Origin: Bacillota bacterium
Lineage (GTDB): Bacteria; Bacillota; Clostridia; Lachnospirales; Anaerotignaceae
DNA length: 64,000 bases
NCBI GenBank assembly: GCA_021768705.1
Contig: JAETUG010000005.1
Location: forward strand, 37,226 to 101,225
Direction of reading: 5' to 3'
In this document: piece by piece, positions 1 through 64,000 of the stretch
How positions within the stretch are numbered: the first letter of the stretch is position 1
How the letters are laid out: the number at the start of each line of letters is the position of its first letter
Position numbers and translations under genes: made by a program
The notes under the pieces: generated by a model
Databases searched by the model: none
What the model was told of the DNA's origin: nothing
What the model saw: only the letters and a program-made list of their open reading frames with translations

Positions 1-908
1 AGGCGGCACTCTTCGTCCACATCCAACGCCAGAGCCTTTTCTCCACCAACGGAAGAGAGGACCGTGATTTCTTTTCCGATCACCAGACTTCTTTCCCGAT
101 ATTTTTCCACATGATCTTCTATCTTTCCTGCAGTGTAATCATCCATAAAGTGATTCAAAAATGCAGCTGCCAGGCGATTTTTTCCATCATTCTGCCGTTC
201 CCGGAACACGGCTCCTGCAATCTGGTCAATCTCCTTCGGGAAGCCCTCCGCAGGGGGATAGGCATTGATCCCAATGCCCAGCACCACATAATCCAAACTG
301 CCGTCCTCCAGACCAAGGGAGGCTTCCGTAAGGATACCGCTGACTTTTTTCCCATCCATATAGATATCATTGACCCATTTGATCTGGGCTTGCTTTTTGG
401 AAACCTCTTCAATGGCTTCACAAGCAGCCACAGCGGCCATTGTGGTAAGCTTCACGGCCTGACCGGCGGAAAGCCCCGCAGGCCGAAGCAAAATGCTCAT
501 GTAAATACCCGTATCTACGGGAGAATAGAAGCTGCGCCCCAGCCGTCCTCTGCCTTCAGTCTGAGTATTGGCAAGGAGCGTGCAGCCCTCCGCTGCGCCG
601 GCGTTGGCTTTTTCCCGCAGCAGTGTATTCGTCGACCCTGTCTCTGACAGCACATGCAATTCCAAGGAGCCACAAGCCGAATTCAGATATTTTCTGATTC
701 CCTGGGCAGAAAGGATATCTGTTTTCACCGAAAGACTGTATCCCTTGTTTTGGACAGCATCAATCTCATATCCTTCGTTCCGTAGGCTTTTTACTGCTTT
801 CCATACAGCAGTCCGAGAAACAGAAAGTCTCTCGGCGATCTCCTCACCAGAAAGATATGTCCCTTTCTGCTCTTCAAATAAAGAGAGAAGTTTTTCCTTT
901 GTTCCCAT
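1..908 (-). CDS. birA: Bifunctional biotin--[acetyl-CoA-carboxylase] ligase / HTH repressor BirA (C-terminus cut by window edge)
   Basis: Reverse-strand translation begins MGTKEKLLSLFEEQKGTYLSGEEIAERLSVSRTAVWKAV and includes GRGRLGRSFYSP and KWVNDIYMDGKKVSGIL, typical of BirA. Open to the window edge, so missing from the ORF track. Confidence 0.9.
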   Translation of the reverse strand, partial: MGTKEKLLSLFEEQKGTYLSGEEIAERLSVSRTAVWKAVKSLRNEGYEIDAVQNKGYSLSVKTDILSAQGIRKYLNSACGSLELHVLSETGSTNTLLREKANAGAAEGCTLLANTQTEGRGRLGRSFYSPVDTGIYMSILLRPAGLSAGQAVKLTTMAAVAACEAIEEVSKKQAQIKWVNDIYMDGKKVSGILTEASLGLEDGSLDYVVLGIGINAYPPAEGFPKEIDQIAGAVFRERQNDGKNRLAAAFLNHFMDDYTAGKIEDHVEKYRERSLVIGKEITVLSSVGGEKALALDVDEECR

Positions 909-956
909 TCTCTTCACCTCCTTAAAACGGAATGATACCACAGCCCAAAGTTCTGA

Positions 957-2327
957 TTATTCTTTATTTTTCAAGGAAAGTAAGGCTACTGTCTCCACAT
1001 GCACCGTCCTCGGAAACATATCCATCAGCTTCACTTTTTCCACTTTATAACCTTCCTGCTGGAAAATTTCCAAATCTCTTGCCAGAGAAGTAGGCTTACA
1101 AGAAACATAAACGATCTCAGGGGCACCAAAGCCGATGATCTTACCGATAGCCTTGGGATGGATCCCATCTCTGGGAGGGTCTACGATGATCAGGTCAGGT
1201 TTATCCTCCAGTTCATCCACCTTCTGCAAAACGTCCCCTGCAATGAAGGTGCAGTTTTCCAGATGATTGCGCTTTGCATTTTCATTAGCTGCAGCGACAG
1301 CTTCTTCGATCAACTCAATCCCCACTACCTTTTGGGAGCCAGCCTCCGCCATGATCTGACCGATGGTGCCTGTGCCGCAGTAAAGGTCAAAGACCATTTT
1401 GTTTTTCACATCCCCGGCAAATTCCTTGACAATGGAATAAAGCTTTTCCGCGCCGGCGGAATTGGTCTGGAAGAAGGAATATGCAGAAACCTTAAATTCC
1501 AGATCGAAGAGCTTTTCCATGAAATAATCTCTGCCGTAGAGCAGATGCATTTCGTCGCTTTTTACCACATCTGCCAGACCATCGTTCACAGAATGAAGGA
1601 TGCCACTGATTTTCCCTTCCAAGGGTAATGCCAACAGCATTTCTTTGAATTCCTCCACTGAAAAAGAAATGGCAGAGGATGTCACCAGATTCACCAAAAT
1701 CTCCCCCGTTGCCGCACCTTTTCTGACTACCAGATGACGCAGGCAGCCATCATGGCGAGCTTTATGATAGAAAGGCACCTTTCTTTCCTGGAAAAAAGCC
1801 AATGTGCCTTCCAAGATCCTCAAATAGTCTTTGTCGATGATATTGCAGTCTTTCAGCGTTACCACTTCATAATAACTCATGCGTTTCCGCATCCCCAAAG
1901 CCAATACGCCATCTTTTTCTTCATCCCCGAAAGAAAATTCGCATTTATTGCGATAGCCTGTTTCAGAAGGAGCAGGCACGATGCCTTCCCAACTGCCGAT
2001 ATTGATATTGGCATTTTCCAAAAGACGCTTCACCTGGCGTTCCTTCAGCTTCAGTTCCTCTTCATGGCACAGGGTCTGATAGGTGCAGCCGCCGCAAAGC
2101 TCGTAATGAGAGCACATACCTTCTGTCCGTTCCAGAGGAGAATGTTCCACGATCTCCTGCAGTCGGGCTTCGACGCCGCTGGATTTTTTCTTGAATACCT
2201 GCGCTTTCACCTTCTGACCGGGTATCGTATTCTTTACGATGACCTTTTCCCCTTCACAGTAGCCATACGCTTTGTTTGGAAAATTTACATCCTGGATTTC
2301 CAGAATGATTTCGTCTTTTTTCTTCAT
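957..2327 (-). CDS. rlmD: 23S rRNA (uracil-C5)-methyltransferase, TrmA/RlmD family
   Basis: TRAM-like N-terminus, CxxCGGC cluster (CSHYELCGGCTYQ), FDLYCGTGTIG, DPPRDG and YVSCKP motifs. ATG at 2327 follows GGAGG. Confidence 0.88.
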   Translation of the reverse strand: MKKKDEIILEIQDVNFPNKAYGYCEGEKVIVKNTIPGQKVKAQVFKKKSSGVEARLQEIVEHSPLERTEGMCSHYELCGGCTYQTLCHEEELKLKERQVKRLLENANINIGSWEGIVPAPSETGYRNKCEFSFGDEEKDGVLALGMRKRMSYYEVVTLKDCNIIDKDYLRILEGTLAFFQERKVPFYHKARHDGCLRHLVVRKGAATGEILVNLVTSSAISFSVEEFKEMLLALPLEGKISGILHSVNDGLADVVKSDEMHLLYGRDYFMEKLFDLEFKVSAYSFFQTNSAGAEKLYSIVKEFAGDVKNKMVFDLYCGTGTIGQIMAEAGSQKVVGIELIEEAVAAANENAKRNHLENCTFIAGDVLQKVDELEDKPDLIIVDPPRDGIHPKAIGKIIGFGAPEIVYVSCKPTSLARDLEIFQQEGYKVEKVKLMDMFPRTVHVETVALLSLKNKE

Positions 2328-2470
2328 AATTGCCTCCAAAATGTATCTGAATTTTGTTTGTATTCCACTCCGTTCTATGATATACTAAATCAATGAACGC
2401 AAAATTGGCACATCTGCTGATTATGCCAAATTTTTAAACCATAACGAATTGAACAGGAGTGTATACAGGA

Positions 2471-2926
2471 ATGTCTGAAAAATTAGAAGTAGGCAGTATC
2501 GTAGAAGGTAAAGTTGTTCGTGTCAAACCCTTTGGTGCCATCGTTTCCCTTGGCAATGTACAGGGTCTGGTGCATATCTCTCAGATAGCCAACAGCTTCG
2601 TTCAGGATATCAACGACCATGTAAAAGTTGGCGATATGGTAAAGGTAAAAATCCTTTCCATCGATGAAGAAAACCACAAGATCGCCCTTTCCATCAGAGA
2701 TGCCCTGCCGAAAGAAGAACGCCGCCCCAAGAGCGACAAGCCCTTCAATAAACAGCCCCGCAGACAGCATACAGAAACAACATCCAACCCCGCTCAGGAA
2801 TATTTCCGTCCTCAGTCCTCCGTCAATGCTTCTTCCGATTTCGAAGAAAAAATGAAGGAATGGATGAAACAGGCCAACGACCGTCAGACTAGCCTGAACA
2901 AAAGAGCCAACAAACGCTCTTATTGA
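2471..2926 (+). CDS. S1 RNA-binding domain protein (YabR/GSP13-like)
   Basis: MSEKLEVGSIVEGKVVRVKPFGAIVSLGNVQGLVHISQIA is an S1 domain; basic C-terminal tail. Confidence 0.85.
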   Translation: MSEKLEVGSIVEGKVVRVKPFGAIVSLGNVQGLVHISQIANSFVQDINDHVKVGDMVKVKILSIDEENHKIALSIRDALPKEERRPKSDKPFNKQPRRQHTETTSNPAQEYFRPQSSVNASSDFEEKMKEWMKQANDRQTSLNKRANKRSY

Positions 2927-3010
2927 TCCCTGCCGCACATCTTTTCAAGTTTACCATGAAACGGGCCCTGTTGCAAGATTTTGCCCCGTCCGAAAGGAGG
3001 AAAGAACGTC

Positions 3011-3307
3011 ATGAGTCTGCTTTTTCTCGCAGGTATTTATTTCTTTGCCAGAGGCGTTTTTGCCCTCTATGGTCATACGACATTTTATACCAAGCGCAGT
3101 CTGGAAAATATCGATGAAGCAAATCTGCCCGCCTATCTGAAGGAGATCGGCAGGATGCACCTGATCGTCGGTGCCGTTTTTGTGGCAAAGGCCATTTTGG
3201 ATGTGCCCTTTCCCGGCAGCCGTCCCCTGCTGTATGGCTTTTTGCTGGTGCTGCTGGTCTGCGTATACTTCTTGTCTAAGATCGATGGTAAATATAAAAA
3301 ACAATAA
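3011..3307 (+). CDS. Small membrane protein of unknown function
   Basis: ATG at 3011 after AAAGGAGG; hydrophobic segments MSLLFLAGIYFFARGVFALYG and LLYGFLLVLLVCVYFL. Confidence 0.6.
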   Translation: MSLLFLAGIYFFARGVFALYGHTTFYTKRSLENIDEANLPAYLKEIGRMHLIVGAVFVAKAILDVPFPGSRPLLYGFLLVLLVCVYFLSKIDGKYKKQ

Positions 3308-3312
3308 CAACA

Positions 3313-3349
3313 AAAAAGGTACTCATTTTTGAGTACCTTTCCTTTTTTG
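3313..3349. terminator. Bidirectional rho-independent terminator
   Basis: AAAAAAGGTACTCATTTTTGAGTACCTTTCCTTTTTT between convergent genes. Confidence 0.8.
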
Positions 3350-3397
3350 TCAAAAGAAAAGCGGCGCAAACACGCCGCTCTTGTCTTGCTGTTTTTA

Positions 3398-4078
3398 TCA
3401 GCCGTTGATGATCTTTGTCAGTGTAACAGGATCAACATATTTGCCATCTTTGTATACACGCATGTTACCGGAAGCGATTTCATCGATCAGGATAACTTCA
3501 TCGTTGTTATAGCCGAATTCGAATTTGATATCATACAGATCCAGACCCAATTTTGCCAGTTCTGCTGCAACGATCTGTGTGATTTTCAGTGTCTGTTCCT
3601 TCATGCTGTCGTACATTTCGCCGCTCATGATACCCAGAACGATCAGACCATCTTTTGTTACCAGAGGATCGCCCAGTGCATCGTTTTTGAATGTTGTTTC
3701 AACATAGCCGCCTTCGATGGGTGTGCCATCTTCCATATAATCGCCGTAACGACGGATGAAGCTGCCTGTTGCTTTCAGTCTGCAGATAACTTCCAGACCT
3801 TTGCCGAATACGGTAGCAGGCAGAACTTCCATAGTAGCGTTATCCAAATCAGCGGAAACATAATGTGTCTTGATACCAGCATCTTTCAGAATTTCAAAGA
3901 ATTTGATGGATGTTTCCAGGTTCGCTTTACCGATCCCTTCGATTGTCAGACCAACAGAGTTTTCACCGGGATCGAATACGCCGTCTTTGCCTGTGCAGTC
4001 ATCTTTGAATTTCAGCAGCACATTGCCATTTTCCAGTTTGTAAACATCTTTTGTCTTGCCCTGATAAATCTTTTCCAT
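3398..4078 (-). CDS. purC: Phosphoribosylaminoimidazole-succinocarboxamide synthase
   Basis: [33 protein letters not shown]; full-length PurC-like protein with [10 protein letters not shown]. Confidence 0.95.
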
Positions 4079-4285
4079 TATTGTTTCCGTCCTTTCTTAT
4101 TTCAAAAATACGATTTCAAGAGGATTTCTTTGTCCTAACAAGTTAACTGTACTGCAAAATTTCCTTATGTTCAAGTATTTTTTGTGCCCGAAAAAAAATC
4201 TTGTCAAATTCAGCAGATGAAGGGTTTCAAGCAAAAAAATTTTTACAAATCGAAATCAAAAAAACGTCATTTTCCACGAAAAAAG

Positions 4286-4313
4286 CCCTCTATCAAGGGC
4301 ATTTTTCTGTCGA
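4286..4313 (-). terminator. Rho-independent terminator of the nadD-yqeK/rsfS operon
   Basis: Minus strand ATGCCCTTGATAGAGGGCTTTTTTCG. Confidence 0.7.
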
Positions 4314-4358
4314 ATTCCAACTATTCGATTTTACTATTTTTGTCATAAAATCCGCTTA

Positions 4359-4691
4359 TTACAGGCTTTTTGCGTCGCCCCAAACATGATCCAGACCATA
4401 GAAATCTCTTTCTTCTCTGTTGAACAGATGCACCAGCAGATTGCCGAAATCCAACAGGATCCATGTGCCGCCGCTATAGCCCTCACTATGGTGCAGCTTC
4501 ACGCCTTCCTTGAACAGCTTCTGTTCCACTTCATCCGCCATAGCTCTCAACTGGTTCACATTTTTCCCGCTGGCGATGACAAAGCAATCCGCAATGTTGG
4601 ACAGACCTCTCAGGTCCAGCACCTTGATATCTTCTCCCAGCTTATCTTCCAAGGCTGCCTGGGCAACCTTTGCAGCTTCCAATGCGTTCAT
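4359..4691 (-). CDS. rsfS: Ribosome silencing factor RsfS
   Basis: VLDLRGLSNIADCFVIASGKNVNQLRAMADEV, SGGTWILLDFGNLLVHLFNREERDFYGLD. Confidence 0.95.
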   Translation of the reverse strand: MNALEAAKVAQAALEDKLGEDIKVLDLRGLSNIADCFVIASGKNVNQLRAMADEVEQKLFKEGVKLHHSEGYSGGTWILLDFGNLLVHLFNREERDFYGLDHVWGDAKSL

Positions 4692-4706
4692 TGTATTTCC
4701 TCCTTC

Positions 4707-5939
4707 TCAACGATTTTTATAATATTCCAATGCCTCCAGAGAAAGGGGATGCAGCATTCTGCCTCTCGCCTTTACATAAGCAATGGTATTTTCCAGAATG
4801 TATTCCATGGCCTGATCCAGATCCAGATAAGCCAGTCTTCTTGCTTCATCCAGACCGCCGAATTTTTCCCGATTAGGCTCGATATAGTCCGCAATGAAAA
4901 TGATCTTTTCCAACAGGGACATGCCCGCGCGTCCTGTGGTATGGAAACGGATCGCATTCAGGATATCTTCATCCATGACCTGATATTCTCTCTTGGCAAC
5001 CTCCGCCCCCAGGAAAGGATGGATCAGATCTGTCTGTTTTTCCATAATTTCATCGGTTTTCACCTTATATTCTCTACAAAAACGCAGTCTCATGTTGACG
5101 GGGTAATCCTTGGCACAGTCATGGAGCAGGCCGGCTACTCTCGCCTTCTGTCGATCTGCTGCAGAACCATAGATCTCCGCCAGCTTTACCGCTTCCTCCG
5201 CCACGCCCATAGTATGGATATAGCGTTTGACGGAAAGGGCAGACTGCAGTTTTTCCTGCATTGTTTCAATCGGCAGCATAAATTTCACCTCATTTTGCAC
5301 ATCATCCTGATACAATCCAAATTTGTGGATATAATCCTCTACCTCCTGGGGAAGCAGATATTTGATCGGCTCATTCTTTCTTGCTCTTTCCCGGATATCC
5401 GAAGAAGAGATGGCCAGAGCAGGCACTTCCATATAGTGGATACGGCTGGAAAATTTTTCTCTGATCTCGCCAATATCCGCAAACAGCTTCGATTTATCAT
5501 AACCGGGTCTTGTCACCGCCACAAAGTCGCACAGGCTCAGCAGGCGTTCCGGTTCTTTCCAGGTCATGATCTGATGGATGGCATCGGCCCCTGTGATAAA
5601 ATACAAACGCACATCGGGTCTGCATATTTTTTTCAGGGCTTCAATGGTATCAATGGTATAGGTCACCCCGGGGCGGTCGATCTCGATACGAGAAACCTCA
5701 AAGTTTTCATTTCGCATCGTCGCCAGCACCGTCATCAGATAGCGGTGTTCATTATGGGTCACCTTCTTATCGGTCTTATGGGCAGGCTGCCCCGCAGGCA
5801 TAAAGATCACCTTATCGACTTTGAATCTGTGGCGCACCGCTTCCGCTGTTACCAAATGTCCGTGATGGATCGGGTCGAAGGTACCGCCCATAATAGCAAT
5901 ACTCTTGCAATCCTTAAAATTTGCAATTTCATTTCTCAT
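4707..5939 (-). CDS. nadD: Fused nicotinate-nucleotide adenylyltransferase (NadD) and YqeK-type HD hydrolase
   Basis: N-terminal [12 protein letters not shown] and [27 protein letters not shown] (NadD); C-terminal [13 protein letters not shown] and [11 protein letters not shown] (YqeK HD) in a single ORF. Confidence 0.93.
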
Positions 5940-7060
5940 TTTTCGTTCCTTCTTTCCCAATTGCCCAGCTTGGGCAGGGTCGTATATTCCCGGGCGGTCT
6001 CTATTGCCGCCTGCAGCAGCAGCTTCAAAGAATCCCCGATGATTTTTTTCGTTTCTTCCTCCTCATCGCCCCAGGTACGCAGTGCCTGCAGTGCGATTTT
6101 GGGAGAGAGCTGTATTTCCCCAAAGGCATCCACCGGCAGGATGGAAATGCCTTCATACACCGTATCAACAAATGCTTCCCGTCGTTTTTCCGGCAGATCG
6201 TTCAGCCATGCTTTCACCGTTCGATCCAGCAATCGGCTCTTTTCCGTCAAGGCTTCCAGCCGCACAAAATCCTTCCCGATAATCTCCCAAGAATAAGGAT
6301 CATGCTGCATGATGCCCTTTTGACTGCTGCGGATGACTACATATTCTTCTTCATGCTCCAACAGCATCCCGATCACAGAAGACTGAGGCACAAAGGTCTG
6401 CACCCTTGGCAGAATCGCACGGTAGCCTTCTCTTTCCAGCATCCCTTCCCGAAAGCCGGGACCATCATGGTTATACACTGTTGCAATCCGCTCCTGCACC
6501 TTTTCGGGGCACATGGCTGCCGCAAAAACTGCCAGATTGCCGCCTTTGGAATGGCCGCCCACCCGCAGCTTTCCTTTGAAATGCTCTGCTGCTCGGCAAA
6601 GATAGATGCCTGCTTCCTGCTGAGAGGGAACTGTATCCATAAAGCTCATGTTGAAATCCTCTTTCCAGCCCACAGAGGAAGAATCCGTTCCTCGATAGGC
6701 TACGAAAGCCATACCATCCCCTGTCAGGATAGTCAGGGCAGAAAACTGTTTTTCCGCCGCAAAATCCAGCTTATTCACATAGCCGCATAATTCCATTTTG
6801 GAAAAGCGTTCGCTTTCCGCCAGATGTTTCAGCAGATCCCAGTCCTCCTCTACTCTGGATTTCCAAACCTCCCGTGGACGGGCAAAATACAATTCTGCCG
6901 CTTGGGCGATGGTAACCGTCTCTTCCATGCTTTCCGACAGGATGCCGTCAAAAAACACATATGCCAATGTGGATAAAATCAAGGAATCCACATCATGAAA
7001 AGGAGACTGGGACAAAGTCAGGTCTCCCCGCCAAGTCAGGTAGTCGAACATATTTGTCAT
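5936..7060 (-). CDS. DUF2974/Mbeg1-like alpha/beta-hydrolase-fold protein
   Basis: [43 protein letters not shown] lipase-like nucleophile elbow, YNHDGPGF. Confidence 0.8.
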
Positions 7061-7082
7061 AGTCTCCCCCTCTTTTCCGATT

Positions 7083-7382
7083 TTATTTTTTAACGGCAGG
7101 CAATTCGATCACAGGCTTTTTCGCAGGGCGATACAGTACAAATTTGTTGCCGATGACCTGCACCACTTCTGCCCCTGTTCTGCTCGCCAGCATTTCTGCC
7201 GCTTCTCTTGCGCCCAGCATATTATTGTCCAAAACGCTGATTTTTACCAGTTCTCTGGCTTCCAATGCATTGTGTACTGTATCTCTCAGTTCAGGTGTCA
7301 CGCCGTTTTTGCCAACCTGGAAAATCGCGTCGATCCCATTTGCCATCCCACGCAGGAATGCTCTCTGTTTACTTGTTAACAT
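7083..7382 (-). CDS. yhbY: YhbY-family (CRM domain) RNA-binding protein
   Basis: MLTSKQRAFLRGMANGIDAIFQVGKNGVTPELRD, GNKFVLYRP. Confidence 0.9.
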   Translation of the reverse strand: MLTSKQRAFLRGMANGIDAIFQVGKNGVTPELRDTVHNALEARELVKISVLDNNMLGAREAAEMLASRTGAEVVQVIGNKFVLYRPAKKPVIELPAVKK

Positions 7383-7591
7383 AATATTCTCCTTTTGTGT
7401 ATGCTTTCTCAATATAATCTTTCCTATCATAGCATAGAAATCCCCCATTTGCAACAAAACAGGCAAATCCCCTTCCTGCTCTCTTCCATTATATGCATCT
7501 CTCCTTCACAGAAAAAAGAGTTGCTCCTATTTTCCAAAAGTGCTAAAATGAATTGAAATAGATTGTATGGAAAACAAGGAGGAAAGTTTCT

Positions 7592-8143
7592 ATGGAAATT
7601 TTGATCGGCGGAAAATTAAAACAGCTTAGAACAGAAAAAAAACTGAGTATTGCCGAACTTTCCAAGCTTTCCGATGTCAGCACAGGTCTAATCAGCCAAA
7701 TCGAACGGGATCTTGTGGTTCCTTCCGTCACCAGCTTGTGGCGTCTGGCGAAGGCACTGGATACCAATATCAACTATTTCTTCCACGAAGAGGCTGCAGA
7801 AGAACATTTTGTGACCCGCAAAGGGGAACACCAAACCATTGTGACCCATCATGATAGCAGCTATTATAAGCTGCTCCATCCCACTCGGTCTGATCGTGCT
7901 ATGGATATGATGGAGATCACCCTGAAAAGCGGGTATTCCTATGAAAAGAAAGCCCTCAGCCATGAAGGAGAAGAATGCGGCTATGTGCTGAAAGGCACTC
8001 TCACGGTTTTCCTCAACGGCAAGGACTATATCCTTCAGGAAGGGGACAGTATCTATTTTGACAGTTCCCTGCCCCATAAATACATCAATAACGGAGAAGA
8101 AGACTGTGTCTCCATCTGGGCCATGACACCCAAGTTCTTCTAA
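7592..8143 (+). CDS. XRE-family transcriptional regulator with C-terminal cupin domain
   Basis: HTH: GGKLKQLRTEKKLSIAELSKLSDVSTGLISQIER; cupin: HEGEECGYVLKGTLTVFLNGKDYILQEGDSIYFDSSLPHKYINNGEE. Confidence 0.9.
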   Translation: MEILIGGKLKQLRTEKKLSIAELSKLSDVSTGLISQIERDLVVPSVTSLWRLAKALDTNINYFFHEEAAEEHFVTRKGEHQTIVTHHDSSYYKLLHPTRSDRAMDMMEITLKSGYSYEKKALSHEGEECGYVLKGTLTVFLNGKDYILQEGDSIYFDSSLPHKYINNGEEDCVSIWAMTPKFF

Positions 8144-8156
8144 AAAAGGGCACAAG

Positions 8157-8189
8157 AAAACCCGAGGAAATCCTCGGGTTCTTTTTTTG
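8157..8189 (+). terminator. Rho-independent terminator after the XRE-cupin gene
   Basis: AAAACCCGAGGAAATCCTCGGGTTCTTTTTTT. Confidence 0.85.
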
Positions 8190-8195
8190 TTTTTT

Positions 8196-9167
8196 TCAGC
8201 CCATCACTCTCTGGATCAGATTCAGCCAGTTGCCGCCGCTGATCATTTCCAGATCCTTTTCCGTAAAGCCTGCTTTTCTCATTTTTTCGATCATAACAGG
8301 TACATGGGAGCAATCCTCCATACCTTTCAGGCGGGAATCGTCCTGATCGCTGTAACTTTTCATGGAATCTGCGCTGATGAATTCAAAGAAATCGAAGCCA
8401 AAGCCCAGGTGTTCCACACCAATCTTATCCGCAATATAGGACGCATGGTTTACCAGATGATCCACATCCTGTTCTGCTTTGTTATCGCTGATAAAATCAC
8501 CAAAAGAATTCAAACCAACCAAACCGTCTACATCTCTGATGGCTTTCAGCTGATCATCTGTCAGGTTTCTTGCTGCACCGGCCAAAGCCTTTGCATTGGA
8601 ATGGGAGGCCAGGATAGGGCCATTGGAAGCATCCATCACATCCCAGAAGGATGTTTCATTCAGGTGGGAAACGTCCAAAATCATTTTTTTATCCTGAATG
8701 ATCTTGATGGCTTTTCTGCCCAGATCTGTCACACCTCTGTCAGGATTCCCTTTGACACCTGTTGCCAGAGCGTTTTCTTCATTCCATGTCAGCATGGCAT
8801 GGCGTGCGCCGATCTCATACAGTACATCAATCTTGCTCAGGTCCTCGCCAATACCGGCTAAGCCCTCGATGCCCAGCAGGATGGCAAATTTGCCTGCTTT
8901 CTGCGCCGCTTCCGCCTCTGCTCTGTTATGTACCAAAACAAAATCCTTTGTTTCTGCCATTTCTGCCTGTATCGCTTTCACGATGGCATCCATTTCATCC
9001 TTGGGATCAAATCCATTGAAGGTATCTGCCCAGATTACGAAGCAGGCACCACCGATGCCGCCCTTCTGCAGTCTTTCCAGATGGTGGTTTTTCAGCACCT
9101 GTGTTTCGCCTGCTTCTCTTTTATATCTAACATCACTGAAAATATCACTGTGTCCATCAAAAATCAT
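8196..9167 (-). CDS. Membrane dipeptidase (peptidase family M19), paralog 1
   Basis: MIFDGHSDIFSDV, GLEGL, HAMLTWNEEN, DVSHLNE, ASHSNAKAL. Confidence 0.92.
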   Translation of the reverse strand: MIFDGHSDIFSDVRYKREAGETQVLKNHHLERLQKGGIGGACFVIWADTFNGFDPKDEMDAIVKAIQAEMAETKDFVLVHNRAEAEAAQKAGKFAILLGIEGLAGIGEDLSKIDVLYEIGARHAMLTWNEENALATGVKGNPDRGVTDLGRKAIKIIQDKKMILDVSHLNETSFWDVMDASNGPILASHSNAKALAGAARNLTDDQLKAIRDVDGLVGLNSFGDFISDNKAEQDVDHLVNHASYIADKIGVEHLGFGFDFFEFISADSMKSYSDQDDSRLKGMEDCSHVPVMIEKMRKAGFTEKDLEMISGGNWLNLIQRVMG

Positions 9168-9226
9168 AATATCCCTCTTTTCTCTTTTGTTTCACTGTGA
9201 AACCATTCGTAAGGCTTCGCTTGTAT

Positions 9227-9266
9227 AAAAAAGCCGAGAAACTCAGTCGAGCCTCTCGGTCTTTCT
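9227..9266 (-). terminator. Rho-independent terminator between the two dipeptidase genes
   Basis: Minus strand ACCGAGAGGCTCGACTGAGTTTCTCGGCTTTTTT. Confidence 0.8.
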
Positions 9267-9286
9267 TATCCTTTGAAAAAGTTCGC

Positions 9287-10258
9287 TTAGCCAATAACTC
9301 TCTGAATCAAATTCAGCCAGTTGCCACGAGAAATCATTTCCAGTTCCTTGTCGCTGAAACCGGCTTTCTTCATTTTTTCTACCATGAAAGGAACATGTGT
9401 GCAGTCCTCCAGGCCTACCGTAAAGGTATTTTCCTGATCGCAGAAGGAAGCGTTTGCTTCGTCATCTAGGAATTCGCAGAAGTCAAAACCAAAGGCCAGA
9501 TGTTCCACGCCAATCTTGTTTGCAATATAATCCGCATGGCGAATCAAACCATCCACTGTCTGCTCCTTGATATCCTGATGTACCAGCATATTGAAGGAAT
9601 TCAGCCCAACAATACCGTTGGTATCTCTGATTTCCAGCAGCTGACAATCTGTCAGGTTTCTCACCACATCTGCCAAGGCTCTTGCATTGGAATGAGAAGC
9701 CATCAGGGGGCCGCCGCCTACCTTTGCCATATCCCAGAAGGTACGTTCATTGGTATGAGAAACATCCACCAGCATGTGCTTGTCATGGAGCTTTCTTACC
9801 GCTTTCTTGCCCAGCTCTGTCAACCCACGGTTGGGGTCGCCCTTTGTGCCGGTTGCCAGGTCATTCTGTTCATTCCAGGACAGCATGGCATGGCGGCAGC
9901 CAAAGGCATACAGTTCGTCGATCTTATCCACATCCTTGCCAATGCCGGACAGACCTTCCAGACCGGGCAAAATATAGAATTTGCCTGCTTTTTTTGCTTC
10001 TTCGATTTCTTTGATATTTTTTACGATCACAGCTTCTTCGCATTCCGCCATTTCGTCTTTGATGCACTGCATCAGTTCGCCCAATCTTTTGGAAGGATCT
10101 GCATCATAGGGAGGATCGATCCACAGAACGAAGCAGCTCCCTTCAATATTCCCTTTTCTCAGGCGAGGCAGGTGATGATTTTTCAGTACCTGGGTTTCGC
10201 CTTTCAATCTACGAACGGTCACGTCCGTAAAAATATCACTATGTCCATCGAAAATCAT
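9287..10258 (-). CDS. Membrane dipeptidase (peptidase family M19), paralog 2
   Basis: MIFDGHSDIFTDV, GCRHAMLSWNEQNDLATG, DVSHTNERTFWD, ASHSNARAL; closely similar to 8196..9167. Confidence 0.92.
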   Translation of the reverse strand: MIFDGHSDIFTDVTVRRLKGETQVLKNHHLPRLRKGNIEGSCFVLWIDPPYDADPSKRLGELMQCIKDEMAECEEAVIVKNIKEIEEAKKAGKFYILPGLEGLSGIGKDVDKIDELYAFGCRHAMLSWNEQNDLATGTKGDPNRGLTELGKKAVRKLHDKHMLVDVSHTNERTFWDMAKVGGGPLMASHSNARALADVVRNLTDCQLLEIRDTNGIVGLNSFNMLVHQDIKEQTVDGLIRHADYIANKIGVEHLAFGFDFCEFLDDEANASFCDQENTFTVGLEDCTHVPFMVEKMKKAGFSDKELEMISRGNWLNLIQRVIG

Positions 10259-10301
10259 GATTTTTGCCTTCTTTCTTTTTCAGACCTTCATCAGTCTATG
10301 C

Positions 10302-11516
10302 TTACGCACCCAAGAACTGACCTACAAATGTACCGAAATATGTACCTACGACGTAACCCAGTGTACCTACCAGCATAATAGGACCAACCAGTTTTACCCA
10401 GCCTTTGGAGATCGCCATAGCAGCAGCTGTTGTGGGGCCGCCGATACATGCGTTGGAAGCCAGGATACAGTCTTCCAGGTCGAATTTCAGCAGTTTGCCG
10501 AAGATGAAGCAGAACAGCATATTTACCACTACCATGATTGCACAGAATACCAGCAGCAGAGGTGCATTCATGATGATCGCCTTAATGGATGCAGGTGCGC
10601 CGATGGCAAAGAAGAACAGGTAGATCAGGTATGTACCGATTTCCTGAGAACCGGACAGACCTTCCAGAGGTTTGGAGAATACAGTAGCAATGATCATTGT
10701 CAATGTTGTCAGGATCAGGTATTTGTTACCAAACAGACCACCGATCAGGTCGGTTACAACGCCGTTGCCGGAAGGGAATGCCGCAGAAATCACAGACGCA
10801 ATCGCTGTAGAAACGCAAACGATGATTACGCTGATTGCTACATTGATGGCAATATCCATCAGGGAGATGGGTTTTTTGCCCCAGTATGCCGCAGCCTGTG
10901 TTTTTGCTTCTTCGTCAACCCCTCTTGCGTTTACTTCGTCAATGTGGGGATGTGTAAATTTGTTGTAGAAAAATTTGATGCTGGGAATTGCGATCAGTAC
11001 AAAGAAGTACAGAGCCATCAGCAGGTTATCTGCTACAACCGCTGCGGAAGATGTTTCGCCGGGTACTTTAAATGCGTCTACCATTGCCGCAAAGTTTACT
11101 GTACCGCCGATGTAGGAACCTGTCATCATAGCAGCTACGCCTGCCAGATTGTCTACAACGCCGCCCAATGCTTTGTAGCCCAAAATTGCGCCGATGGTCG
11201 TACCAATCGCGCCGATGAAGAACAGGAGCAAGATCTTCCCTGCTTCTCTACCGATCTTGCGGATATCGCAGCTCAGCAGCAGCAGAGGAATTGCCATGGG
11301 TACTACAAACCCCCATATAATGTCGTCAAACCATACGCAGTTTGTAGGGATGATCCCTAAGTTTGTCAGAGCCAATGCGCCCAACAGCGCAACGATGGCC
11401 CCGGAAACTTTAGATGCCCATTTCCATGTCTGTTCTGCATAAATAGAGAATGCAGCCCAGCCACATGTGATAGCCATCAAAGCCCATGTGTTGTCAGCAC
11501 TAATCAATGTGTTCAT
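10302..11516 (-). CDS. DUF819-family integral membrane protein, putative transporter
   Basis: Multiple TM segments; N-terminus MNTLISADNTWALMAITCGWAAFSIYAEQTWKWASKVSGAIVALLGALALTNLGIIPT is DUF819-like. Confidence 0.8.
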   Translation of the reverse strand: MNTLISADNTWALMAITCGWAAFSIYAEQTWKWASKVSGAIVALLGALALTNLGIIPTNCVWFDDIIWGFVVPMAIPLLLLSCDIRKIGREAGKILLLFFIGAIGTTIGAILGYKALGGVVDNLAGVAAMMTGSYIGGTVNFAAMVDAFKVPGETSSAAVVADNLLMALYFFVLIAIPSIKFFYNKFTHPHIDEVNARGVDEEAKTQAAAYWGKKPISLMDIAINVAISVIIVCVSTAIASVISAAFPSGNGVVTDLIGGLFGNKYLILTTLTMIIATVFSKPLEGLSGSQEIGTYLIYLFFFAIGAPASIKAIIMNAPLLLVFCAIMVVVNMLFCFIFGKLLKFDLEDCILASNACIGGPTTAAAMAISKGWVKLVGPIMLVGTLGYVVGTYFGTFVGQFLGA

Positions 11517-11817
11517 AAAATTTCCCTCCTAAATATAAAATTTTTATTGATAAGCCCCGGATATTTTTATAATTGTGATAGATTCATTAGAATAGATAAA
11601 TGAATTCAATATCCTGAACTTATGTCATATATATTAACATTCTCTTAAGATTTCGTCAATTCGCCATTTTGACAAAAAACCTCCCGAATTATGTTGTTTT
11701 TGCACAAATATCAGAACAAATCAAACAAAATTTGACCATCTGGCAGAGTCTTTTGTGCTTATTGCACGTACAAATCCCATCAACTTTTTCATTCAGTATT
11801 TTGAATTTTAATCATAC

Positions 11818-11868
11818 AAAAAAGCGGTAAGCAACCAGAATGAACAGGTTCTTACCGCTTTCTTTTTC
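11818..11868 (-). terminator. Rho-independent terminator of the pyk operon
   Basis: Stem AAGCGGTAAG...CTTACCGCTT flanked by A/T runs. Confidence 0.8.
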
Positions 11869-11870
11869 AT

Positions 11871-13631
11871 TTAATCTTCTTTGGGTATCCCTTTATAAAC
11901 AAAGCCTTTCTCCGCATCCACAGTGATGAGGGAATGGGCAGGAATAAAATCTACTACCTTAGCATTGCAGACGATCACAGGGATATCCAAGGCACTGCCA
12001 GCGATTTCCGCATGACAATCCACATTCTGATCCATAGGGCCTACCACAATGGCTGCGGCTTTCTGGATATAGGGCATAAAGCTACTGTCTGTGGCTGTGG
12101 TCACCAGAATATCACCCTTGTGGAAGGTGCGTTCCACACCATCTCGGGTGGTAATGACTCTGGCTGTGCCGCTGACTTTCTTTGTGCCAACGCCCTTGCC
12201 CTTGCAAAGGACATCTCCCACGATATCCACACGAAGGGTATTGGTTGCACCGCTGAAGCCCAGAGGCATCCCCAGTGCAGATACGACGGTATCGCCGTTT
12301 TTCAGCATACCGCTGCTGACTGCAATCTTCAGAGCCGTATCGAATACGCCGCCCTTGGGCAGCTCCCCATGATACAGCAAAGGCTTACAGCCCCAAATCA
12401 GGTTCATCTGTCTCCACACCCGTTCATCGGATGTGCTTGCCAGCAGGGGGCAGACAGGACGATGCTTGGAGATCATCCTTGCCGTAAAACCGGAACGGGT
12501 AATGGTGGAAATTGCCGCTGTGTTCAGCTCTGCCGCCGCATTGCAGGCTGCTCTGCTGATGGCATTGGTGATATTCACTCTGGCAGGCTCTGTAATGCCC
12601 ACCATTTTGCTGCCGTAATCGATGCTGCTTTCCGTTTTTTTAGCGATGCGTGCCATGGTTTCCACAGCCTCCAGGGGATAAGCACCGGCTGCCGTTTCCC
12701 CGGAAAGCATGATGGCATCACTGCCGTCAAAAATGGCATTGGCAACGTCGTTGGCCTCTGCTCTGGTGGGTCTGGGGCTGTGTACCATGCTTTCCAGCAT
12801 CTGTGTGGCTGTGATGACCGGTTTGCCCCGCATATTGGCTTTGGCAATCAGCCTTTTCTGCACCAGAGGAACTTCTTCCGGCGGGATTTCTACCCCCAAG
12901 TCGCCTCTGGCAACCATGATCCCATCGGAAACCTCCAGAATACTGTCGATATTTTCCACGCCCTCCTGATTTTCAATCTTGGAGATGATATGGATATTTC
13001 CGCCGCCGTTTTCCTCCAGCACCCTGCGGATATTCACAACATCTGCCGCAGAGCGGATGAAGGATGCCGCTACGATATCGAAGCCATTTTCCACGCCAAA
13101 TTTCAAATCTGAAATATCTTTTTCCATCAAAGAAGGCAGATTCACCTTTACCCCGGGCAGATTCACACCCTTCCGAGAGCTGACATTGCCGCCGTTGATG
13201 ACAGTACAGTGGACATCCGTATCTTCAATGCTGTCTACCCTCAATTCGATCAGCCCATCATCAATCAGGACACGGGAGCCCTTCTGCAGGTCCTTCGGCA
13301 AGTCTGCATAGGTCACAGAAACGATCGTTTCATCCCCTTCCACCTCCCTTGTGGTCAGGGTGAACCGTGCATCCTCTTCCAGTCTTATTTTGCCTTCCTT
13401 AAAGGTCTTGATACGGATTTCCGGGCCTTTTGTATCCAAAATCAGAGGGATGGGGGCATTCAGCTCCTCTCTGGCCTGTTTCAATTTCGCAATGGTTTCT
13501 GCATGACTTTCATAGGTTCCATGGGAAAAATTGATTCGTGCGGCATCCAGACCGTTCTCGATCAACTTTTTCATGATCTCTACATCATTCGTAGCAGGGC
13601 CCAACGTGCAGACGATCTTCGTTCTACGCAT
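11871..13631 (-). CDS. pyk: Pyruvate kinase with C-terminal PEP-utiliser (mobile) domain
   Basis: MRRTKIVCTLGPATNDVEIMKKLIENGLDAARINFSHG, MVARGDLGVEIP, TQMLESM, plus extra C-terminal domain VSGTARVITTRDG...GPMDQNVDCHAEIAGSALDIPVIV. Confidence 0.96.
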   Translation of the reverse strand: MRRTKIVCTLGPATNDVEIMKKLIENGLDAARINFSHGTYESHAETIAKLKQAREELNAPIPLILDTKGPEIRIKTFKEGKIRLEEDARFTLTTREVEGDETIVSVTYADLPKDLQKGSRVLIDDGLIELRVDSIEDTDVHCTVINGGNVSSRKGVNLPGVKVNLPSLMEKDISDLKFGVENGFDIVAASFIRSAADVVNIRRVLEENGGGNIHIISKIENQEGVENIDSILEVSDGIMVARGDLGVEIPPEEVPLVQKRLIAKANMRGKPVITATQMLESMVHSPRPTRAEANDVANAIFDGSDAIMLSGETAAGAYPLEAVETMARIAKKTESSIDYGSKMVGITEPARVNITNAISRAACNAAAELNTAAISTITRSGFTARMISKHRPVCPLLASTSDERVWRQMNLIWGCKPLLYHGELPKGGVFDTALKIAVSSGMLKNGDTVVSALGMPLGFSGATNTLRVDIVGDVLCKGKGVGTKKVSGTARVITTRDGVERTFHKGDILVTTATDSSFMPYIQKAAAIVVGPMDQNVDCHAEIAGSALDIPVIVCNAKVVDFIPAHSLITVDAEKGFVYKGIPKED

Positions 13632-13662
13632 AGCTACCTCCTCTTTTCTTCTGTATCTATCC

Positions 13663-14658
13663 TCAAATTGCCAGGATCTTGATGACGTCATAAATTTCCG
13701 GATCCAGAGACTTTTTCATTTCCAGGGATTCGAACAGATCCAGAATTTCATATCTGCCCTTATTATATGCAACGGCAATGTTTTCTTTGCCGTCCAGAAT
13801 GGCTTTTACGGCATGATAGCCCATCATGGAAGCGTGCATACGGTCTGTTGCTGTGGGGCTGCCGCCTCTTTGCAGATGGCCCAAAATGGTGGCTCTGGTC
13901 TGGATCCCTGTGATCTCCTGGATATCCTTCGCCAGCTTCTGGGTGCCGCCTACGCCTTCTGCCACTACAATAAGATTATGGCGTTTCCCGATGCTTCTAT
14001 TCTCCAAAACCTGCTGGATAACTCTGTTGCTGTCAATAACTTCCTTTTCTTCGGGGAACATCACTTCCTCCGCGCCGCCGCACATACCGCACCAAACAGC
14101 GATATAGCCCGCATCTCTGCCCATAACTTCTACAACGGAGCAGCGTTCATGGGAGTTGGAAGTATCCCGCAGCTTATTCAGGGCATCCATACCGGTATTT
14201 ACCGCTGTATCGAAACCGATGGTATATTCTGTGCCGCACATATCCAAGTCGATGGTAGCAGGGATGCCAACACCGTTTACACCACGCTTTACCAGCTCCG
14301 CCAGACCACGGTAGGAACCATCGCCGCCGATCACCACCAGTGCATCCAGCCCCAGAATCTTATAGATCGCAGCTGCTTTATTCAGGCCTTCTTCTGTCAT
14401 CATTTCAGGGCAGCGTGCCGTATGCAGGATCGTACCGCCCAGATTCATCACGTTGGAAACATCCTTACTGTGCATTTCTTTGATCTCGCCGCCGATGAGA
14501 CCTGCATACCCCTTGCGGATGCCTACCACATCAACGCCATGATATTTTGCTGTTCTAACAACAGCACGGATGGCAGCATTCATGCCGGGGGCATCGCCGC
14601 CGCTGGTCAGTACACCGATTTTTTTGATTTTCTTTGTTTCATTCATTTCTGTCATCAT
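13663..14658 (-). CDS. pfkA: ATP-dependent 6-phosphofructokinase
   Basis: KKIGVLTSGGDAPGMNAAIRAVVRTA, GGDGSYRG, GIPATIDLD, GHLQRGGSPTATDR. Confidence 0.95.
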   Translation of the reverse strand: MMTEMNETKKIKKIGVLTSGGDAPGMNAAIRAVVRTAKYHGVDVVGIRKGYAGLIGGEIKEMHSKDVSNVMNLGGTILHTARCPEMMTEEGLNKAAAIYKILGLDALVVIGGDGSYRGLAELVKRGVNGVGIPATIDLDMCGTEYTIGFDTAVNTGMDALNKLRDTSNSHERCSVVEVMGRDAGYIAVWCGMCGGAEEVMFPEEKEVIDSNRVIQQVLENRSIGKRHNLIVVAEGVGGTQKLAKDIQEITGIQTRATILGHLQRGGSPTATDRMHASMMGYHAVKAILDGKENIAVAYNKGRYEILDLFESLEMKKSLDPEIYDVIKILAI

Positions 14659-14744
14659 TCGAAATCCTCCTCAATTTCCCATGAAAAGTGTCTCCTTGAA
14701 AAACTTTCTCCGCTTTTCACGAAAATATTTTTACCCCAATATTT

Positions 14745-14993
14745 TTATTTTCTTTCAATATCCACTTTACCGGCACGGATCACGCCAAACTGGGTATATA
14801 CTTCCGCATTGCCCCGAATCTTCATGGCAGAGGTATTTTCTGTAAACTGAGCGATCAATACTTCGCCCCGATCCAGCTTTTCCGTATGGTGGATCTTTGT
14901 CACCTCGCCCCGGGTCACACCGATGATGTTGACTCCCTTTTCCAAGGCTTTCACGCAGATATAGGAAGTATCTGTCCCTATTTTTTCAGCCAT
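14745..14993 (-). CDS. mtrB: Trp RNA-binding attenuation protein (TRAP/MtrB) homolog
   Basis: MAEKIGTDTSYICVKALEKGVNIIGVTRGEVTKIHHTEKLDRGEVLIAQFTENTSAMKIRGNAEVYT aligns by eye over its length with B. subtilis MtrB, including residues matching K37, K56 and R58. Confidence 0.9.
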   Translation of the reverse strand: MAEKIGTDTSYICVKALEKGVNIIGVTRGEVTKIHHTEKLDRGEVLIAQFTENTSAMKIRGNAEVYTQFGVIRAGKVDIERK

Positions 14994-15016
14994 ACAAATT
15001 CCTCCTCCATACGAAT

Positions 15017-18000
15017 TCAATATTTCAACGCAACGTTTTTTTCGCCAAGGAGCAGCCGCAGCTCTTCGCAGAGCTCCTCTTCCCCTGTGACCCAATTGAT
15101 GCGGTCTGCCTTCATTTTCTGTTTTGTTTTTTCATCATAGATATATACGGGAACATTCCCATGATAGTTTCTCAAAATAGCTGTGATCTGCCCAAAGGGC
15201 ACTTCCTGCCCTGCTGCCAGCTTCAGCCAGACAGATTTGGGCGGTTCTTTTTCTCCCAGTATCAAAGGCTTCACTTCCTGGGCAATGACCTTTCCTTCCC
15301 CATCAGCAGAAACATTGGCTCTGCCTTTGATGAGAAGGACTTCATCCTCCTTCAGAGAAGCAGCGCATTTTTCATAAACCTTCGGGAAAATGATGATCTC
15401 TATGCTCCCCTGGAAATCTTCCAGCGTCACGAAAGCCATTTTATCGTTGTTTCTAGTATATTTCACAGAAATGCCTGCCACCATACCACCAACGATGACC
15501 TTTGTTTCTTCTTCCACCTGCAGGCGGTCTTCGCCTTCTTCTGCCGGCAAAAAATCCAGACTGCTGTGGCTGATCTTTTTTCTCAGCTGCTCCTCATATT
15601 CCGCCAGCGGATGCCCGCTGACATAAATGCCCAGCACTTCTTTTTCCATAGCCAATTTTTCCCGTAATGGATATTCCCGGATGGGCGGCAGTTCATCCTG
15701 CTGTTGGAAGGATTCATCTCCTCCATCCATGTCGAACAGGTTCAGCTGTCCTTCGATATTATTTTTTCTGGCCTGACCAATGCCATCCAGAATACTTTTA
15801 TAAATCACCATATATTGGCTGCGGAAGCCGCCCAAACTATCCATGGCGCCGCCTTTGATGAGGCTTTCGATGCCCCGCTTATTCCATTCGCCGCTTTCCA
15901 TGCGGTTGCAGAAATCCGTCATAGAAGTGAAGGGACCATTTTTTTCCCGTTCCGTTACCAACGCATCCACAGCACCTTTGCCGACATTTTTGATGGCCGC
16001 CAAAGCGAAACGGATTTTGCCGTCGGATACGGAAAACTGTCTGTAGCCCTCGTTGATATCGGGAGGCAAAAGCTGGATACCCATTTTTTTACATTCTTCC
16101 ACATAACCGGAGACCTTCGCCGCATTATCCATGACACTGGTCATCAACGCTGCCATAAATTCCACGGGATAATGGGCTTTCAGCCATGCTGTTTGATAAC
16201 CTACCACTGCATAGCAGGCGGCGTGGCTCTTATTAAAAGCGTATTTGGCGAAGTCTGTCATTTCGTCGAAAATTTTCTCCGCCGCTTCCGCAGGGATGCC
16301 GTTTTTCACACAGCCGGGTACATCCTTGCCGTCACCGTATACGAAATTCTTTCGTTCCTCCGCCATAACGGAAGCCTTTTTCTTACTCATGGCACGGCGC
16401 ACCAGGTCGCTTCGGCCCAGGCTATAGCCTGCCAAGTCCCGCACGATCTGCATGACCTGTTCCTGATAAACGATGCAGCCATAGGTATTTTCCAGAATCG
16501 GCTCCAGCTTCGGATGGGTATACTGCACATTGCCGCCGGCATTTTTCCCCTTGATGTATTTGGGGATAAAATCCATGGGGCCCGGGCGATACAAGGCGAT
16601 ACCGGCGATCATATCTTCCAGGCAACGGGGCTGCAATTCCTTCATAAACTGCTTCATGCCGCCGCTTTCCAGCTGGAACACGCCCTCCGTTTTCCCCTGA
16701 CAGATCATGTCATATACCACAGGGTCATTTTCCGGCAGGTGATCCATATCCAGCTTCACACCATGGATACGCTCGATCTCCTGCACGGCACTTTGGATGA
16801 CCGTCAGGGTACGCAGACCCAAAAAGTCCATTTTCAGCAGCCCCAGTTCTTCCAACAGGGTCATGGTATATTGGGTGTTGACCTGCCCGTCGTTGGCACT
16901 GAGGGGCACATATTCCATAACAGGCTCCCGACAGATGACTACCCCTGCCGCATGGGTAGAGGAATGACGGGGCAGTCCTTCCAAACGCAAAGAGGTGTCA
17001 ATGAGCCGCTTCGTATCTTCTTCCTCTTCATAAGCCTTTCTCAAGTCTGGGTTCATCTTCAGGGCTTTTTCAATGGTAATCCCCAATTCTGTGGGGATCA
17101 TCTTGGAGATACGATCCACATCCGCATAGGGCATTGCCAACGCACGCCCAACGTCCTTGATAGCCGCCCTTGCCGCCAGCGTACCAAAGGTGATGATCTG
17201 GGCAACATTATCCTCCCCATATTTCCGAATGACATAATCAATAACCTCCTGCCGCCGTTCATAGCAGAAGTCGATATCGATATCGGGCATACTCACTCGT
17301 TCCGGATTCAAAAACCGCTCGAAGATCAGGTCATATTTCAAAGGATCGATGGTAGTGATGGAAAGGCAGTAGGAAACCATACTGCCTGCCGCAGAACCAC
17401 GCCCCGGCCCAACGATGATGCCGTTGTCTTTGGCATATTTGATAAAATCCCAAACGATAAGGAAATAATCCACATACCCCATATTTTCAATGGTGGAAAG
17501 CTCGTATTCCAAGCGTTCCTTCCATTCTTCCTTGGGCTCGGGATATTTTTCCGCAAAGCCTTGATAACAAAGCTCTCTTAAATATTCCTTTGCTGTTTTC
17601 CCGTCCGGCACATCGAAACGGGGCAGCTTCAATTCATGGAAGGTAAAGGTCACATTGCAGCGTTCCGCAATTTTTGCCGTATTTTCGCAGGCTTCGGGGG
17701 CAAAGGAAAACAGATCATACATTTCCTCCGGGCTTTTTACATAAAACTGCCCGCCCTCATAGCGCATCCTGTCCTCATCCAGCACTGTTTTCCCCGTCTG
17801 GATGCACAGCAGGATATCATGGGGCTCTGCGTCCTCCTTATAGATATAATGGCTGTCATTGGTGGCGATCAAGGGGATACCCGTTTCTTTGCTCATGCGC
17901 ACCAACGCTTCATTGACGATCTTCTGCTCCCGCATCCCGTGATCCTGCAATTCCAAAAAGTAATTGCCCTCACCGAAAATTTCCAAATGCTCCAAGGCCG

Positions 18001-18496
18001 CTTCCTTGGCCTTTTCATAGGAAACATTCAAAATATTTCTGGGGACTTCCCCTGCAAGGCAGGCACTGGAAGCGATAAGCCCCTTGCTATATTTCCGCAA
18101 AAGCTCCTTATCCACACGGGGCTTATAATAAAATCCCTCCGTAAAGCCATAAGAAACCAACTTGATCAAGTTATGATAGCCTTCGTTATTTTCCGCCAAA
18201 AGCACCAGATGATAATAGCCGCCGCCCTTGCCTTCTTTTTTGAACCGAGAACCTTCCGCCACATAAACCTCACAACCGATAATAGGCTTAATGCCTGCCT
18301 CCAAGGCTGCTTTGTAAAACTCCACCGCGCCATACATGGCACCATGGTCTGTGATGGCGATGCTGTTCATCCCCAGCTCCTTCACCCGCTGCACCAGTTC
18401 CTTGATCTTGGCAGAACCATCCAGCAGGCTATATTCTGTATGGACATGAAGGTGCGTAAAGGGTCTGATTTCCATATTCATTTCATCCTGTTCCAT
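15017..18496 (-). CDS. dnaE: DNA polymerase III alpha subunit DnaE
   Basis: PHP domain FTHLHVHTEYSLLDGSAKI; GPGRGSAAGSMVSYCL; PDIDIDF; SGHPLAEYE; C-terminal OB domain. Confidence 0.97.
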   Translation of the reverse strand: MEQDEMNMEIRPFTHLHVHTEYSLLDGSAKIKELVQRVKELGMNSIAITDHGAMYGAVEFYKAALEAGIKPIIGCEVYVAEGSRFKKEGKGGGYYHLVLLAENNEGYHNLIKLVSYGFTEGFYYKPRVDKELLRKYSKGLIASSACLAGEVPRNILNVSYEKAKEAALEHLEIFGEGNYFLELQDHGMREQKIVNEALVRMSKETGIPLIATNDSHYIYKEDAEPHDILLCIQTGKTVLDEDRMRYEGGQFYVKSPEEMYDLFSFAPEACENTAKIAERCNVTFTFHELKLPRFDVPDGKTAKEYLRELCYQGFAEKYPEPKEEWKERLEYELSTIENMGYVDYFLIVWDFIKYAKDNGIIVGPGRGSAAGSMVSYCLSITTIDPLKYDLIFERFLNPERVSMPDIDIDFCYERRQEVIDYVIRKYGEDNVAQIITFGTLAARAAIKDVGRALAMPYADVDRISKMIPTELGITIEKALKMNPDLRKAYEEEEDTKRLIDTSLRLEGLPRHSSTHAAGVVICREPVMEYVPLSANDGQVNTQYTMTLLEELGLLKMDFLGLRTLTVIQSAVQEIERIHGVKLDMDHLPENDPVVYDMICQGKTEGVFQLESGGMKQFMKELQPRCLEDMIAGIALYRPGPMDFIPKYIKGKNAGGNVQYTHPKLEPILENTYGCIVYQEQVMQIVRDLAGYSLGRSDLVRRAMSKKKASVMAEERKNFVYGDGKDVPGCVKNGIPAEAAEKIFDEMTDFAKYAFNKSHAACYAVVGYQTAWLKAHYPVEFMAALMTSVMDNAAKVSGYVEECKKMGIQLLPPDINEGYRQFSVSDGKIRFALAAIKNVGKGAVDALVTEREKNGPFTSMTDFCNRMESGEWNKRGIESLIKGGAMDSLGGFRSQYMVIYKSILDGIGQARKNNIEGQLNLFDMDGGDESFQQQDELPPIREYPLREKLAMEKEVLGIYVSGHPLAEYEEQLRKKISHSSLDFLPAEEGEDRLQVEEETKVIVGGMVAGISVKYTRNNDKMAFVTLEDFQGSIEIIIFPKVYEKCAASLKEDEVLLIKGRANVSADGEGKVIAQEVKPLILGEKEPPKSVWLKLAAGQEVPFGQITAILRNYHGNVPVYIYDEKTKQKMKADRINWVTGEEELCEELRLLLGEKNVALKY

Positions 18497-18621
18497 ATTG
18501 CGCACCTCCTGCCATATCCTAAAAATTTCGATTCTACACCACGATTTAGTATACCATATTTTCCTTTTCAGCAAAATAACATCCTGCCAAATTCAAGGAA
18601 GTAAAACAGAAAATCAACATG

Positions 18622-18672
18622 AAAAAATCTGCAAATTTTCAGCAAAACGCATAAAAATTGCAGATTTTTTGT
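18622..18672 (-). terminator. Rho-independent terminator after the ABC export operon
   Basis: AAAAAATCTGCAA...TTGCAGATTTTTT inverted repeat. Confidence 0.65.
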
Positions 18673-18710
18673 CCCATCAGGCATATTTTGCCCCATTTAT
18701 AGTTTTATTT

Positions 18711-19916
18711 TTATTCGTATCGAAGGGCTTCCACAGGGTCTTTCCGTGCGGCCTTTCTGGCAGGATAAAGCCCAAAGCCAAGTCCAACCACAGCGGAAAA
18801 AGCCACCGCCAGCCCAACCACTGAGGGCTTCACCACTGCCCCTACGCCAAAGGCCATACCGGCTATGGATACCACAGAAAAGCCCAATGCGGTGCCAATG
18901 ATGCCGCCTGCCGCAGAAATCGCCGCCGCTTCAATCAAAAATTGAATCAGGATATCCTTCGTCTGGGCACCCAACGCTTTTCGAATCCCGATCTCTCTGG
19001 TTCGCTCCGTTACGGAAACCAGCATGATGTTCATAATACCGATACCCCCTACCAAAAGGGAAATGGCGGCGATTGCGCCTACTACCAAAGAGAGAGAGCC
19101 GAGCATACTGTCGATCGCATTCATTTCTTCCATGGCTGAGCTGCCCATAATATTATTGATATCACAGTTCTTCATTCTTGCTACCAGAGCCTTCACCCGA
19201 TCCATGGTCTGCGCCATATCTGCTTCCGTATTCACACAGAAATACAGATCCCAACTGCTGCTGTCCTCGTCCCGTAAAACGCTTTCCGGCACATACGCTG
19301 TCCGCATCCCGCCGCCGCCCAAAAGCTTCATCAGGGCAGAATCCGTGTTTTCATAAACACCGATCACCATCAGTTCCTCTGTCTCCTTTTCGATGGTCAC
19401 TTTCACGATTCGCCCGACTACGTTTTCGGTACCGAAGATTTCTAATGCTGTATCCTTATCCAACACAACATATTTCTTCTTTTCCCGAATATCTCTGTCA
19501 TTCAGCATTCGTCCGTAAATGATTGTCGGGTCCTTTACCGCCGTAGGGTTTTCCGCCAATCCACTCAGAATCAGCTTCTCTTTCTTCCGTCCGGCTATCA
19601 TTTCTGTCTGTTCCGATGATTGAAAGCCCACATAGGTCAGATCATCCCCCAACGCTTCCTTCACTCTGTCTGCTTCTTCTCTGGTAAACAGTTCATTTTC
19701 TGTATAGTAGCCGTCCTCTGTAATGATATAGAGATAGGCCAGTCCTGTCCCTACATTCTCATATTCCTGGGCAAACATACTCCGCATGGTATCCCCCAGA
19801 GAAACGATAGCGATAACAGAGCTGATGCCGATGATCATACCCAGCATCGTCAGGAAGGAACGCATTTTATTGGCACGAATAGAGCCCAGTGCCAGCTTGA
19901 TGTTTTCAAATATCAT
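18711..19916 (-). CDS. ABC transporter permease, MacB/FtsX type
   Basis: IRANKMRSFLTMLGMIIGISSVIAIVSLG; GIMNIMLVSVTERTREIGIRKALGAQ. Confidence 0.93.
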   Translation of the reverse strand: MIFENIKLALGSIRANKMRSFLTMLGMIIGISSVIAIVSLGDTMRSMFAQEYENVGTGLAYLYIITEDGYYTENELFTREEADRVKEALGDDLTYVGFQSSEQTEMIAGRKKEKLILSGLAENPTAVKDPTIIYGRMLNDRDIREKKKYVVLDKDTALEIFGTENVVGRIVKVTIEKETEELMVIGVYENTDSALMKLLGGGGMRTAYVPESVLRDEDSSSWDLYFCVNTEADMAQTMDRVKALVARMKNCDINNIMGSSAMEEMNAIDSMLGSLSLVVGAIAAISLLVGGIGIMNIMLVSVTERTREIGIRKALGAQTKDILIQFLIEAAAISAAGGIIGTALGFSVVSIAGMAFGVGAVVKPSVVGLAVAFSAVVGLGFGLYPARKAARKDPVEALRYE

Positions 19917-20608
19917 CCTTCCTTCACCACCTTCGTATCGCTGATGATCTGTCCATCCTGAAAACGGACGATTCGTTTCGTATATTGGGCAATGTCCTCC
20001 TCATGGGTAACCACAATGACCGTTGCCCCTTCTTCGTTCAGCTTTGTGAAAAATTCCATAATCTCATGGGATGCCCTTGTGTCCAGATTCCCGGTCGGCT
20101 CATCCGCCAGCAGGATTGCAGGGTCATTTGCCAAGGCACGGGCAATGGCTACCCTCTGCTTTTGCCCACCGGAAAGCTCGTTGGGCATGTGGTGGATACG
20201 TTCCCCCAGGCCTACCTTCGTCAGCAGAGCCTCCGCCTTTTGTTTCCGCTTCTCGCCCTTCATGCCTGCGTAAATCATGGGAATCTCCACATTTTTCAAT
20301 GCAGAGGTACGGGGGATCAGCTGGAATGCCTGAAAAACGAAGCCGATCTTTTTATTGCGGATGCGGGAAAGCTCATTTTCCCCCTGGTCCTCAATGCTGA
20401 TGCCATCCAAAAGATAGGTCCCTTCAAACTGCCGGTCCATACATCCTAAAATATTCATCAGCGTAGATTTACCGGAACCGGATTGTCCCATGATGGCGAC
20501 ATATTCTCCCTCCGTGATGGTCAGGTTCACATCCCTGAGGGCGTGTACCTGCACCGCCCCCGTGTCGTAGGTTTTATGTAAATGTTCGATCTTGATGATC
20601 TCCTTCAT
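19913..20608 (-). CDS. ABC transporter ATP-binding protein, MacB/LolD type
   Basis: Walker A GQSGSGKST; LSGGQKQRVAIARAL; LLADEPTGNLD. Confidence 0.95.
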   Translation of the reverse strand: MKEIIKIEHLHKTYDTGAVQVHALRDVNLTITEGEYVAIMGQSGSGKSTLMNILGCMDRQFEGTYLLDGISIEDQGENELSRIRNKKIGFVFQAFQLIPRTSALKNVEIPMIYAGMKGEKRKQKAEALLTKVGLGERIHHMPNELSGGQKQRVAIARALANDPAILLADEPTGNLDTRASHEIMEFFTKLNEEGATVIVVTHEEDIAQYTKRIVRFQDGQIISDTKVVKEG

Positions 20609-20621
20609 ATCCCATCACCCC

Positions 20622-21803
20622 TTACTGCGGTACGACTGCCATACCTTCAGTCAAGGCAAGGCTGGGATTCATTACAATGGTCTGTCCTTCCTTCAGTTCG
20701 CCGCCTTTGATCTCCACATACAGGTCTGTTTCCAGTCCCAGTTCCACAGGCACGATATGAATGGTGTTGTCCGCATTGACTACATAAACCACTGTACTGC
20801 CGTCCTCCAGTTCGCCTACGGCTTCATAGGGCACCGTCAATGCCTGTTCCGCTTTGGCAATGTGAATGGTGGCTTTGGCAGTAATGCCGGCAATCAGCTT
20901 TTCATTTTTCTCCGTCACGGAAACATACACAGGAATGACTCTTTCCGATGTGGTACCGTCCTTCAATTCCCCTGTAGGAGAAATGCGGATAACTTCCCCC
21001 TGCACGCTTTCGCCGTTCAAAATATCCGCCGTAATATCTACCTTTTGCCCCACGACGATCTTGGCAATATCATTTTCGCTGACCATGACCTTCATTTGCA
21101 GATTATCCACGTTTTCGATGACGAACATGGGCTTATCATCCTCTGTTTCATCGGCAAACCGCCCTACCTTTGTATTCACACGGGTCACTGTCCCATCGAT
21201 CATACTGCGGATCTGACAATCGCCCATGGTGCTGGCTTGTATACTGATCTCCTGATTGGTATTGGCTAGGGTCTGCTTTTCTACGGCAGAAAGCACAGCC
21301 TTACCGTTTTCCGCAGGGATGGCATCCAGCTTTTCTTTTGCATCATCCAGTTCCGCTTGACTGGCCGCCCCGATATCAAACAGCATTTTGGTATCATCAT
21401 AAGCCTTTTTTGCGTTATCATATTCTACCTGTCTGTCCCGCAGGGTTTCTGCCTGCTGCTTCTGCAATAGGGTCAGGCTGCCTTTTTTCAGGGACATCTC
21501 CTGGGAAAGGTCTGTGCTGTCCAGCACCGCCAGCAGCTGACCTTTCTTCACTCGGTCGCCTTCCTTTACCAAAAGCTCCTTCACCTCATAATGAAGACGG
21601 GAAACTACCTCTGTGCTTTCCGTTCCTTCCAGCACTGCCTTCAGTTTTAATGTCTCCTCCAAATCCTGTTTTTCCGCCAAAGCAGTACTGACCATTTCCC
21701 CTGCAGGCTGGTTATCCCCTCCCAAAGCCAACTTGAGCCCTGCCACAACGACCGCTGCCGCCGCCACAGCAATCACGATCTTTTTCTTTTTTGTCAACTT
21801 CAT
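20622..21803 (-). CDS. HlyD/RND-type periplasmic adaptor subunit
   Basis: N-terminal TM, biotinyl-lipoyl-like segment VKELLVKEGDRVKKGQLLAVLDS, coiled-coil, beta-barrel domain. Confidence 0.88.
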   Translation of the reverse strand: MKLTKKKKIVIAVAAAAVVVAGLKLALGGDNQPAGEMVSTALAEKQDLEETLKLKAVLEGTESTEVVSRLHYEVKELLVKEGDRVKKGQLLAVLDSTDLSQEMSLKKGSLTLLQKQQAETLRDRQVEYDNAKKAYDDTKMLFDIGAASQAELDDAKEKLDAIPAENGKAVLSAVEKQTLANTNQEISIQASTMGDCQIRSMIDGTVTRVNTKVGRFADETEDDKPMFVIENVDNLQMKVMVSENDIAKIVVGQKVDITADILNGESVQGEVIRISPTGELKDGTTSERVIPVYVSVTEKNEKLIAGITAKATIHIAKAEQALTVPYEAVGELEDGSTVVYVVNADNTIHIVPVELGLETDLYVEIKGGELKEGQTIVMNPSLALTEGMAVVPQ

Positions 21804-21954
21804 AGGTTGATACCTCCTCTTCTATTTTCCATAGGGCTATTATACGGATAAAATTGGAAGAACAGCGATAACCTTTCTTAATATTATTTTAATTTTTTTC
21901 AATATTTTTTGTTCTCGGTTGTATGAACCTGCAAACAAAATCCTCAAAAAATGA

Positions 21955-21982
21955 TTGACAAAATTTTTTTGGATGTTATAAT
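21955..21982 (+). promoter_or_regulatory. Sigma-A promoter of the T-box metY-metA transcript
   Basis: TTGACA at 21955-21960, 16-nt spacer, TATAAT at 21977-21982. Confidence 0.8.
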
Positions 21983-21989
21983 AATCCCC

Positions 21990-22447
21990 AATACGGTGGA
22001 AGCAGAGGATTCTTCCACTCCTATAAATAAATATGGAAAGGCTATGACGAAGAGGGCTGAGTGCCTGCGTTTTCAGAGAGTCGGTGGTCGCTGCGAACCG
22101 ATAACAAATGTACTCAACAGCCTATGGCTTCTGAGCCGGAGGTTCGAAAGTGTGAAACTAGAGCCAAGCGGATGTATACAAGTGGATATATCGGATGCTT
22201 GCATACGAATATACCCACTTGCATACATCCATTTGGCGAAAGCCATCATTTGAAAAACACGAAGTGTTTTTCAAATGTCTTGGCTCTTAAAAATAGTTTC
22301 CCACCGGTAGGCTCCTCCCGTGATTGCTGCGTAAAGGCATAGGGCTTGCTGGAGCCCGAAGAGGTGGCATATTTCAGATATGCAATTTGAGTGGTACCGC
22401 GGTTATGATTAGCCGTCTCAAAGGATTTCTTTGAGGCGGCTTTCTTT
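21990..22447 (+). promoter_or_regulatory. T-box leader with expanded internal domain, upstream of metY-metA
   Basis: Stem I signature AGAGAGTCGGTGGTCGCTGCGAACCGAT; T-box sequence TTTGAGTGGTACCGCGG at about 22386-22402; downstream terminator hairpin. Confidence 0.9.
22411..22447 (+). terminator. T-box-regulated intrinsic terminator
   Basis: AGCCGTCTCAAAGGATTTCTTTGAGGCGGCTTTCTTT. Confidence 0.85.
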
Positions 22448-22489
22448 ATTTTCATTTTAAAAATAATATGATCCAAGGAGGAATTTAAC

Positions 22490-23779
22490 ATGAGTGATTA
22501 TCGTATCGAAACAAAATGCGTACAGGGCGGCTATACTCCCGGCAACGGCGAACCCAGACAGATCCCCATCATCCAGAGCACAACATTCAAATACAGCACC
22601 AGTGAAGATATGGGCAAACTGTTCGATCTGGAAGCAGATGGCTATTTCTACTCCAGACTGCAGAACCCCACCTGCGACCATGTAGCCGCAAAGATCTGCG
22701 CATTGGAAGGCGGCACTGCCGCTATGCTGACTTCTTCCGGCCAGGCGGCAAATTTCTATGCCGTATTCAATATCGTGAATTGCGGTGACCACGTGGTTTC
22801 CTCTTCCACCATCTACGGCGGTACATACAACCTGTTTGCCGTAACCATGAAGAAAATGGGGATCGATTTCACCTTCGTTGCTCCCGACTGCTCCGATGAA
22901 GAACTGGCAGCGGCTTTCAAGCCCAATACAAAGGCAGTATTCGGCGAAAGCATCGCCAACCCTTCCCTGACTGTGTTGGATATCGAACGTTTCGCCAAAG
23001 CAGCCCACGAACATGGCGTTCCCCTTATCGTGGATAACACCTTCGCAACACCCATCAACTGCCGTCCCTTCCAATGGGGCGCAGATATCGTGACCCACTC
23101 CACCACAAAATATATGGATGGTCACGGTGCTGCTGTTGGCGGCTGTATCGTAGACAGCGGCAACTTCGACTGGATGGCGCATGCGGATAAATTCCCCGGT
23201 CTGTGTACCCCCGACGATAGCTACCACGGCATCACATACGCAGAAAAATTCGGCAAAGAAGGCGCATTCATCACAAAAGCAACGGCACAGCTGATGCGTG
23301 ATTTTGGTTCCACTCCTTCTCCCCAGTCCGCATTTCTGCTGAATCTTGGTCTGGAAAGCCTGCATGTCCGTGTCCCCCGTCACTGCGAAAACGGTCTGGC
23401 TGTAGCAAAATACCTGAAAGCCCACGATCAGATTGCATGGGTGACATACCCCGGTCTGGAAGGGGACAAATATTATGAAGTGGCGCAGAAATATATGCCC
23501 AACGGCACCTGCGGCGTTGTCAGCTTCGGCGTAAAGGGCGGCAGAAAGGCTGCGGAAGCCTTCATGGGCCACCTGAAAACAGCAGCCATTGAAACCCACG
23601 TTGCCGATGCCCGCACCTGCTGTCTGCATCCTGCAAGCTCTACCCACAGACAGATGAACGACGCAGAATTGGCCGCTGCCGGCGTTCCCGGCGATATGGT
23701 TCGTCTCTCCTGCGGTCTGGAAAGCGCAGAGGATCTGATCGAGGATATCGCACAGGCTTTGGAAGCCATCAAAGAATAA
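22490..23779 (+). CDS. metY: O-acetylhomoserine aminocarboxypropyltransferase (sulfhydrylase)
   Basis: YRIETKCVQGGYTPGNGEPRQIPIIQSTTFKY; PLP motif THSTTKYMDGHG; RLSCGLESAEDLIEDI. Confidence 0.94.
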   Translation: MSDYRIETKCVQGGYTPGNGEPRQIPIIQSTTFKYSTSEDMGKLFDLEADGYFYSRLQNPTCDHVAAKICALEGGTAAMLTSSGQAANFYAVFNIVNCGDHVVSSSTIYGGTYNLFAVTMKKMGIDFTFVAPDCSDEELAAAFKPNTKAVFGESIANPSLTVLDIERFAKAAHEHGVPLIVDNTFATPINCRPFQWGADIVTHSTTKYMDGHGAAVGGCIVDSGNFDWMAHADKFPGLCTPDDSYHGITYAEKFGKEGAFITKATAQLMRDFGSTPSPQSAFLLNLGLESLHVRVPRHCENGLAVAKYLKAHDQIAWVTYPGLEGDKYYEVAQKYMPNGTCGVVSFGVKGGRKAAEAFMGHLKTAAIETHVADARTCCLHPASSTHRQMNDAELAAAGVPGDMVRLSCGLESAEDLIEDIAQALEAIKE

Positions 23780-23805
23780 ACATGTTACGAAAGTGGTGAA
23801 AGAAA

Positions 23806-24723
23806 ATGCCCATTAAAATACCCAATGAATTACCCGCAGCCAAGGTGCTGACCGATGAGAATATTTTTATCATGACGGAATTCCGTGCCATCACGCAGGA
23901 TATCCGCCCCCTGAAAATCCTTCTGCTGAACCTGATGCCCACAAAGATCGATACGGAAACGCAGCTTTCCCGTCTGCTGGGCAATACCGCCCTGCAGATC
24001 GAACTGGAATTGATCCATACCAAAAGCCATGAATCCAAAAACACCCCTGAAGATCATCTGCTGTCCTTTTATAAAACCTTTGATGAAGTGAAAGACCAAA
24101 ACTGGGATGGTTTGATCATTACCGGCGCCCCTGTGGAGCAGATGGAATTTGAAGAAGTAGAGTATTGGGACGAACTGGTAGAGATCATGGAATGGAGCAA
24201 GACCCATGTCCACAGCACCTTCCATATCTGCTGGGGTGCCCAGGCCGGTCTGTATTATCATTATGGTATCCAGAAACACATGATGGAAGAAAAGCTGTTT
24301 GGCGTATTTCCTCATAAGCTGGATAAAAAGAAATCTATCCTCTTCCGTGGCTCCGATGATGTCTTCTATGTGCCCCATTCCAGACACACAACCGTATTGA
24401 GAGAGGATATCGAAAAGGACCCCCGTCTGAAGATCATCGCTTCTTCCGAGGAAGCAGGCGTTTATGCCATCCATAACGACGGCGGCAGCCAAATCTTTAT
24501 TATGGGACATTCCGAATATGACCCCCACACACTGGAAAAGGAATATCTGCGGGATAAAAACGCCGGCCTGCCCATCGAGGTGCCGAAAAACTACTACCCC
24601 AATGATGATGATACCCAAGACCCTCTGGTCACATGGAGGGCTCATGCCAACCTGTTGTATTCCAACTGGCTGAACTACTTCGTTTACCAGACCACACCCT
24701 ACGATATCACACAGATCAAATAA
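23806..24723 (+). CDS. metA: Homoserine O-acyltransferase, MetA family
   Basis: [66 protein letters not shown]-type N-terminus; [17 protein letters not shown]. Confidence 0.95.
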
Positions 24724-24755
24724 AAAAAGAGTCCATTGGACTCTTTTTTTATTTG
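24722..24755. terminator. Bidirectional rho-independent terminator
   Basis: AAAAAAAGAGTCCATTGGACTCTTTTTTTATT between metA and the barstar gene. Confidence 0.85.
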
Positions 24756-25000
24756 ATTTCCAAAATAATATTCTCTGCATCACGGAATACCCGTAAGAGG
24801 TTATCGCCGTATTTTCCCAAAGCCGCTTTCATTTCATCCGTATGCTGAAAGTCTACTTCCATTGCGCCGCCCTCCGTCAGGCAATCGAACAGCGCATCCA
24901 GATTTTTCCCATAATACTCAGGGAAACCAAAGACTTCTTTCAGATATGCGTGGGCTTCCTCCTTAGAAGTCATCCTGTTTCCATCTAAAACGATCTTCAT
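24749..25000 (-). CDS. Barstar-family ribonuclease inhibitor
   Basis: FGFPEYYGKNLDALFDCLTEG matches barstar LPEYYGENLDALWDCLTG; LRVFRDAENIILEI. Confidence 0.93.
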   Translation of the reverse strand: MKIVLDGNRMTSKEEAHAYLKEVFGFPEYYGKNLDALFDCLTEGGAMEVDFQHTDEMKAALGKYGDNLLRVFRDAENIILEIK

Positions 25001-25012
25001 GGCAAACCCCCA

Positions 25013-25462
25013 TCAATACAGTTGTTCAAAGCTTTCGTAATGGTCGGCGGTATAATAGATATCGCCATCCTGAGAATATACGATACGCTCACCGCCGCGG
25101 TAGCCGCCTTCATAGTTTACGTCACATTCGTGATAAGTGTCCTCTTCCGGAAGAATGCCTTCATAATTGCCGAATGTATCGCCGCCAATGCTCATGCCTT
25201 CTGCCACTTCCCAAAGGTTGCCCTTCTTATTATCCCAGCCCAGAGCCTGCGCCTCTTTTTTGGTAATAAAATTATCGGGCAGATCGCCGTAAGTATGCAG
25301 ATACAGTGCCACATCCTCCGGTGTGGTATAACTGCCGTTTTCCTCAATGGTGCAGGTTTCCGCCTGGCTTTCGCCGCCTTGCTCTGCTGCGCAGCCGCTG
25401 CTGAACAAACTCATGCAAAGCATCAGCATCGCCATCAAAAGGGCTGTCCATTTTTTTTTCAT
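25013..25462 (-). CDS. Barnase-family secreted ribonuclease with probable lipoprotein signal
   Basis: LPDNFITKKEAQALGWDNKKGNLWEVAEGMSIGGDTFGNYEGILP...ERIVYSQDGDIYYTADHYESF aligns with barnase; signal peptide ending FSSGCAAEQ. Confidence 0.92.
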   Translation of the reverse strand: MKKKWTALLMAMLMLCMSLFSSGCAAEQGGESQAETCTIEENGSYTTPEDVALYLHTYGDLPDNFITKKEAQALGWDNKKGNLWEVAEGMSIGGDTFGNYEGILPEEDTYHECDVNYEGGYRGGERIVYSQDGDIYYTADHYESFEQLY

Positions 25463-25527
25463 ATCGTATTCCTCCTTTTTCTTTGTTTCATCCTAACAGA
25501 AAGCAGCTCTATTTTCTACCTCTTTCT

Positions 25528-25556
25528 CATAAAAAATAGCGGAACCCGCAGGTTCC
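25528..25556 (-). terminator. Rho-independent terminator of nifJ
   Basis: Minus strand GGCGGAACCTGCGGGTTCCGCTATTTTTT. Confidence 0.8.
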
Positions 25557-25609
25557 GCCATTCTTTATGGGCTAACGCCCTATTCTTTTATTTGAAAATC
25601 CGCAAAGAA

Positions 25610-29194
<3,585 letters not shown>

Positions 29195-29767
29195 TTAATC
29201 TTTTGCTGCCATCGAAAATGGCGGCTCACCCTGATTCAAGTCATGTAAGAAAGTTTATCAAACCGATTGTCTGACAACAAGTTCCTTCTCTTGGGAACGT
29301 GAAACGGGATTTTTTACTTGATTATTATACAATCAATTCATTTTCTTTTCAACAGCAAAATGAAAAAACACCCGTTATGTTTCTAACAAGATACCTTTTG
29401 TTATATCTTCTGTATATATCTATGTTTTTATAAATATTTTTATGCATTTTTCTTTCTTTTTGTTGTTCTATCTTTATTTTGTTGTCGGACAAGATGGAAA
29501 TTTGTACAAAAATCGATACCTTTTCATTCTCTTCAAAAAAAAGTTCGTTAAGCAAAAAACGAACGAGCTGTATACAGTGTATTTATATGGAAACATATCC
29601 ATAAAAATCCGACTCTTTTCTGCCAAAATCATACAAAAAAAGTAGCAAATCTACAAAATAAGATGTCTGATTTCCGAAATTCAGACATCTATTTAATCTC
29701 CCGTCAAATGAAACCCCTTTGCAAAAGGATTCCGCCCTCCCCCTCTCTCTGCTTCCTCCCTTATATA

Positions 29768-29802
29768 AAAAAGAGAGCGAATGATCCATTCTCGCTCTCT
29801 CT
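29768..29802 (-). terminator. Rho-independent terminator
   Basis: Minus strand GAGAGCGAGAATGGATCATTCGCTCTCTTTTTTAT. Confidence 0.8.
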
Positions 29803-29819
29803 CCATTCTTTTTTCAATT

Positions 29820-30839
29820 TCATTTCTGGAACAATTCCTGATAGGCAGCCTTCCAGACAAGCGGTTTGCCTTCTGTTGTCCAATAATGCAATTCCAGACC
29901 GCCTTCGTTGCTGCCCTTCAGCAGCACCAGACCGCCTTCGGAAGTCAGGAAAAATTGCTCTGCCGTCCAATCTTCTCCTGCAGAGATTTCCACTTCTTTC
30001 AAAGATGCTTCGTCCAGCATATCTGCCAGCGTCACGGTTTTCTGCCCCAACAGATCGATATTTTCCGCAACCTTTACAGAAATGCCATCTTCCGAGCCTT
30101 CCCACCAAAAGGACAGGAAATCCTTGGTACACATACCCGTCTGCACAGTCAGCCGCAGCTTGCCGCTCTGTTCTTTTGCCGCCAGATATGTTTCTACATA
30201 AGCCTGCATTTTTTCCATCATGCTTTTATTCAGGTTCTTCTCGAAATTGCTGTCATTCAGACCAACGATGACAGGCACTTCCACCTGATAGCTTCTGCCA
30301 TCCGTTTCACCGGAAATTTCCTTCACCGCCAGCAAAGGCACCGTATTGTCCTTCGTCTGCAGGGTCACCTGTCTGGTCTCTCGGTTGAATGCCACTTTCC
30401 CTGTGTAGTATGCAGAGATCAGCTTTTCATCAGCATACAAGCAGCCATTGATCATTTCTACTCCCTGTGGCAGTGTCACTTCATAGCCATTCAACACTGC
30501 ATTTTTTTCGCCGGGCTGCACCGCCAAGGTTCTGCCACGAAAGGAAACCTCTGCGGCTCTGGTTTCTGTATCCCATTTTACAGAACCGCCCAGACCTTCC
30601 ATTACATTTCGCAGGGGCAGCAGCAGCGTATCCGTATCATCAAAATAGATCGGCGTATTTTCCATATTTTCCAGTGTCTTGATACCATCTTCCGAAAGTT
30701 CCGTTTCCTGCTCTACAGGTACCTCGGGAACTTCTATTTCTATTTCGTTGGGGCTTGTCAGGCTGATGGCGATACCGATAGCACCTGCCAGCAGGGCAGC
30801 CCCTGCGATCGTTATGACCGATACTTTTTTAAATGTCAT
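29820..30839 (-). CDS. Secreted stalk (copper amine oxidase N-like) domain protein
   Basis: N-terminal TM; DDTDTLLLPLRNVMEGLGGSVKWDTETRAAEVSFRGRTLAVQPG is a stalk-domain repeat; C-terminal domain of unknown function. Confidence 0.75.
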   Translation of the reverse strand: MTFKKVSVITIAGAALLAGAIGIAISLTSPNEIEIEVPEVPVEQETELSEDGIKTLENMENTPIYFDDTDTLLLPLRNVMEGLGGSVKWDTETRAAEVSFRGRTLAVQPGEKNAVLNGYEVTLPQGVEMINGCLYADEKLISAYYTGKVAFNRETRQVTLQTKDNTVPLLAVKEISGETDGRSYQVEVPVIVGLNDSNFEKNLNKSMMEKMQAYVETYLAAKEQSGKLRLTVQTGMCTKDFLSFWWEGSEDGISVKVAENIDLLGQKTVTLADMLDEASLKEVEISAGEDWTAEQFFLTSEGGLVLLKGSNEGGLELHYWTTEGKPLVWKAAYQELFQK

Positions 30840-30920
30840 TTTTTTCCCTCTTTCTGTCTTAATTCAGAAAACATACCATACTACAGGGCAAATTGCAATC
30901 TTTCTACAAAAAATCAGCCA

Positions 30921-31919
30921 TTATTCCCCAAACAGAGAAGCGATCTGGGTGGGGAGAGACACTGCATCCTGAACCAAAGGCGCACGGCTGACAGTGATCG
31001 TATTTCCGCCATAGGAAATCCCGATTTCCTGGGTATCATTGTTCCAGGTCATCTCCGCACCAACCATTGTTGTCAGATCCCTCATTTTATAATATATGGT
31101 ACCCTCTTTCACACGGCAGGAAAGCTGGTGTTCTGTTCCTTCATAAAACACTTTTATTTCATCATCAACGACTTGTCCTCCCGTTTCCGACAGACCCAAT
31201 GCCACACCCAAATGGGAGAATATTTTCTTGCCATCCTCCGCTGTCAGGTAATAGGTATTGTTTTCATGGTATGCCTTCACAATGCTGCCCAGAAAAGAAG
31301 GCTGTACTGCCATTTCCCGCAGTTCACCCTTTCTCCAGGGGTTGGCAGGATCAGGGTCTGTAGGGTCCCAGCCACGGCGTTGCACATCGGCGGTATTGAT
31401 CTTCTTCACAGGTGCAGGCTGCAAAGGTTCTTTCACATTCCCACGATACATTTTCACAGTGGTGCCAATGGGGCAGTTATCATAGATCCATTTTACATCC
31501 TTCACACACAGACGGATACAGCCTGCGGAAGCAGACGACCCCAATTTGTTATATTCATCATATTCCAGTGTAGTCTTGTCCTTTTCCAGATAAGGCACAG
31601 AATGGAACAGATAATGTCCGGTGATGCGTGTGGCATACTGTCCCCATACATCCCCAAACAAGGCTCTCCATTCATACTTTTCAATGGTTTGAAAGGTGCC
31701 CTCTGGTGTAGATTCCCCACCGCTGCAATAAAATGCCTTGATGGGCACCGTATAATTCCCGGCTTCATCCTTTTCATAAACTGTCACGATGCTGTCTGTC
31801 AGGTTTACTGTTATGTAATAAGGATGCTCTTGCTTTTCCGCCGCCATTGCTGTCCCTGCAAAACAAAACAGCATCAGGCAGAAAAGCAGAGCCCCAAAAA
31901 TCCGTTGTTTCATTTCCAT
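30921..31919 (-). CDS. L,D-transpeptidase (YkuD) with C-terminal stalk domain
   Basis: Signal peptide; ITVNLTDSIVTVYEKDEAGNYTVPIKAF; H...SASAGCIRLCVKDVKWIYDNCPIGTTV; C-terminal MTWNNDTQEIGISYGGNTITV. Confidence 0.9.
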   Translation of the reverse strand: MEMKQRIFGALLFCLMLFCFAGTAMAAEKQEHPYYITVNLTDSIVTVYEKDEAGNYTVPIKAFYCSGGESTPEGTFQTIEKYEWRALFGDVWGQYATRITGHYLFHSVPYLEKDKTTLEYDEYNKLGSSASAGCIRLCVKDVKWIYDNCPIGTTVKMYRGNVKEPLQPAPVKKINTADVQRRGWDPTDPDPANPWRKGELREMAVQPSFLGSIVKAYHENNTYYLTAEDGKKIFSHLGVALGLSETGGQVVDDEIKVFYEGTEHQLSCRVKEGTIYYKMRDLTTMVGAEMTWNNDTQEIGISYGGNTITVSRAPLVQDAVSLPTQIASLFGE

Positions 31920-32037
31920 TCTCCTTTTATGCCAAAATTATTGATCAGAACTTCCTATTTCTTCTCATTATGTATTATAAGAAAGGAGACGGCAAGAATC
32001 AAGAAACAGATTCTTAAAAAACCTTAAATTTTGCAAA

Positions 32038-32074
32038 AAAGAAGAAAGCCCCCATCCTTACGGATCGGGGCCGA
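32038..32074 (-). terminator. Rho-independent terminator of the xylulokinase operon
   Basis: Minus strand GCCCCGATCCGTAAGGATGGGGGCTTTCTTCTTTTTT. Confidence 0.8.
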
Positions 32075-32082
32075 TTGTAATA

Positions 32083-33606
32083 TCAGATATTTTTCAGTTT
32101 TTTGAAGCTGCTGAACAGCGTTTTGTACAAATCTTTATACAGCGTAAAGAACTTTGCGTATTCGCCGTTTGCTGCCATATCCGGCTGGGAAACGTCTTTT
32201 TTGCGCACCAGTTCATTGCAAGCAGTTTCCAGGTCAGGATAAATGCCTGCGCCTACGCCTGCCAAAATCGCCGCACCCAATGCACCGCCCTGATCGGACT
32301 GCACTGTGCTGACGGGACAACCATACATATCTGCCAGCATCTGTCTCCAGAAGGGGCTTCTGCCGCCGCCGCCGCAGATCATCATATCTTCGATGGGCAC
32401 GCCCATTTCACGGAATACCTCTACACATTCCCACTGGGAGAAAGAGATGCCTTCCAAGACGGAACGAATCAGATGAGGTCTTTCATGCATTGCAGACAGA
32501 CCGAAAAATACACCACGGCAATCAGGATCGGGATGAGGAGAGCGTTCCCCCATCAGATAAGGCAGGTACAGCAGTTTTTCAGAGCCGATAGGCACTTTTG
32601 CCGCTTCCGCTGTCATAATTTCATAGGGATCAACGCCTTTTTCCGCTGCTTTTGCCATTTCAGGGGTGCAGACATGGTTCCGCAGCCATTGGAAGGACAG
32701 ACCTGCCGCCTGTGTGCAGCTCATGACTGTCCATTTGCCGGGCACAGAAGCGCAAAGGGTATGCACTCTGCCCTTGGGGTCCAGTGCCATTTGGTCGGAT
32801 ACGGCATAAACCACTGCAGAAGTACCAATGGTGGTAAAGGCTTTGCCCTGAGAAACGATACCGGTACCAATAGCTGCCGCAGGGTTATCCCCGGCGCCGC
32901 CCACAACAATGGTGCCTTCTGCCAAACCCGTCAACGCTGCTGCTTCTTTATGCACAGTACCTGTCACATCCTGGGATTCATACATTTTCCCCAGCAGTTT
33001 TTTCTCGATGCCCAGACCTTCCAGAATCTCATCAGACCATGTCCGTTTTGCCACATCCATCAGCTGCATGCCGGAAGCATCGGATACTTCTGTAGCATAT
33101 TCGCCAGTCAGTTTATAGCGGATATAGTCCTTCGGCAACAGGATATGGGCGCATTTTGCGTACAGCTCAGGTTCATGCTTTTTCACCCACAGAATCTTCG
33201 CCGCTGTGAAGCCTGTTACCGCAGGGTTCGCTGTGATCTGAATGATCTTTTCCGCACCGATCATGCGGTTCATATCTTCTACTTCTTCGCCTGTTCTCTG
33301 ATCGCACCAGATGATAGAGCGTCTCAGCACTTCCCCATTTTCGTCCAGCATGACCAGACCATGCATCTGACCAGAAAGACCGATGCCCTTGATATCCGTG
33401 GGAGCCACGCCGGAATCCTGCAGTACACACTGTACGCCTTTTACAACAGCGTCCCACCAATCGCCGGGTTCCTGTTCCGCCCAGCCGTTCTGCTCCTGAT
33501 AGAGGGGGTATTCAAAAGTTTTTGCTGTGATCGGATTGGCATCCCTGTCAAAGAGGACTGTCTTTGTACCGGAAGTGCCAATATCAATACCCAGTAAATA
33601 TTCCAT
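32083..33606 (-). CDS. xylB: Xylulokinase (FGGY family)
   Basis: MEYLLGIDIGTSGTKTVLFD; GLSGQMHGLVMLDENGEVLRRSIIWCDQRT; ICGGGGRSPFWRQMLADMYG. Confidence 0.92.
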   Translation of the reverse strand: MEYLLGIDIGTSGTKTVLFDRDANPITAKTFEYPLYQEQNGWAEQEPGDWWDAVVKGVQCVLQDSGVAPTDIKGIGLSGQMHGLVMLDENGEVLRRSIIWCDQRTGEEVEDMNRMIGAEKIIQITANPAVTGFTAAKILWVKKHEPELYAKCAHILLPKDYIRYKLTGEYATEVSDASGMQLMDVAKRTWSDEILEGLGIEKKLLGKMYESQDVTGTVHKEAAALTGLAEGTIVVGGAGDNPAAAIGTGIVSQGKAFTTIGTSAVVYAVSDQMALDPKGRVHTLCASVPGKWTVMSCTQAAGLSFQWLRNHVCTPEMAKAAEKGVDPYEIMTAEAAKVPIGSEKLLYLPYLMGERSPHPDPDCRGVFFGLSAMHERPHLIRSVLEGISFSQWECVEVFREMGVPIEDMMICGGGGRSPFWRQMLADMYGCPVSTVQSDQGGALGAAILAGVGAGIYPDLETACNELVRKKDVSQPDMAANGEYAKFFTLYKDLYKTLFSSFKKLKNI

Positions 33607-33630
33607 AGTTACACCGCCATTCTGTGGAAA

Positions 33631-34665
33631 TTACAGTTTGATGACTGCTTTTACTACGTTTTCTTTATCGTTGATGGCTGCTTCGAATGCTGCCTGAATA
33701 TCATCGAATGCAAATTCATGGGTTGCTACTGTGCCGATATCGATGCCATTTGCAACTGCCGCAATGGCTTTCGCATACAGGTTTCTGTAACGGAATACGG
33801 ATTTGATGGTAGCTTCTTTTGCCATGATCTGACCGAAGTTGAATGTAATTTCTGGATTTGCGGACATACCAACCAAAGTGATGGTGCCGCCGATCTTTAC
33901 CAGATGAGGTGTCTGTGCGATGGTCACAGGAGAACCTGCTGTTTCGAATACTTTGTCGATCCCTGCGCCATTTGTAAAGGCTGCAACTTCTTTCAGAACA
34001 TCTTTTTCTTTTGCGTTGATAACACGGGTTGCGCCCAGCTTCATGGCAAAATCAAGGCGTTTCTGCGCCATATCTACCACTGTAATATCTGTTGCACCGC
34101 AAGCCTTACAAGCCAGCAGAGTCATCAGACCGATGCAACCGGAGCCCAGAATAATGACCTGATCGCCCATGCCAACGTTGCCCTGATGAGCTGCGTGCAG
34201 ACCAACTGCAAAGGGTTCGATCAGTGCGCCTTCTTTTGTGGACATGTTTTCAGGCAGCTTGAAACACATATTGGCAGGGAATGCAATATAATTTTCATAG
34301 CAACCCTGAACAGGAGGAGTTGCCAAGAACTGTACATCGGGGCACAGGTTATATCTGCCGGATTTGCAGAATTCGCACTGACCGCAGGTGATACCGGGTT
34401 CCAGTGCAACTTTATCGCCAACAGCCAGAGAGGTTACGCCGGGGCCCAATTTTTCAACAACGCCGCCTGCTTCATGGCCCAGCATAAATTCGCCGTCTAC
34501 CACGAAATCGCCGCATCTGCCGTCATGGAAATAATGTACGTCGGAGCCGCAGATCCCAACGTATTCCACTCTGATCAGAACTTCGCCTTCCTTGGGTTCT
34601 GGAACGGGCACTTCTCTGATCTCCATTTTGTTCAGTTCTACCATGTATGCTGCTCTATTTTTCAT
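33631..34665 (-). CDS. Zn-dependent NAD(P) polyol dehydrogenase (sorbitol/xylitol dehydrogenase-like)
   Basis: YVGICGSDVHYFHDGRCGDFVV; GHEAGGVVEKLG; Cys cluster GQCEFCKSGRYNLCPD; ILGSGCIGLMTLLACKACG. Confidence 0.88.
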   Translation of the reverse strand: MKNRAAYMVELNKMEIREVPVPEPKEGEVLIRVEYVGICGSDVHYFHDGRCGDFVVDGEFMLGHEAGGVVEKLGPGVTSLAVGDKVALEPGITCGQCEFCKSGRYNLCPDVQFLATPPVQGCYENYIAFPANMCFKLPENMSTKEGALIEPFAVGLHAAHQGNVGMGDQVIILGSGCIGLMTLLACKACGATDITVVDMAQKRLDFAMKLGATRVINAKEKDVLKEVAAFTNGAGIDKVFETAGSPVTIAQTPHLVKIGGTITLVGMSANPEITFNFGQIMAKEATIKSVFRYRNLYAKAIAAVANGIDIGTVATHEFAFDDIQAAFEAAINDKENVVKAVIKL

Positions 34666-34801
34666 GTTACTCTCCTCGCTTTCACTTGATTTCATTATCT
34701 TTTGAAAATACCTTCTATTAGATTTGTTTTCATACAAATCTATACTTTTTATCATACCAGTATCAGGGAAATTATGCAATGTTTCTGCCTTTCAAACAGG
34801 A

Positions 34802-34840
34802 AAAGGTACCACCTCCGGCCGAACCGAAAATGGTACCTCT
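34802..34840 (-). other. Intra-operon hairpin between solute-binding protein and dehydrogenase genes
   Basis: AGGTACCA...TGGTACCT inverted repeat with GC-rich interior and short T run on the minus strand. Confidence 0.5.
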
Positions 34841-34901
34841 AAAAATCCGAGATTACATCAATCAGAAACCACAGGATACATTACTATGTAATTACCTGCA
34901 A

Positions 34902-35882
34902 TTAGTCTGTGATCTGGCCTCTTTCTCTGTACATTTCAACATATTCTGCTGCATTGTCCTGTGTGATCAGAACTTCTGCGATATCTGTGTCGATCTGTGT
35001 TTCTTCGCCTGTCAGCAGTTTGTGAACTGTTTCCAGGTTCAGAGCTGCCAGGTCGATAGCGGACTGCAGACATGTGGATGTCATTCTGCCTTCTTCGATC
35101 AGCAGGCAAGCTTCTGCTGTACCGTCAACGCCGTATACCAGCAGATCATCATACATATCGTTGTCTTTTACTACTTCCAGAGCACCGGCTGCCATGTTGT
35201 CGTTCATGGAGATAACTGCATCGATATCGCCGTGAGCGATTGTCCAGTCTTCCATCAGAGCCATAGCTTCGTCTTTGTTCCAGTTAGCATAGTCTTCGCC
35301 TACGATTGTTACGTCAGGTCTTGCATCGAAGAATACTTCCTGCCATGCAACACGTCTTTCATCAGCGTGGAAGTTACCGGAAGGACCATTCAGAACAACT
35401 ACTTTTGCATTTTCGGGAACCTGTTCCAGAGCCAGTTCAGCGTTAACCTGAGCCTGTTTGTAAGGGTCAGCATCGACAGAGGATGCGCCTTCGATATCAG
35501 CGATTCTGGAGTTTGTTGTGATTGCAACCAGACCAGCTGCTACAACCTGTTCTACATAAGGTCTCTGTGCTTCGCCGTTGTTGGGCTGTACGATAACTGC
35601 ATCGAAGCCGTTTGCGATTGCGTTTTCAATTGCAGAGTTTTCCTTGGCATCATCAGCCTGGCCATCGAATACAGTCAGTTCAATATCGGGATATTCCTCT
35701 GCTGCTGCTACCATTTCATTTGCCAGCCATGCTGCGAAAGAGTCAGACTGTGCTCTTGCGATATAAGCTACTTTGTAAACATCACCGGATGTTTCGTCTG
35801 TTGCTGTTTCGCCGCCGCCACAGCCTGTCAGTGCAGTTGCTGCCATAGCCAGTGCCATAAATGCTGCTAAATACTTTTTCAT
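34902..35882 (-). CDS. Sugar ABC transporter substrate-binding protein (RbsB-like)
   Basis: Lipoprotein signal ALTGCGGG; YKVAYIARAQSDSFAAWLANEMVAAA; periplasmic-binding fold. Confidence 0.92.
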   Translation of the reverse strand: MKKYLAAFMALAMAATALTGCGGGETATDETSGDVYKVAYIARAQSDSFAAWLANEMVAAAEEYPDIELTVFDGQADDAKENSAIENAIANGFDAVIVQPNNGEAQRPYVEQVVAAGLVAITTNSRIADIEGASSVDADPYKQAQVNAELALEQVPENAKVVVLNGPSGNFHADERRVAWQEVFFDARPDVTIVGEDYANWNKDEAMALMEDWTIAHGDIDAVISMNDNMAAGALEVVKDNDMYDDLLVYGVDGTAEACLLIEEGRMTSTCLQSAIDLAALNLETVHKLLTGEETQIDTDIAEVLITQDNAAEYVEMYRERGQITD

Positions 35883-35980
35883 GTTACTCTCTCCCTTTCT
35901 TTTTTAAAATTTTCTTTTGAGAATTTTTGCTCTATTTGAATTTGAATGTTCAAATGAAAGCCATCGCTACGATTGGAAGC

Positions 35981-37000
35981 TTATGCCTTTGCCGCAGGTG
36001 CTTCCTCTTTCTTTTCTGTATCCTCCTTATTTTCATCTTTCTTCTGGAGAATTACTTTCGGTGCTTTTTTATTTTTGAAGCGAGTATCATACAGAACAGC
36101 CGCTACGATGATACAGCCCTTAACAACCTGCTGGATATAAGAGTCTACGCCCTTCAGGTTCATAATATTGTTCAAGCAGCCGATGATGAAGGAACCGATC
36201 AGTGTACCGGATGTTGTACCAACACCGCCGGAGAAGCTGGTACCACCGACGATGGCAGCTGTCAAGCCTTCCATTTCGTAGCCAACCGCACCATTTGGCA
36301 GACCGGCGTTTACACGAGCCATAAACAATACGCCCGCAATACCAACCAGAACACCATTGATCAAAAATGCCAGATATTTAGACTTTACAACATTAATACC
36401 GGAAGCGATAGATGCTTCTTCATTACCACCGATCGCATAGAAGGAACGTCCGAGCTTGGTGTGGTTCATTATGTATGCGATCACTATGGTGGCGATAATC
36501 ATAAAGATGACAGGAATGGGGATCGGCCCCAGCTTGCCCTGCCCCAGCTTTGCGTAGCTGCCGATCTGCAGGATATTCTGACCGGATGTATACAGCAATG
36601 CCAGACCTCTGGCAGCCATCTGCGTTGCCAGGGTTACGATAAAGGCCGGCATCGCAAAGTTTGCTACAAAGAATGCGTTGATCATATTGAAAATGATCGC
36701 AACAACAAGAGAAACGATAATCGCCAACAACAGATTGCCCGTAGTTTTATAAACACTGACAGACAATACGCCGGCCAAAGCCAGTACTGCGCCGGAAGAC
36801 AGATCCAGCAGACCGCTGACAATCAGTACCATTTCACCATATGCCAGAATCGTGCCTACTGCCAGCTGCACAGCAATATTTGTTAAGTTTCTCCCGCTCA
36901 AGAAGTTGGGGTTCATCAAAGTAGAAATGATGATCATTACCAACAGAACAAAGAAAATTGAATATTTCGTCATCAATTGACTTGCTTTACTATTTTTCAC
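35981..37000 (-). CDS. Sugar ABC transporter permease (RbsC-like)
   Basis: YSIFFVLLVMIIISTLMNPNFLSGRNLTNI; NEEASIASGINVVKSKYLAFLINGVLVGIAGVL. Confidence 0.93.
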   Translation of the reverse strand: MKNSKASQLMTKYSIFFVLLVMIIISTLMNPNFLSGRNLTNIAVQLAVGTILAYGEMVLIVSGLLDLSSGAVLALAGVLSVSVYKTTGNLLLAIIVSLVVAIIFNMINAFFVANFAMPAFIVTLATQMAARGLALLYTSGQNILQIGSYAKLGQGKLGPIPIPVIFMIIATIVIAYIMNHTKLGRSFYAIGGNEEASIASGINVVKSKYLAFLINGVLVGIAGVLFMARVNAGLPNGAVGYEMEGLTAAIVGGTSFSGGVGTTSGTLIGSFIIGCLNNIMNLKGVDSYIQQVVKGCIIVAAVLYDTRFKNKKAPKVILQKKDENKEDTEKKEEAPAAKA

Positions 37001-37018
37001 AATAGATCTCCTCCTTTT

Positions 37019-38527
37019 TTATTCCTGAATAATGCTATGTGTACCAGTTGCATAAACCATGATCGCTTCCTGAGAGAATTCCTCTCGTTTCAATTCGCCA
37101 GCGATATGTCCCTGATTCATAACATAGATTCTGTCACACATACCGATCAATTCGGGCAGCTCAGAGGAAACCATTACTACCGCTTTACCCGCCTGTGCCA
37201 CTTCAGTCATCAGTTTATAAATTTCAAATTTTGCGCCTACATCGATCCCTCTTGTGGGTTCATCCAGGATCATAACTTCAGGGTCACGCATCATCCATTT
37301 CGCCAGCAGTACCTTCTGCTGATTCCCACCGGACAGAGACTGGATCGGCGTTTCCTGGGAAGGTGTTTTTACGCTCATTTTTTCAAAATATTTCGCTACC
37401 GTCTTTTCTTCTTCTTTTCTGTGGGCAAATCCTCCATAGAAGAATTTTTCCAAAGAAGACAGGCTGGCGTTTTCACGAACGCTTCTCATGGGAATAATCC
37501 CGTAACGACGACGGTCCTCAGACAACATGACCATACCTGCCTTTGTGCTGTCAGATACTCTTTTGATGCTAAGTTCTTTCCCATGCACTTTTACCTTGCC
37601 GGCATCAATATGCTCCAGACCAAACAGGGTACGCATGACCTCCGTACGGCCTGCGCCTACCAGACCGGCAAAGCCAACGATCTCACCTTTGCCCACATGG
37701 AACGAAACATCCTCGAACAGCTGACCGCTCTTCAAGCCTTCTACTTCCAGCAAAGGTTCGCCGATTTCGATCTCTTCCTTCGGATAGACATTTTCCATAC
37801 GGCGCCCTACCATCAGCGCGATGACCTCATCGATATTTGTATCCTTCGCCTGCATACTCTTTACTACAGTACCATCACGGAATACAGTGATATCGTCGGC
37901 GATACGGAATACTTCGTCCATCTTATGGGAAATATAGATAATGGCACAGCCCTTCGCTTTCAAAATCTCGATTTTTTTGAACAGCAGTTCTACTTCTTTC
38001 TGTGTGATAGAGGAAGTAGGTTCATCCATTACGATGATGGATGCATCGTTGGAGATGGCCTTCATGATCTCCAGCATCTGGATATCAGATGTTGTCAGCA
38101 TTTTCAGCTTATCTGTGGGTTTATAAGGAAGATGCTCTTCCTGCAACAGTTTGACTGTTTTTTCCCGCACTTCTTTCCATTTTACTCTGCCCAGCTTATC
38201 CACAGGCAGACGTCCCAAGAAGATATTCTCTTCAACGGACATTTCAGGTACATAGTTCAATTCCTGAGCGATCATAGCGATCCCCAAGGATCTTGCTTTG
38301 ATGGGATCTTTGATTCTTACCGGCTGACCATCAATAAAGATTTCGCCGGCATCGGGTTTATAGATCCCGTTGATGATTTTCATCAGTGTGGACTTGCCTG
38401 CACCATTTTCACCGCAAAGCGCATGTACCGTCCCTTTTCTAACTGTAAAGTCAATTTTGTCCAAAGCCTTTACACCCGGAAAAGATTTTTCAATTTTTGA
38501 AACCCGAAGTTTGATATCGTCCCCCAT
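37019..38527 (-). CDS. Sugar ABC transporter ATP-binding protein, two NBDs (RbsA-like)
   Basis: ISKSFPGVKALDKIDF-like N-terminus; GENGAGKSTLMKIINGI; LSGGNQQKVLLAKWMMRDPEVMILDEPTRGIDVGAK. Confidence 0.95.
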   Translation of the reverse strand: MGDDIKLRVSKIEKSFPGVKALDKIDFTVRKGTVHALCGENGAGKSTLMKIINGIYKPDAGEIFIDGQPVRIKDPIKARSLGIAMIAQELNYVPEMSVEENIFLGRLPVDKLGRVKWKEVREKTVKLLQEEHLPYKPTDKLKMLTTSDIQMLEIMKAISNDASIIVMDEPTSSITQKEVELLFKKIEILKAKGCAIIYISHKMDEVFRIADDITVFRDGTVVKSMQAKDTNIDEVIALMVGRRMENVYPKEEIEIGEPLLEVEGLKSGQLFEDVSFHVGKGEIVGFAGLVGAGRTEVMRTLFGLEHIDAGKVKVHGKELSIKRVSDSTKAGMVMLSEDRRRYGIIPMRSVRENASLSSLEKFFYGGFAHRKEEEKTVAKYFEKMSVKTPSQETPIQSLSGGNQQKVLLAKWMMRDPEVMILDEPTRGIDVGAKFEIYKLMTEVAQAGKAVVMVSSELPELIGMCDRIYVMNQGHIAGELKREEFSQEAIMVYATGTHSIIQE

Positions 38528-39006
38528 AGGTTCCTCCCTTCCGTAATACAGACCATAAAAAGCCCGTTAGTACTTGTTGATTGTGTTACTTTTAGAAATA
38601 AGCTTTTGAGTATTACGTTCCACAAGGCTGCGTTTTAACGCTTTCCCATTGTGCTTATTTTTCGTAGAACCTTTATATGATAATCTGAGATTGTACTTAT
38701 TTTACTAAGTATATACTCAAATGTGCCAAAATGTCAATACTGTGCAAGAAATTATATATTCAATTTGAATAAAAAACCTACATATATATACAGATTATTG
38801 AGAACACTTTCCGTATAATAAAAACCGAAACCGATTCTATTATGTGACATTTTTCCTGTCGAATGCTGTCCTTTTTTTGCAGCCGAAACAACTATAAAAA
38901 GGGTCCTTTTCCAAAAGAGTCCTTTTTTATAAACTACATATCTTAAGTTAATTCCCAAAATTCCATGCAAATGAAAACTTTTTGAGTACTATTTTGATTA
39001 CTCCAA

Positions 39007-39046
39007 AAAAAGGAAGCCTTGAAAACTCATTGTTTTCAAGGCTTCT
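39007..39046 (-). terminator. Rho-independent terminator of tmRNA
   Basis: Minus strand GAAGCCTTGAAAACAATGAGTTTTCAAGGCTTCCTTTTTTT. Confidence 0.85.
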
Positions 39047-39049
39047 AAA

Positions 39050-39405
39050 TGGAGATGAGGGGAATTGAACCCCTGTCCGAAAACCCATCCATAAGAACTT
39101 CTCCCATCACAGTCAGTCTTTTTTCATTCCCTCGTTACAACGCCGAATGACAGGCTTTGTCCCTCAGTAGCTTCATGAATCTTTTCCTGCCGCAAAGCTT
39201 AGGCAGAAAAGTGCCTCGCAAAGTCGATGCCGGATCCTCTGGCAGCGAGAAACCAGAGACCGACAGGCGCCGTTAATTAGGCAGCCAGTGCAAAATTATT
39301 TTTGTCGTTTCTTTTTTAAAAAGGTTCCAGCTTGATGACGCGGTTCACTGGTCCGCGGATGGCTATTCCTACTTTCAAGACTCCCGTCGAAACCATTGCA
39401 TCCCC
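39050..39405 (-). ncRNA. ssrA: tmRNA
   Basis: Minus strand 5' GGGGATGCAATGGTTTCGACGGGAGTC; 3' GGTTCAATTCCCCTCATCTCCA (T-arm/acceptor); internal tag ORF ...GAC AAA AAT AAT TTT GCA CTG GCT GCC TAA (..DKNNFALAA). CCA does not appear to be encoded. Confidence 0.95.
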
Positions 39406-39476
39406 TTGGCAGTGGAGTTTTTCCGTTTTGGAATCTCTCCGCTCACAAAAGTGAAATGGTATGAAGCGACAAATCT

Positions 39477-39950
39477 TTATAAAGTAAGATTTCTGATTTT
39501 AAAATCTTTTTCCGCCTGACGGCGCATATCATTTTTCGCAATGGTGTCCCTCTTATCATAGAGTTTTTTACCTTTTGCCAGCGCAACATCTACTTTCACA
39601 TAGCTACGGTCAAAATAAACCTTCAGAGGAACCACCGTATAGCCCGCTGCACGAACCTCATGGTCCCATTTGCGGATCTGTACCTTATGCAGCAACAATC
39701 TTCTGGGGCGCAGGGGGTCTTTATTGAAAATATTGCCCTGCTCGTAGGGGCTGATATGCATATTATAAAGGAATGCTTCCCCATCCTTGATCTGGATGTA
39801 GCTTTCCTTCAGGCTGCATTTACCCGCCCGCAGGCTTTTCACCTCTGTCCCTGCCAAAGAAATGCCGGCCTGTATGGTTTCTTCGATGAAATAATCATGA
39901 TATGCTTTTTTGTTTTGTGCAATCAGCTTCGTTCCCTTCGCCTTTGCCAT
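39477..39950 (-). CDS. smpB: SsrA-binding protein SmpB
   Basis: [52 protein letters not shown]-terminal [22 protein letters not shown]. Confidence 0.97.
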
Positions 39951-40223
39951 ACAGAATCACCTGCTTCTTTGTCTTTCCACTCTTACTGCAGGAATAACTA
40001 TACCATACTATAACGAAAAAATCAAATGACGTTTCGATGACAAATATTTCAATTTATTTACAAAAAACACCCATTTTTCAAGCTTCCTTCCCTTTTTCCC
40101 CTTCCCAAAATGTCAATTCTTACAGTTTCCTTAAATTTACATGGGTTTTACCCACAGCCCAGCTTTTTCTGCTATGATGAAAAAAGAAACGGTTGATGTT
40201 TCAAAAGGAAAGGGGGCATATTT

Positions 40224-41417
40224 ATGACAATGGAACAGACAACAAATTCTCTTGTGCCTTGGCTCAAAGAACCCTGTCAATCAGAATCGACTTTCGTACC
40301 GCCGAAGGCACCCTATCCCTGGCGGCGATATTTCGCCCGCGGGTTGGATTTTGGGCTGATCCAGACGGTGTATCAGGTCATCCTTGCGGTTTTTCTGGGT
40401 ATCAATTTTTCTGACAGGAATCTCCTGCTGGAAATTCTGGACAGCTATCTCTGTTGGGGTCTCGTTTTCCTGGTGGAGCCATTCTTCCTTGCCAACTGGG
40501 GCAAAACGCCCGGCAAATGGCTTTTCGGTCTTTCTGTTCGAAACAAAGACGGCGGCTTGCTGACCCGCCAGGAAGCCTTCGACCGCACAAAGCAGGTATT
40601 CTTCCAGGGGGAAGGCTATGGCATCCCCTTCTACAACCTTTACCGCAACTATCAGTCCTATAAAATCTGTCGGGACAATGGCGTCATGGAATGGGACAAA
40701 GAACTTCGCTACGAAGCAAAGCCCTTCCGTGCCATTTCCGTCCTCGGCTATCTGGGCATTACCGCCGCCACCGTTGTTCTTATGGTCGGCATCGGTCTTT
40801 GGCAAATGACCCCGCCCAATAAAGGGATCCTGACAACAGCCGAACTTGCGGAAAACTATAACCACCAGCTAAAATATTTCAAGTTCGAAGATGTTTCCAT
40901 GCTGACGCCGGACGGAAAATGGATAAAGCCGGAGCAGGAAAACTACACGGTCTACTTTTCTTCCGACATCCTCTCAGAACCTGTCATAGAAGAATTGAAC
41001 GGAAACCTTGCTTCTTTCTCCTTCACCATAGAAAATACGGAAGGAGATGTCCTTGTTCCTTCTGCCGAAAAAACATGGCTGACCGCCGCCCTTTTGCGGA
41101 CGCAGATCGGCTATTACTATCCCGATCTGATGAAAGTGGATGGCCATGTCACCTTTTCCGATGATGCAGAGGAGCAGGTCCCCTTCTATATTCCTTCTGT
41201 GATGGAGTATATCGAGGAACACCCCTATTGCGCATACGTCATCGAAACCGGCAATCTCCGCATCTCTCAGGAAGTGACCCTCATCGGCTATGAGGACACA
41301 ATGAAACACTATAACAACAGCTATCTCTTTCCTGTCGAAAATGCGGAAGAAACCTATTGTTCCCTGACTTTCACACTGGAACAAAGGCCGGAACTGACCT
41401 CGACCGAAACGGAATAA
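40224..41417 (+). CDS. RDD-family membrane protein with extracytoplasmic C-terminal domain
   Basis: YPWRRYFARGLDFGLIQTVYQ and GKTPGKWLFGLSVRNKDGGLLTRQEAFDR are RDD signatures. Confidence 0.8.
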   Translation: MTMEQTTNSLVPWLKEPCQSESTFVPPKAPYPWRRYFARGLDFGLIQTVYQVILAVFLGINFSDRNLLLEILDSYLCWGLVFLVEPFFLANWGKTPGKWLFGLSVRNKDGGLLTRQEAFDRTKQVFFQGEGYGIPFYNLYRNYQSYKICRDNGVMEWDKELRYEAKPFRAISVLGYLGITAATVVLMVGIGLWQMTPPNKGILTTAELAENYNHQLKYFKFEDVSMLTPDGKWIKPEQENYTVYFSSDILSEPVIEELNGNLASFSFTIENTEGDVLVPSAEKTWLTAALLRTQIGYYYPDLMKVDGHVTFSDDAEEQVPFYIPSVMEYIEEHPYCAYVIETGNLRISQEVTLIGYEDTMKHYNNSYLFPVENAEETYCSLTFTLEQRPELTSTETE

Positions 41418-41433
41418 CTAAAAGGAGATTCTT

Positions 41434-41718
41434 ATGAAAACAAAAACTATCAAACGCCTTTTTCTTGTCTTTCTATTTTTCTTTCTTCTCTGGTTTGCCA
41501 TGGCAGCCACAGACCTGCTGCGTCTGAAAAGCTTTGAAAAGCCCATTTTCGCCCGTCCTACCCAGCTTCATCAGGACGGCGGCTCCGGCACCTATGAGGG
41601 GCTTGGCTGGCGTATCGAACTGGAAGGCAATTTCATGCCGGAGGATGAACTGCCCGGCGTAACAAAATTTGAATATTATCTCTTTGACGACCTGATCCTT
41701 GCCGCCATCCGAGATTAA
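41434..41718 (+). CDS. Small single-pass membrane protein, unknown function
   Basis: AAAGGAG upstream; MKTKTIKRLFLVFLFFFLLWFAMAATDLLRLKSFEKP; operon partner of the RDD gene. Confidence 0.65.
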   Translation: MKTKTIKRLFLVFLFFFLLWFAMAATDLLRLKSFEKPIFARPTQLHQDGGSGTYEGLGWRIELEGNFMPEDELPGVTKFEYYLFDDLILAAIRD

Positions 41719-41813
41719 AAAAAGGCACTCTCAGTGCGGCTTAAGAAATCAATAAAATGGAACTAATGTTTTCTTAAGCCGCCACTACATTCCTGAGAGT
41801 GTCTTTTCCTTTT
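41719..41813. terminator. Nested inverted repeat, probable bidirectional terminator
   Basis: Outer stem CACTCTCAG/CTGAGAGTG and inner stem GCGGCTTAAGAAA/TTTCTTAAGCCGC between convergent genes. Confidence 0.65.
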
Positions 41814-43971
41814 AGTCCTCAAATGTTTCAAAACCCTCTTCAAAGGCGAAATCAATGGTGCCCATCACGCGGTCTACCTTTGCCACGGAAACCTTCACCC
41901 TGTCTCCCAGGCGATAGCTTTTCTTCGTCCGCTTGCCGCATACCTGCATAGTTCTTTCGTCGAATTCGTAATAATCATCATCCATTTGCGCCAGAGAGAC
42001 CATCCCTTCGATGGTGTTGGGCAGCTCCACATAGATGCCCCAGTTGGTCACGCCTGAAATGATGCCTTCGTAAATTTCGCCCACCTTATCTTCCATATAT
42101 TCTACTTTTTTCAAAGCATCCGTATCCCGTTCCGCATCCTCTGCGATGCGTTCCCGTTTGGAGCAATGCTTTGCCCAATCGGGCATTTTTCTGCGATATT
42201 CCAAAGAAGATTTTTCATCCAACTCCCCATGGAGCATTTTTTTGATCATACGGTGAATTTCCAAGTCAGGATATCTGCGGATAGGGGAGGTGAAATGGCA
42301 GTAGTATTTCGCCGCCAGCCCAAAGTGTCCGCCGTTTTCCGCCGTATATCTGGCCTGCATCATGCTCCGCAGTACCATACGGGTGATGATACGTTCTTCA
42401 TCGGTTCCCTCTGCCTTTTGCAGCACCTTCTGAATCTCTCTGGGGTGAATTTCTCCATCCTTTTTCCGCAGATAATAGCCAAAGCCCCGCAGGAACTGTT
42501 CCATTTTTTCCAGCTTTTCCTCGTCAGGCTCCTGATGGCTACGGTATAGGAAGGGCATTTCCTGCCAGAAGGAATTTTCTGCGATGGTCTCGTTGCACAC
42601 CAGCATAAATTCCTCGATCATATTTGTAGCAATGCTTCTTTCGTAGGGCTTGATATCGATGGGCTTGCCGTTTTCATCCAAAATGATTTTGGATTCGGGC
42701 AGGTCAAAATTCACAGAACCTCTTTTTCTTCTCTTTGCCCCTAAAATCTGCCGCAGCTCTTCCATATCCGCCAGCATAGGCAGAATTTCTGCATACTGCT
42801 CCAGCAGTTCAGGGGTTTTCTCCTCCAAAATCTCCCGCACTGCTGTATAGGTCATGCGATAATCGGAATTGATGAGGGTTTCCGCAATGCGGTGGCTCAC
42901 CACCTCGCCCCGTCCGTTCAGTTCCATGATGCAGCTGAGGGCCAATCTGTCCACATGGGGATTCAAAGAACAAATGCCGTTGCTCAGCTTATGGGGCAGC
43001 ATCGGAATAACCCTGTCCACCAGATAGACGCTTGTCCCTCTGGCATAAGCTTCCTGATCCAACTCCGTATATTCTCTTACATAATGAGAAACATCGGCGA
43101 TATGCACGCCCAATTCAAAATTGCCGTTTGCCAGCTTCTGCAGGGAAATGGCATCGTCCAAGTCCTTGGCATCCTCGCCGTCAATGGTGATCGTCAGCAG
43201 ATCTCGCAGGTCTTCTCTGCCCTTTTTGTCCTCTTCCGCCACTTCTGTGGCGATGGTTTCGATCTCTTGATAGACCGCTTCGGGAAATTCCACTGCCAGG
43301 TCATATCTGCGGATGACAGACAGGATATCTACACCGGGGTCATTGACATGCCCCAGAATCTCCACCACTTTCCCTGCAGGGTTGCGTCTGTCCTCGCCAT
43401 AATCGATGATCTCCACAACCACCTTATGGCCTGTCACTGCACCCTTCGTATGGTCTCTGGATACAAAAATATCCTTGGGGATCTTTTTATCATCGGCCAC
43501 CACAAAGCCATAGCCCTTGCTGCCCGCTTCAAAGGTGCCAACAATGCGCTGCTGTCCCCGTTCCAAAATCCGCACGATGACACCATCGGCTTTTTTGCCC
43601 TTTTCCGCCTTGTGCAGCACCTTGTAAAGGACTTTATCCTTCTGCATGGCACCCATGGTCTCACTGGCTGGGATAAAAACATCATCGCCGCCTTCCTCTG
43701 GGGTGACAAAACCAAAGCCTCTTGCATGGCCGATAAACGTCCCCGTTGCCATCTGCAGATTCCTGGGAGAAGCCAGCTTGCCTTTTTTCGTTTCAAAAAC
43801 CCGACCTTCCTCGATCAGTTCATTGATGAGCAGCTCAAACTTTTCCCTGTCCTCCGCAGGCACAGAAAGCATGGTACGCATATCCTTGCGCTTCATGGGC
43901 ATATAGTCTTCGCTTTCGATATATGCTAAGATTCTCTCTTTTCTTTCCTTCAGAATATCCATCTCTTCCAT
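41812..43971 (-). CDS. rnr: Ribonuclease R
   Basis: RNB domain TITIDGEDAKDLDDAISLQKLANGNFELGVHIADVSHYV; C-terminal S1 domain GEIYEGIISGVTNWGIYVELPNTIEGMV. Confidence 0.96.
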   Translation of the reverse strand: MEEMDILKERKERILAYIESEDYMPMKRKDMRTMLSVPAEDREKFELLINELIEEGRVFETKKGKLASPRNLQMATGTFIGHARGFGFVTPEEGGDDVFIPASETMGAMQKDKVLYKVLHKAEKGKKADGVIVRILERGQQRIVGTFEAGSKGYGFVVADDKKIPKDIFVSRDHTKGAVTGHKVVVEIIDYGEDRRNPAGKVVEILGHVNDPGVDILSVIRRYDLAVEFPEAVYQEIETIATEVAEEDKKGREDLRDLLTITIDGEDAKDLDDAISLQKLANGNFELGVHIADVSHYVREYTELDQEAYARGTSVYLVDRVIPMLPHKLSNGICSLNPHVDRLALSCIMELNGRGEVVSHRIAETLINSDYRMTYTAVREILEEKTPELLEQYAEILPMLADMEELRQILGAKRRKRGSVNFDLPESKIILDENGKPIDIKPYERSIATNMIEEFMLVCNETIAENSFWQEMPFLYRSHQEPDEEKLEKMEQFLRGFGYYLRKKDGEIHPREIQKVLQKAEGTDEERIITRMVLRSMMQARYTAENGGHFGLAAKYYCHFTSPIRRYPDLEIHRMIKKMLHGELDEKSSLEYRRKMPDWAKHCSKRERIAEDAERDTDALKKVEYMEDKVGEIYEGIISGVTNWGIYVELPNTIEGMVSLAQMDDDYYEFDERTMQVCGKRTKKSYRLGDRVKVSVAKVDRVMGTIDFAFEEGFETFED

Positions 43972-44008
43972 AGAATTCTCCTTTTTTCCTAGTGTTTCCG
44001 ATTTCCCC

Positions 44009-44051
44009 TAAAACCATTCGTCAGACTATTCTTAAAACCATTCGTCAGACT
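44009..44051. repeat. Two direct copies of TAAAACCATTCGTCAGACT
   Basis: Identical 19-mers at 44009-44027 and 44033-44051, upstream of rnr. Confidence 0.85.
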
Positions 44052-44167
44052 CTGTCTTACGAATGAACTTGCTCCGCAAATCGCCTTTTATTCCATAAAG
44101 AAATTCCTCCTTTGCAAGCAAAAGAAATATCTCTATGAAATAAAAATGGTTTTCTCCGCTATATAAC

Positions 44168-44203
44168 AAAAAAGAGATACCTTTTCGGCATCTCTTTCCT
44201 TTG
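44168..44203 (-). terminator. Rho-independent terminator of secG
   Basis: AAAAAAGAGATACCTTTTCGGCATCTCTTT. Confidence 0.7.
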
Positions 44204-44210
44204 CTTTTTC

Positions 44211-44450
44211 TCAGCCCACTAAATTGATGATGAACGCAATGATCATGAACAGCGCACCGCCGATTTTTGTGTATTTTTCCAGTGCGCCTTCCACAGAATT
44301 GCCTTTGTTTTTGCTCCAGTAAGAATCGCTGCTGCTGCCGCTTACCGCACCCAGACCAGCAGAACGTTTGGACTGCATCAGGATGATAGCTGCCAGAACA
44401 ACTGTCAGGATCATCAAAACAACTGTTAATACCATACCGATTGTAGACAT
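44211..44450 (-). CDS. secG: Preprotein translocase subunit SecG
   Basis: MILTVVLAAIILMQSKRSAGLGAVSGSSSDSYWSKNKGNSVEGALEKYTKIGGALFMI. Confidence 0.93.
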   Translation of the reverse strand: MSTIGMVLTVVLMILTVVLAAIILMQSKRSAGLGAVSGSSSDSYWSKNKGNSVEGALEKYTKIGGALFMIIAFIINLVG

Positions 44451-44575
44451 ACGAAAACCTCCTGTATTTTCACTCTTCCGAGTGTAACATCTTCCGTTTA
44501 CGGGGACACTTCACCCCATGATTTCTATATTGTAGCACATTCTCTTTCCCTTCGCAACAGTTTTTTGCCCGAAAC

Positions 44576-45973
44576 TCAGGCTTCTGCTTCTTCTTTCAGG
44601 GCCGCCTGCTGCTTGGTAAGGCTGCGGAAATTGATGGCGACCATGATGATGGAGAGGATTGCTGCCAAGCCATCTGCAATGGGCCCTGCGAAAAGAACGC
44701 CGTTCAAACCAAATTTCAAAGGCAGCAACAGCAGCAGCGGCAGCAGCAAAAATCCCTGTCTGGAGGCAGAAAGGAAAATGCCCTGCTTCACACTGCCGAT
44801 ACTGGTGAAATAATTTACCGTAATCGGCTGCATCCCAAAGGTAAATACCATAAATAGATAGATCCGCAGATATCTTTCCGCAAACTGAAAATATAATTCC
44901 TCCCCAACCCCAAAAATACTGATGATGGGTCTGGGGAAAAACTGGAACAGCAAAAATGCGGTGATGCTGAAGCAAAGCCCAATCTTCACGGCTTTTTTGT
45001 AGGTGTCCTTGACTCTGTCATACTGTTTCGCCCCAATATTGAAGCCCAAAATAGGCTGACACCCCTGGGCAAGCCCCACTACAAAAGAAATCATAATCAT
45101 GTTCAGCTTCGCCGCCACGCCGGAAACCGCCAGGGGAATATCACTGCCGTAAATGGACAACGCCCCATAATAGGTCAGGGAATTGTTCAGCACGATATTC
45201 ACCAGCATCATGATCGTATGGTTAATGAAATTACCGGTTCCCAGCTTCGCAATCTGCCCAACATAAGCTCCGTTCAGTTTCAACATATCCTTTCGGATAG
45301 GGAATGTCTTGAACTTTGGAAAATAGCGGATACACAGCCCAAAGGAGACGATCTGCCCGATGATCGTTGCCACAGCCGCTCCCTGAATGCCCCAGTCAAA
45401 TACGAACAGGAACAGCCAATCCAGAAAAACATTCAGCACCGCCCCCACAATGGTACAAAACATGGAGTAGGAAGGGCTGCCATCCGCACGAATGATAACG
45501 CTTGCGGCACTGCTGAATAACAGAAAGGGAATCCCTATGGCTGTAATACCCAAATATGCCTGTGCATAAGGCAAAACCGTATCCGTTGCCCCGCAAAGGA
45601 TCAAAATGGGTGTTTTCAGCAGTAAAACCACCGCCATATACAAAATTCCTATCAAAGACATCAGCATCAGACCGTTGCCAATAAATTTTTCTGCTTCTTC
45701 CTTTCGTTTCGCCCCAAGGTTGATATTGAAATTCGCAGCAGTCCCCACGCCGATCAACTGTGCGAAAGCCGTCAGCAGCATCGTCGTAGGAAAAGCCACA
45801 TTGGTTGCCGCATTGCCCAACATCCCCACCATATGCCCAATGAAGATTTGGTCTGTAATATTATAAGCCGCCGTCACAAGCATACCGATGATAGACGGGA
45901 TAGCAAATTTCCGTATCAAACTGCCCAAAGGCGCATAGCCCAAGGGGTTTTCTTGCTTCATCGCCTGGTCCAT
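44576..45973 (-). CDS. MATE-family efflux transporter
   Basis: NPLGYAPLGSLIRKFAIPSIIGMLVTAAYNITDQIFIGHMVG; about 12 TM segments. Confidence 0.94.
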   Translation of the reverse strand: MDQAMKQENPLGYAPLGSLIRKFAIPSIIGMLVTAAYNITDQIFIGHMVGMLGNAATNVAFPTTMLLTAFAQLIGVGTAANFNINLGAKRKEEAEKFIGNGLMLMSLIGILYMAVVLLLKTPILILCGATDTVLPYAQAYLGITAIGIPFLLFSSAASVIIRADGSPSYSMFCTIVGAVLNVFLDWLFLFVFDWGIQGAAVATIIGQIVSFGLCIRYFPKFKTFPIRKDMLKLNGAYVGQIAKLGTGNFINHTIMMLVNIVLNNSLTYYGALSIYGSDIPLAVSGVAAKLNMIMISFVVGLAQGCQPILGFNIGAKQYDRVKDTYKKAVKIGLCFSITAFLLFQFFPRPIISIFGVGEELYFQFAERYLRIYLFMVFTFGMQPITVNYFTSIGSVKQGIFLSASRQGFLLLPLLLLLPLKFGLNGVLFAGPIADGLAAILSIIMVAINFRSLTKQQAALKEEAEA

Positions 45974-46124
45974 CCTTCTTCCTCCCTCTGATTTTCCTCA
46001 TTTTTATCATACCACCCGTCAAAAAGAAGAGCAAGGCAATTCACATTAGTATCTTCCCCATGAATCGTCTTCGTCTTCAAGCCCACTGCATCTCAGTTTC
46101 TTCTGAAAAACATTTTTACAAATA

Positions 46125-46160
46125 AAAAAAGCCTCAAGCAATGTTTTTTGCTCAAGGCTT
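46125..46160 (-). terminator. Rho-independent terminator of the phage-like operon
   Basis: Minus strand GCCTTGAGCAAAAAACATTGCTTGAGGCTTTTTTTATTT. Confidence 0.85.
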
Positions 46161-46164
46161 CCTC

Positions 46165-46734
46165 TCATTCTTTTATCTGGTAAAGGGTCAAATCCTCAAA
46201 GGGGATTTGTCCATAGCTCCACCCCAGTTCCTTCATCTTTCCGTGGGTCATCCAGCCTACTTTTCCATGGGTATTCGTATTCAAATCTACTTTCAGGGTC
46301 AAATTTGCCGGAATGATCTTCCGCAGATGCTTCTGCAAAAAATCCCTTTTCTCCTTTATGCTCAGCTCCAACACCAGATGCAGGAAATACTTTTCTCTCT
46401 CCAGTGTCGCTTTATAGTTTTCTTCCCCACAACAGCCGTCCAGCCAATCCAGCAGATGAAACCAGGTATAAGGGCTTCGGCTGTTCCAACGATACAGGAT
46501 CTCTTTTCGCAGCTCCTCCGTTTCCAGCACCTCTGCCCCCAGAAAGCCCATCATCTTCGCCAACCGCAGCAGCCCGCTTCTCTCCGCCGTCAAGATCCAT
46601 TGGTTGTTCACCACTCTATCGCGTGCTGTCGCTTCTTCCTCCAAAATTTGCCCTTCAATCTCCGCCAACTTCTGAAATTCCTGCAATTCTCTCACTGTGC
46701 TGGGCAAATACTCGCTGTATCTGTTTTCCCTCAT
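46165..46734 (-). CDS. Phage tail/baseplate protein, DUF2313 (XkdU/YmfQ-like)
   Basis: MRENRYSEYLPSTVRELQEFQKLAEIEGQILEEE...; follows a baseplate J gene. Confidence 0.75.
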   Translation of the reverse strand: MRENRYSEYLPSTVRELQEFQKLAEIEGQILEEEATARDRVVNNQWILTAERSGLLRLAKMMGFLGAEVLETEELRKEILYRWNSRSPYTWFHLLDWLDGCCGEENYKATLEREKYFLHLVLELSIKEKRDFLQKHLRKIIPANLTLKVDLNTNTHGKVGWMTHGKMKELGWSYGQIPFEDLTLYQIKE

Positions 46735-47804
46735 GCTGTCACCCCGATCTCTCCCAAAACAGGGATTTCATCCGTCCCCAGCATCGTATTCCCACCGTTG
46801 CCGTTGACCATACAATCGGAAATATCCACCACGCCATCTGCCTCCAAGGCTCTGGCTTCCAGATAGCTGATGCGCACCGTCAGGTATTCGCTCTCTGCCC
46901 AGCTTTTCCGCAGTTCTTCAAAATACGCCTCAAATCTGCTTTGGATATCCGCCAGCACCGTTTCCTGCACCGCTCCTTCCGCCAAAGAAATGCCCATGGT
47001 AATGCTGCAGGTCACCTCCTTGACTCCTTCCACCGTCACCTGGTGTCCAATCGGTGCGATCCCATATCCATCGCCCCTGCTTTCCGGGTCGATCTCCTTC
47101 TGCAGTTCTGCCAGCTCCGTTCCCGTAGGGGATCGCCAGCCTTGGTCGATGATGACCAGCTTGACTGTGCCACCGCCGTCCCAAGCGGGATATACCTTTA
47201 CCCCGCCCACATTCTGCAACGCAGTGACCTTTCTCTGATAATCGGCAATATTTCCGCCAAAAGCATCTGCGTCAAAGCTGGCAAAATAACGTTTTCGAAA
47301 TTCTGTGTCCCCTTCTTCGTCCTCGCCATCTGTCCGTAGCTCCTCCAACATGGCAACCGCCAGTCCATCCATGTTTTCCAAGGGCAGCAGATTTCCTAAG
47401 TAATCATTCCCACAGGCACCTGCTGTTTCGCATTCCAGCACATATCGCCCGTCCGCTTCTCTGGAAAGTACCACATAATAGTATTCCTCCAAAAAGAATT
47501 TCGTGCCCACTTCCATGGGGTATTCCTCGTCATCTTCATTCAGAAAACGCCCGTAAAATGTGGCCTTTACCGCAGGCTTTCTGCGAATGCCCCGTTCAGC
47601 CGCCCGTCTGGTCAGGTCGTCCCCCGTGGCCGTATCCGCAAAAGTTCTGTCCTCCAACAGGTCCAGATCAGCGTAAAAGGTGGCTGTTTCCGCCGCATTG
47701 GGTGCCAGGGCATCAAAAATCAGGCTGCCCTGTCGCTTGTCCCTTTTGTCATCGATCTGATCCAGCTTCTGTTCCATCAATTCCTCATAGCTTTTCACCA
47801 TCAA
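46731..47804 (-). CDS. Baseplate J/gp47 family protein (XkdT-like)
   Basis: SYEELMEQKLDQIDDKRDKRQGSLIFDALAPNAAETATFYADLDLLEDRTFADTATGDDLTRRAAERGI. Confidence 0.92.
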   Translation of the reverse strand: MMVKSYEELMEQKLDQIDDKRDKRQGSLIFDALAPNAAETATFYADLDLLEDRTFADTATGDDLTRRAAERGIRRKPAVKATFYGRFLNEDDEEYPMEVGTKFFLEEYYYVVLSREADGRYVLECETAGACGNDYLGNLLPLENMDGLAVAMLEELRTDGEDEEGDTEFRKRYFASFDADAFGGNIADYQRKVTALQNVGGVKVYPAWDGGGTVKLVIIDQGWRSPTGTELAELQKEIDPESRGDGYGIAPIGHQVTVEGVKEVTCSITMGISLAEGAVQETVLADIQSRFEAYFEELRKSWAESEYLTVRISYLEARALEADGVVDISDCMVNGNGGNTMLGTDEIPVLGEIGVTA

Positions 47805-48205
47805 ATATCCACCGTCCTTTCCGCCGTGATCTCACCAAAGATAGTATGCACCAGAAATCCCGCCGTCACGCTCCCCTTTTCCTGCTGAAAAGAAAAATCC
47901 GTCACCGCCGTCACTCGGTCATCCCCCAGCAATGCATCCTCGATCCGCTTTTTCAGTTCGGGGATCACATAAGTCACATTCTTCCCATACAATTCTTCCA
48001 GTTCAATCCCATAATTCCAATCATAAATGGCATATCTGTATCGTTCCGTCTGCAAAATTTTATGAATTGCCTGTTTCATGGCTTCCAGCTCATCTACTGT
48101 CCCCCGCACCTCTGCCTGTTCCTCGTTGATCTTCCAAGTCAGGCTGGGAATGATTTTTTTCTCGATGCTTGCCATGTTCAGTTCCACTTCCTGTGTCGGT
48201 GTCAT
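47801..48205 (-). CDS. DUF2634 phage baseplate-wedge-like protein (XkdS-like)
   Basis: PSLTWKINEEQAEVRGTVDELEAMKQAIHKILQTERYRYAIYDWNYGIELEELYG. Confidence 0.85.
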   Translation of the reverse strand: MTPTQEVELNMASIEKKIIPSLTWKINEEQAEVRGTVDELEAMKQAIHKILQTERYRYAIYDWNYGIELEELYGKNVTYVIPELKKRIEDALLGDDRVTAVTDFSFQQEKGSVTAGFLVHTIFGEITAERTVDI

Positions 48206-48206
48206 C

Positions 48207-48536
48207 CTATCCCTCCTTTCTTACTCTGCCCAGCACCAAATATTGCTGTCCGCCGGCTGCCCGCAGCAATGCCACAGCTTCGCCGGTCTTTAGTTTTCTG
48301 TCCCGTATCATCCGATAATAAAACCACCTGTCTCCTTCCGTATCTGTCCATGTGCGGATACGTCCGGTTTCTTCCCATTCCAGCACCGCTTCTGTCAGCA
48401 CCAGAAATGGCTCTGTCAGTTCCAGCCCCTCTTCCAGCCGGATGCAGAGAGGCTCTGCCGCCGTCACCGTCCCAATGCAGAAATCCGCACCCGTTTCCGC
48501 CGCATCCAATGCCAGCTGTTTGATGATCTCAAGCAT
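48207..48536 (-). CDS. DUF2577 phage protein (XkdR-like)
   Basis: Position in operon; IGTVTAAEPLCIRLEEGLELTEPFLVLTEAV and KLKTGEAVALLRAAGGQQYLVLGRV. Confidence 0.8.
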   Translation of the reverse strand: MLEIIKQLALDAAETGADFCIGTVTAAEPLCIRLEEGLELTEPFLVLTEAVLEWEETGRIRTWTDTEGDRWFYYRMIRDRKLKTGEAVALLRAAGGQQYLVLGRVRKEG

Positions 48537-48548
48537 TTTGCTCCCTCC

Positions 48549-49232
48549 TTATCCTCTCAGACGCCTACCGCAGCTTTCCCGCTCTTCCCAAAGCTTTTTC
48601 GTCATCTGCTGCATCAGCTTTTCTATGTCAAATGGCATCTCCGTCTGGGGCTCTTCTCTTTTTGCTGTTTCCGTTTTCGGCATTTCCTGTGCGGCTTCTG
48701 CTACAGGTGTTTCCTCCTGTTGCATTTTTTCCGTCACAGGCACGATACTTCGTCTCTTTTGTTCCATTTCCGGCTTCTCCCAAAGGAAAGCCTGCCCCAT
48801 TTTGCTTTCCTCCGCTTCTTCCTGTCTTTCTTCCCGAAAAACCGCCGCCATAAAAAGATGGGAAACGTTCCGTTTCTCCGTCCCTTCTATCTCTTCTGTT
48901 CCTTCTATTGCTCCTGTTCCTTCTCCTTCTTCCCCGGCCTCCAAAGTTTCTTTCTGTTTCTTCTCCGCTTCCGCAAAAAAGAGCTTCTTCTCCTGTTTCA
49001 AAAAGCCGCCTTCCGCTTTCTTTTCTCCCAAAGCAGTCTCTGCTTTTTCTTCCCAGAAGGTCTTTTTCTTCTCTTCTTGCTTCAAAGAAACAGCATTACC
49101 CATCTCAGCAAAAGGATCTTCCAAGCTCTTCGCACCATTCCAAAACCCAATGCCCTTCGTCTCGCCTGTCCCGATCTTCTCCTTCCAAAAATCCAACAGC
49201 CGCCCGAACAGCCCTTTCCTTTCCTTCTCCAT
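48549..49232 (-). CDS. Glu/Lys-rich phage-cluster protein of unknown function in the tape-measure slot
   Basis: ORF with ATG at 49232 after GAGGTGAGAAGG; MEKERKGLFGRLLDFWKEKIGTGETKG..., C-terminal FDIEKLMQQMTKKLWEERESCGRRLRG; no recognised domain. Confidence 0.7.
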   Translation of the reverse strand: MEKERKGLFGRLLDFWKEKIGTGETKGIGFWNGAKSLEDPFAEMGNAVSLKQEEKKKTFWEEKAETALGEKKAEGGFLKQEKKLFFAEAEKKQKETLEAGEEGEGTGAIEGTEEIEGTEKRNVSHLFMAAVFREERQEEAEESKMGQAFLWEKPEMEQKRRSIVPVTEKMQQEETPVAEAAQEMPKTETAKREEPQTEMPFDIEKLMQQMTKKLWEERESCGRRLRG

Positions 49233-49247
49233 TCCCCTTCTCACCTC

Positions 49248-49771
49248 TTATCCTCTGGCTTTCTCCGCAGCTTCGATCTCAAGCTCTATGACAGCACAGC
49301 AAAACATCCGCTCCGGTGTGGTCATTTCCACCCATTCTCTGGGGCGTATCCCGTATTTCCGGAGGGCATAGCAGGCATAATCTGCCTCGTCCACGCCCTC
49401 CTCGATCAGTTTTTTGCCTGTGCCTTCCAAGCCTTTCTCCGCTGCTGAAAGCCGTTGATGTCCTTCACCGCTTCCAAAAGCCGCATATACTCTCCGGGGT
49501 AAAGCATCTCCTTCAATGCCTTTTCTCCGCTGTCCACCCCATAGCTTTCCCAAAGTGCCTTGTCCTGCAGATCAGGCTTCACCACAGAAAGCAGGCACAA
49601 TGCCGCCCATTTGTCCTTTTTGCCTTCCGCTGCCCTGCGGTATTCCTCCTCGCTGACCGCTCTGATCTCCCAAAGTGCCTCTGCGCCGTCCTCTGCAAAG
49701 CAGGGCGAAACACTTACCCTCCTGTTCTCCGGAAATCCATTGTTCTCCTTCAAAAAGTTTTTCAAGTCCAT
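49248..49771 (-). CDS. Predicted -1 frameshift product of tail assembly chaperone (gpGT-like, about 174 aa)
   Basis: Zero frame 49771..49409, then slip at A AAA AAC (49415-49409) into LIEEGVDEADYACYALRKYGIRPREWVEMTTPERMFCCAVIELEIEAAEKARG, stop at 49248. Confidence 0.75.
49361..49415 (-). promoter_or_regulatory. Programmed -1 frameshift element
   Basis: A AAA AAC (49415-49409), 7-nt spacer TGATCGA, stem GGAGGGC/GCCCTCC (49401-49395 / 49367-49361) enclosing AGGCA/TGCCT. Confidence 0.8.
49406..49771 (-). CDS. Tail assembly chaperone, zero-frame product (XkdN/gpG-like)
   Basis: MDLKNFLKENNGFPENRRVSVSPCFAEDGAEALWEIRAVSEEEYRRAAEG...; resembles 51399..51761. Confidence 0.8.
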   Translation of the reverse strand: MDLKNFLKENNGFPENRRVSVSPCFAEDGAEALWEIRAVSEEEYRRAAEGKKDKWAALCLLSVVKPDLQDKALWESYGVDSGEKALKEMLYPGEYMRLLEAVKDINGFQQRRKAWKAQAKN

Positions 49772-49773
49772 CC

Positions 49774-50751
49774 TTATCCCTCCTCAATGCGGATATCCAA
49801 CTGCATCCGATGCTCTCCGTCGGCAAAAAAATGGCAGCAGCTTTCGATCAAGGCTCTTCCCTTCAGGCTGATCTCCGCTAATCCCGGAATTTCCAGCCAA
49901 ATGCTGTTTCCGGCGTAAAGCATCATATCCCCATTGATGTTCTCAATCGTCAGCTTTTTTACCACTCTGCATTTTTCCTGCAAAATACTTTCCGCCAGTT
50001 CCTTCAGCTGCACGCTGTTCATGGTGTAAGGCACCCGCTTGTAATACTGCAGCCTGCCCCATTTTTCCACCTTGTCCGTCTGTTCCACTTCCCATGCCTT
50101 CCGTTCCGTTTCCTTCCGTCCCGCATGATAAAGCCGCACTGCATTATAGGTATCCTGACTGATATCCGTCTTGTATGTATACTCGCTGATGCCACCGTCG
50201 CATTTCAGCACCGCTTCCGCTACCATTTCCTTTCTCTCCTTCACCGTCAACCAACCAGCCTTATCGAACAGAAAATATTCCTTTCCTGTGGCCTGCCCAC
50301 AGATCTCCAAGGCGGAAAGGATAATATCCATCAGCGTTTCCCCTTCTTCGATCCTCTGGGGAATCTTCCACCCACTGTCGGATATTTCTCCCACCTGCAA
50401 GCCATAGTCTGCGGCAATGGTCTGAATGATCTCCTTTGCTCCTTTGTTTAGGAAAACATAAGTGGCCTTGTTTCTTGCCAGATAAAACATCTGATCATAG
50501 GCCGTCACGCTGATGATCTGTTCGCTGGTTCTCTCCTTTGTCATCACAAAGCCGCTAAACCGCAAAATGGTATCTACATAAAGGGAAACCTTGTCCCCTT
50601 CCACGAAATTCACAATGCCATCTCTGACCACCTGAAATTTCAGCCTTCCGGCCTTTCCCATAACACTGGCGTACCATTCCACGCCCCCCTCTAAAATCGG
50701 TGTGGCATCATAAAGACTGCTGCCATGCTGTAATAAAAGCTTTATCGTCAT
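49774..50751 (-). CDS. Phage tail hub/baseplate protein (XkdQ/YqbQ-like)
   Basis: MTIKLLLQHGSSLYDATPILEGGVEWYASVMGKAGRLKFQVVRDGIVNFVEGDKVSLYVD; downstream of the LysM gene. Confidence 0.88.
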   Translation of the reverse strand: MTIKLLLQHGSSLYDATPILEGGVEWYASVMGKAGRLKFQVVRDGIVNFVEGDKVSLYVDTILRFSGFVMTKERTSEQIISVTAYDQMFYLARNKATYVFLNKGAKEIIQTIAADYGLQVGEISDSGWKIPQRIEEGETLMDIILSALEICGQATGKEYFLFDKAGWLTVKERKEMVAEAVLKCDGGISEYTYKTDISQDTYNAVRLYHAGRKETERKAWEVEQTDKVEKWGRLQYYKRVPYTMNSVQLKELAESILQEKCRVVKKLTIENINGDMMLYAGNSIWLEIPGLAEISLKGRALIESCCHFFADGEHRMQLDIRIEEG

Positions 50752-50769
50752 CCCCGTCTCCCCTTTCTC

Positions 50770-51417
50770 TTACAGCTTCAAAACCTGCCCGGGATAAATC
50801 CTGTTCGGATCGGCAATGCCGTTCTTCTGGGCAATCTCCCTGTATCTTGCCCCATTGCCCAGCTGCTTTTTCGCAATATTCCAAAGGCAGTCCCCCTTCT
50901 GTACCGTATAGGTTGCGGCAGGCTGCTTTGTCTGCCTCTCCTGCCCCTGCTCCACCATGGTATTGCCTTTGATACTGTAACGGATGCTTTTCGCCGCTTT
51001 CCATTCCTTCCAGTGCACCTCCACCCAGAAGTCCCCCTGTTCGCCGCCTTTCTCCGTCACCGTGTAATCCTCCAACAGCACTTCCATGTTCCCGCAAAAA
51101 AGCTGTGTCCCGTCTGCCAGCTTTCGGAATAAAATCAGCTGTACGGGCTTTGCCGCCGCCTTGTATTCCTTGAAAGAATTCAGAAAATATTCCGGCTCAT
51201 GGAACCCATCCTCCGTCTGCACAAAGCTATACTTTCTCCCTGGCAGCAGTGCCGTGAATCGGATCTCCTGCAGCCCAGGCTTTTTCGCCAGATTCATCTC
51301 CCCGAAGTTCAGGATATATGCCGTCTTGTTTCGGTTTCCTGTCTTTGTCTCCATCTCGGCAGGTGTCACAGGCAGTAAAATCTGTTTCCCATCCTGCTTC
51401 AAATACAGTCGATACAT
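50770..51417 (-). CDS. LysM-domain tail protein (XkdP-like)
   Basis: [42 protein letters not shown]-terminal [46 protein letters not shown]. Confidence 0.92.
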
Positions 51418-51761
51418 CCGCTGTCACCTCCGTTGATCTCCTCCACAGCCCTGCGCAGTCGGTCATACTCTCCCGCCAGCAGCAGTCTTGCCAGCAGTCC
51501 TTCCGCCCCGACCACGCCATAGCTGTTTTGCAGTGCCGCATCCTTCAGGTCTGGAAAGACCACACTCTCCGCCAGCACCGCCCCTTCATATCTCTTTTCA
51601 TCCTCGCCGCATCTTTTCCAGATGTCCTCGTTCTCTCTCTGGCTCATGGGGCGGATGCGCCAAAGCATCTGCCCCCCGTCTGCGGCCAGTCTTTCTGTCA
51701 GAAGGACTTCTCTTTCGCCCCTGTCCTTCCGATTTTTTTTGTAAAAACATTCCTGTCCCAA
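51399..51761 (-). CDS. Phage tail assembly chaperone (XkdN-like), first copy
   Basis: Follows the tail tube; [64 protein letters not shown] start after GGAGGGG. Confidence 0.8.
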
Positions 51762-51841
51762 AATAACCCCTCCCTTTTTTGAAGCGATTCAGAGCCTATC
51801 TCGAAAATATGATGTATTTTTTCGATGTCGGCTCTGATCTT

Positions 51842-52297
51842 TTACAGTGCGTTAAAGCTGTCCAGCAGTTCCACGCCGCCAAAGGTAAATTTCATTTCCT
51901 CATCCATAGCCGCTTCGTCCACATCCAGCTTGCCGATCAGCATTTCTTCAATGTTCACATCCTTCAGAAGCACCGTCTGTCTGCCTGCTTCCCCCGTAGG
52001 GTCTTCGTTGGTCAGCATCAGTTCAAAGTAGGTGTCCACGCCATTTTTCATGTAGTCCACCATCACCTTTCGGAAGAGACTGCTCACATAATACACCGTC
52101 ATGGTGCCGGTGCCTTCCCAGCCGCCGCTTTTCTGCTGTTTTGCTGTCAGCCCCAGAATGGGGATCGTAGTTCTGGTTTTCTTCACCTTTGCCTTGACGT
52201 TTTTCACCTGCATCAGTTCGTGTCTTTTCCCGTCAATGATGGCAAAGCAGGTGCCTAAAGCACCATTGACGGTGTCTTTTGCTCTCAAATAACCCAT
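51842..52297 (-). CDS. Phage tail tube protein (XkdM, DUF2001)
   Basis: MGYLRAKDTVNGALGTCFAIIDGKRHELMQVKNVKAKVKKTRTTIPILG; GTMTVYYVSSLFRKVMVDYMKNG. Confidence 0.93.
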   Translation of the reverse strand: MGYLRAKDTVNGALGTCFAIIDGKRHELMQVKNVKAKVKKTRTTIPILGLTAKQQKSGGWEGTGTMTVYYVSSLFRKVMVDYMKNGVDTYFELMLTNEDPTGEAGRQTVLLKDVNIEEMLIGKLDVDEAAMDEEMKFTFGGVELLDSFNAL

Positions 52298-52311
52298 CTA
52301 TCGCACCTCCT

Positions 52312-53604
52312 TTACGCAACTTCCACTTTCATATACAGCTTTTCCATGGCGTCCACAGGCTGCACGTTTTCATAAACCACCACATCCTGTTTTTCCACGC
52401 CTTTTTCCACAGTGATATCCTCCGCTGTGAAATTTTCAATGGCCTCAATTTTCATCAGCTGCTCATGGTACGCCAAAATTTCTGCTTTCAGCAGGTTTCT
52501 GCCGTTAGCATTGTTGCTCTGTTTCCCCAGATAATATTTGCTGAAGATATTCGCCACATCATTGGCGATACTGTCCAGCACCCTTACCACTCTATTGCCG
52601 GAAAAATCGCTGTTTTTCGCCGTTTCAAAGGAAGTAAAGCTATTGATATCCCGCAGCACCCGCAGCTTGCCGTCCTCTTCATAGAACAGGAACTGCCCTG
52701 CCTGAATCCCCTTGATGTATTCGCTCTTTTTCATCTTTCCATTGACTTCATATTCCCCATCGTAGACCATATTCGTCAAGCTTTCGTTCACTTCCGCCCC
52801 GGCTGTGGCACCGGCTGCCCAGTATACCAGCTCACTGGCTGTCCCTACGGAAATCACGCCTTCGTGGTCTGCTTCGGGGTAATCATGGAGAACTGTCACA
52901 AATTTTACGCCTTCTTCCTCTCTCATCCGCTTTGTGAAGTTCACAAACAGCTTCTTTGTTGTCTCGTTGCTGCCGTTGTAAGCCAGCACATTGAAATCCT
53001 CCGCTTCTGCCGCTGCCAGAAAATCCGTATATGCGCTGCCTGCTGCCTCCTCAGTGGTGCCGCCTGTCAGGTATAATCCTGCTACCGCTGTCAATACGCC
53101 TGTACCTTTAAAGGTAACATACATATTTTCCTCCAGTTCTTCGATGTTGGCTACTGTCTGGCTGTCCACCATCTCTGTCCCCAGATATGTCTCCACATCG
53201 TAATAACCTTCCTCGTCTACGTTTTCTACAATGGCAATGCAGATATCGTTGCCTCTCTCGCCGCTGTATTTTGCTGTCACCGTCAGGTTTTCTTCTGTTG
53301 CGGTCGCCTTTTTCCCGCCATTCAGCCGATACAAATGTACCTTCTTTGCGTGCAGGAAAAGCTCTCGCATATCCTTCATCTTGTCATCCAGATAATCATA
53401 GCCAAACAGGGCTCTGCTGTCTGTCCGGAAGTCTGCCGCTTCCACTGTCAGCATTCCTTCTTTGCCCCAGTCCATTTCCATACCCACACAAACCATGCCT
53501 CTTTCTCCCAAGCTGCCCATGGCTCTGGGTCTGGAAACAAAATTGATGTATGCCCCGGGCAATACCTTATTCTGCACTAAAAAAGTGCCGCCGCCTAATG
53601 CCAT
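52312..53604 (-). CDS. Phage tail sheath protein (XkdK-like)
   Basis: MALGGGTFLVQNKVLPGAYINFVSRPRAMGSLGERGMVCVGMEMDWG; KFVTVLHDYPEADHEGVISVG. Confidence 0.95.
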   Translation of the reverse strand: MALGGGTFLVQNKVLPGAYINFVSRPRAMGSLGERGMVCVGMEMDWGKEGMLTVEAADFRTDSRALFGYDYLDDKMKDMRELFLHAKKVHLYRLNGGKKATATEENLTVTAKYSGERGNDICIAIVENVDEEGYYDVETYLGTEMVDSQTVANIEELEENMYVTFKGTGVLTAVAGLYLTGGTTEEAAGSAYTDFLAAAEAEDFNVLAYNGSNETTKKLFVNFTKRMREEEGVKFVTVLHDYPEADHEGVISVGTASELVYWAAGATAGAEVNESLTNMVYDGEYEVNGKMKKSEYIKGIQAGQFLFYEEDGKLRVLRDINSFTSFETAKNSDFSGNRVVRVLDSIANDVANIFSKYYLGKQSNNANGRNLLKAEILAYHEQLMKIEAIENFTAEDITVEKGVEKQDVVVYENVQPVDAMEKLYMKVEVA

Positions 53605-53605
53605 A

Positions 53606-53770
53606 TCAATGCTCCTTTCTTTTTCCTGTCAAATATGCCTGTATTTCCTTTTCCGCTTCTTCCTTGGTGTATGCTCTGTCCTCCAGCACCGCTTTCACCA
53701 GATCAGCCCCATACCCAAAAGTCTTGCTCTTACTCAGCTGTTCCCTGCTGAATGTCGCCTTCTGTTTCAT
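53606..53770 (-). CDS. Small phage-cluster ORF (54 aa) just upstream of the sheath gene
   Basis: MKQKATFSREQLSKSKTFGYGADLVKAVLEDRAYTKEEAEKEIQAYLTGKRKEH, read on the minus strand; below the ORF-track cutoff; stop followed closely by the sheath ATG (TGATATG). Confidence 0.75.
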   Translation of the reverse strand: MKQKATFSREQLSKSKTFGYGADLVKAVLEDRAYTKEEAEKEIQAYLTGKRKEH

Positions 53771-54191
53771 AGCCCACTGCTCCCTTTCCGTTGTATTCCA
53801 GCCGTTCCATCAGGCCTGTTTCCTCCTCATCGAAAATGATGTGATATTCATATTCCGCCGTAAGCTTTATGCCGTCTGCCGTCTTTTCGTGCTTTATGCC
53901 GCTTGCCGCAAATTTTTCGTCTCTCCCGATGATGCACAGTGCTTCATATAGCCCCTCTGCCGCCGCCAGTCCTTCCGCCGCTGCTATTTTCTTCTCACCG
54001 CAAAAATACGCAATGCGAACCGTCACCCTTCTTGCCGCTCTCCTGCCCAGTAGCCGCTTCTGCTCCATCTCTTCGATTTCCACCGTAAAACAGGGACGTT
54101 TTCCTCCTTGGGGCACGCTCTGCCCGTAAACCGGCAGTCCAAATTTTTCAGAAATTGCCTGTATCACTGCTCTTCTGATTTCCTCTGTCAT
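53730..54191 (-). CDS. Phage tail completion/minor capsid-like protein
   Basis: MTEEIRRAVIQAISEKFGLPVYGQSVPQGGKRPCFTVEIEEMEQKRLLGRRAARRVTVRIAYF; position between connector and sheath. Confidence 0.75.
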   Translation of the reverse strand: MTEEIRRAVIQAISEKFGLPVYGQSVPQGGKRPCFTVEIEEMEQKRLLGRRAARRVTVRIAYFCGEKKIAAAEGLAAAEGLYEALCIIGRDEKFAASGIKHEKTADGIKLTAEYEYHIIFDEEETGLMERLEYNGKGAVGYETEGDIQQGTAE

Positions 54192-54550
54192 ACCCCATCT
54201 CTCCTTCTCAGTCCCACTGCCTTATGGGTCAAAAATACCTGACTGTCTCCCGCTGCAAAATACTGCCGTTCCTCGCCGTTTTCCTTCCGTACCCGCAGGG
54301 TGCTTCCCACAGGAATCTCCTTTCCGGCAGGGTAAAGCAGGATGACCGTCTTTTCCAGTTCCGCCAGCAGACCATTTTCTCCGCAAGGGGTGTTTTTTTC
54401 CGTCAGGCGGCAGGGGAAGCTGTCTGCCTCCCCCTTCTGGTGCATGGTCTCGCCCCAGTCCGCTGTCTCTTCCTGAAAAACTTCTACAAAGCAGGTGTCC
54501 CAGAACAGGCTTTCCACAGCTTTTTTCGCTTTCGCAAATTCCTTCTTCAT
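54188..54550 (-). CDS. Phage head closure/minor capsid-like protein
   Basis: MKKEFAKAKKAVESLFWDTCFVEVFQEETADWGETMHQKGEADSFPCRL; order in structural module. Confidence 0.65.
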   Translation of the reverse strand: MKKEFAKAKKAVESLFWDTCFVEVFQEETADWGETMHQKGEADSFPCRLTEKNTPCGENGLLAELEKTVILLYPAGKEIPVGSTLRVRKENGEERQYFAAGDSQVFLTHKAVGLRRRDGV

Positions 54551-54562
54551 GCCGCTTCCTCC

Positions 54563-54892
54563 TTACCAGTCCATCCGTCTCCAACGGTCAAGCTCCACCT
54601 TGAAGCATTCCAACAGCTTTCCCTGGTCTGCCCCATGTCCTTCCTCCTGAAAGGTGATGGAAACATCCCCTTCCTTGATGCTTTTTGCCTTCTGGGAGGG
54701 CGTCGCAGCTGCGCCGCTGTCCAGCAGCATCCCCGCCAGTGCCACACCTGTCCCCAGCAGTTCTTCGGGCAGCTCATCCATATTGCAGTAGGCTTTCATC
54801 ATCTCTTCGCTGCGTCCTGCCGCAAAGTCCATGGCGGCAAGGTCCTCTTCGGCTCTCAATTTCATGAGCTTCGCCAGAATTTTTTCCTGCAT
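54563..54892 (-). CDS. Phage head-tail connector-like protein (gp6-like)
   Basis: MQEKILAKLMKLRAEEDLAAMDFAAGRSEEMMKAYCNMDELPEELLGTGVALA; position after capsid. Confidence 0.7.
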   Translation of the reverse strand: MQEKILAKLMKLRAEEDLAAMDFAAGRSEEMMKAYCNMDELPEELLGTGVALAGMLLDSGAAATPSQKAKSIKEGDVSITFQEEGHGADQGKLLECFKVELDRWRRMDW

Positions 54893-54909
54893 CCTTCCGC
54901 CGCCTTTCC

Positions 54910-55830
54910 TTATGCTTTGCTGATGTTCACCAGAATACCGTCCATGCCGTTGTCTGTGATCCAGATATCATGGTATTTTCTGTAGTCGATTTTCCACGCA
55001 TTGGCGTTCTGGTTCGTCATAGGGTCAAAAATTCTGGTCACATCTGTTTTGGAAACAGCAACGGGCGCATTCTTCGCCATGATGATCCAGTTGATGTCTT
55101 TGGCATCCTCTGCCGCCGCAAAGCCGCCATCGGTTTCATTTTCTGTCACACCATCCATAAAGGTATATTTTGTCTGGAATCGTGCAGAAGGCACTCGGAT
55201 GATGGGGCAGCCATCAATTTCCTTTACCTTCAGTTCTGCGCTGCCCTGCTGGAATACACCGCTTTCCAGCACATTTGTACCGCCCTTTGCCAAGTCCAGC
55301 ATCCCTGCCACCTTTGCGCTCATGGCAATGACCAGTTCACAGCCGTCGCCCACGGTATCCCGAATTTCGGTCATATCGTTCATCAGGTTTGTGAAAATTG
55401 TATCCACCGCCGCAGTATATTCCTTTGTCTTTTTGGCTGTCTGCGCCAGCTCTGCGATCTTGCTGTAGCGATAAGCGTCAATTTCAGGGATCACCTTTGT
55501 ATTCTGGAATTCCCGCATCACTGCCCCTGCTGTAGCCGCAAAATTTGTTTCATCCACATCCATGGCGTCCAGCTGGAAGGTTCTGCCTCTGTCCTGGGTC
55601 AGCTTTCTTGTTTCATAAGTCACTGTTACTGCCCCCTTGGCAAAGCCGCCGTCTCTGTCATAGTCTCCCAGGCCGCTCATCTGCATTTTGGGAATTTTCA
55701 CTTCTGCGCCACCGTTATACTGCACCTGCCCTGCGTTTCCTTCCATCCAACCCGTTGTAGATTTTTCCACCAGCTGGCTGTCCAGTTCTTCCATAAAAAC
55801 AGTTGCATACTGAATACTGTTAAAACTCAT
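54910..55830 (-). CDS. Phage major capsid protein
   Basis: MSFNSIQYATVFMEELDSQLVEKSTTGWMEGNAGQVQYNGGAEVKIPKMQMSGLGDYDRDGGFAKG; C-terminal IIMAKNAPVAVSKTDVTRIFDP. Confidence 0.88.
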   Translation of the reverse strand: MSFNSIQYATVFMEELDSQLVEKSTTGWMEGNAGQVQYNGGAEVKIPKMQMSGLGDYDRDGGFAKGAVTVTYETRKLTQDRGRTFQLDAMDVDETNFAATAGAVMREFQNTKVIPEIDAYRYSKIAELAQTAKKTKEYTAAVDTIFTNLMNDMTEIRDTVGDGCELVIAMSAKVAGMLDLAKGGTNVLESGVFQQGSAELKVKEIDGCPIIRVPSARFQTKYTFMDGVTENETDGGFAAAEDAKDINWIIMAKNAPVAVSKTDVTRIFDPMTNQNANAWKIDYRKYHDIWITDNGMDGILVNISKA

Positions 55831-55842
55831 CTTTCATCCTCC

Positions 55843-56265
55843 TTATCTGCCCAGACCTCTTCTAAAAGCCTCTCTGATCTCATCCTCTTTCTTCTTCTGG
55901 CTGCTTTTTGCTGCGCCTGTGCCTTTTTTCTTTTCTGCCTTTTCATGGAACAGATAAGGCACTTCTGCCTTCACTTCCTCCATGTCCAGCCCTGTCAGGC
56001 CCTTTTTCTCGTCATAGGACACCTCGTCCATGTCGATCAGTGCCAGAATGGCCTTCACATTTTTGCCGCCGGCCTCCAGAATGGCTCTTTCCACCGCCGC
56101 AGTCTTTCTGTTTTCCGCCAGCTCACCGTCCTTTCCGTCCAGTGTCTCCTGCATTTCCTGCATCTGGCTCTCCATCTCTTCCGCCGCCTGCATCAGTTCC
56201 ACCTTTGCCGCAGGGTTCACCATGCCCTGCTTGGCAAATTTTTCTACCATCTGTGTCAGTTTCAT
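55843..56265 (-). CDS. Phage scaffold-like protein
   Basis: Coiled-coil EEMESQMQEMQETLDGKDGELAENRK; between portal and capsid. Confidence 0.6.
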   Translation of the reverse strand: MKLTQMVEKFAKQGMVNPAAKVELMQAAEEMESQMQEMQETLDGKDGELAENRKTAAVERAILEAGGKNVKAILALIDMDEVSYDEKKGLTGLDMEEVKAEVPYLFHEKAEKKKGTGAAKSSQKKKEDEIREAFRRGLGR

Positions 56266-57707
56266 TCTTCTTTCCCCCTTCTTTCTCTTTCCAGCTGTTC
56301 CATCTCGCTGTTCACATCCTCCACGAAAGGATGTTTCCCCAGCAGCGTCTTTTCGCTGACAATGCCCTTGCTTTCTGTAATGATCTGCATGGTTTCCAGA
56401 TCATCGGTAATGCCGTTGGTATTCAGCGTGATTTGAATTTTTCTCCAGTCCCAGTCCGTACCGTTTTCCCGGTTCCAGTCCTCCACCGCAAAGCAGAAAA
56501 ATTCCTTCACCGCCTTTTTGATTTCCGGCACAATGCCGTTGATCTTCAGGTAAAACATAGCATACTGAAATTTCAGTGCCACCCCGCTGGCGGCTTTGCC
56601 CCAGTCATCACTGTCGGTATCCACCCCCATACCAAAGTGGAAAATATCCTTCCGCAGCATCTGCATCCAGTCCAGTCTGCCTTCCACGGGCAGCTGTACC
56701 TGCTTCGCCTCCACACTGCCGCTGCTGTCGCTGATCTGCACTGCCTTGTTCACCTGCAGCTTTCGTGCCACGGCGCTGGCTGTCTCTCCGCCATAGCCTT
56801 GGATCACCCAATACAGGTCTACCAGATCCAACAAAGTATTGGTCCCTTCGCTGCTCACATAATCATACGCATCGATGAGTCCCTTCACCAGCTGCAGGTC
56901 GGTCATTTCCCTGTCATTGTTCCGCAGGGGAATAAAGGGCACTCTGCCCCAGCCGTGTTCTACCGTTTCCCTTTCCTCGCCGTCCAACAGCTCCGTTACC
57001 GTCCAATGACCGCATTTGTTCTCTTGCAAAAATTCCCCGTCACTGTTCTCCGTATAAAAGGTCACGTTCTCCGCAGTCCACCATTCCACACGCCGCTTGG
57101 TCTTTTCCCTGCCGCCGTCCAGTACCTTGATGTCATAATATCGAATCACTTCCCTGATATCCTGCTGATACACCTCATCGTAAACCACGATGATCTCCTC
57201 CGCAGGCACAATGCAGTATCGAAAGACCCCTTCTTCGTCATAATAAACATGCAGATATTCCACGCCTTTGTTTGCCGCCCCGATGATCCATTTCTGCAGT
57301 ATACTGTTGAATCCCTCGTCAGCAAAATCCGTCAGCATCGTCTCAAATTCCTTGCTTTTCTGCCCTCTTACGCTGAGGGTAGGCTCTCTCCCTACCAAAT
57401 AAGCGGTCTTTTGTGCCACCAACGCATGGTGGAATGGGTTCACACAATGGTGATTGCTTCGGTTGGGGTTAAAAAACATCTGCATGCTTTCCTCCCCGTC
57501 TCTCCCCGTTTCGGAAACAGGGCTTCTGCGAAAATCCTTCTGCAAAATATCATGCTTCCCCTGATAATATCGCTCGCCCTCTTCCATCCTCTTTTTCTTG
57601 TCACTGTTTTTGTCCTCCTGAATGATCTCCTTCAGGATATGGCTGTCGTTAAGGCTTTTCCCCGCCGCCAGCCTTGCTTTCAGCAGCTCCATTTCTGTGA
57701 TAAACAA
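56262..57707 (-). CDS. Phage portal protein (SPP1 type)
   Basis: KKRMEEGERYYQGKHDILQKDFRR; NHHCVNPFHHALVAQKTAYLVGREPTLSV; VPFIPLRNNDREMTDLQLVKGLIDAYDYVSS. Confidence 0.93.
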   Translation of the reverse strand: MFITEMELLKARLAAGKSLNDSHILKEIIQEDKNSDKKKRMEEGERYYQGKHDILQKDFRRSPVSETGRDGEESMQMFFNPNRSNHHCVNPFHHALVAQKTAYLVGREPTLSVRGQKSKEFETMLTDFADEGFNSILQKWIIGAANKGVEYLHVYYDEEGVFRYCIVPAEEIIVVYDEVYQQDIREVIRYYDIKVLDGGREKTKRRVEWWTAENVTFYTENSDGEFLQENKCGHWTVTELLDGEERETVEHGWGRVPFIPLRNNDREMTDLQLVKGLIDAYDYVSSEGTNTLLDLVDLYWVIQGYGGETASAVARKLQVNKAVQISDSSGSVEAKQVQLPVEGRLDWMQMLRKDIFHFGMGVDTDSDDWGKAASGVALKFQYAMFYLKINGIVPEIKKAVKEFFCFAVEDWNRENGTDWDWRKIQITLNTNGITDDLETMQIITESKGIVSEKTLLGKHPFVEDVNSEMEQLERERRGKEE

Positions 57708-57724
57708 TTCCCCTTCTCCTTTCT

Positions 57725-58963
57725 TTATCTGATCCGTACGTGTCTCATGTCATCCTCTCGGCTATACCGCACCGCATCGATCGCATGATTTTCTCTGTCC
57801 GGAAATGCAGCCTTCCAACCGCCCTTGCCGTCCCCTTCGTATGCATATCCGTAAAATTCCTTTGCCGTTTCCGGGCATCGTTTGGGGTCGATGATGATCT
57901 CCTCCAAGTCCTGCAGCCACTTGATGCCATAATACACGCTGTCAGGGCCCTTCTTCGCCCCCACAGCAGCCACACCATATTCCCGCATTTCCGCAATGGA
58001 TTTCGGCTCTGCGCTGTCACAAACGACTGCCCTGTGGTTCGGGTTCTCCTTCCTGATCTCCTCTGCCAGTCGTCGGTTGCTCATGCCCTGCGCCCGCAGT
58101 TCAAAGAAGATATACAGCAGCCTTCTGGTCTTGTCGTAGTGGTTCACCGTGTAATGCAGTGGGTCTACGGCATACCCCCAGTCCAGTCCACGGCTGATTC
58201 TGTCAAAAGCAGCAATTTCCTCGTCGGAAATTTCCCGTAACGTCAGATTGCGAAAAACTTCGCCGCCGCCCCCCGTCACTTCCCCTAAATATTCATGTCG
58301 GTAAGTCTCAGGGTGACGCTTCCGTATGTATTCCGCCTCTGCCAGAAATTGGCTCCCCAGCCATTCCTCCGGCATATCCAGATAAGTGCTGTGATGGACC
58401 AGCCTGTCTTCCCGTTCCTCTGCCATTTCCTGGTTCACCCAGTTTCTGGCATGCTTAGGCGGGTTAAAGCTGTAAAAGATACGAAATTCTTCGCCCCCTC
58501 GCATCAGGCTTTGGTTCAGGTTCCGTAATTCCTGCATCCCACCAAATTCGTCCACTTCTTCATACCAGATAAATTTGGCATAGCCCCGCTGAAATTTAAT
58601 GGATTTCAGTTTTCTCGGATCGTCGCATCCCCGAAACAAAACCTTTTGCCCTGTGCTTTTCCGTACCAGCTCCATGGGGCTCACCTTTCTCTCCCATTCA
58701 TCCTCCACACCCAAAGCATGAATGGCCCATGTCATCTGCTCAAACACACTGTCCCGCAGATTCGCCGCCACCTTTCGCAGCACCACCGCATTGGCATCCT
58801 CGTCCTCCACCAGCCCCAGTATGATTTCAATGGACAGAAACGAAGATTTTCCGCTGCCTCTCCCGCCTTTCAGCCAGTAGTGGGTATGTCCCCCTTCTCG
58901 GATATCTCTGTGCAGTCCGTAAAATCCCTTCCCGATGCACTGGCTCAGTCTCGTCATCTTCAT
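57725..58963 (-). CDS. Phage terminase large subunit (PBSX family)
   Basis: LKGGRGSGKSSFLSIEIILGLVED; FIWYEEVDEFGGMQELRNLNQSLMRGGEEFRIFYSFNPPKHARNWVN; LDWGYAVDP. Confidence 0.96.
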   Translation of the reverse strand: MKMTRLSQCIGKGFYGLHRDIREGGHTHYWLKGGRGSGKSSFLSIEIILGLVEDEDANAVVLRKVAANLRDSVFEQMTWAIHALGVEDEWERKVSPMELVRKSTGQKVLFRGCDDPRKLKSIKFQRGYAKFIWYEEVDEFGGMQELRNLNQSLMRGGEEFRIFYSFNPPKHARNWVNQEMAEEREDRLVHHSTYLDMPEEWLGSQFLAEAEYIRKRHPETYRHEYLGEVTGGGGEVFRNLTLREISDEEIAAFDRISRGLDWGYAVDPLHYTVNHYDKTRRLLYIFFELRAQGMSNRRLAEEIRKENPNHRAVVCDSAEPKSIAEMREYGVAAVGAKKGPDSVYYGIKWLQDLEEIIIDPKRCPETAKEFYGYAYEGDGKGGWKAAFPDRENHAIDAVRYSREDDMRHVRIR

Positions 58964-59382
58964 GGCAGATCATCCACGATGAAGATGGGACTTTTTTCTT
59001 CTGCTTTTTTCTCCTTTTCAAACAAGCTCTCTCGCTTGCCCAAAAGCTCCGCCGCTTTCATCCGCATTTTCGGGTCGGCATCCTCTCGCATCATTCCCGT
59101 CAAAAAACACAGGATCTCTTCCTTCTCCGCCACTGCTGTCTCTTCTTCCCCTTTCGGCATGATTTTTTCTTCCTGCACTGCTGTCTGCTCCTTCTGCCTT
59201 TGTATCTCCTCCTGGATTTTCTCCATCCGCAGCATGTCGCCCACGGTCCTGCTGATGTTTCGATACCCCAACAGCTTCGCCGCATCCAAAGGTTTCATCC
59301 CTGCAGCGCAGAGCCTGCAAAATTCCTTCTGCCGTTCCGTCAGTTTTCTCTCTGCCACATTTGCATCGCCTCCTTTCTCCAC
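58960..59382 (-). CDS. Phage terminase small subunit
   Basis: LTERQKEFCRLCAAGMKPLDAAKLLGYRNISRTVGDMLRMEKIQEEIQR; overlaps terL start. Confidence 0.88.
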   Translation of the reverse strand: MEKGGDANVAERKLTERQKEFCRLCAAGMKPLDAAKLLGYRNISRTVGDMLRMEKIQEEIQRQKEQTAVQEEKIMPKGEEETAVAEKEEILCFLTGMMREDADPKMRMKAAELLGKRESLFEKEKKAEEKSPIFIVDDLP

Positions 59383-59411
59383 TGCTCCCTCAATATATCC
59401 CCTTCCAACTC

Positions 59412-59870
59412 TTACATAGTCTCATCCTTCTCCATCTGCAGCAGCTTTTCCAATATTCTGTCCTGCATCCGAAACAACGTAGCTCGGCTCATGTGCAGCT
59501 TCATCCCAATAAAATCAAAGCCGCACCCTTTCTCGTATCGCATCTGGATGTATTCCTGTTCTTCCTCCGTCAACTCCTGCAGCAGCCCGTCCATCTGCTT
59601 TTTCTGCTCCATGATTTCCAAAATCTCTCCCTGCAGCTTCTCCATATCTCCTTCATACTGCCTGTCAATGTTCTCCATCATCTGAGCCACCGCCGCAGAA
59701 TCATTCTCCGCCATCAATTTCTTCTGCTCTTCCCGCAGCTTGATGATTCGTTTCATCTTCTCCTGTCTCCGTCCGCATTTCTCTGCTGCGCATCCCCAGT
59801 CCAGCAGCCGTATTTTCATCCGCCCCTTGTCGCTGTCCATTCTTCCTTTCACATATGCCTTCCATCCCAA
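59412..59870 (-). CDS. Sigma-70 region 4-like phage transcription regulator
   Basis: C-terminal LTEEEQEYIQMRYEKGCGFDFIGMKLHMSRATLFRMQDRILEKL; likely TTG start after AGGAGGGG. Confidence 0.75.
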   Translation of the reverse strand: MGWKAYVKGRMDSDKGRMKIRLLDWGCAAEKCGRRQEKMKRIIKLREEQKKLMAENDSAAVAQMMENIDRQYEGDMEKLQGEILEIMEQKKQMDGLLQELTEEEQEYIQMRYEKGCGFDFIGMKLHMSRATLFRMQDRILEKLLQMEKDETM

Positions 59871-59924
59871 TTTCTTTTCCCCTCCTATTTATCAAACATA
59901 TATTCTTATTTTTAGTTCATTTTA

Positions 59925-59936
59925 GAACGTTTGTTC
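59925..59936. promoter_or_regulatory. LexA/SOS (Cheo-type) box
   Basis: GAACGTTTGTTC = GAAC-N4-GTTC within AGAAC-N4-GTTCT, at the predicted transcription start of the phage-like operon. Confidence 0.75.
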
Positions 59937-59943
59937 TTATTAT

Positions 59944-59972
59944 TATCTATCATTTCCCTTTCCCCTTGTCAA
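59944..59972 (-). promoter_or_regulatory. Sigma-A promoter of the phage-like operon
   Basis: Minus strand TTGACA (59972-59967), 17-nt spacer, TAGATA (59949-59944). Confidence 0.7.
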
Positions 59973-60021
59973 TAGTAAATGAGATCAATGAGACTATCAG
60001 AAACCATCCCCCTTTTTTCCA

Positions 60022-60062
60022 AAAGAAAAAGAACCCCAAGTCCTTTCAACTTGAGGTTCTCT
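60022..60062 (-). terminator. Rho-independent terminator of the MPN-LysM gene
   Basis: Minus strand AGAACCTCAAGTTGAAAGGACTTGGGGTTCTTTTTCTTTT. Confidence 0.8.
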
Positions 60063-60065
60063 CCC

Positions 60066-61247
60066 TTATCCTTCGGGAATCCACAGTGCCTGTCCTTCAT
60101 AGATCATATCTGCATTCTTTAATCCATTTGCCTCCATGATCCTTGTGATTCCGCTGTTATCTCCATAAAATTTTCTGCTGATATATCCTAAACTATCTCC
60201 GCTTTCCACGACATATTTTTTATTTGTCACTTTTTCTGTTGTTGCAGGCTCCTCTGCATGGGCATTTTTTGCCTCCTGTACGGCAAAAACGCTTTGCACC
60301 TTCACCCCTTCGAAGTCCTCCGCCAAGGTCTGATAGGAGGTCTGCATCGCCAATAATTCCGTTTCCACTGTCCGCAGCCTGTCCAGGCTCTGCATCATCG
60401 CCAGCCCCATGCAGACGCAGACCGCACAAAGCACACAGCTTACTGTTGCCAGCAGTCGGTCATGCTCCTTCTTTGCCTGCTTCACTTCCTTCTCCCGCTT
60501 CTGCAGTACCCGCCGAATCTCCTTCGCCGCATCCATCCGCTCTTCTGCCGAGGGCTTTCTTCTTTGCCGCTCTCTGGGTGCTGCCTCTTCTGCTGCAAAA
60601 GCCGCTGCTTCCGTCTGGGGGCTTGTCCCTTCCTGAGCTTCCCCTCTGGGGCGGATCATGCTGTTCTCCAGCATGTATTCCTGCATCTCCCTGTTCCTGT
60701 CATAGTAGACAAAATATCCTTTGGCCTGTCGCAGCCCTGTTCCGTCCTCATTGTAGATATAAAATGTATCCAGCTTGTCCATGGTATCCACCACAAACAA
60801 CACCTGCCATTTTTCCTTGAAATATTCCTTGTGGAAAACTTCGTCCCGTGCCATCAAAAATGCCCCAAAGCTGGGCTGGCAATGGACCCAACCCACAATA
60901 TTCATCCCTTTAAAATAGGTCTGCATTTGCCCACCGATGTATTCCCATGTCTCTTCGCTGAAGCATTCTACGCCGTTCTGCTGCACTGTTTCTTTTCCCT
61001 GAATAGCCCCGGAGATCACCAGCACATCCTGTCCTTCGATCTCATAATGCTTCCCGATCAGTGCCGCCAGCTTTTCCTTTCCGCCGCCGCTTCTGCCGTA
61101 TTGATACAGATATGTATAGACATAATCCTCCACAAAGATCTTCACATGGTTCTCAATGCTCCCCATCTGCTTCGTTCGCGCAGGCATGGAAAACTTCTTT
61201 CCCGCCGTGCCATATAAATTGCTGTCGCCGTCAAAATAATATTGCAT
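60066..61247 (-). CDS. MPN/JAMM-like domain (degenerate) - TM - LysM protein
   Basis: N-terminal MNIVGWVHCQPSFGAFLMARDEVFHKEYFKEKWQVLFVVDTMDKLDTFYIYN resembles JAB1/MPN; TM LLATVSCVLCAVCVCMGLAMM; C-terminal YVVESGDSLGYISRKFYGDNSGITRIMEANGLKNADMIYEGQALWIP = LysM. ATG at 61247 after AAAGGAGGAAG. Confidence 0.75.
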   Translation of the reverse strand: MQYYFDGDSNLYGTAGKKFSMPARTKQMGSIENHVKIFVEDYVYTYLYQYGRSGGGKEKLAALIGKHYEIEGQDVLVISGAIQGKETVQQNGVECFSEETWEYIGGQMQTYFKGMNIVGWVHCQPSFGAFLMARDEVFHKEYFKEKWQVLFVVDTMDKLDTFYIYNEDGTGLRQAKGYFVYYDRNREMQEYMLENSMIRPRGEAQEGTSPQTEAAAFAAEEAAPRERQRRKPSAEERMDAAKEIRRVLQKREKEVKQAKKEHDRLLATVSCVLCAVCVCMGLAMMQSLDRLRTVETELLAMQTSYQTLAEDFEGVKVQSVFAVQEAKNAHAEEPATTEKVTNKKYVVESGDSLGYISRKFYGDNSGITRIMEANGLKNADMIYEGQALWIPEG

Positions 61248-61442
61248 GCTGCTTCCTCCTTTTGCGTTGTTCTCGTTGCTCAGACTGAAAATCGTATCTT
61301 TCCATTCCTGTCTACAAAGATACCATTTCTTCTTTGCATATCCTGTCAAACGCTGTCGCCGCAGCCCCTTTTTCATCAGCAAAAGCCGCCCTTTTTCGCT
61401 GTTGAAAAAGGAGCGGCTCGCTCATTCCAATATATATTTTCT

Positions 61443-63023
61443 TTACATCAACGGTGCCAGCACCTTCAGCAGCCATCCCTCCAGCCGCAACAGCAGTGTC
61501 CCCCGTTTATAATTCTCCAAAGTGATCTCCTGACATTTTTCCAAAGTAGCCTGAAAATCCTTCTCAATAGTTTCGATTTCATCCACCTGATACAAAAATG
61601 CCCCACATTCAAAATGCAGATACAGGCTCCTGTAATCCAGATTGATAGTACCCACCACAGCCTTCTCATCGTCGCTGGTAAATACTTTTGCGTGAACAAA
61701 ACCCGGTGTATATTCGTAAATCTTTACCCCTGCCTTCAACAGCGCAGGGTAATGATTCTTCGCCAAAGCAAAAGCAAATTTTTTATCAGGCACATGGGGC
61801 AGGATCAGCTTCACATCCACACCCCGTTTTGCCGCAAAGCTCAGCGCCGTGATCATCCTCTGGTCGATAATCAAATATGGCGTCATAATATGCACATACT
61901 CCTTGGCACGGTTCAGGATATCCATGTAAACCGTTTCTCCGATCAGCTCGTCATCAAAGGGGCTGTCCCCATAGGGCATAACGAACCCCGTGGCATTCTG
62001 GTCTATTTCCTCTTTTTCCAGATATTCTCCATATTCCACCTGCTTTTCGGAAACGCTCCACATCTGCAAAAACATCATGGTCAGTCCCTGCACTGCGTCC
62101 CCTCTCAGCATCACCGCCGTGTCCTTCCAGTGGCCGTGCTTCACCACTCGGTTGATATATTCATCCCCAATGTTGATGCCTCCCGTAAAGCCCACCTTTC
62201 CGTCAATGACGAGGATCTTTCGATGGTCGCGGTTATTGTAATGGGTAGAAAGAATAGGGCGGATCGGTGCAAACATCTTGCATTGGATGCCCTTTGCCTT
62301 CAATTCCTCCGGATATTTGTAAGGCAGATCAAACATAGCGCAAGTCCCGTCGTACATCACCCGCACCTCTACGCCTGCCTTCGCTTTTTCCTCCAATAGC
62401 TGTAGGATTTTTTCCCACATATATCCTTCCTTCAGAATAAAATATTCCATAAAAATGAATTTCTCCGCCTTTGCCAGTTCCTCCAGCATAGCTTCAAATT
62501 TATCCTCACCCAAAGGGAAATATTTCACCTTCGTATTTTGATACACAGGAAAATTTCCGTTTTTATGTACATATCCTGCCAGTCTGGCCGTGCCCTTGTC
62601 CGCAGTTTCCAAAGCCTGCAGCACGTTCTTATCCTGCTGTACATAATCTTCCGTATGCCTGTAAATGCTGTTCAGCCGTTTTTCCAGAAATCGATATCCC
62701 GGCTGCATTTTTACATATAAATATAACGCCCCACCCACCAAAGGCAGCAGCATCGTTATAATGGTCCACATGAGCTTTGTTTCTGGGCTTTCCTCTTTGT
62801 TGATGATGACCAGCACAATGCATAGTGCAAAAACCATGTAGCCCCCAAAAGCCATAGGTATGTATTGACCAAAAAAGTTCACCATGCAGAACAGCAACAA
62901 AATTTGAATGATAAAGAGAAGTGCAATCACCGCAGTCCGCCCATAAATCACCCGCATGGCGCCCTGACGTCCTTTTTGCAAAACTGCATTTTCTTCTAAG
63001 ATTTTCTTGTCATCCCTGCTCAT
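61443..63023 (-). CDS. cls: Cardiolipin synthase (phospholipase D family)
   Basis: Two HKD motifs: HYNNRDHRKILVIDGKVGFTGGINIGDEY and FVHAKVFTSDDEKAVVGTINLDYRSL; N-terminal TM segments. Confidence 0.95.
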   Translation of the reverse strand: MSRDDKKILEENAVLQKGRQGAMRVIYGRTAVIALLFIIQILLLFCMVNFFGQYIPMAFGGYMVFALCIVLVIINKEESPETKLMWTIITMLLPLVGGALYLYVKMQPGYRFLEKRLNSIYRHTEDYVQQDKNVLQALETADKGTARLAGYVHKNGNFPVYQNTKVKYFPLGEDKFEAMLEELAKAEKFIFMEYFILKEGYMWEKILQLLEEKAKAGVEVRVMYDGTCAMFDLPYKYPEELKAKGIQCKMFAPIRPILSTHYNNRDHRKILVIDGKVGFTGGINIGDEYINRVVKHGHWKDTAVMLRGDAVQGLTMMFLQMWSVSEKQVEYGEYLEKEEIDQNATGFVMPYGDSPFDDELIGETVYMDILNRAKEYVHIMTPYLIIDQRMITALSFAAKRGVDVKLILPHVPDKKFAFALAKNHYPALLKAGVKIYEYTPGFVHAKVFTSDDEKAVVGTINLDYRSLYLHFECGAFLYQVDEIETIEKDFQATLEKCQEITLENYKRGTLLLRLEGWLLKVLAPLM

Positions 63024-63694
63024 TCTCGGCTCGCCTCAATCCGATCTCTCAATGCCTGCATCCGCAGATCCAACATACTGCTGGCTTCGGCGCACTTGCT
63101 CAATTCTCTGGATATCTCCTCTGCATTTTCAATGTTTTTCTTATATTTCAACTTATGCTCCAAACTTGCCCAGAAATCCATAGCGATCGTTCTAAATTGT
63201 ACTTCCACCTTCATATTTTTCTTTTCATTGGATAAAAAGATTGGAATTTCCAGGATCAAATGCAGACTTCTGTATCCATTTGGTTTCGGATTCACAATGT
63301 AATCCTTTACCTCCAATACTCTGATATCATCCTGAACTGTCAGCATTTTGGCTGTCATATAAATATCATCAGGAAAAGAACAGATCACCCGGATGCCCGC
63401 AACATCTGCCAGGTTATCTTCGATTCCTTGTACGCTCATCTCATATCCCTTCCGCTGCATTTTTTCAATGATACTTTTGGGAGATTTGATTCTGCTCTTG
63501 ATGGATTCAAAAGGATTGCGGTTGTTTTTCATGGTAAATTCTGCATTCAAAACATTCAGCTTCGTCTCCACTTCCATCAGTGCGCATCTGTATTGCATCA
63601 TCAGTTCCATAAATGGTCTTGCCTGCTGCAGCAGCACCTCAGGAAATTCAGATGATGTCAATGATTCCAAATCGAATTCTTTTTTTAATTCCAT
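63020..63694 (-). CDS. Small alarmone synthetase, RelA/SpoT synthetase domain (RelQ/YjbM-like)
   Basis: MELKKEFDLESLTSSEFPEVLLQQARPFMELMMQYRCALMEVETKLNVLNAEF; DVAGIRVICSFPDDIY; NPKPNGYRSLHLILEIP; VEVQFRTIAMDFWASLEHKLKYK. Confidence 0.92.
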   Translation of the reverse strand: MELKKEFDLESLTSSEFPEVLLQQARPFMELMMQYRCALMEVETKLNVLNAEFTMKNNRNPFESIKSRIKSPKSIIEKMQRKGYEMSVQGIEDNLADVAGIRVICSFPDDIYMTAKMLTVQDDIRVLEVKDYIVNPKPNGYRSLHLILEIPIFLSNEKKNMKVEVQFRTIAMDFWASLEHKLKYKKNIENAEEISRELSKCAEASSMLDLRMQALRDRIEASRE

Positions 63695-63836
63695 CCATTC
63701 CGCCTCCTTTTCTATTATGTAAACAGTATAGCATATCCCTCGAATCTTGTCTATTTTCTGTTTCACCATGCGGTCATAGAGCCTTCTGGCTCCTGTTCTC
63801 TCGTATTCCCTTTCCCTGGTTACGTAAAATTTCATA

Positions 63837-63866
63837 AAAAAAGAGACCTCTAAAAGAGGTCTCTTA
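63837..63866 (-). terminator. Rho-independent terminator of etfA
   Basis: Minus strand AAGAGACCTCTTTTAGAGGTCTCTTTTTTT. Confidence 0.85.
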
Positions 63867-63885
63867 AAAACTAATTCAGTTTACA

Positions 63886-64000
63886 TTAGCTGTTTGCTTT
63901 CGCTTCTTTGTATTTTCTTACAGCTTCAGCCAGTTTAGGCAGGATCTGTTTCAGATCGCCAACGATACCCAGGTCAGCTACTTCGAAAATAGGAGCGGAT
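63886..64000 (-). CDS. etfA: Electron transfer flavoprotein alpha subunit, C-terminus (truncated by window)
   Basis: Minus strand ...PIFEVADLGIVGDLKQILPKLAEAVRKYKEAKANS*, typical EtfA C-terminus. Confidence 0.85.
   Translation of the reverse strand, partial: SAPIFEVADLGIVGDLKQILPKLAEAVRKYKEAKANS

Follow-up and report, generated by a model that had tools for sequence, protein, structure and literature searches.

Why should a gut-commensal bacterium keep, between its own genes, a block of phage head and tail genes with no recognisable means of moving, replicating or lysing? The block lies in a 64,000-nucleotide stretch of DNA (the window) from an Anaerotignaceae MAG. An earlier note on this stretch had described same-strand, mostly overlapping phage-like genes running from a terminase/regulator end to baseplate genes, and had proposed that they were chromosomally fixed rather than recently decayed.

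Gene content and borders of the operon

The described layout was recovered: the minus-strand block 46165-59870 comprises 22 reading frames in 13.7 kb, coding for a phage head and a contractile tail in PBSX order (Table 1). The genes are intact and tightly packed, with gaps of −41 to +80 bp except for one 148-bp overlap, which is a frameshift pair. All the head and tail families listed in the note (from TerS, TerL and portal to gpJ and DUF2313) were found again by profile search, and the terminator expected on each side was present, the hairpin given in Table 1 being matched on the other flank by one at 60005-60070 (−26.7 kcal/mol, z −4.6). TerL exceeds the cut-off of the NCBIfam 'PBSX family' terminase model (TIGR01547). 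In the TerS model, helices span residues 16-73 (pLDDT 74-89), and the model weakly matches the folds of small terminases and of HTH regulators. The best identities to the phage collection were 34% for the portal and 52% for the capsid; the capsid profile matched no sequence in the PDB.

Table 1. Features of the operon in the window, with the evidence for each
Feature	Position	Strand	Evidence or remark
LexA (SOS) box GAACAAACGTTC	59925..59936	-	just downstream of operon promoter -10
Putative operon promoter	59942..59972	-	TTGACA 59967-59972 + GATAAT 59942-59947, read from sequence
Sigma70-region-4-like late regulator	59412..59870	-	PF04545 1e-4, phrog_36 3e-12
Small terminase TerS, N-terminal HTH retained	58960..59382	-	phrog_51; AlphaFold
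Large terminase TerL	57725..58963	-	PF04466 2e-41; TIGR01547; Walker A/B and nuclease motifs intact
Portal (SPP1 gp6-like)	56262..57707	-	PF05133 2e-109
Scaffold	55843..56265	-	PF06810; phrog_24130 full length 5e-57
Major capsid protein	54910..55830	-	phrog_422 7e-111
Head-tail adaptor 1	54563..54892	-	phrog_132
Head-tail adaptor 2	54188..54550	-	phrog_615
Tail terminator	53730..54191	-	PF20765
Conserved 54-aa protein	53606..53770	-	phrog_966
Contractile tail sheath	52312..53604	-	PF04984/PF17482; phrog_279 4e-131
Tail tube (XkdM-like; DUF2001)	51842..52297	-	PF09393 4e-48
Tail assembly chaperone paralogue 1 (XkdN-type), no slippery site	51399..51761	-	PF08890
LysM baseplate/tail protein (XkdP-like)	50770..51417	-	phrog_380 4e-68
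Baseplate hub (YqbQ-like)	49774..50751	-	PF24032 1e-88
Tail assembly chaperone 2 (XkdN-type), A_AAA_AAC at stop codon	49406..49771	-	PF08890
Chaperone 2 -1 frameshift extension	49248..49553	-	phrog_33439 6e-29
p231, candidate miniature tape measure protein	48549..49244	-	position, C-terminal motif, helical model
DUF2577 baseplate protein	48207..48536	-	PF10844
Sheath initiator (DUF2634/gp25-like)	47801..48205	-	PF10934
Baseplate wedge gpJ (Baseplate_J)	46731..47804	-	PF04865 9e-50
DUF2313/Mu gp48-like, last gene	46165..46734	-	PF10076 1e-13; phrog_521
Operon terminator hairpin	46110..46170	-	-23.3 kcal/mol, z -5.6

As the note had stated, the reading frames of the block include none for an integrase, for replication, for lysis or for a fibre. 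The att sites of a functional temperate prophage were not found at the locus either, since no direct repeat even of 10 bp is common to both flanks (2.4 expected by shuffling). A full-length tape measure, holin and endolysin, which like the fibre are features of the PBSX cluster, are likewise missing from the block. Searches of genome G000 (a MAG, 85% complete) did not find the holins Phage_holin_4_1 and Holin_SPP1, and an amidase query there returned nothing convincing. For a released particle, cell lysis and recipient binding would have to be encoded at another site or supplied by the host. We also considered whether the upstream host LysM gene belongs to the element, and its presence at empty sites led us to reject this.

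Fixed position, inheritance and selection

Elements of this kind (type A) occupy one and the same site (GTP pyrophosphokinase/cls/host LysM on one side, secG/rnr on the other) in 16 genomes from five genera. In seven relatives the site is cleanly empty, with LysM adjoining secG; in the host tree these genomes branch within the clade of carriers, a pattern that we read as loss. A tree of seven element genes shares 13 of 15 splits with the host tree built from rnr (in 2000 label shuffles, never more than 3). The type A capsid subfamily is confined to the Anaerotignaceae in a set of 296 genomes from the order. The sigma-like regulator is the first operon gene in nearly all type A copies, and frames are intact across genera; frameshifted copies were noticed only in G062, an error-rich assembly in which the host rnr is likewise broken.

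Purifying selection was evident when the window was compared with a relative (L064), dN/dS being about 0.04–0.1 for most element genes, the structural genes included (TerL, 0.04), with dS values that resemble those of flanking host genes. Conservation of the head genes equals that of the tail genes. The carbon cost of element proteins did not differ from that of prophage proteins in the same genome.

The proposal of a chromosomally fixed element that is not recently decayed thus agrees with the orthologous position, the host-congruent tree, the nested clean empty sites and the selection on its genes. Sporadic presence, which the note would have counted against it, was seen to the extent that some lineages have no element, but these losses left clean sites and cluster in the phylogeny. 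Vertical inheritance of the type A element through much of the Anaerotignaceae is strongly supported.

Regulation

The LexA box of the window matches the core at 8/8 positions (P = 0.003 by shuffling), recurs in most type A copies with its form and location kept, and has the motif that also stands at the recA and lexA promoters in eight genomes, G000 among them. The spacer of the putative promoter measures 19 nt in the window and 17 nt in two relatives (L035 and L043). We predict that the operon is under a DNA-damage (LexA) switch and that its expression is SOS controlled.

The absence of a repressor, as noted earlier, holds for the window but not for the locus in general, where most relatives carry a divergent S24 repressor with putative operators. 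Copies with the repressor gene mostly also have these putative operators (TGTGAAnnnnnTTnACA sites), and vice versa; the window, L032 and L033 have neither, the S24 repressor and its putative operators having been lost in the window's genus. S24 proteins encoded elsewhere in genomes of this genus were considered as relocated repressors and rejected, their HTH parts looking unrelated.

A candidate miniature tape measure protein

Two features had been overlooked in the earlier reading: the normal tape measure gene is absent from its usual slot in the operon, and the second chaperone is extended by a -1 frameshift, its slippery heptamer being kept in nearly all homologues. Directly after this chaperone, type A copies encode a protein that in the window has 231 residues (p231). 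We consider p231 likely to be a tape measure protein that has shrunk to miniature size. It is predicted to be helical, the operon offers no other candidate, and the type B counterpart of p231 matches the C-termini of prophage tape measures at 95.6% (hhalign). Lengths are 654–734 amino acids in prophage relatives, 321 in one and about 210–310 in most fixed elements.

It is rather improbable, given this position and the type B match, that p231 is instead an unrelated protein, disordered and acting in tail assembly or regulation, and that the tail is built without a tape measure, an idea compatible with any reading of the whole element. Several observations do lean that way: homologues vary greatly (210–430 amino acids), with conservation mainly in a C-terminal motif; the type A C-terminus gives a weak profile match to prophage tape measures (hhalign 51%); and the confidence of the model is low (54). 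The gene is also fast-evolving (dN/dS 0.36, window versus L064). Hydrophobic content is 21–37% in the miniature tape measures versus 45–47% in prophage ones, which may mean that no DNA is injected across a membrane.

Proposed function and competing explanations

Gene transfer agent (GTA) is taken here in the viriform sense (PMC9662315). The type A element consists of structural genes of caudovirus origin clustered in the chromosome, is transmitted vertically with the host genome (by site and shared splits) and has no integration, excision or replication genes of its own. It looks like an unreported Gram-positive GTA-like particle rather than a virus: the GTA-like systems listed for Gram-positives are PBSX and, since January 2026, FpGTA, with no others (PMC12946183), and our literature search found no paper linking Anaerotignum with GTAs.

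The reading that we favour, and hold to be reasonably probable, is a domesticated prophage-derived operon for an SOS-induced, host-DNA-packaging, short-tailed contractile GTA-like particle. DNA damage would lead to cleavage of LexA; in most relatives the element's own S24 repressor would have to fall too, and the sigma-like factor and the structural operon would then be expressed. That the particle packages DNA is suggested by the intact TerL motifs together with low dN/dS in all head genes. As the element has no replicating phage genome, the DNA that TerS and TerL load into the heads, by a headful mechanism, would be that of the host. The heads would join a very short contractile tail of roughly 35 nm, a length set by the tape measure of ~230 residues at the usual ratio of 0.15 nm per residue, and the released particles would bring host DNA to kin. 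Counting against this are the lack of lysis genes and tail fibre at the locus, the predicted DNA-binding domain retained in TerS, and the miniature tape measures without the hydrophobic content of prophage ones.

The main rival is a headed killing particle of PBSX type, which would package host DNA without delivery and be kept because its contraction on the cell surface kills related strains. Sequence alone appears compatible with both; we regard the killing particle as an unlikely but serious contender. The gene order is that of PBSX minus xkdO, TerL is of the PBSX family, and a contractile sheath and a tape measure low in hydrophobic content would suit a killer. PBSX itself, although it packages 13.4 kb of random host DNA, behaves as a tailocin (PMC12946183). 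However, the locus has no receptor-binding fibre gene, the normal seat of killing specificity, the predicted tail is unusually short, and the head genes, dispensable to a pure killer, are conserved like the tail genes.

The missing lysis and fibre genes would also suit a fixed, satellite-like module that relies on co-resident prophages for these functions, and several hosts do carry related full prophages (L042, L044 and L056). We think such helper dependence very unlikely: the element has neither an integrase nor a replication module of its own, its history is vertical and not horizontal, and G000 has one sheath and one portal copy, so that, at this sensitivity, it shows no sign of another related prophage. 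As to a non-functional, defective prophage remnant that has simply persisted, the same absences, extended to integrase and replication genes, and the lack of the element in some lineages are what it would lead one to expect, but it is already contradicted by the selection on most genes, by frames intact across genera and by the conserved slippery site and regulatory boxes, and is scarcely credible.

The GTA-like reading can be extended, more tentatively, to a family-wide SOS-induced Gram-positive GTA with a contractile tail of few rings and an origin separate from PBSX, FpGTA and RcGTA, in which the prophage repressor was perhaps first kept and then, in one genus, fully replaced by host LexA control. 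If true, this would be a graded record of a phage becoming a host organelle. With a vertically kept, putatively packaging particle under a predicted DNA-damage switch across a gut-commensal family, the purpose of GTAs becomes directly testable, as does, in type A elements, the way tails shrink during domestication. Named carriers, to which access is likely to be easy, are Anaerotignum lactatifermentans, the Altered Schaedler Flora strain ASF356 and Chakrabartyella piscis; the empty-site relatives are natural controls.

Comparison with known systems

PBSX, a GTA-like defective prophage of Bacillus subtilis, shares with type A the order from small terminase to DUF2313 (xtmA-xkdU), XkdN/P/Q-type proteins, a PBSX-family TerL, a sigma-like positive factor and, as predicted for type A, an SOS link; the type A regulator is presumably comparable to PBSX Xpf. 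Type A differs in having no long tape measure (xkdO), fibre or holin/endolysin at the locus, a duplicated chaperone with one copy moved behind the hub and a LexA box at the operon promoter, and in being a separate lineage inherited across a bacterial family. R-type tailocins and diffocin-like elements are, like type A, chromosomally fixed contractile tail genes, but they are not known to carry head genes, whereas the type A portal, capsid, scaffold, TerS and TerL are present and conserved.

FpGTA of Faecalibacterium (PMC12946183) resembles type A in its Clostridia gut-commensal host, its compact terminase-portal-scaffold-capsid operon, the lack of replication and mobility genes and its near-universal presence in the host group, and in both systems parts may lie in a second operon; FpGTA is podovirus-like, whereas the type A genes encode a contractile tail and a TerS with a predicted HTH. 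RcGTA of Rhodobacter capsulatus (PMC7296036, PMC7947584) is likewise inherited vertically in step with its host and has a very short tape measure and tail, as predicted for type A, but its tail is non-contractile and its lineage different. The RcGTA TerS has no specific DNA-binding domain (PMC7947584) and that of FpGTA no obvious one (PMC12946183), a trait of these two systems and not part of the definition of a GTA; type A keeps a predicted HTH.

Gene content and the missing long tape measure

The phage-like operon described in the earlier note is real: 22 reading frames, all on the minus strand, run from 59870 down to 46165 of the window, most of them overlapping or separated by a few bases. 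Nearly all were named by profile searches, and the head and tail genes that had been claimed are present (see table). The Walker and nuclease motifs of TerL are retained, and TerS still has a predicted helix-turn-helix (HTH), with weak fold matches to small terminases. The same note was right that terminators (strong hairpins, then T runs) stand on each side and that the block has no genes for mobility, replication, lysis or fibres; flanking repeats were looked for around the block and none was found.

Features of the window's element and of a compact relative
Feature	Position	Strand	Remarks
Sigma-region-4-like regulator, TerS, TerL	head of block	minus	profile searches
SPP1-type portal, scaffold, capsid, two adaptors	block	minus	profile searches
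Tail terminator, sheath, tube, two XkdN-type chaperones	block	minus	profile searches
XkdP-like LysM protein, hub, DUF2577, sheath initiator	block	minus	profile searches
gpJ, Mu gp48-like protein	end of block	minus	profile searches
Second chaperone	49406-49771	minus	ends GCA-AAA-AAC-TGA, A_AAA_AAC slippery site
-1 extension of second chaperone	49248-49553	minus
p231	48549-49244	minus	231 aa, directly behind second chaperone and extension; no known family
Operon-promoter box, GAACAAACGTTC	59925-59936		just 3' of the -10, promoter of sigma-like gene
tmRNA gene	39050-39405		tag DKNNFALAA; a few kb past rnr
L051 regions of note	13381-13875 and 17833-19328		genome G023

PBSX-type operons place a long tape measure gene between those for the chaperone and the LysM protein. 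This slot lacks a tape measure in the window's block, a point overlooked in the earlier note. The slippery site of the second chaperone is common to nearly all homologues and is lost in the first chaperone copy. Behind it lies p231, which we regard with good confidence as a shrunken tape measure. Its homologues (210–266 aa in most copies, 314–430 in a few) show little similarity outside a C-terminal D(I/V)D..M..(L/M)TKKLWE-type motif. Prophages of the same family carry tape measures of 654–734 aa in the usual slot, and one has 321 aa. Against the C-termini of these, the type B counterpart (207–308 aa; see below) scored an hhalign probability of 95.6%, and p231 of type A (the window's block and its relatives at the LysM/secG-rnr site) a weaker 51.5%. 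The AlphaFold model of p231 is helical but poor. In the mini tape measures (p231 and homologues), aromatic residues are often ~17–18 residues apart, despite very low identity.

Chromosomal site and inheritance

Among named taxa, the closest relatives are Anaerotignum and other Anaerotignaceae. With one genome sampled per species, the block was found with a host LysM gene on one side and secG/rnr on the other in 16 genomes from five genera (fourteen with the site on one contig, two from contig pieces). A further genus (ASF356 and relatives) keeps the block's upstream neighbour and has rnr elsewhere (at a distance of ~106 kb in ASF356, whose genome is complete). The LysM gene and secG are direct neighbours in seven genomes; since these are nested inside the carrier clade at two places of the host rnr tree, the empty sites are best read as clean losses. 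The insertion would be at least as old as the carrier clade, in a host tree whose root outgroups did not fix. Many frameshifts in one type A assembly (G062; L070, L094) are read as assembly error because the host rnr is broken too. The window genome is a MAG, 85% complete. A 99% complete genome of the same genus (G004; C20, L111) lacks the element; its rnr neighbourhood is rearranged and the upstream secG was not found. The tmRNA gene is a common prophage target; the element lies near it, not in it.

The element is inherited vertically and is under selection. Its tree (TerL, portal, sheath, tube, gpJ, hub and sheath initiator; 18 genomes) has 13 of 15 splits in common with the host tree; after label shuffling the mean was 0.33 and the maximum 3. 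The dN/dS comparison proposed earlier gave, for the window versus its closest relative, 0.04–0.1 in most structural genes, p231 standing out at 0.36, and synonymous distances in the block are similar to those of flanking host genes. The group is sharply set apart by a capsid profile: among 296 genomes of the order, all its matches better than 1e-140 fall within Anaerotignaceae. Isolated capsid relatives (35–58% identity) occur on contigs of Desulfotomaculum, Gracilibacter, Ruminococcus and Fibrobacter MAGs (L085, L086, L088, L090), where few other genes match, or none.

Promoter and regulation

Most type A copies have, at the same position, a box equivalent to that of the window's operon promoter. 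The core matches at 8/8 positions in 6 of the 17 copies examined (window included) and at 7/8 in nine others; no LexA-type box was found in L093 and L037. In each of eight genomes checked, the recA and lexA promoters bear this motif too (one lexA case being weak), so that it is most likely a host LexA box. In most relatives a gene divergent from the operon encodes a protein of 212 aa, which matches peptidase S24 strongly and HTH domains weakly. The full-length protein was found in element-bearing genomes only; genomes with an empty site lack it. In S24-bearing relatives, sites resembling TGTGAAnnnnnTTnACA (one to three per intergenic region) frequently overlap the -35. The window and, in the same genus, L032 and L033 have lost the gene as well as the sites; in L045 a site remains and no S24 gene was detected. 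This computationally established architecture suggests dual SOS control, of which only the LexA part would remain in the window's lineage.

The proposed particle and known systems

The best-supported reading is a particle that SOS induction would produce, with a head and a very short contractile tail, whose heads would package host DNA; we infer the packaging and tail length, and likewise release and delivery. Its chief competitor is a particle like PBSX, which would package host DNA and kill instead of transferring that DNA. The window's element shares the gene order of PBSX (Bacillus subtilis) and probably works like it up to packaging. The hydrophobic content of long tape measures is missing from the mini tape measures, which, with no fibre found, weakens the case for DNA delivery. 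Since several PBSX parts are absent, the element is filed as a variant among GTA-like systems and not as PBSX itself. A simple parallel with RcGTA (Rhodobacter capsulatus) is opposed by the predicted HTH of TerS. Our literature search found no paper linking Anaerotignum with GTAs, and papers mentioning Anaerotignum and prophage seemed unrelated, judged by title. A January 2026 paper names PBSX and FpGTA (Faecalibacterium), and no others, as Gram-positive GTA-like systems (PMC12946183).

Related elements

Type B elements (L047, L048, L054, L049, L050) belong to three other genera of the family and are monophyletic (100/100). They are without integrase, carry their short tape measure gene between those for the hub and DUF2577, and have a small HTH gene upstream; their site adjoins deoD in two of the three genera (L047, L048, L054). 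The compact element L051 has a putative tape measure of 164 aa and a gpr-like host gene upstream, and is possibly an intermediate with a lysis module. Its SPP1-type holin (TIGR01592), amidase-like and fibre-like genes support an ancestor with a lysis module, since lost or moved in type A. In G072 (L098 10938–11736, portal turned to the + strand) the tail tube gene is tandemly duplicated (the second copy shares 55% identity with that of the window), and an additional ~1.7 kb lies between the tail adaptor and terminator genes.

Follow-up and report, generated by a model that had tools for sequence, protein, structure and literature searches.

A very probable -1 ribosomal frameshift in an XkdN-like tail-assembly chaperone gene of an apparently domesticated contractile-tail gene cluster

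The locus described here raises the question of whether a short tail-assembly chaperone gene, designated TAC2, encodes one protein or two, the longer one being reached by a -1 programmed ribosomal frameshift, as an earlier note on this DNA had proposed. All coordinates given below count from the first letter of the window, i.e., the whole stretch of 64,000 nt that was analysed. TAC2 occupies positions 49406..49771 on the minus strand, and its zero-frame product of 121 aa is an XkdN-like protein that exceeded the PF08890 cut-off of 27 in profile searches (68.1 bits, E 9.6e-19) and matched phrog_389 in PHROGs (E 7.9e-27). Among solved structures the sole match was YqbN (3klu), a weak one (E 0.32), and no NCBIfam name was obtained for TAC2, its possible extension, the paralogous TAC1 or the neighbouring ORF231 (see below). 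Read on the minus strand, the 121 codons finish with GCA AAA AAC TGA, which places a slippery heptamer, A AAA AAC, at 49409..49415, in the X XXY YYZ phase of the zero frame and directly before the TGA at 49408-49406. Both the coordinates and the phase claimed in the earlier note were found on direct reading.

The AAAAAAC-stop ending of TAC2 is not due to chance. In a control covering the window and 18 related loci, 5 of the 263 stop-to-stop ORFs of 80 or more codons in the window ended in any XXXYYYZ-stop, TAC2 being the sole case with AAAAAAC, and the AAAAAAC-stop endings among the matches listed for the related loci (1372 ORFs) all belonged to XkdN-type chaperone genes. Among the window genes, AAA accounts for 41% of Lys codons, AAC for 57% of Asn codons and GCA for 37% of Ala codons. 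No Rfam motif was detected at the shift site. As a separate observation, loci L090 and L092 each carry, in the vicinity of the TerS and sigma-like genes, a minus-strand ORF that ends in AAAAAAT-stop and is followed by a -1 frame open for about 160 codons; these are possibly just overlapping genes.

Chaperone relatives were gathered at the level of genus, family and phylum, as well as from viral contigs and isolated phages, mostly as draft or metagenome assemblies. They yielded 62 distinct sites ranging from genus to phylum, which do not represent 62 independent events since close relatives resemble each other. The heptamer was AAAAAAC in 58 of these sites, AAAAAAG in two, and AAAAAAA and AAAAAAT in one each, with the zero-frame stop directly past it in 56 of the 62; the preceding codon ended in A at every site. 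The variant heptamers occur at L012, L016, L022 and L027. Comparison of homologues, a check proposed beforehand, thus found the heptamer, its phase and the -1 frame to be kept in the XkdN members sampled.

Past the heptamer, 53 codons of the -1 frame are open (49248..49409, minus strand), from CTG at 49409-49407 to TAA at 49250-49248, the same length as had been read in the earlier note. Searched by itself, this T-like domain matched phrog_33439 (PHROGs, E 2.6e-23), and its pN/pS was 0.085 in the -1 frame, as compared to 1.67 and 1.23 when these bases are read in the other frames. The extension evolves as a protein in the -1 frame only. A rival reading makes the extension a separate small protein, with its own -1 frame start or translated by ribosomes that re-initiate past the stop, and the heptamer incidental. 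In its favour, PHROGs holds the extension as a family of its own, phage records sometimes list part of it as a hypothetical gene (Jimmer1 gp22), and the GGAGG of the 5' arm of the stem-loop described below looks like a Shine-Dalgarno sequence. Yet no start codon is conserved in the -1 frame, with 37 of 79 scanned sites (a few of them spurious) lacking any in -1 codons 3-21, and on this absence an independent start was rejected. The GGAGG of the window, moreover, ends 2 nt before a GTG, and sites with a more distant stem partner have other arms, several of them without GGAGG. Because it also leaves the conservation of the heptamer unexplained, we regard a separate protein as scarcely tenable.

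Downstream of the heptamer, after a 7-nt spacer, lies a predicted stimulatory stem-loop (49361..49401, minus strand), identified from folding, conservation and covariation. Its outer helix pairs GGAGGGC (49401-49395) with GCCCTCC (49367-49361) and its inner helix AGGCA (49387-49383) with TGCCT (49377-49373), which is the 7-bp stem and inner stem that the earlier note had described, at the spacing it gave. For the 53 nt past the heptamer, the folding energy is -29.6 kcal/mol (z -5.3), none of 200 dinucleotide shuffles being as good, and neither was any of 200 synonymous-codon shuffles for the first 60 nt (z -5.8). At the same spacing, a helix was predicted in 55 of the 62 distinct sites, compared to 16.4 expected from synonymous shuffles in which codons were weighted equally; the other 7 sites have no predicted helix at the position of the TAC2 stem. 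The 3' partner mostly lies either around +47 or between +67 and +73, so that lineages have swapped this partner and retained the spacing. Covariation was assessed in 35 sites chosen for the common compact stem form. There, 11 of 16 pairs showed changes on both sides, amounting to 31 cells as compared to 12.3 after shuffling, with none of 500 shuffles reaching 31, and sliding the partner lowered pairing from 85% to 41-52%. Since choosing compact-form sites favours pairing as such, it is the double changes that carry the information. Upstream of the heptamer, a dnaX-like Shine-Dalgarno stimulator was considered and dropped, with a mean z of 0.10 versus synonymous shuffles.

These features also bear on transcriptional slippage, in which the polymerase would add an A at the A6 run in part of the mRNAs and thereby give a similar fusion. 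The run itself is present in all 62 sites, as such slippage would call for, but six A residues are short for polymerase slippage, which would moreover require neither a compensated stem at a set distance from the run nor the strong preference for C right after it (58 of 62). Slippage of the polymerase is therefore considered highly improbable. Taken together, the heptamer and its phase, the covarying stem at fixed spacing, the selected -1 frame and the lack of a conserved start leave the -1 frameshift as the only explanation considered here that fits everything. As judged from the sequence, TAC2 is almost certainly a two-product gene expressed via -1 programmed ribosomal frameshifting, and the central proposal of the earlier note is supported by the conserved heptamer and phase, the covarying stem and purifying selection on the -1 frame.

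According to the proposed mechanism, most ribosomes would terminate at the TGA past A AAA AAC and release the 121-aa chaperone, and the stem-loop located 7 nt downstream would hold up a fraction of them. In these ribosomes, both tRNAs, with Lys in the P site and Asn in the A site, would slip back by one base, and 53 more codons would be read. Tandem slippage would yield a fusion of 174 aa with the junction ...QAKN-LIEEGVDEADYACYALRKYG... (beginning ...QAKN-LIEEG...), the predicted junction being KN-LIEEG since Asn would occupy the A site before the slip. A spanning peptide beginning KKLIEEG, as expected in the earlier note, would instead be a minor form, arising only if slippage precedes Asn decoding. 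The predicted tryptic junction peptide is NLIEEGVDEADYACYALR with tandem slippage and LIEEGVDEADYACYALR with KK re-reading. By analogy with lambda gpG/gpGT, the 121-aa form may coat the tape measure and the rarer 174-aa form may recruit tail-tube subunits; with two forms having separate roles, the shift rate would set the ratio of the products. The occurrence of slippage, its rate, and the roles and binding of both products are points that we infer. A point against the proposal is that, in E. coli, A AAA AAC shifts weakly as compared to A AAA AAG (PMC5009743); the host here belongs to the Clostridia.

TAC2 is part of a cluster of head and contractile-tail genes recognised with Pfam and PHROGs, which spans 46165-59870 (14 kb) on the minus strand. 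Profile matches identified baseplate genes at 46165..48536 (Gp48-like, baseplate J, sheath initiator and DUF2577), a YqbQ/XkdQ-like baseplate hub at 49774..50751 (PF24032, E 1.3e-88), the tail tube at 51842-52297 and the tail sheath at 52312-53604. Within 53730..59870 are a tail terminator, a scaffold, an SPP1-like portal, TerL, TerS and a sigma-region-4-like regulator, together with an ORF of 306 aa in the major-capsid position and two small ORFs in head-tail positions, these three assigned by position alone with no Pfam match. At 50770..51417 is a LysM tail protein in an XkdP-like position (Pfam, PHROGs), which PHROGs labels as endolysin, whereas Pfam finds LysM alone. ORF231 (48549..49244, 231 aa) follows TAC2 in the usual tape-measure position and has no family match in Pfam, PHROGs or NCBIfam. 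It evolves fast (dN/dS 0.36), the ORF at that place ranges from 210 to 430 aa in relatives, and its position makes it a candidate short tape measure. If it has this role, a tail of about 35 nm would be predicted at 0.15 nm per residue. Several relatives share a C-terminal motif resembling D-V/I-D...M..MTKKLWE.R.

Calling TAC2 the second chaperone proved justified, as a paralogous XkdN-like gene, TAC1 (51399..51761, minus strand; PF08890, E 5.5e-22), is located after the tube gene and lacks the shift site. In a tree of 51 sequences, TAC1-type paralogues form one clade of 17 (support 99/97), 16 of which were scored as having no shift site. The remaining one (G031_6817) was flagged by a loose pattern, yet its sequence has no heptamer before the stop. 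Copies of this clade end around VEEIN, just short of the stretch where the other clade has its shift site. A single copy, of the shifting type, was found in genus g9.

The cluster adjoins the SecG-RNaseR genes or the LysM438-PLD genes, or stands between both, in genera g1, g7, g8, g17, g9 and g11, the flank that is visible depending on the extent of the contig available. A tmRNA gene lies close to RNaseR (39050-39405), a usual host neighbourhood. In the sisters G364, G033 and G027 (L114, L115 and L122), LysM438 and SecG are adjacent and the cluster is absent; with such empty sites, a loss or a site-specific gain of the cluster must have occurred, and its scattered absence may be compatible with either losses or repeated gain. 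The cluster diverges in step with the flanking RNaseR gene, the distances for cluster genes correlating with those for RNaseR at 0.64-0.94 (the pairs not being independent), and between the window and G003 the dS of most cluster genes is of the same order as that of RNaseR.

No integrase was found on the contig, no holin or amidase was recognised in the cluster with Pfam, and no convincing pair of flanking direct repeats could be proposed as att sites. The lack of these genes would suit the remains of a decaying prophage, to which the shift site would no longer matter. Against decay, the cluster genes of the window are open, most have a dN/dS of 0.04-0.22 versus G003, near the 0.045 of the flanking RNaseR, and the shift site is kept across genera, making a remnant improbable in the extreme. 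Two traits of gene transfer agents were observed instead: particle genes occur without an integrase at a locus common to related genomes, and they are inherited with the host under purifying selection, though with the scattered absence noted above. Judging from its genes, the cluster appears to be a gene-transfer-agent-like candidate that was kept and long inherited by these bacteria. Retention of the shift site within a cluster that follows the host genome also argues that the particle is still in use. More specifically, we tentatively propose that, in Anaerotignum and related genera, TAC2 serves a host-domesticated, vertically inherited, contractile-tailed, gene-transfer-agent-like particle whose tape measure is unusually short and whose chaperone is duplicated, one copy having lost its slippery-site end.

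The TAC2 frameshift is a further case of a known phage tail-gene device, conserved through the XkdN members sampled, and the apparently domesticated cluster is the less expected and more interesting finding. These data add evidence that the XkdN family, common in contractile phages of Gram-positives, is expressed via a conserved -1 frameshift, which is missing from the public annotations examined. No paper describing a frameshift in XkdN was found in the open-access literature, and an earlier description may exist.

A frameshift in tail genes was reportedly found to be conserved in dsDNA phages by Xu, Hendrix and Duda in 2004. This device, lambda G/GT included, has been reviewed (PMC5009743). 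The likeness to lambda gpG/gpGT suggested in the earlier note stands as a functional analogy, with a short chaperone and a predicted, rarer -1 extended form encoded by a single gene that immediately precedes the tape-measure position. It does not extend to the protein family, as TAC2 had no match to the gpG family in profile searches and belongs to XkdN/Phage_TAC_5 (PF08890); it also differs by its contractile tail, its A AAA AAC with an immediate stop and its covarying stem-loop. TAC2 shares its Pfam and PHROG family with XkdN/YqbN of PBSX and skin in B. subtilis and with proteins of phiC2, Jimmer1, KC5a and phiOH2, and in both Jimmer1 and KC5a, as in diverse genome members, AAAAAAC precedes the stop and a related -1 extension follows. 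The records of Jimmer1, phiC2, KC5a, MismyG and phiOH2 give the chaperone as a plain, unjoined gene, with the extension absent or partly under a separate hypothetical gene; for these five, conventional annotation misses the extension, as had been anticipated. In the records of phiC2, Jimmer1, KC5a and phiOH2, the chaperone comes after the tube region and before a normal tape measure, whereas the window has two paralogues, the shifting one after the hub. As a candidate, the cluster resembles gene transfer agents and the GTA-like PBSX in its intact head, terminase and tail genes, its fixed chromosomal place, purifying selection and the absence of an integrase. Gene-transfer-agent-like packaging was reported in 2026 for FpGTA of Faecalibacterium, whose cluster is probably podovirus-like (PMC12946183), in contrast to the contractile tail encoded by the cluster of the window.
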